Source: a virus
Length of the DNA: 22,012 nt
Direction: 5' to 3' (one strand)
IMG/VR virus record: IMGVR_UViG_3300008267_001165
Location: 1 to 22,012 of that record
Made by a program: the position numbers and the translations under genes. Under the pieces are notes generated by a model. The model saw only the letters and a list, made by a program, of their open reading frames with translations. It ran no database searches and was not told where the DNA came from. Within the stretch, counting starts at the first letter, position 1. Every line of letters starts with the position of its first letter. Positions 1-22,012 of the stretch are shown piece after piece.

Positions 1-1176
1 TAACAATTCTAATTCGTCTTTGCTAATGTCGAATAGGAAAGCATCGTAAGTATACAATACTAATTTAGTTTTATGACCTTTTATTATTGGTAATATATCT
101 TGTAATATTAAAATATTTTGTGATGTTTCTAAGTTTTGGACCCAATAGTTAAATAACTTTTGAGGACCCATATTAGGCAATTGTTCTTTATAGAATCTAT
201 GATTAGATATAGGACATTCAATATAACCCTCAGTATTGAACTGTTCCCATAAATTATCTATCAATGTTTGGGTTTTAGAGAAAAATTCTAAATGTTTATA
301 ATCACTAAAAATACCTCCATATAGTTGTTTAAAGGTAAGTTCTTTACTTGTTTTATAATCTACTCCATACAGTTGAGCCATATGTTCATGTATTGACTCT
401 TCTCCAAAACTATAATCAATTTGTTTGGCAATTAGAGTTGGGTGGTAAGAATCAATATCAATATCAACAAATCTTCCATTAGCCGAAACAAAGGCTTGCC
501 TACTTCCATCTTTAGGCAGCGCAGCAAAATTAATACCATTAAAACTATTTGATGGTCTTTTAGTTGTAGTATCCACATTATACTGCGAGTAAATCACATT
601 ACTCTTTATTGAATAGGAGGCATTGTGAGGTGTAAAGTAATCGTCTATACGCGATGTATTCACGTTAATACCGCTTGACTCTATGGTGTGGAAACACTCT
701 ATTGCTTTATTATAAAATTCTGAGTGTGGGGTAAAGTTTATTTGGGTAAAATACTCTTCACAACGTTCATAATGTTTAGCAATGGGAATAAATTTATTTA
801 TATCATTCCTGTTTGGGTATTGCCTATGATAATAATCATAAATTGGAAATGATAAATTCTCTATATTGATAGGAGAATGTATTAAATTCTTTTTATTTAG
901 AAAATACATACTTGTTTTCTTATCCCTAACAAATACTTCTTTATAACTTGATATAAATTTTTTAACTTGTTGAAATGGGATAGAAAATGATTCGTTGTGA
1001 AAAATAGGAATGATGTATCCTTTTTTATTACCTTCAGGTCTAATATAAACTAATGAAACATCATTTAGAGCAGGATGTATTAGATTATGATTTAAAATTA
1101 GTTCAACAAAACATTTATTAGTTTGCTGTTGAGCAAACTCTTCAAATTGATGTTGACTTTCTATTAAGTAATACAT
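1..1176 (-). CDS. Divergent family A DNA polymerase, 3' end beyond the window
   Basis: An open frame runs from an ATG at 1176 to the left edge (392 codons, C-terminus missing). The polymerase motifs of family A are visible in order. A T-x-T-x-R-P-S-N segment lies at residues 203-210. Motif A is VDIDIDSYHPTLIA at about 237-250, with D240 best aligned to the first catalytic aspartate. The O-helix/motif B is SKELTFKQLYGG, with K278, F282, Y286 and G287 spaced exactly as in E. coli Pol I K758, F762, Y766 and G767. Motif C is LVLYTYDAFLFD, with D378 in the place of the HDE aspartate. The N-terminal 140 residues look like a remnant 3'-5' exonuclease domain, but the D-x-E motif is replaced by FVELI (23-27), so proofreading is probably lost. 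Motifs A and C are only about 138 residues apart, against about 177 in Pol I, so the fingers are compact. The likely role is phage DNA synthesis. The start is the first ATG after the gap to the preceding gene; a weak AAAGG lies just upstream. Confidence 0.72.
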   Translation of the reverse strand, partial: MYYLIESQHQFEEFAQQQTNKCFVELILNHNLIHPALNDVSLVYIRPEGNKKGYIIPIFHNESFSIPFQQVKKFISSYKEVFVRDKKTSMYFLNKKNLIHSPINIENLSFPIYDYYHRQYPNRNDINKFIPIAKHYERCEEYFTQINFTPHSEFYNKAIECFHTIESSGINVNTSRIDDYFTPHNASYSIKSNVIYSQYNVDTTTKRPSNSFNGINFAALPKDGSRQAFVSANGRFVDIDIDSYHPTLIAKQIDYSFGEESIHEHMAQLYGVDYKTSKELTFKQLYGGIFSDYKHLEFFSKTQTLIDNLWEQFNTEGYIECPISNHRFYKEQLPNMGPQKLFNYWVQNLETSQNILILQDILPIIKGHKTKLVLYTYDAFLFDISKDELELL

Positions 1177-1221
1177 AACCTTTATTTCTCATAACATATT
1201 AAAAATTTATTTTAATCCAAG

Positions 1222-1749
1222 CTAAGGTTTTTCTTTATAATATTGTGTCCAATTTTCATTTAAATAAACACTTAAACCATATGCTCTTGATTTTTGTTCT
1301 GTTAATTCGGTTATATTTTTATTTGTTTGAGCAACCTTATTTATATCACCAGTTAATTCCCAAATTAAAGAAAATGTTTTATTAGTTTTCCAAGGTACAC
1401 TAACATCTTGTTTATCAAACAAATCTTTAGTAGCTTTAGAAATTTCTACAAATAAGAGTTGATTTAATCTTAAACTAAAATAGCGAATAAAACTTCCATT
1501 TTTATAGTCTTGAGGGGTTGGAAGTAAAGGAGCATATAACGGTTGATTAGTAGAAGGAGAAAAAGATGCATCCGCAGGTATTACAATTTCTTTTGAATTA
1601 GGATCATCAGGAGTCTTTTCAGTAAAATATTTTCCATTATAAAGTTTATAATAATTTCCAGTATATGGAGTTCCTTTAAATTTATAAACAAACTCTCCTC
1701 CGGATGTATATAAGTTAGTTTGAACTTTATTTTTTGGGATATACGTCAT
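1222..1749 (-). CDS. Unknown small structural protein, downstream of the hub gene
   Basis: This is a complete 175-residue protein that I do not recognise as a named family. It opens with a Tyr/Gly-rich segment (about residues 12-45) built from short repeats of the type YTSGGEF, PYTGNYY and NGKYFTE, which looks like a small beta-structured domain. A hydrophilic helical region follows (about 95-160). There is no signal peptide or membrane segment. Its ATG overlaps the stop of the preceding 1234-residue hub gene as ATGA, so it is very probably translationally coupled to it and belongs to the baseplate/virion set. It is the last gene before the polymerase. A baseplate or structural role is inferred from position only. 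Confidence 0.6.
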   Translation of the reverse strand: MTYIPKNKVQTNLYTSGGEFVYKFKGTPYTGNYYKLYNGKYFTEKTPDDPNSKEIVIPADASFSPSTNQPLYAPLLPTPQDYKNGSFIRYFSLRLNQLLFVEISKATKDLFDKQDVSVPWKTNKTFSLIWELTGDINKVAQTNKNITELTEQKSRAYGLSVYLNENWTQYYKEKP

Positions 1750-4700
1750 GGTGTATAAGTGTTTGGTATATTACTGTAGTTAAAGCCAAAGCCAAAATAC
1801 TCTCTATCAACATAAGATAATGCTTTATTATAGTTCCTTTCAATACCTGAAATTGCATCACAATCAGTTCTTGTACCATTTTGGTAGTCAGGTTTAGCTC
1901 TGCCACCATATCCACCCCAATCTCTATAGTATCTCCAAGCAAACTCATTAGGGCCAGATATTGCAAGTATGTTTCTTCTTAATATTTCTCTAACTAAAGG
2001 TACATATCCGGCTTCTGGGGTAGAGAAGCTATAGAAGAATTTGTAGATATTAGTACCTCCTTCTTTAGCCCATACTTTTCCATTAACATCTGAAGCATTA
2101 AATACATAAAATCCACTTTTTTCGGTTCCTGTAAGATTATTGTTAAATCCTCTAATTTTGCCTTCACCATAGCCTTGTTCTCCAATAGAAATAGTTAAAG
2201 CAGCTGTTACAATTAATTTTTTGCCAGATGGAGAAGTATTAGGGGCTAGTTGATTTATAACCTTTTCAACAATTTTAATAACTTCTGAGTAGGTTTTATA
2301 GGTATATTGGAAAGGAACTTGAGAATAACTATCCAAATTAACTTTAACAGATGGAAGATTTGTTACTGGGATTATCTGAGGAGCAGGGCCTCTTAACCAG
2401 TTTACAGATCTAGGATAGACAGTATTAACATTATTAGGAGAAGCTTTTCCGCACACTTCATCAGGATGTAGAGAAACTCTAGTGTCTACTTTACCTCCTG
2501 CAGCCGTTGAGGACCTAGCTTCAAATGTTTCTTGTACTGGGGTAAGGTTTCTAGAATCTGGGCCTCCAAGGCTATCCAGCATAGTAACCCAGCCTTTATC
2601 GTCTATTTTATGGGTAACTCCTCTATTAATAAATTTAATAGCATTTCGATAGTTAGAAGGTAAGATTTCATCATTAATAGTATATGATTCAAATAATTTT
2701 ATACCACTAATTCCATCCATTGTTAAATTAAGATTTACAGGTATAAATCCTTTTCCGGGTATATTATTATTTTTAGTGTATTGTCCTATATCATATTTAT
2801 ATAAATCTACTAATTCTTGTTTAGCATTATTAATTTGAACATCAGAAACACTTCCATTATCAATAGCAGATATTAATTCAAGCCTTGATTGCAACGCATC
2901 AGCATATGCATCTTTAGTAGCTTTATCTTCAATGCTTTTGTCAGCAGCACTAGATTTCTTTTTTACGATTCTATCTATATATCCAGTATTAAGTCTACTT
3001 AATGCTACGGCTTCTGCTCCTACCTGGTTAGCATCCGCTTGTGCAGCAACTGTAATTTGGGTAGCAAAATTATTGGTTAATTCTGTTTTAATTTGAACAT
3101 CAGTTACAAAACTGCCTTTTCCATTAAATGCTTCTCCCTCCCCGGCTGTGTTATTAACTAAATTAATATTAAGTTTAGTAGGAGTTGAGTCAGGGCTATT
3201 ATTGCTATATGTTTTGTTTGCATTAAGAGACTTAACATACTTCATTTGTTCTGGGGGGATGTTATAGTCTTGAATGTAAAGTATGTTAGCATTTTCATTA
3301 TGGATTACTTTAAAGTCATTAATGTGGCCTGTAGCAGCTTGAATTCCATCCATAATGCTTTGGATAAATTCAAATATAGATACATTCCCATCTTTATCTA
3401 TATGATTAGTAATAGTAGAAGAAATAAAATCCATATTTACTAAAATATGCATAAATTTCCCTAAAAATGGAAAAGAAGTTCTATATCCCGGTTCTATAGA
3501 AAATAATATACCTCCGCTTGCTTCTAATTCTGCTATTTGCGAAGGAGTAGCAGTTGTTTTAACATATCTTTGGCGACGTATTAATTTGATGTCTTGATTA
3601 AGACCAAATAATTCTGATTTGTCAAATTCTTCACCATATTGAGTGTTTAATTGGGTTACTTCTTCTGGGGTTAATACATCCACATTACTTAATGGCTCTA
3701 AAGATACATTAGGATCAGTAGTTGTAAGTAATCTATTTCCTCGGTTTATGATATTATAGTCATCTTCTGGCATTACTAGAGGGTCAAGATCCTTTAATTT
3801 ATCATATTTTGGATCTTCTAGCATCATACCACTATCTGCTTGAGGTACTATATCTACATATACTTGATACACGGTAATAGGAATTTGGGTAGCATCACTT
3901 CCTCCAGGAGCAGGAGGGGTAGGGGCAGTAAGACCTGCAGGTTTAATTAAACATACTTTAGGGTCTGAGCTTATTAGTCGAGGGATAGTAAAACATACAT
4001 TTTCTTCATAGTCATAGTCTATATAAAATAAAGGAGCATATGAATTACCTGTACCAAATGTTACATCAGAGCGAGTTGTATCATATTTTAATAAAAATGA
4101 CTCTATAATTCTTAATAGTGTTCCTAATTTTATATAATAAAATGCACCCCCAGTTGCTGATTCATCTGGGGAGGTTGTGATGTTGTTAAATTTGACTTTG
4201 TAGGCTTCTTGTTTTACTAAAATATGGTTTTCTTTAGTTGGGTCTTCTTCCTTGCGTACAAAATTAGGTTGAGATAAATTATATGAAGCAAATTGTTTAG
4301 TTATACTAGGGATGTTAGTTGTATTAAGATTAGACAGCCTTGGTGTAGATGCAAATCCATCTGAAGATGTGTATTTAAAATTATCAAGCATTCTCTTAAT
4401 ACCAAAAAGAATTTGATTAAGAGTAGATTTATTTTTATTAGCTATTGTTGAAGGTACTAATTGAGCATAATCAACATTTGCTTGGTTTTTACTTTCTTCG
4501 GGGATAGCCTCAAATTCTTCAGTAGTTAATGTAATTGGGCCTGATGTTGTATTTCCTGGGTAGTTAGCATTAACTTTTAATGATTCTATAACATCTCCAG
4601 CACTTCGAGCATGAAGTGTAATATCATAACCTCCGTCTTTTCTATATGACCAAGTAAAATTGGTTACGTATCCTAAAAATCCATCGTAATTACCACAAGA

Positions 4701-5450
4701 TACTTCGCGTTGGTTTTCTAAGAGACGTAAAATAACATCTTGAGTATTTCCTTCACTTATAAAATAATTATTAGCTGTATCAAGATAAGGATTAGTAACT
4801 AACTGTTTATTATTATCAAAATATATACTATGACCCCATTCTAATAAGATACTATATTTTAATCTTAAGTATAATGCATCTATGATTTTAAACTGGGCTA
4901 AGTTGTGGCATATAATTTGGATTGTAGCTTCTCTAACTGTTCCTTGTTGTCCTATGGGTTTAATATCTACAGAAGTAATACCAGGCACTGGGGAGCGGCC
5001 ATATGCTGTGAAGTCATTAGGATATACAGTATTTCCTTCCTTATTTGTAAGAAATCCTTTTTCACGTGTTGGTAACCCTAAACCTGGAGTGTATCCATAT
5101 GCCGTATCGTAATTAGTAGGGTCTACCCCTGATGTAAGGGCAGCATCATACCTAGATCCATCTTGTGTAAACTCTTCAAAGTATTTAAGCCCCCCTTGTA
5201 AAATAGAAGTTTTAGCTAATAAAGACCCAGCCAGATTAGGTACTCCTAATTCTTTAGCCTTAGCTTCAGATACATTTACTCCAGAAGTTAATTTAACCCA
5301 TGGAGCTTTAGTAGTCATGTAAAGCAAAATGTCTTTACTGTATGAACCATTTAAAGTAGTAGGGGATAAAACTTGTTGTCTAACTTCAATTTGTTTTTTT
5401 ACATATGGTAAAAATCCTTCACCAAGAATATTTCTTTTAATATCAGCCAT
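1746..5450 (-). CDS. Large baseplate hub protein with possible muralytic C-terminal domain
   Basis: A 1234-residue protein starting at ATG 5450, 16 bases after the LysM gene. Around residues 155-215 it carries PGITSVDIKPIG followed by LYLRLKYSILLEWGHSIYF, a pattern I know from large virion/hub proteins of myoviruses (the 'LxLRxGxxxLLEWG' type). Around 895-965 a second module, LNLTMDGISGIKLFESY up to VTMLDSLGG, resembles the C-terminal part of such hub proteins. The last 150 residues differ: ISIGEQGYG (E1091), RGFNNNLTGTE (about 1100-1110), IYKFFYSF and EFAWRYYRDWGG resemble a lysozyme/glucosaminidase-like fold with a catalytic Glu and an Asn-rich NNLxG motif. By analogy with T4 gp27-gp5, one polypeptide could combine hub and peptidoglycan-cutting tip. 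The hub role is fairly secure from neighbours and motifs; the enzymatic domain is inference. The stop overlaps the next start (ATGA). Confidence 0.72.
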   Translation of the reverse strand: MADIKRNILGEGFLPYVKKQIEVRQQVLSPTTLNGSYSKDILLYMTTKAPWVKLTSGVNVSEAKAKELGVPNLAGSLLAKTSILQGGLKYFEEFTQDGSRYDAALTSGVDPTNYDTAYGYTPGLGLPTREKGFLTNKEGNTVYPNDFTAYGRSPVPGITSVDIKPIGQQGTVREATIQIICHNLAQFKIIDALYLRLKYSILLEWGHSIYFDNNKQLVTNPYLDTANNYFISEGNTQDVILRLLENQREVSCGNYDGFLGYVTNFTWSYRKDGGYDITLHARSAGDVIESLKVNANYPGNTTSGPITLTTEEFEAIPEESKNQANVDYAQLVPSTIANKNKSTLNQILFGIKRMLDNFKYTSSDGFASTPRLSNLNTTNIPSITKQFASYNLSQPNFVRKEEDPTKENHILVKQEAYKVKFNNITTSPDESATGGAFYYIKLGTLLRIIESFLLKYDTTRSDVTFGTGNSYAPLFYIDYDYEENVCFTIPRLISSDPKVCLIKPAGLTAPTPPAPGGSDATQIPITVYQVYVDIVPQADSGMMLEDPKYDKLKDLDPLVMPEDDYNIINRGNRLLTTTDPNVSLEPLSNVDVLTPEEVTQLNTQYGEEFDKSELFGLNQDIKLIRRQRYVKTTATPSQIAELEASGGILFSIEPGYRTSFPFLGKFMHILVNMDFISSTITNHIDKDGNVSIFEFIQSIMDGIQAATGHINDFKVIHNENANILYIQDYNIPPEQMKYVKSLNANKTYSNNSPDSTPTKLNINLVNNTAGEGEAFNGKGSFVTDVQIKTELTNNFATQITVAAQADANQVGAEAVALSRLNTGYIDRIVKKKSSAADKSIEDKATKDAYADALQSRLELISAIDNGSVSDVQINNAKQELVDLYKYDIGQYTKNNNIPGKGFIPVNLNLTMDGISGIKLFESYTINDEILPSNYRNAIKFINRGVTHKIDDKGWVTMLDSLGGPDSRNLTPVQETFEARSSTAAGGKVDTRVSLHPDEVCGKASPNNVNTVYPRSVNWLRGPAPQIIPVTNLPSVKVNLDSYSQVPFQYTYKTYSEVIKIVEKVINQLAPNTSPSGKKLIVTAALTISIGEQGYGEGKIRGFNNNLTGTEKSGFYVFNASDVNGKVWAKEGGTNIYKFFYSFSTPEAGYVPLVREILRRNILAISGPNEFAWRYYRDWGGYGGRAKPDYQNGTRTDCDAISGIERNYNKALSYVDREYFGFGFNYSNIPNTYTP

Positions 5451-5466
5451 AACTTAATTTAATATT

Positions 5467-5769
5467 TTAACTTTGATTTAAAGTATTGTATCTTGACATA
5501 ACCCCAGCAATATCTGTTGGGATTCGAATTTGTGTTCCTAATGGTATAAACAATGAGTTTTGAAGCAAGTTTTCATTAGCAGTTGATATAATCCACCATA
5601 ATGAAGAATCACCGTAATACTGGCTTGCTAGGGTATCAAATCTATCACCATCTGTTGTAATAACATATATATCATTAACAGATAAGGGGATTCTAGGGTA
5701 TTTGTTATCTTTATAATAACGAATACCTGCTGAGTTTTTAATTATAGGTATGGTTTGGTATCTATTCAT
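5467..5769 (-). CDS. LysM-domain baseplate wedge/tail protein (gp53/gpX-like)
   Basis: A 100-residue protein. From about residue 33 it contains a LysM-like fold: DIYVITTDGDRFDTLASQYYG, then LWWIISTANENL and GTQIRIP. The D-R-F-D-T-L-A-x-x-Y-Y-G and W-I-I-x-x-A-N-x-N sequences are the usual LysM signatures in tail proteins such as P2 gpX and the C-terminal part of T4 gp53. In such phages the domain links baseplate parts or touches peptidoglycan. Its ATG overlaps the last 8 bases of the preceding tube-initiator/baseplate gene, so the two are probably translationally coupled. The length is normal for a stand-alone tail LysM protein. Confidence 0.8.
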   Translation of the reverse strand: MNRYQTIPIIKNSAGIRYYKDNKYPRIPLSVNDIYVITTDGDRFDTLASQYYGDSSLWWIISTANENLLQNSLFIPLGTQIRIPTDIAGVMSRYNTLNQS

Positions 5770-7519
5770 TTACAATTATGGATGTCAACTCAATAGGAGC
5801 AGGAGCTGTTATAAATCTTTCACCAAATTGCGGGGTAAAATTATGAAGAGGAGTAAAGCTTAAGTCTACTTCTATCATTTTAGGGAGAATAGCACCGCCT
5901 TCCTCAATAGAAATCTCACCATTTTCACCTCTATTTATATCCCACCCAGCTTCAAAAGAAGGTTTTAAACTAATGTTATTTATAATAATAGGTACATTAC
6001 TTAAATAATCCCCTATTGTAGCTTTAAGAATCATCCCCCTCATATATCCAGCATATGAGTAATTTGGGGCTGTAGTGCCTACTAAATAATTTAATTTATT
6101 ATATAAGGGAAGCATTTCTTTTCTAGAGTGAGCATACACCGTAAATGATAATGACATATCTCTAGAAAACCCGTTATATTTATAAAAATTTTCAGCTCTT
6201 CCAATATATTTAAACGACTGCCAATCTGCTTTAAAACTATCAGACATATTAGTTATGTATGCTCTGAAGAATAGGAACCAATCATCTTGCCTATCCTCTA
6301 TATTATCATTATTGAGGATTTGAAAAAAGAAAGGAATTAAATCCGGGTTAACAGCCACATCATTATATACCTCAGCATTGTTTCTAATTGTTATAACTGG
6401 TGTAGCATTGAATTTATCATATACTGTAGTGCGATTGGGGTTTAATCGGGCTGCGTTTTTTTCTTCAACGGTGCTAAAAAATACAGGTACATTTTCACCA
6501 TATGTTCTATCTCTATTAAAAACATTATAATCGGTATATGGTAAAACTTGTTTGTCTGGGGTAGTCCTAAACTCAGGATCTACAAATTCATTAATGGTTT
6601 GTCTAAAATCCTTAAAGCCAGTATAAAAAAATGAAAGTTGTGATTCAATTAAAGAATTACCAAACACGTATGTATTTCGATCTATGAATCTTAATGCACT
6701 AGGGTTATAATTATTAGTTCTATCACGAGGAGAACCATATCCTGTGCCATCAATTCTAATTCTGGTTTTGCCTATTAAACCTAAAAAAGAATCAGGGCCT
6801 CCTCTATATGAGTAGATATAGGCCTCATCAGTAGTATCTATATCGTAAAGAGATTCGGCTGCTAGTGTTTCCTCGACAGTAGGGGACCCAATTTGTTTAG
6901 TTTGGTAAATTAAAACTAATCGGTTTCCTGAGTTACCAAGATTTCTTTCATTTTCAAGTGTAACATCAAAATATCCTCTTCTATCAAAATCTAAGGGATT
7001 TAATCCTGTTTTATCTAAATGAAATCCAAATGGATTACCAGCTGCTTGAAGTATGGTTGAATAAGGTACATATACTCTTCTACCAGCGCCAGGAGCATTA
7101 ACACGAGTTCTTTCTAAAAGATTTTGTTTAACCGAAAATAAAGTACCGGCTAAATTTTTAGTATCAAATAAAAACCTACCAACTCTTAAAGCATCTGTAG
7201 GGACAGGGACATCTATATCAAATGGATTAGACTGGATTCTGAAAGCAATGTTAGGGTTTATTCCAAAAAGACCAAGTTGTGCAAATGTAATATCCCCTCC
7301 TATATTAATTTCAGGAACACCTGTACGAGCATTAGTAAGACTAAGAGCCCCCTGTCTTAAAAAAAAGTCAGGGGCTCTATTTAAAAAGTTTGCTCTAGAC
7401 TCATCAGTGTAGCCAGGTATAGGGACAACTATATACGGCTGGTTAGAGTCGTTATTGTATTTTAGAGATCTATAAGCAGTCTCTAAACTCCCTTCTATAA
7501 CACCTTTGAGTAAACCCAT
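5762..7519 (-). CDS. Tail tube initiator/baseplate protein (gp48/gp54-like)
   Basis: A 585-residue virion protein from ATG 7519 to TAG. The C-terminal third (about residues 435-575) has the order seen in proteins that cap the baseplate and nucleate the tube. It has YIGRAENFYKYNGFSRDMSLSFTV, then the KEMLPLYNKLNYL helix, YMRGMILKATIGDYLSNVPIIINNISL, a WDI segment and an ending of the type LPKMIEVDLSFTPLHNFTPQ. I recall this G-R-x-x-x-x-Y-x-G-x-x-R-x-x-x-L-S-F pattern from T4 gp48/gp54-type proteins. The N-terminal part (about 1-430) is rich in Asp, Arg and aromatic residues and I do not recognise it. Position between the tape measure and the LysM/hub genes supports the assignment. No signal peptide or membrane segment is seen. 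Confidence 0.62.
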   Translation of the reverse strand: MGLLKGVIEGSLETAYRSLKYNNDSNQPYIVVPIPGYTDESRANFLNRAPDFFLRQGALSLTNARTGVPEINIGGDITFAQLGLFGINPNIAFRIQSNPFDIDVPVPTDALRVGRFLFDTKNLAGTLFSVKQNLLERTRVNAPGAGRRVYVPYSTILQAAGNPFGFHLDKTGLNPLDFDRRGYFDVTLENERNLGNSGNRLVLIYQTKQIGSPTVEETLAAESLYDIDTTDEAYIYSYRGGPDSFLGLIGKTRIRIDGTGYGSPRDRTNNYNPSALRFIDRNTYVFGNSLIESQLSFFYTGFKDFRQTINEFVDPEFRTTPDKQVLPYTDYNVFNRDRTYGENVPVFFSTVEEKNAARLNPNRTTVYDKFNATPVITIRNNAEVYNDVAVNPDLIPFFFQILNNDNIEDRQDDWFLFFRAYITNMSDSFKADWQSFKYIGRAENFYKYNGFSRDMSLSFTVYAHSRKEMLPLYNKLNYLVGTTAPNYSYAGYMRGMILKATIGDYLSNVPIIINNISLKPSFEAGWDINRGENGEISIEEGGAILPKMIEVDLSFTPLHNFTPQFGERFITAPAPIELTSIIVNE

Positions 7520-7539
7520 ACATAAAAATACAAATTTAA

Positions 7540-7827
7540 TTAGTTTGAAGCAGGATCAAATATGTCTTCGTATGCTGGGGGGACATTTGTATTCATGTCA
7601 AGTTGTGAAGGTAAAGGTAAAGCATTTGGCATACCATCATTGTATGCTTGCCATTGGGTGTTTACTTCATCAAAATATTCTCCATTAGTTGAGTATCCTG
7701 GGGTGCCCTCAAAAGTACCATGTAGTTTTGATTGAGGAGTAGATGCAACTAAAGTAGGAGAATTAGTTGCAGTTGCTTGGCCTTGGAGTTGTGATCCTTG
7801 GGTGTTAAATAAATTTAAGATTCCCAT
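7540..7827 (-). CDS. Small Pro/Gln-rich structural protein, function unknown
   Basis: A 95-residue protein beginning MGILNLFNTQGSQLQG. A longer reading frame reaches an upstream ATG at 7881, but that would add an 18-residue Ile/Leu/Lys stretch read through the intergenic motif and the A/T-rich leader, so I chose the ATG at 7827. Visible features are a flexible Thr/Ser/Gln N-terminus, an SKLHGTFEGTPGY segment (about residues 34-46) and a proline-rich C-terminal half (PNALPLPSQLD, VPPAYEDI). There is no membrane segment or enzyme motif. It lies between the tape measure and the tube-initiator-like gene, so a minor tail or baseplate component is likely. Confidence 0.6.
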   Translation of the reverse strand: MGILNLFNTQGSQLQGQATATNSPTLVASTPQSKLHGTFEGTPGYSTNGEYFDEVNTQWQAYNDGMPNALPLPSQLDMNTNVPPAYEDIFDPASN

Positions 7828-7864
7828 TGTTATTAGTGTTTTTAAAATTAATAAAAGTATTTTT

Positions 7865-7877
7865 ATTATAAATATTA
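7865..7877 (-). promoter_or_regulatory. Recurrent intergenic motif, sense TAATATTTATAAT
   Basis: On the coding strand this reads TAATATTTATAAT. The identical 13 bases occur in the gaps at 12230 and 20227. It lies between the tape measure stop and the 95-residue gene, 37 bases before that start codon. A late promoter, an RNA-processing site or a translation-leader element are all possible; the sequence alone does not decide. Confidence 0.4.
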
Positions 7878-7882
7878 GCAAA

Positions 7883-10800
7883 TTAGGTTCTTGATGTGTT
7901 TATATTTTGAATAGTAGCAAGTTGTCTAGAATCTATATATGTGTTAACATTCTTATGAAGCAATTGAGTTTGTACAGTTGTTTGTTCTTTGTTTACTTGC
8001 AATAATTGATCTAACTTTGTTAACAAAGCAGTTAATTCTGTTTGATTATTTGTTATAGTAGAAACCCCATTATTATTTGTTGTTACATTAGAAGTAGTAA
8101 CAGGCGCAGTTACTAATTTAGTTTCAGGAACATTACTTAAAGGTGTAGGTTGAAGATTATTATTAGTTGTTAAATAATTTTCTTCTTTAATTTTCTGAGT
8201 TTCAGAATTAACTATATCATCAACAAATACTTTATTAATTGTATTTAAAAGAGATGAAGTTAAATCTGTTTTATTTAAAGTACTAGTAGCACTTAATTTA
8301 TTAGCAGTATCTGCAGTATTAGTTGATTTATTAATATCGTTTGCAAAGGATGATACGGACTTGGTTAAATCAGTTACTGTGGTTTTATTTGAAGCATCTA
8401 CAGTATTAGTTGATCTAACAGCATCGCTCATTGAAGATGAGGCCATTGTAGTTAAATCAGAAGTAGTGGCTTTAGTAACAGTATTTAACTTATTAGCAGT
8501 ATCAGCAAATGTTGATGCAGATGTAGTAAGAGTAGAAGCAATAGTTTTATCTAAGCTATCAGCTGTAGAAGTTTTTGTTTTAGCAACATCTGTTGAGGTA
8601 ATTTTAGAAATAATATTTGCGCTGTCAGCAAAAGAATTTTTAATAGTTTCTCCAATTTTAGAAAAAATATTTGCTTCTTTAATTTTACCTGTTTCTTGAG
8701 TTTTATCTGCTTCTTTAACTTTAGTTGTTTCAGATGCTTTTTCAATATTATTTAAATTTGCTAAATTAACTTTATCTAAAGTAGCAACAGCATTTAACTT
8801 AGTAGCATTAGTATTAACATTAACTGATTTAGTAAGCTCATCAATATTATTTACAAAAGTAGATGTTGAGCGAGCTAAATCATCAGTTGTTGAAACTTTA
8901 TTTAAAGTTTTAGCCGCACTTAATTTATTAGTAGTATTATCAGATATTTTGTTTAATGAAACATACATATCTTTAAATACTTCTGAAGAGTTTTTGCCTA
9001 AGAAAATTTCGTTTTTATCTACTTTAGCTATACCTTCTTGAAGCACTGAGCCACCTTCTGCAAGTTTGGGTGTGTTTTCAGGGGTTGTATTTAAATCATA
9101 AAGGGCTTTTCCACCAATACCTGCACTTGCTAAACCACCTAACATTCCTCCTATTACAGGAATCATACTTAAAGCGTCCTTAGCTACCTGCATTGTAAGC
9201 TGGGTTTCTAGGATTTTAGAAATTTTAGTTAGTAGGGAAACTTGAGTAGATGAAGATTTAGTTTGAGTAGCTATAGTTTCTTCTTCTCTAGCATCTCTAA
9301 GTTCATTTAGTTTTTTATTTTCTTCATTTGATTTTTTATTTTCTTCATTTAACTTGCTAAGTTCCTCTACTTGAGTTTGTGAATTACTAGTTAATTTTGA
9401 GGAGAATGAAGATGTAGAACTATTTAGTTTATCAAGTTCTTTAAATGAAGAAGGTATCCCCGGGGTAATGGATTGTGAAGTAGCAATTGGGTTAGATGAA
9501 GAAGGTAAAGGAGATTCTCTAACCAGATCAGTACCTACTTTTATAGCTTTACCTTTTGAAGCATCATATACTTGATCATTACCATCTAATTGTACCTCTC
9601 CAAAATCTCCAACTAATGTGGGTCCTTTTTTACGGTCAATCTTAGCATCTTTAACAGTATATTGAGATTTGGTTCTAGAAGTAGCTTTAGAAGTTTCAGA
9701 ATCCATTGCCAATGCGGCCACTGCTATGCCGGCGCCTATGGCTAAAGCCCCAATTCCTAAAGTAGCGGCAGATGCTGTGGTTATAGCAGATATAGCAAGA
9801 GCAGCAGCAGATATTGCCGCAGCTCCTAAATTATAAACCATAGGGAGCATAGCTAGTCCTAAACCAACTAATAGTCCTTTTAATAAAGCGGTGTTGCTTA
9901 ATAAAGTAGCAAATCCACTTAACATTGATCCTAAAGGACCATCTACTATACTAACAAATACATCTTTTAATTTTTCAACAGCAATAGCAAAACGTTCTTG
10001 AACATCTGCCTGGTCCATCATTGTGTCTAGCTGGTCTTCACCAAGCATTTTGGCTGCTTTTTCTTCACCATACTTTTGTTTGGCAAATTCATAAGCATTC
10101 TTTTCTTCCTCAGTTAGTGAACGTCCTAATTTGCTTAATGCTTCTTGTTCTACTAATGAATTAGCTAATTCTTCTCTTGACATACCAACAGCTTTAGCAT
10201 ATGCTTCCTGTTGGATTCGGTTCATTTTAGTAAATTCAGCTGAGCCTCCAATTTCTTTATTGATTTCTTCAGCCATTGAGCCGATATCACCCATTAAGGC
10301 ATAGTAACGAGCATTTTCAAGGTTAATTTCTTTACCTGTTAATAACTCAGCTTCTAGTTCGGCTGTAATGGAGCTTTCAAATTGGAGTAATGAATTAGCA
10401 ATGCTATCTGCTTGTTGTAAGTTAATACCTAATTCTTTAACTTTAACAGCAGCTTTAGCTAATGCTTCTGGTGTAGCACCTAATGATAATTTAATGGCAT
10501 TAGAAACATTAGCAGTATCTTTCATTAACTGCTTAATGTTAATAGATAATCCTTTTTGAATAGCTAATGCTTTACCAGCACCCATAAAACCAGTAACAGT
10601 GTCATCAACACTCTTACCAGTAGCCATTGATATTTTATTAATACCAATTAATTCTTCATTAGTAAAACCAGCTTGTTCTCTTAATTTAGTAAAAGTATCT
10701 AAATCTTTTTCAGCTATTTTAGCATTAGCTCCTAAGTTTTGGCTAATGGCTAAATAACTTTCTCCTAATTTTTTAGTAGTTACAAAAGTTGAGTTTGAAT

Positions 10801-12211
10801 TTCTAGCTATGTTTGCAAATTGTTCATTAACTTCAAGAGCTTCACCATAGCTGATATTCATGCCTTTGGCTAATTTTCCAGCATTGTTATCAATAGTTTT
10901 AAAAGCATCTACTAATTGAGTTACAACAAAAGTAACTTGGGTTATAGGGTTAGTTAAGTTCTTAAATAAAGAACTACCCATTGTTGTTATACCCTTACCT
11001 AAAACAGCTAAATGCCCATTCATACCTGCGTATTGGGCATTTTGGGCTGTTAATTGACCAAGGGTAATTTTATTTTGAGCATTTATTTGGGCTTTTTGGT
11101 GAAGTTCTCTGTCTTTTTCACTAATAGTAGATTTAACAACATCTAACTGGTCTAGTTGATTCTTTAAAGCAATACCTCCTAATCCTTGTCTTATTTCATC
11201 ATTAGTTAAGTTTCCTCTAGCCGCTGCAATTTGTTCTTCAAGTTGTTTTTCTTGCTCTAAACTATGAAGAATTTGACTATAACCCTTAGATTCTAATTCC
11301 TGTTGGGTTCGTTCTATACTACTTCTTAAATTAGCCTCTTCACTGCGTTTTTTTACAATTTTAGATGCAAACTCTTCCATTTCGGAAGTAGCTTGATTTA
11401 TACCTAAGGCTTGAGATAACTTACCAAATCCTAATTTATCTAAAGCAGTACTTAAACCTGCTACAATTGATCCACCTAATCCTAATAATGAATTTTGTTC
11501 TTTAAGCTCGTCTTGAATTCTTTTTATAGTAGCTTCAACAGCATTAAAATTAGCATCTACCCCTTGGATTATACCTGGGATTTCGTTAAGGTATGCTTCG
11601 GTTTTTTCAAGTTGGACATTTATCCTTTTAAATTGAGATTCAAGTTTAGCCTGTTCTTTGCGATATTCTTTTAAATCTTCTTTCTCTAAATCAGTTAATC
11701 TTCGGCGAGTTTTAACTTGCTCTAAATGTCTTATTTGATCTTTAACTCTATCTACATCATAGCTTTTAAATCTAGCCTGGTCAGCTAATCTTTCTTTATC
11801 TTGTTTTAGTACCTCTTCAGAGTTAGTTATGTTTTGTTTTTGTATAGCTAATTTTTCTTGAAGTTTTTTAAGATCCTTTTCATTTAAATCTACTATACTT
11901 TTCTGGTGGAGTTGAAGTTTTTCAGCTATAGATATAATGCCTTTATAAGCTCTAGTAGTTATAGTAACCCCAGAAGATGCATTTCCTAGTTCTGATACAA
12001 GTTTTTTAAAAACATTTAATGAATCAGAAATATCAGATGTAAGTTCATTATATTCTGATCTTAAAGTTTCAAGTTGTCGTCTAGCAGTTGCGGTAGAAGC
12101 AATTCGATTGGCTTCTTGTTGAGCCGCTGATTCTTGTAAACCTTCTACTACTTGCAGTAACTTAATCAGTTCTTTTAATTCAGCAGAACTAAGTGGATTT
12201 TGTGCAGCCAT
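7883..12211 (-). CDS. Tail tape measure protein
   Basis: A 1442-residue protein, the longest gene in the window, in the standard place downstream of the chaperone pair. Residues about 15-400 are almost continuous coiled coil (Glu/Lys/Gln/Leu heptads). The middle carries typical tape-measure segments (DAFKTIDNNAGKLAKGMNI, KAVGMSREELANSLVEQEAL). A strongly hydrophobic Ala/Gly/Leu stretch lies at about 765-838 (LGLAMLPMVYNLGAAAISAA, LGIGALAIGAGIAVAALAM), as expected for the part that may enter the host membrane. At about 1020-1060 comes the common GGSVLQEGIAKVDKNEIFL segment. The C-terminal 350 residues are Thr/Ser/Asn/Lys-rich with degenerate repeats. It acts inside the tail tube, sets its length and is probably released at infection. 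The start ATG is the first in frame; no Shine-Dalgarno sequence is present. Confidence 0.92.
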   Translation of the reverse strand: MAAQNPLSSAELKELIKLLQVVEGLQESAAQQEANRIASTATARRQLETLRSEYNELTSDISDSLNVFKKLVSELGNASSGVTITTRAYKGIISIAEKLQLHQKSIVDLNEKDLKKLQEKLAIQKQNITNSEEVLKQDKERLADQARFKSYDVDRVKDQIRHLEQVKTRRRLTDLEKEDLKEYRKEQAKLESQFKRINVQLEKTEAYLNEIPGIIQGVDANFNAVEATIKRIQDELKEQNSLLGLGGSIVAGLSTALDKLGFGKLSQALGINQATSEMEEFASKIVKKRSEEANLRSSIERTQQELESKGYSQILHSLEQEKQLEEQIAAARGNLTNDEIRQGLGGIALKNQLDQLDVVKSTISEKDRELHQKAQINAQNKITLGQLTAQNAQYAGMNGHLAVLGKGITTMGSSLFKNLTNPITQVTFVVTQLVDAFKTIDNNAGKLAKGMNISYGEALEVNEQFANIARNSNSTFVTTKKLGESYLAISQNLGANAKIAEKDLDTFTKLREQAGFTNEELIGINKISMATGKSVDDTVTGFMGAGKALAIQKGLSINIKQLMKDTANVSNAIKLSLGATPEALAKAAVKVKELGINLQQADSIANSLLQFESSITAELEAELLTGKEINLENARYYALMGDIGSMAEEINKEIGGSAEFTKMNRIQQEAYAKAVGMSREELANSLVEQEALSKLGRSLTEEEKNAYEFAKQKYGEEKAAKMLGEDQLDTMMDQADVQERFAIAVEKLKDVFVSIVDGPLGSMLSGFATLLSNTALLKGLLVGLGLAMLPMVYNLGAAAISAAALAISAITTASAATLGIGALAIGAGIAVAALAMDSETSKATSRTKSQYTVKDAKIDRKKGPTLVGDFGEVQLDGNDQVYDASKGKAIKVGTDLVRESPLPSSSNPIATSQSITPGIPSSFKELDKLNSSTSSFSSKLTSNSQTQVEELSKLNEENKKSNEENKKLNELRDAREEETIATQTKSSSTQVSLLTKISKILETQLTMQVAKDALSMIPVIGGMLGGLASAGIGGKALYDLNTTPENTPKLAEGGSVLQEGIAKVDKNEIFLGKNSSEVFKDMYVSLNKISDNTTNKLSAAKTLNKVSTTDDLARSTSTFVNNIDELTKSVNVNTNATKLNAVATLDKVNLANLNNIEKASETTKVKEADKTQETGKIKEANIFSKIGETIKNSFADSANIISKITSTDVAKTKTSTADSLDKTIASTLTTSASTFADTANKLNTVTKATTSDLTTMASSSMSDAVRSTNTVDASNKTTVTDLTKSVSSFANDINKSTNTADTANKLSATSTLNKTDLTSSLLNTINKVFVDDIVNSETQKIKEENYLTTNNNLQPTPLSNVPETKLVTAPVTTSNVTTNNNGVSTITNNQTELTALLTKLDQLLQVNKEQTTVQTQLLHKNVNTYIDSRQLATIQNINTSRT
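8230..8935 (-). repeat. Degenerate internal repeats in the tape measure C-terminus
   Basis: By eye, the protein segments NKLSAAKTLNKV, TKLNAVATLDKV, NKLNTVTKATTSDL and NKLSATSTLNKTDL are spaced through this stretch, with accompanying STFADTANKL and STNTADTANKL-type units. The corresponding DNA also shows imperfect duplications, for example a TTATTAGCAGTATC-type string near 8296 and again near 8485 on the plus strand. These look like diverged duplications in a low-complexity region. Confidence 0.5.
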
Positions 12212-12229
12212 GTTTTAATAAAAGTATAT

Positions 12230-12242
12230 ATTATAAATATTA
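12230..12242 (-). promoter_or_regulatory. Recurrent intergenic motif, sense TAATATTTATAAT
   Basis: This is an exact 13-base copy of the motif at 7865 and 20227, here 18 bases upstream of the tape measure ATG and inside the 44-base gap after the chaperone second frame. Downstream the leader continues ATATACTTTTATTAAAAC, similar to the leader of the 95-residue gene (TACTTTTATTAA). Confidence 0.42.
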
Positions 12243-12255
12243 AAGACTACCAAAT

Positions 12256-12555
12256 TTAGTATTTAGGAGGTTGCTTTAACTTACCCTTAAATTGGTCTGG
12301 GAGTTGAATTTTACCCTCACGGATAGCTTTAGTTTGAGAAATTAAATCTTTTGGCGCGTTATTATTATTCTTTTCTTCGTAGTATTCTTTCATTTTACGG
12401 AATACAAATTTACGAAGCCATATAGGCATATTGTAGATTGTTTCCCAATCATAGCCACCTTGGCCATGAAACACCATTTCATGAATTTGAGTAAATAAAT
12501 TAATCCTATAATCCCGAGCTAGCTCAGGCGTCAGGCCAAAAAAAGTTAAGTCCAA
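12256..12555 (-). CDS. Second frame of tail assembly chaperone, probably made by frameshift
   Basis: This frame is open for 99 codons but has no ATG at its 5' end; the only early start-like codon is a TTG at 12555, inside the end of the upstream gene. The next methionine is residue 27, in the middle of a conserved-looking helix (NLFTQIHEMVFHGQGG). The protein continues YDWETIYNMPIWLRKF and a charged tail, the small acidic/basic helical type seen in second-frame chaperone domains (lambda gpT, the P2 gpE' equivalent). It overlaps the upstream gene by 32 bases, and the shared bases contain a seven-T run. Translation as an extension of the upstream protein by a +1 or -2 shift explains the missing start. 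The position, directly before the tape measure, is where G/GT-type pairs lie. A separate protein from TTG is the alternative. Confidence 0.68.
   Translation of the reverse strand: MDLTFFGLTPELARDYRINLFTQIHEMVFHGQGGYDWETIYNMPIWLRKFVFRKMKEYYEEKNNNNAPKDLISQTKAIREGKIQLPDQFKGKLKQPPKY
12513..12544 (-). promoter_or_regulatory. Candidate +1/-2 ribosomal frameshift site with downstream hairpin
   Basis: On the sense strand, the upstream frame reads AAC TTT TTT TGG, with seven T at 12544-12538. After 9 bases comes a 6-bp hairpin, CCTGAG-CTAG-CTCGGG (12528-12513, one G-U pair), which also contains the upstream frame's TGA. A -1 shift meets TGA after two codons (TTG GCC TGA). Only +1 (or the equivalent -2) enters the downstream 93-codon frame at GGC CTG ACG. 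Phe tRNA re-pairs perfectly with UUU in either direction. Confidence 0.55.
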
Positions 12556-13195
12556 CTGGAATGTTGACTTTTGTGTCGCTTCCTTCGGGAAAAAAGGTCA
12601 GATCAACGTCTGGTTGTACCTCCCTTATATACTCCCTTAACGCCTTGGAGTCACGGGCTAACAAATACTTGTCTACGAATTCTCTAATGTGTGGGTTTTC
12701 TGTATTTCCTTCAACAGAAGTAATCATGTACTTTAAACGGGTTGACAACTCAGGTACATTATTTTTATAAATCTTCTTTAAACCTTCTAACTCAGCATTG
12801 ATTTTTTTCTCATCAGCACTTGTTAACAACTTAAATGTAATATCTATTTTAGTTGAAGGAAGAGTAAACTTAAATTCATTTACGCCTGGGTTGTAGAGGT
12901 GGTCTAGGATAACTTTGTTTTCAATTGTAGAAAGATCAACTGTTTGTTCTTCACCACCCCACATAAAGGTATAATCTTTACCATAACCCAAAATGCGAGC
13001 AGCCACTAATAACGCTAACTCGTCTAGTACTGTGCCTTTTTGGATATATGATTGGTTGGTTAAAATATCTTCTTCCCTTGCGGTCATATATTTCATTTCA
13101 ATCGTACCACTTGAAAGAGGATTTTCTTTAGGGTATACTAAACCCTTTGAAGGTAAGTCCACAACCTCTGTTGGGACATTAAATTTGTTTTCCAT
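12524..13195 (-). CDS. T4 gp26-like baseplate/tail assembly chaperone protein, first frame
   Basis: A 223-residue protein beginning MENKFNVPTEVVDLPSKGLV. The open frame extends to 13261, but that extension is read from the terminator's T-tract and gives a poly-Phe peptide, so I chose the ATG at 13195. The opening LPSKGLVYPKENPLSSG, the segment MKYMTAREEDILTNQSYI, the LD-x-LL-type helix and GYGKDYTFMWGG resemble the T4 gp26-like base plate family; that assignment is from memory. In this gene order (tube, this gene, tape measure) the product would act as a tail assembly chaperone binding the tape measure. Its C-terminus (GLNFFWPDA) lies on a seven-T run. A +1 shift there after F219 would give a fusion of about 312 residues. 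No Shine-Dalgarno sequence precedes the start. Confidence 0.75.
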   Translation of the reverse strand: MENKFNVPTEVVDLPSKGLVYPKENPLSSGTIEMKYMTAREEDILTNQSYIQKGTVLDELALLVAARILGYGKDYTFMWGGEEQTVDLSTIENKVILDHLYNPGVNEFKFTLPSTKIDITFKLLTSADEKKINAELEGLKKIYKNNVPELSTRLKYMITSVEGNTENPHIREFVDKYLLARDSKALREYIREVQPDVDLTFFPEGSDTKVNIPVGLNFFWPDA

Positions 13196-13244
13196 AAATA
13201 ATTTTGTTATAACGTTTTTGTTTGTCCTATATACATATATGAAG
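13196..13244 (-). promoter_or_regulatory. Leader between terminator and chaperone gene; promoter expected here
   Basis: Because the terminator ends the sheath-tube transcript, the chaperone and tape measure genes need readthrough or a new promoter in these 49 bases. The sense strand holds CATATATGTATATAGGACAA followed by AACAAAAACGTTATAAC. The alternating TATATGTATATA is the only promoter-like stretch. It does not match the ATATTTAT-core motif found in other gaps, nor the Bacteroidota TAnnTTTG box. Confidence 0.25.
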
Positions 13245-13282
13245 AAAAAAAAAGCTCGCAAAAAATGCGAGCTCTTTTTATA
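13245..13282 (-). terminator. Strong intrinsic terminator after the tail tube gene
   Basis: On the sense strand, the 8-bp perfect stem AGCTCGCA/TGCGAGCT has a TTTTT loop (plus-strand bases 13253-13273) and is followed directly by a run of eight or nine T. Upstream A residues can pair with the T-tract through a G-U, lengthening the stem. The plus strand also ends the hairpin with CTTTTT, so it may work in both directions. It lies 27 bases past the tail tube stop and 50 bases before the next start codon. Confidence 0.88.
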
Positions 13283-13299
13283 GTATTTAGCTTTAAATC

Positions 13300-13788
13300 T
13301 TAGTAGTTCAATATAGCATAGTCCATACCTATAGTCATAGTAATATTTACTGCTGTATTTTCGGTATCATAGCTATAATCACCAAAGTTAGCGTCCTTAA
13401 TGAATGCACCTACAAGCACCCATTGGCTTACAATATCACCTACAGGACCTAGAACGTTAAGTTCAAGTCGCTTTTTGTAGAAGTCAGAGTAACCATCTCT
13501 ACCTGTTACAGATTCGTGTGATAAACGAACCCATTCCATGATTGTCTGTGCACCCGAAGGAGTAATTGGGTCAAATAATGTCATAGTTACATCACCCCAA
13601 GTGGTTTTACCCTTAACTTTTCTTTGAACGTTAATGTGATTTAATATTACTTCACCTTGTTGTAGATTTACAGCACTCATACCTTTAATCATATAGGCAG
13701 GAACGTTATCTAGCGACACCTGGAACCTGTGGGGTTGTTTAGGTTCAAATGGTGTGAAGAACATTTCGTTATAATTTAATATTGCCAT
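13300..13788 (-). CDS. Tail tube protein (gp19-like)
   Basis: A 162-residue protein from ATG 13788 to TAA. The pattern is that of contractile-tail tube subunits: an N-terminal NRFQVSL-like strand (HRFQVSLDNVPAYMIKGMSA, residues 21-40), a GKTTWGDVTMTLFDPITPSG strand-turn (about 60-79), a short helix AQTIMEWVRLS, and late strands NVLGPVGDIVSQWVLVGAFI and TMTIGMDYAIL. Length and placement directly after the sheath gene fit T4 gp19-type tubes. Subunits stack into the rigid inner tube that DNA passes through. The gene is followed by a strong terminator, consistent with high expression of the sheath-tube pair. Confidence 0.9.
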   Translation of the reverse strand: MAILNYNEMFFTPFEPKQPHRFQVSLDNVPAYMIKGMSAVNLQQGEVILNHINVQRKVKGKTTWGDVTMTLFDPITPSGAQTIMEWVRLSHESVTGRDGYSDFYKKRLELNVLGPVGDIVSQWVLVGAFIKDANFGDYSYDTENTAVNITMTIGMDYAILNY

Positions 13789-13804
13789 TGTCTTAGTTTT
13801 TTTA

Positions 13805-13819
13805 TTTGTTAATAAATAT
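13805..13819 (-). promoter_or_regulatory. Recurrent intergenic motif, sense ATATTTATTAACAAA
   Basis: The sense 15-mer ATATTTATTAACAAA is repeated exactly upstream of the sheath gene (15590-15604). Here it begins just after the sheath gene and ends 16 bases before the tube ATG. It shares the ATATTTAT core with the motifs at 7865, 12230, 15884 and 20227. Confidence 0.45.
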
Positions 13820-13835
13820 ATTATGATTTAAAACC

Positions 13836-15554
13836 TTATGCAGGGAAAGTAGCACCTGTTGGAGTAATATTAAAGTCGAGGTAAATAAATTCAGCTGTTT
13901 TAGTTGGCTGTAAATAGATTTGACCTATTAACTCATTTCTATCAATTACTTCAGCAGAGTTATTAGTACTATCCATTACTACTTTAAATGCATATAAACC
14001 TTGGCGTTGTTGAATTGATTCAAGATATGGTATAACTTGTGCTAAGAAAATATTTCTTGTAACTTGTGTGTTTTGTTCAAACACTAAATTATTAGCAACT
14101 CTAGAAATAGTAGATTTTAATACAATCAACAAACGACGAACATTTACACGATCAAGTGCTGAAGGTTTGCGTTGTAAGGTTTTCTGACCATAAACTGCAG
14201 TACCAGTGCCTGGGAATGAAGCTAATGGGTTAATGTTGCTAAGATATAAAGTATCACGTTGAGCTACACTTAATTTGTATTCAGCACGAATTACTCGGTT
14301 TAACCCACCTCTGTTAATACCTGCAGGTGCAAACCAAGGCTCAGATACGCTATCAGTAAAGGCATATACTCCAGGAATAAATGTTGAAGCTGGGACCCAA
14401 ACTGTTCTGCCAGTAGCTACATCTTTAGTAGACACCCAAGGCCAGTAAGTAGCAGCATATGAAGTATCAAAGTTATTAGCTTGAGCAGTTGCAGAGCTAA
14501 CTGAACCACCGTAGTTTAATAAGTCAAATACATAAATATTATCACCTCTGTTTTGGGTATTTTGAATAATTGTTTCAATTTTAGATCCATGACCTGCAAA
14601 CTCATAAATTAAACCAGGAGTGTAAAGAGCATTAAACTTATAATCATCATTACTCATAAGAGCAATAGCATTTGTATAGCTATTTGCTGTTAATCCTTGA
14701 GTATTAGTTGCAATAATGTCATTATAGAATTTAACCCCAGCTATAATATCACCTGTAGCACCAGCAAATGCACCTGTTTGAGCTATTGGTAAAGAAGCAG
14801 TGTACGAAGCAACAGAAACTTGACCTGCAGAGTTAAGATAATTAGGAGTTGTGTTATTTACAGCTTTAACTCTTACATATCTTGAGCGGTTAGCATATGA
14901 TCCTGTAATGTTTAATTGGTTATTAACAACATCATAGTTGTAATCATAGTTACCAATTACTGCTTCAACATAGTTTGGAGCAAGTGGATCTAATGATAAT
15001 TGAGTCCATTGTTCCAAAATAATTGGGTTATTAGTATTATCATCACCTCTTCTAATTAATAAAGTAAATGTACCTGAAGATGTGTTTGGGGCTATAATTT
15101 CCCAACGTAAGTTATTAACAGATCCACTTACTAAGCCTCCTTTTGAGTCTTGAGAGCCTGAGCTGTTCATAATAACACCTTCAGAAAGTGTTTCTAATTC
15201 AAATGCAGGTTGAGAAGGGGCTTGGGCACTTGATGAAATTTGACCAGTAGCTGGGGTCCATTCTAATGAGTTTGATACTACACGAGTAATCATTAATGTC
15301 TCACCACCATTTTGGAAATAGTTGTAAGCTGCAATAGATGTCATGTAAGAATAAGGAGCACCACCACTGATAAGAAGATCACCAAATATGTTGGTGAAAT
15401 CACTGTATGTGGTTACAACAGTAGGAATACCAATAGGGCCTCTAACTGTAGGGCCTATAATGGCTGCTCCTACAGCAGGGGGTCTTTGGCTTATAAAAGA
15501 TGTATCATTTTCTCTTGCTAATACACCTGGGGAAAGTAAAACGTTAGTCGCCAT
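13836..15554 (-). CDS. Contractile tail sheath protein
   Basis: A 572-residue protein beginning MATNVLLSPGVLARENDTSF, the classical sheath opening in which an LSPGVxxxExD segment is followed by a globular GPTVRGPIGIPTVVTTYSDF domain. A large, variable middle (about 100-400) carries beta-rich insertion domains. The conserved C-terminal domain (about 467-572) includes LDRVNVRRLLIVLKSTI, a helix ending NTQVTRNIFLAQVIPYLESI, and the terminal strand DRNELIGQIYLQPTKTAEFI. This is the polymer that contracts and drives the tube into the envelope. The upstream gap holds the ATATTTATTAACAAA motif and no Shine-Dalgarno sequence. Confidence 0.94.
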   Translation of the reverse strand: MATNVLLSPGVLARENDTSFISQRPPAVGAAIIGPTVRGPIGIPTVVTTYSDFTNIFGDLLISGGAPYSYMTSIAAYNYFQNGGETLMITRVVSNSLEWTPATGQISSSAQAPSQPAFELETLSEGVIMNSSGSQDSKGGLVSGSVNNLRWEIIAPNTSSGTFTLLIRRGDDNTNNPIILEQWTQLSLDPLAPNYVEAVIGNYDYNYDVVNNQLNITGSYANRSRYVRVKAVNNTTPNYLNSAGQVSVASYTASLPIAQTGAFAGATGDIIAGVKFYNDIIATNTQGLTANSYTNAIALMSNDDYKFNALYTPGLIYEFAGHGSKIETIIQNTQNRGDNIYVFDLLNYGGSVSSATAQANNFDTSYAATYWPWVSTKDVATGRTVWVPASTFIPGVYAFTDSVSEPWFAPAGINRGGLNRVIRAEYKLSVAQRDTLYLSNINPLASFPGTGTAVYGQKTLQRKPSALDRVNVRRLLIVLKSTISRVANNLVFEQNTQVTRNIFLAQVIPYLESIQQRQGLYAFKVVMDSTNNSAEVIDRNELIGQIYLQPTKTAEFIYLDFNITPTGATFPA

Positions 15555-15589
15555 GTTATTAAATTGTTTTAGTTGTTTTTAATTTGGGG

Positions 15590-15604
15590 TTTGTTAATAA
15601 ATAT
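15590..15604 (-). promoter_or_regulatory. Recurrent intergenic motif, sense ATATTTATTAACAAA
   Basis: This is an exact 15-base copy of the motif before the tube gene. It ends 35 bases upstream of the sheath ATG, in the 69-base gap after the coiled-coil gene. The two most abundant tail proteins thus share the same element, which favours a promoter or strong-expression role. Confidence 0.45.
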
Positions 15605-15623
15605 CTTGGAGGGTTTCGAAAAA

Positions 15624-15872
15624 CTAGGTGCTCACAAATTCTCCTTTTTCTAGGTTAATGGTGCCATCACCATATTTGTCTTGGAGTTGTTTGCCTAAAA
15701 CTTCTTCTTTTTGTTTTAGTTTTTCATATTCAAGTTTTAGTTTTTGCTTTACAGATTCTAATTCTTGAAATTGAATTTCAATGGTACCAAATCTGTCTAT
15801 TAGAACAAATCTTTCTTGTTGGACTGCTTTTAATTGTGTAATCTCTTCTTGGGTTAAAACTTTTGTTTCCAT
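15624..15872 (-). CDS. Small coiled-coil protein, function unknown
   Basis: An 82-residue protein. From residue 7 to about 68 it is a charged, amphipathic helix with heptad spacing (EEITQLKAVQQERFVLIDRF, then ELESVKQKLKLEYEKLKQKE), so a dimeric or trimeric coiled coil is likely. It ends in a short YGDGTINLEKGEF tail that looks like a beta hairpin. There is no catalytic motif or membrane segment. It sits immediately upstream of the sheath gene; small coiled-coil proteins of this form are common beside phage structural genes, but I cannot name a role. Confidence 0.65.
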   Translation of the reverse strand: METKVLTQEEITQLKAVQQERFVLIDRFGTIEIQFQELESVKQKLKLEYEKLKQKEEVLGKQLQDKYGDGTINLEKGEFVST

Positions 15873-15883
15873 ATTTTTGATTT

Positions 15884-15895
15884 ATCATAAATATT
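15884..15895 (-). promoter_or_regulatory. Recurrent intergenic motif, sense AATATTTATGAT
   Basis: This matches the AATATTTATAAT motif with one change (G for A). It ends 11 bases before the ATG of the coiled-coil gene and fills most of the 22-base gap behind the 68-residue gene. Confidence 0.35.
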
Positions 15896-16101
15896 TAAGA
15901 GGTTGTTGGAAAATCAGGGGGTGTTTTTAAAGGACGATAAAATATTCCTTCTGAAGCTTCATACCAATCTCCATATCCCACATCTTCTGTGTTTTCTTCT
16001 ATTAAAAGATCATGGTCACCTGGGTATTGCCAAGGTGTTATACCATCCCATATCACTATGTCAATCACATAGTTTGATTTTATTACTGCCCATCTAGCCA
16101 T
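15895..16101 (-). CDS. Small tail-fibre-associated protein, unknown function
   Basis: A 68-residue protein (MARWAVIKSNYVIDIVIWDG, then PWQYPGDHDLLIEE and VGYGDWYEASEGIFYRPL). The order 'AVI-x-NxVxDxVxWDG ... VGxGDxYE ... FxRP' is what I know from short proteins and C-terminal segments near phage tail fibre genes, including some annotated as tail fibre assembly proteins. It is probably a compact beta domain. It follows the glycine-rich protein genes after 12 bases, so it is most likely expressed with them. A fibre accessory or assembly role is an inference from motif memory and position. Confidence 0.55.
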   Translation of the reverse strand: MARWAVIKSNYVIDIVIWDGITPWQYPGDHDLLIEENTEDVGYGDWYEASEGIFYRPLKTPPDFPTTS

Positions 16102-16113
16102 ATTTAATTTGTT

Positions 16114-17193
16114 TTAATAGTATTCAAAAATTATTACAAAACCATTACCTCCAGGACCTGCTGCACTGGCTGTATTGTTTACACTTGACCCTGCTCCACC
16201 TCCACCTCCTGCTCCTCTACTTCCACTTCCTCCAGTTCCACTAGAATTTCCTCCTGCTCCACCATGCCCTCCAGTTCCTACTAGTACTCCTGAGGTTAAG
16301 TTACTACCTGTATAGTACATTAAAAAATTAATTACATCATATACAAGAGCACCATTATTGCCATTTCGAGGAGTTTGTGGTAATCCAGGTGAACCAGATT
16401 GAATTAAAGTAGCGTACTGATAAATAGCTGATCCTGATCCACCACTACCTGATACGTTTGAAGTATTTATACCTCCTCCTCCTCCTCCACCTGCTAAAAA
16501 TCTAGTTCCACTAAAAGCATTACCTGCATCTAAAGCATTAAGATTTGATCCTGCACCTCCATTTACTCCAGAATAATAAAATGGTGGATAAGGATTTGGA
16601 ACTGTAGCTGTTGTTGGAGCAGTATTACTTCCCCCAGCACTTCCTGCAGTGTTAGTTCCACCTACACCTCCTGGTCCACCTGTTCCTAGTAAAAGAATGG
16701 TTGAGCCTGAAGCGAAAGAACTACTTGATCCTACTGTACCTGTAATTCCATTTAAATTGGCAGCTCCTATTCTTTGGCCACCACCACCACCACCACCACC
16801 TATAGTTATTGTATAACTTCCAGTTGTTAATGATGAAGATGAAAAATAAGCTACATTTATATTACCTCCAGCTCCTCCTCCACCACCATATCTGTTAGTA
16901 GATGCGGCTCCTAGTCTTCCACTTCCTCCTCCACCACCACCTCCAGCACAAAGTACTTTTATATATTGTACACCAGATCCTGTATTATAAGTATAAGTTC
17001 CTGAGCTGGTGTATATTAAAATATTAGTTTGTCCTCCAACAGCACTATTATTAATAGTTAAATCATATGTAGTACCTGAAGAATTTTTAAAAAACAATTT
17101 ACTGCTGCTAGCAAATAAAGTTCCAAGACCTGAACTTGGGGTTGAGGGAGCAGATTGTGTAACTAAAAATGTTGTGTTTAATAACTTAGCCAT
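16114..17193 (-). CDS. Glycine-rich tail fibre/adhesin protein 2
   Basis: A 359-residue protein. Residues 1-50 (MAKLLNTTFLVTQSAPSTPS, then LGTLFASSSKLFFKNSSGTT) form a short module also found at the start of the next upstream protein and as a free-standing 51-residue protein. Residues about 80-359 are a glycine-rich domain with long Gly runs (GGGGGGGSGRLG, GGGGGAGGN, TIGGGGGGGG, GAGGGGGAG), of the type used by phage adhesins whose polyglycine helices pack into a lattice; the tip loops probably contact the receptor. It ends GNGFVIIFEYY, like its tandem neighbour (LCIVLEYY). The two are separated by 4 bases and are clear duplicates with diverged Gly-rich loops. Confidence 0.75.
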   Translation of the reverse strand: MAKLLNTTFLVTQSAPSTPSSGLGTLFASSSKLFFKNSSGTTYDLTINNSAVGGQTNILIYTSSGTYTYNTGSGVQYIKVLCAGGGGGGGSGRLGAASTNRYGGGGGAGGNINVAYFSSSSLTTGSYTITIGGGGGGGGQRIGAANLNGITGTVGSSSSFASGSTILLLGTGGPGGVGGTNTAGSAGGSNTAPTTATVPNPYPPFYYSGVNGGAGSNLNALDAGNAFSGTRFLAGGGGGGGINTSNVSGSGGSGSAIYQYATLIQSGSPGLPQTPRNGNNGALVYDVINFLMYYTGSNLTSGVLVGTGGHGGAGGNSSGTGGSGSRGAGGGGGAGSSVNNTASAAGPGGNGFVIIFEYY

Positions 17194-17197
17194 ATTT

Positions 17198-18265
17198 TTA
17201 ATAATATTCTAATACTATACATAAACCTGAGGATCCACTTCCTCCAGGTTGTCCTGTTCCACTAGCACCTATTAACGCGTTAGCTCCACCTCCTCCAGCT
17301 CCAAATAACCCACCATTTCCTCCAGCTATGCTAGTTGGATTTGTTGGTAATATAGTACCATTTCCTCCTCCACCTAAACCATAGATAGTTGTAAGTACAC
17401 TACTTGTAAATTGCAATAAAACTGCTGCTGTTACTAAATTATTTGAACCTGAATTGTTACTAATAGTATTATTAGATTTTAGTGTGTTCCATTCAAATCC
17501 ATTAGCTCCTAGAGACCCTGAAGTTCCAACATTAGTTGTAGTAGTCCAGCTAGAACCTGCTCCTCCTCCAGCTGTACTTGTAGGTGTTAATGGGGTGGAA
17601 AAAAATGATGTGGGTTGGGTTGCTCCTCCTCCTACTGTGGTACTAGAAGAACCATTACCTCCATTAATAGCAAAGCCAGGGCCTGGAAGGCAAGAAGTAG
17701 TTTGACCACCTGTTCCTCCAGCTCTAGTTGTGGAGTTATTAACAGAACCTATTCCTCCATTTCCTCCACTAGCGCTAACTAAGGTTCCTCCAAAAGTAGT
17801 GTATTCACCAGCACTTCCAGTTCCTCCTGTACCTGTGGATGATCCTAAACCTCCGGCTCCTCCTCTACCTATGCTAATAGTATAATTATCTTGAGTTAAT
17901 GAAGAAGAATTAAAAAATCCCCAAGCTATAGCACCACCACCACCACCAGATCCTCCAGTGTGGGAAACAGCTGTAGCACTTCTACCAGCACCACCTCCTC
18001 CGCCTCCAGCTCCAACACAAATTACTTGAATATATTTTATATTTATATTATTAGCCCAATTATAAGTTAAAGATCCACTACCTGGATTTGATCCTGTATA
18101 TTCTCTTACAATTATATATCCAGGTCCTCCTAAAGGAAATATAGTGCCAGTTGTATTTTCAAAATATATAATACTACCACTAGCATATAAAGCTCCAGTA
18201 CCAGTACTTGGTGTTCCATTATATGATTGTGTAACTAATTGTAAACTTTTTAAAACCTGACTCAT
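17198..18265 (-). CDS. Glycine-rich tail fibre/adhesin protein 1
   Basis: A 355-residue protein that starts MSQVLKSLQLVTQSYNGTPS with the shared N-terminal module (about residues 1-48, including TGALYASGSIIYFENTTGT). A strand IQVICVGAGGGGGGAGRSA then leads into a glycine-rich domain with many Gly runs and variable Ser/Thr/Asn loops (about 80-345). The C-terminus LCIVLEYY matches the second glycine-rich protein (FVIIFEYY). The start ATG overlaps the stop of the 51-residue gene as ATGA, implying translational coupling. The likely role is host-range-determining distal fibre adhesin; the receptor cannot be inferred. Confidence 0.75.
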   Translation of the reverse strand: MSQVLKSLQLVTQSYNGTPSTGTGALYASGSIIYFENTTGTIFPLGGPGYIIVREYTGSNPGSGSLTYNWANNINIKYIQVICVGAGGGGGGAGRSATAVSHTGGSGGGGGAIAWGFFNSSSLTQDNYTISIGRGGAGGLGSSTGTGGTGSAGEYTTFGGTLVSASGGNGGIGSVNNSTTRAGGTGGQTTSCLPGPGFAINGGNGSSSTTVGGGATQPTSFFSTPLTPTSTAGGGAGSSWTTTTNVGTSGSLGANGFEWNTLKSNNTISNNSGSNNLVTAAVLLQFTSSVLTTIYGLGGGGNGTILPTNPTSIAGGNGGLFGAGGGGANALIGASGTGQPGGSGSSGLCIVLEYY

Positions 18266-18417
18266 ATAGAAGTATTACTTAGTTTAACTTGAGTTCCATT
18301 TGATAATTTAGCATATAAAAATCCATCAGTATTAGCATATAAAGTTATAAATCCTAGTTCCGGTGTCTCTATAGACCCTGTAGTAGCGAATTGTATTTCA
18401 GTTAAAAATTGTGCCAT
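18262..18417 (-). CDS. 51-residue protein, free-standing copy of the fibre N-terminal module
   Basis: A short complete frame from ATG 18417 to TGA: MAQFLTEIQFATTGSIETPE, then LGFITLYANTDGFLYAKLSN and GTQVKLSNTSI. It aligns along its whole length with residues 1-50 of both downstream glycine-rich proteins, sharing the pattern M-[AS]-x-x-L ... T ... TP-x-x-G-x-x-x-L-[YF]-A ... GT ... L. It starts 2 bases after the long fibre gene's stop and overlaps the next ATG by ATGA, so it is tightly built into the operon, which supports it being a real gene. It may be a capping, connector or trimerisation unit. The function is unknown. Confidence 0.72.
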   Translation of the reverse strand: MAQFLTEIQFATTGSIETPELGFITLYANTDGFLYAKLSNGTQVKLSNTSI

Positions 18418-18419
18418 TT

Positions 18420-20213
18420 TTATATTGATATATAAACTATATATTGATCTGCTGTTGGTGGATTAGCAAATATAATACTAGCTGTATTAGCATTAATTCT
18501 TCTTATGTCTGGGTATACTGTCTCGCCATTTGATCCACTTTCATAAACTGTAATGTGGAGGTTTCGGGTGTTAAAGCCATGGTTAATGTTAAATGAAGAT
18601 GATAATCCATTCCCTATAAAAGAAGAAGTTGAAGTAAATGATCCTCCTCCATTTAAAGCATGTGAAGCAGTTAAAGCATATGAAGCACTTAAAGCAGGAT
18701 TTGTACTAGTAAATATAGATCCAGTGACATATGAGGCAGTACCAGCAAATACAGAAGCATTAGAACCTGTCCAAGAACTTGGAACAAAATTACCTCCAAC
18801 ACTACCCCCACCTATAGCACTTGAAGCAGTGTAATAAACTTGACCTGAAGAGGTATTGTATACTAAAATATGAGTTTCGGGGGATGCAGGTAGTCCTTGT
18901 AAAAAAACATTTGAAGCACTTACTTCAAACCATGATTTAGTAGTAAATAAAAGATTATGTCTATTATTATCTGCTGTTCCGTCTCCAATTATAAATGAAT
19001 AAGATGAAGTATTAAGAGCATTATAATTTCCTATTACTAGTTGATAATCTCCAATAGCTACTGTTCCCTTACCTTTAGTATTTGAACCTTCTTTAAAAGT
19101 AGCAGTGTCTCTTCCTTCAGCATGAGATGCTACTCCAAGAGCATAAGTAAAAGTCCCTTCAGCATGAGAACTAAACCCAAAATTATTTGGAGAAGTTTGA
19201 TCTCCAGTCCATAACGATATACTCTTATTAGCATTACCTATAATTGTTGAAGTAACATTAATACTAAGATCAGTTAAAGTTATAATAGTATTAGGTGAAG
19301 AATATGTTGCTGAGTCAACAACAACTATAGAAAGATTGTTGCTTATGTCTTTGTAAATTATATAATCTCCTGATAAGAAATCACCAGATAAATCAGGATA
19401 GGTATCCCATAAGGTAACAACACCACTTGATATAGAGGCAGAATATGCATTAACAAGCCCAGTATATGTTATAGAACCTTCAGTGTGAGAATATTGGCCT
19501 AAGGCTACTGTTCCACTACCTTGTTGTAGGCTACTAGAAGTGTATATGTAAGCAAAATCTGCATTTGCTCCAAAAGCCCCATTTTGGTTAAATTGCACAT
19601 AAGTGTCTGAGGGGGCAGGGTTTGAGGCCAAAGCATAAGATGCTGTAGCAGCATAAGAAGCACTAGTAGAGCCAGAAGCATAAGAAGCGCTTTGGACACT
19701 ACTAGAACCAAACGGTCCCCATACATTAGAAGCAGTTATAAATGAAGATGTAGAAGCAGATAAGGCATAACTACTACTTAAAGTATAACTTGAACTTATA
19801 GCTTGTGATGCACTTTGAGCCCAAGAAGAAGTTCCAAAAAATCCTACTGTATTAGCTCCTGATGAGGCTGAGATAGAACCTGTTAAGTATATAGTGTTAT
19901 TAGTGTAATTAAATCTAAGATTTGAACTGCCACTAAATACACTTGCGCTGTTAAATTGTAATTGTGTGTCAGAACCTCCAGGTGCTCCAGTTCCTCCTGC
20001 TACCGTTACAGGGAATGTTGAGCCATCTCCTTTAGTGAAGGTTATAGTATTACCAGCAGCTGAAGCTGTTTTTAGTAGAGAACCAGTATCTGTAGATCCT
20101 CCACCGCTTCCACCATTCATAGCATACGAAGCTGTTAAAGCATAAGAGGCACTGTCGGTATTAAGTGCTCTTATCGCTATCTTCGCATATTGACTTTGGT
20201 AAACATTTGCCAT
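18420..20213 (-). CDS. Long tail fibre protein with SHAEG motifs and C-terminal receptor-type domain
   Basis: A 597-residue protein with a modular fibre build. It has an N-terminal segment (MANVYQSQYAKIAIRALNTD), repeated short linkers of the ASYALTASYA type (about residues 20-32, 130-195, 505-520), a PGGSDTQLQFNSASVFSGSS module (about 78-100), SHTEG/SHAEG units (GQYSHTEGS, GFSSHAEGT, GVASHAEGR; about 240-375) resembling the left-handed beta-roll of YadA-type heads, and a closing 63-residue domain (SFNINHGFNTRNLHITVYES to QYIVYISI). That last domain is duplicated at the end of the preceding fibre frame. Such proteins form trimers at the baseplate periphery. The start ATG is the first in frame; the gap before it holds the AATATTTATAAT motif. 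Confidence 0.82.
   Translation of the reverse strand: MANVYQSQYAKIAIRALNTDSASYALTASYAMNGGSGGGSTDTGSLLKTASAAGNTITFTKGDGSTFPVTVAGGTGAPGGSDTQLQFNSASVFSGSSNLRFNYTNNTIYLTGSISASSGANTVGFFGTSSWAQSASQAISSSYTLSSSYALSASTSSFITASNVWGPFGSSSVQSASYASGSTSASYAATASYALASNPAPSDTYVQFNQNGAFGANADFAYIYTSSSLQQGSGTVALGQYSHTEGSITYTGLVNAYSASISSGVVTLWDTYPDLSGDFLSGDYIIYKDISNNLSIVVVDSATYSSPNTIITLTDLSINVTSTIIGNANKSISLWTGDQTSPNNFGFSSHAEGTFTYALGVASHAEGRDTATFKEGSNTKGKGTVAIGDYQLVIGNYNALNTSSYSFIIGDGTADNNRHNLLFTTKSWFEVSASNVFLQGLPASPETHILVYNTSSGQVYYTASSAIGGGSVGGNFVPSSWTGSNASVFAGTASYVTGSIFTSTNPALSASYALTASHALNGGGSFTSTSSFIGNGLSSSFNINHGFNTRNLHITVYESGSNGETVYPDIRRINANTASIIFANPPTADQYIVYISI
18423..18611 (-). repeat. Duplicated fibre C-terminal domain, copy 2
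   Basis: This encodes the last 63 residues of the long fibre protein. It shares SFNINHGFNTRNLHITVY exactly with the copy at 20252, and the rest aligns with few changes (about 70% identical residues by eye, one single-residue gap). The DNA is also recognisably similar but diverged at third positions, so this is an old duplication or an exchange cassette rather than a recent copy. Confidence 0.8.
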
Positions 20214-20226
20214 TAACTACTTTTTG

Positions 20227-20239
20227 ATTATAAATATTA
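20227..20239 (-). promoter_or_regulatory. Recurrent intergenic motif, sense TAATATTTATAAT
   Basis: This is an exact 13-base copy of the motif at 7865 and 12230, inside the 35-base gap between two fibre genes and ending 13 bases before the long fibre ATG. A palindrome-like flank CTTTTT...AAAAAG surrounds it here. Confidence 0.42.
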
Positions 20240-20248
20240 AAAAGTATA

Positions 20249-20929
20249 CTATTGTGATATATAAACTATATATTGGCTCATAGAAGGAGGATTAGCAAAT
20301 GTAATACTTGATGTATTAGCATTTACATGTTTTAAATCAGGATAAACTATATCACCTGATGCACTATCATATACAGTTATATGAAGATTTCTTGTATTAA
20401 ATCCATGATTAATATTAAAGGAAGTTGATGATCCATTTCCTAAAATTGATGAGGTTGAATTATAAGGATATGTTAAAGCAAATAAAGCTTGAGAAGCACT
20501 TTCAGCCCAACTAGCTGTTCCAAGCAATGAACCTGTAAAAGAAGTAGCTATTAAGCTACCAGATATCTGCACTTCATTTCCTGCAGCATGTATAAGATTG
20601 CTTCTATTATCGTTATCGGATCCGTTACCTACAATAAAGGCTGATTCTACTGATGATGTAGCATTCCATTGGCCTTGTACGTGTTGCCATTTAGCTGATG
20701 CTATTGTTCCATATCCCTCTGCGTGGGAATACTCCGCTAAAGCTAGTGTAACTGTTTCTTGCCCTTCAGCGTGTGAATAATTTCCTATTGTTTGGGTATT
20801 ATCTCCTTCGGCATGTGAATAGTCTCCTATTGCTTTAGTGATACTTCCTTCGGCATGTGAGTATTCTCCTGTTGCTATATTCCCTTCTAATCCTTGAATA
20901 AGAGAGCCCGTTATAGTTTGATTACCTAA
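20249..20929 (-). CDS. SHAEG-repeat tail fibre segment without a normal start codon
   Basis: The frame is open from 21016 to the TAG at 20249, but no ATG, GTG or TTG occurs between 21016 and 20573. The first GTG (20572) would cut away four clearly coding SHAEG repeats. From 20929 the protein reads LGNQTITGSLIQGLEGNIAT, then 14- to 16-residue units (GEYSHAEGSITKAI, GDYSHAEGDNTQTI, and so on), an ESAFIVGNGSDNDNRSNLIH segment, a TGSLLGTASWAESASQA linker and a C-terminal domain shared with the next fibre protein. It begins exactly where the upstream fibre gene stops (CAA TTT TAG). Reading one base back gives an uninterrupted fusion (VDQF-LGNQTITG). Possible explanations are a sequencing or assembly error in the TTTT run, a -1 frameshift, or an unusual start such as ATT at 20932. 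Confidence 0.6.
   Translation of the reverse strand, partial: LGNQTITGSLIQGLEGNIATGEYSHAEGSITKAIGDYSHAEGDNTQTIGNYSHAEGQETVTLALAEYSHAEGYGTIASAKWQHVQGQWNATSSVESAFIVGNGSDNDNRSNLIHAAGNEVQISGSLIATSFTGSLLGTASWAESASQALFALTYPYNSTSSILGNGSSTSFNINHGFNTRNLHITVYDSASGDIVYPDLKHVNANTSSITFANPPSMSQYIVYISQ
20252..20437 (-). repeat. Duplicated fibre C-terminal domain, copy 1
   Basis: This encodes the last 62 residues of the SHAEG fibre segment (NGSSTSFNINHGFNTRNLHI to QYIVYISQ). It is the paralogue of the domain at 18423. Both copies are the extreme C-terminus of their protein, where a receptor-binding or trimer-locking domain is expected. Confidence 0.8.
20671..20869 (-). repeat. SHAEG (YadA-head-like) tandem protein repeats
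   Basis: Four SHAEG units with a 14- to 16-residue period (GEYSHAEG, GDYSHAEG, GNYSHAEG, AEYSHAEG), then a degenerate AKWQHVQGQ. The 14-residue period matches the left-handed parallel beta-roll of YadA-type trimeric adhesin heads. The DNA units have diverged, so this is protein-level repetition under selection. Confidence 0.75.
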
Positions 20930-22012
20930 AATTGATCTACTCTGTTCACAGTTACAATTAATGAAGGAACAGCAGGGCCTAAAGCAGGTGTTGTAGCTGC
21001 TAATTGAACATCTGTTCTATCTGCTGCCCACATTATCTGGTAATAATCATTAGCGGCAGAATTTACAAACCAATTCCAAGCAGCTACACCTTTACCATTT
21101 TGAGATAGTTCAACTATTGTATTTGTTTCTGCTAAATCAACTCCATTTTTTCTTAACCAAATATATGCTATACTTGTATTTCCTGTACTGGTTTTTTCAA
21201 GTTGAGCTGAGAATTGTATATCATAAACACCAATATTTTCAGTTTTAATATATGTGTTAAAAGGATTAGTTGAACCTGATATTGATACTCCATTGCTAAT
21301 ATCTGTTGTATTAAGAGACATTGAGTGAAGAATATTAGCTACAGGATTTGTTTGTGTAGTTGTATCATAAAAACTACCATAAGAACCTGTTGCTGTATTA
21401 CCATATACTCCTCCACCACCTGTTGAGGTGATAGTTACTTGTCCTAAACCATTTGTAGGTGATAAGGTAATATTTGGTCCTGCTAGTAATCGGGTTACTC
21501 CACCATTTAAAGCGTATGAAGCTGTAGTAGCATATGAAGCTGTTCCTAATAAAGAACCTGTAAATGAACCTGTGAAAGATCCAGTTGCGGATAGGGTTGT
21601 TCCATTCCAAGTTAAATTTGATACTCCTCCAAAAACTCCATTATTATTGTATTGGATTTGAGTATTTGAACCTCCAGGAGATGTAGTTCCACCTCCACCA
21701 CCGCCACCACCACCTACTCCTCTAAATAAACCTCCGGGCAATATAGTAAAATCAGCATCTACTGCAAATGTACCATCTCCTTTAATCACTATAGCCCCTA
21801 AATAAATAGCATTTGCTGCTGTGTTAGGTGCTTCAGTAAATGTTTCGATGTTTATATTAGCAATAGCCTCTGATTCGGTTGAATATACTGCGTTACCGTA
21901 ATAAACTACTATGGCTTTAGATACTGAGTTTGGGTACCAAAATACTCTTTGAGTTGACCAACTGTTATTAGCTACACCTGTTAAAATACCATTAAGTGAA
22001 TATTGGGTTGGG
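20926..22012 (-). CDS. Tail fibre protein with C1q/TNF-like domain, 5' end beyond the window
   Basis: The frame is open from the right edge (361 visible residues) to TAG at 20926. A GTG at 21789 is not the start, because coding continues upstream without a stop (NSWSTQRVFWYPNSVSKAIV ... TFTEAPNTAANAIYLGAIVI). The order is an edge segment, the module VIKGDGTFAVDADFTILPGG, a poly-Gly hinge (about 21675-21720), SPGGSNTQIQYNNNGVFGG, linker repeats (GSFTGSFTGSLLGTASYA), and from about 21390 a jelly-roll domain: GSYGSFYDTTTQTNPVANIL, IGVYDIQFSAQLEKTSTG, AYIWLRKNGVDLAET, AAWNWFVNSAANDYYQIMWA and PSLIVTVNRVDQF. The last part matches the C1q/TNF-like domain often found at fibre ends. The frame of the next fibre segment begins at its stop codon, suggesting one original polypeptide. 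Confidence 0.8.
   Translation of the reverse strand, partial: PTQYSLNGILTGVANNSWSTQRVFWYPNSVSKAIVVYYGNAVYSTESEAIANINIETFTEAPNTAANAIYLGAIVIKGDGTFAVDADFTILPGGLFRGVGGGGGGGGGTTSPGGSNTQIQYNNNGVFGGVSNLTWNGTTLSATGSFTGSFTGSLLGTASYATTASYALNGGVTRLLAGPNITLSPTNGLGQVTITSTGGGGVYGNTATGSYGSFYDTTTQTNPVANILHSMSLNTTDISNGVSISGSTNPFNTYIKTENIGVYDIQFSAQLEKTSTGNTSIAYIWLRKNGVDLAETNTIVELSQNGKGVAAWNWFVNSAANDYYQIMWAADRTDVQLAATTPALGPAVPSLIVTVNRVDQF

Follow-up and report, generated by a model that had tools for sequence, protein, structure and literature searches.

The window, that is, the whole stretch of 22,012 nt of viral DNA that we analysed (IMG/VR record IMGVR_UViG_3300008267_001165), opens with a truncated gene on the minus strand next to a tail module. 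The first-pass annotation took the gene product for a compact family A DNA polymerase of a distinct phage lineage that might replicate DNA without proofreading or together with a separate exonuclease subunit. The locus raises the question of whether the protein really is a family A polymerase and what part it plays in the phage.

From the ATG, 392 codons run stop-free to base 1 of the window, where the window edge cuts the gene, and the C-terminal 32 aa lie beyond. Coding on the plus strand at positions 1-1176 was ruled out, as stops occur throughout. The missing 32 aa, which the annotation had advised to seek in an adjoining contig, were supplied by the public contig L006, which matches these 392 aa with 100% identity. 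The full protein comprises 424 aa and is as compact as had been claimed. The gene is under purifying selection with a dN/dS of about 0.1, as calculated for six related sequences in 15 pairs, which are not independent and in which dS is partly saturated. All features are listed in Table 1.

Table 1. Positions in the window of the polymerase gene, its motifs and domains, and the adjacent tail genes.
Feature	Position	Strand	Basis
divPolA1 gene, residues 1-392 of 424	1..1176	-	open frame from ATG at 1176; complete in L006:875-2146
DEDDy 3'-5' exonuclease fold without D-x-E, residues 1-150	727..1176	-	AlphaFold2 and VIA-align
T-x-R-P-S-N...N motif, residues 205-216, counterpart of Klenow TGRLSS (R668)	529..564	-	hhalign to E. 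coli 668 region
Motif A DIDSYHPTLIA, residues 240-250, catalytic D240	427..459	-	D240 aligned to E. coli D705
His245, steric-gate position (Klenow E710)	442..444	-	His in 95/95 divPolA1
O-helix K278-x3-F282-x3-Y286-G287 (Klenow K758, F762, Y766, G767)	316..345	-	homolog alignment and hhalign
Motif C LYTYDAF, residues 374-380, catalytic D378	37..57	-	aligned to E. coli H881-D882-E883
Tail/baseplate genes upstream (baseplate, tape measure, tube, sheath), context only	1222..15554	-	PHROGs

Family assignment of the gene product

Tblastn matched the protein to gp001 of Flavobacterium phage immuto (E 1e-82, 39% identity, 99% query coverage). This phage leads the divPolA1 lineage described by Yutin et al. 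2024 (Virol J 21:200, PMC11348598). According to the text of that paper, 14 phages with sizes of 155-190 kb carry divPolA1, and every one of them also encodes a regular polymerase, which belongs to family A, B or C; divPolA1 itself has kept the palm, has a truncated thumb and carries an inactivated exonuclease. The window's protein is a member of this lineage. The proposal of a distinct phage polymerase lineage was therefore right as to distinctness, but the lineage is not new, since it was already published. In the literature searched, only this paper and its preprint use the name divPolA1, and we found no biochemistry or genetics of divPolA1 there.

The window's protein shares with immuto gp001 the palm residues, the lost exonuclease motif and the shortened length. 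It differs from it by belonging to a separate lineage within divPolA1, and relatives with 90-100% identity were found only in IMG/VR contigs. At least 582 stretches in IMG/VR matched, and further matches were found in Microcystis phage Mel-JY01 and in LR756508, a phage of 484 kb. We gathered 95 complete divPolA1 homologs. The copy in the cyanophage Mel-JY01 (L004, 50397-51623; 31% identity over 77% of the query) is annotated as a hypothetical protein and had not been labelled as divPolA1. Downstream of it come RecA, a protein of 5' nuclease size annotated as DNA polymerase I, and a helicase, arranged as in other divPolA1 loci.

A search of Pfam and NCBIfam with the window's single protein returned nothing relevant, and the curated cut-off of PF00476 (DNA_pol_A) was not reached. 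A weak match to DNA polymerase was obtained with PHROGs; phrog_26480 and other weak matches were treated as chance. PF00476 was matched individually by 15 of 67 divPolA1 members at E<=0.01, with immuto gp001 scoring 43.9 bits (cut-off 34.3), and phrog_17 (DNA polymerase) was matched by 27 of the 67. When the alignment of these 67 sequences was compared by hhalign to a profile of five canonical PolA proteins, the probability was 97.5 and the E value 7.8e-12, with the motifs in register. Since PF00476 gave no match for the window's member, its link to family A was drawn from this profile-profile comparison and from structure.

The AlphaFold2 model of the protein reached a pLDDT of 93.1 and a pTM of 0.90. 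VIA-align of the whole chain gave a Z of 25.4 with Pol1 of M. smegmatis (rmsd 3.6, 385 residues aligned), about 25 with Bacillus Pol I and 24.8 with KlenTaq, rows within 1 Z counting as tied; Z values with Pol I large fragments were about 25 over 385-395 residues. Foldseek agreed with a Pol I-type fold and had Pol theta as its top match. Based on the profile comparison and on the predicted palm, fingers and exonuclease fold of Pol I, the gene product is a genuine family A polymerase, as the annotation had assumed. The text of Yutin et al. agrees on the family identity and on a retained polymerase activity (PMC11348598). A rough tree separated divPolA1 from the five canonical PolA proteins with full support, but with its long branch and small number of canonical sequences it does not resolve the sister group of divPolA1.

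Polymerase site and N-terminal domain

Motif A, the O-helix and YTYDAF (residues 375-380) are present in the order described by the annotation, on the minus strand. D240, K278, Y286, G287 and D378 are invariant in 95/95 complete homologs, and hhalign aligned D240, K278, Y286 and D378 with D705, K758, Y766 and D882 of E. coli. The pattern LY[TV]YD[AS]F was one of the two search patterns, so that the invariance of motif C follows in part from the search itself; neither pattern contained H245 or the O-helix. The same active-site residues occur in immuto, Mel-JY01 and LR756508, all three of which were found by tblastn. T205, R207, P208, N210 and N216 are also invariant in the divPolA1 homologs. 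As judged from alignment and model, the polymerase site was shown to be intact in divPolA1 with regard to both aspartates.

E. coli Klenow and the Bst large fragment share both domain folds and motifs A, B and C with divPolA1. In contrast to them, divPolA1 has motifs A and C 39 residues closer together (138 residues in 84/95 homologs versus 177 in E. coli Pol I), in good agreement with the roughly 40 residues noted before, and has a truncated thumb according to the text of PMC11348598. Furthermore, residues that contact the incoming nucleotide are exchanged. All five canonical PolA proteins compared have Glu at the steric gate, whereas all 95 divPolA1 homologs have His245. The position of R754 is mostly Tyr (85/95), that of H881 is Tyr377 in 95/95, and that of E883 is Ser or Ala in 95/95, so that the YDA noted in place of the usual HDE is Y-D-S/A across the family. 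F282, the counterpart of the helper Phe762 of Klenow, is kept in 94/95. Regular phage PolA proteins (immuto gp199, T7 gp5) belong to family A as well, but unlike divPolA1 they keep the Glu steric gate, Arg754 and HD(E/Q), and immuto gp199 also keeps the exonuclease carboxylates. Since E710->His, R754->Tyr, H881->Tyr and E883->Ser/Ala affect residues of dNTP selection, the enzyme may be weakly active or altered in its activity. In E. coli Pol I the steric gate is formed by E710 (PMC13228545). In the text of PMC11348598, figures excepted, we found no discussion of a steric-gate His.

The N-terminal domain (residues 1-150) gave a pLDDT of 93.4 when folded alone, and VIA-align superimposed it on Klenow 329-511 with a Z of 12.2 (rmsd 2.7-2.9, 142 residues aligned). 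Profile alignment of this domain to canonical exonuclease domains gave no signal, and the homology is seen only in the fold. The D-x-E at strand 1 is missing in all 95 homologs, as the annotation had stated for this protein, although the FVELI found in its place retains one conserved Glu (E25, 97%). Position 89, the likely counterpart of D424, is non-acidic in the homologs; the residue match to D424/D501 is based on secondary structure and not on coordinates. The exonuclease domains of Bst and Taq Pol I are also without activity. In two other divPolA1 members all three exonuclease aspartates are replaced, as given in the text of PMC11348598. Proofreading is likely lost in divPolA1, as far as can be inferred from sequence and model.

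E25, H34, H60, D85, K87, Y136, E137 and E140 are still conserved in this domain, and its dN/dS was below that of the polymerase part in 14 of the 15 pairs (commonly 0.04-0.07 versus 0.11-0.16). Because of these conserved residues and the stronger constraint, the former exonuclease domain seems to be kept for something. A remodelled exonuclease site formed by the conserved E25, D85, E137 and E140 is possible.

Gene neighbourhood and the second polymerase

The placement of the polymerase beside the tail module was confirmed by PHROGs, which identified tail sheath (9.5e-70), tail tube (4.3e-23) and baseplate (2.9e-12) genes upstream. The same tail genes were found upstream in 53/55 homologous loci. 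Further along the window, two adjacent glycine-rich proteins (16114-18265, Pfam Gly_rich_2) are probably tail fibre or adhesin paralogs. The neighbouring proteins encoded at 18420-20213 and 20249-20572 share a module at their C-termini (FNINHGFNTRNLHITVY...IVYIS), which represents a duplicated end domain of tail fibres.

The window itself ends inside divPolA1, and the downstream genes were counted only in homologous loci on long enough contigs. In these eligible loci, a gp32-like SSB was present in 72/72, a RecA/UvsX-like recombinase in 60/61, a 5'-3' (flap-type) exonuclease in 48/48 and a DnaB-type helicase in 43/43. Wherever SSB, RecA, 5' nuclease and DnaB occurred together, they stood in this order (59/59 loci). 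The names of the downstream genes were taken from Pfam matches of the genes on the L013 contig, and that of RecA from homology to the immuto annotation.

A regular polymerase of family A or B is also encoded in 6/6 relatives of at least 150 kb. It is a PolA in immuto and the L032 contig, and a PolB in the L013 contig (where divPolA1 and the window's protein share 91% identity), in Mel-JY01 and in the 158 kb contig of L076; the 484 kb phage LR756508 has a PolB plus a Pol III alpha-like protein. In having a second polymerase and replication genes directly downstream, relatives of the window's protein resemble immuto. The window is a 22 kb fragment ending inside the gene, and the second polymerase was seen in relatives only. 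No conclusion can be drawn from the records under about 75 kb that lack a second polymerase, as they are fragments. DivPolA2 of the barbaviruses is likewise a second divergent PolA beside a regular polymerase, but going by its description in the text of PMC11348598 it has no exonuclease domain, an unrelated N-terminal domain and a variable neighbourhood.

The exonuclease domain was intact in all three regular polymerases scanned, namely, immuto PolA (DNA_pol_A_exo1), the PolB of the L013 contig (DNA_pol_B_exo1) and Mel-JY01 PolB. These findings speak against a replicative enzyme without proofreading, and the presence of a regular polymerase in all six relatives led us to reject the compact enzyme as sole polymerase. 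The suggested separate exonuclease subunit did not hold up either: a DnaQ-like RNase_T match over the cut-off was present in only 1/6 relatives, the 484 kb phage, and a weak RNase_T match in the L032 contig lies inside the reading frame of the regular PolA.

The PolB of LR756508 appears to be interrupted at motif B and at motif C (DTDS) by insertions resembling inteins (L121, 260623-261162; L122, 266583-266900). Regular PolB frames of ~556-584 aa in four contigs (L133, L134, L135, L136/L137) stop between motifs B and C. In the L105 contig the rest of PolB follows ~1.3 kb further on, as a split PolB gene or an insertion.

Role of divPolA1 in large phages

As a regular polymerase is encoded by each of the six relatives that reach 150 kb or more, divPolA1 is most likely an accessory polymerase and not a proofreading-free replicase. 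Together with the separately encoded 5' nuclease it would do the job of a split Pol I. It could fill short gaps that arise from lagging-strand primer removal or recombination-dependent replication, a task in which poor processivity and missing proofreading would do little harm. We have moderate confidence in this explanation as a whole, i.e., an enzyme with an intact polymerase site and a lost D-x-E that is accessory to a regular PolA or PolB and fills gaps. That the split Pol I with its flap nuclease is combined with a His gate that changes sugar selectivity and with an exonuclease domain repurposed for docking SSB, helicase or DNA appears rather improbable.

The replication-gene context goes with divPolA1 and not with the regular polymerase (text of PMC11348598), which stands against an accessory role and leaves a function as main replicase open. 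The regular PolA or PolB would then be the accessory enzyme, and replication would lack proofreading in cis. The fixed SSB-RecA-5' nuclease-helicase neighbourhood of divPolA1 fits this assumption, and so does the regular polymerase, which has a variable neighbourhood (text of PMC11348598) and belongs to family A in some phages and to family B in others, as could be expected of a dispensable gene. However, the regular enzymes are full-size with exonuclease domains, while divPolA1 has a shortened A-to-C region and altered dNTP-contact residues. The same text describes a truncated thumb for divPolA1, and it reports that main phage replicases switch between families, too (PMC11348598). We regard the main replicase as unlikely. 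A translesion or repair polymerase that acts with RecA on damaged or modified DNA would agree with the loss of proofreading, with the adjacent RecA and SSB genes and with the annotation of 7-deazaguanine DNA-modification genes in immuto (DpdA, QueC/D/E, FolE; L040, 12856-13650 and nearby). The top Foldseek match, Pol theta, is a family A translesion/end-joining enzyme, but Klenow and Bst have scores close to that of Pol theta and the fold does not show function, and we consider such a role doubtful.

Two further explanations start from the active site. With His at the position of the Pol I steric gate (PMC13228545) in 95/95 members and Glu in the five canonical PolA proteins, divPolA1 might have a relaxed sugar selectivity and insert or extend ribonucleotides, for example, when extending or replacing RNA primers. 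His is bulky itself and could take over as the gate, the helper Phe is kept, and weak toprim matches in relatives suggest a separate primase, DnaG being annotated in immuto; this makes the assumption quite unlikely. The several substitutions might even point to a catalytically dead structural relic, but the invariance of both catalytic Asp and of the O-helix Lys and Tyr in 95 homologs and the low dN/dS make this highly improbable.

As regards this window by itself, the analysis chiefly corrects the annotation, from a proofreading-free replicase to a known polymerase that is most likely accessory. The analysis adds the 95 complete homologs, the His gate in all of them, the near-universal downstream order, and the copies in a cyanophage and in a 484 kb phage. 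DivPolA1 is abundant in virome contigs, and almost every locus sampled has the same replication genes next to it. Large phages with two polymerases pose the question of how the enzymes divide synthesis among themselves, and since Flavobacterium phage immuto is a cultured representative of divPolA1, this division is directly testable.
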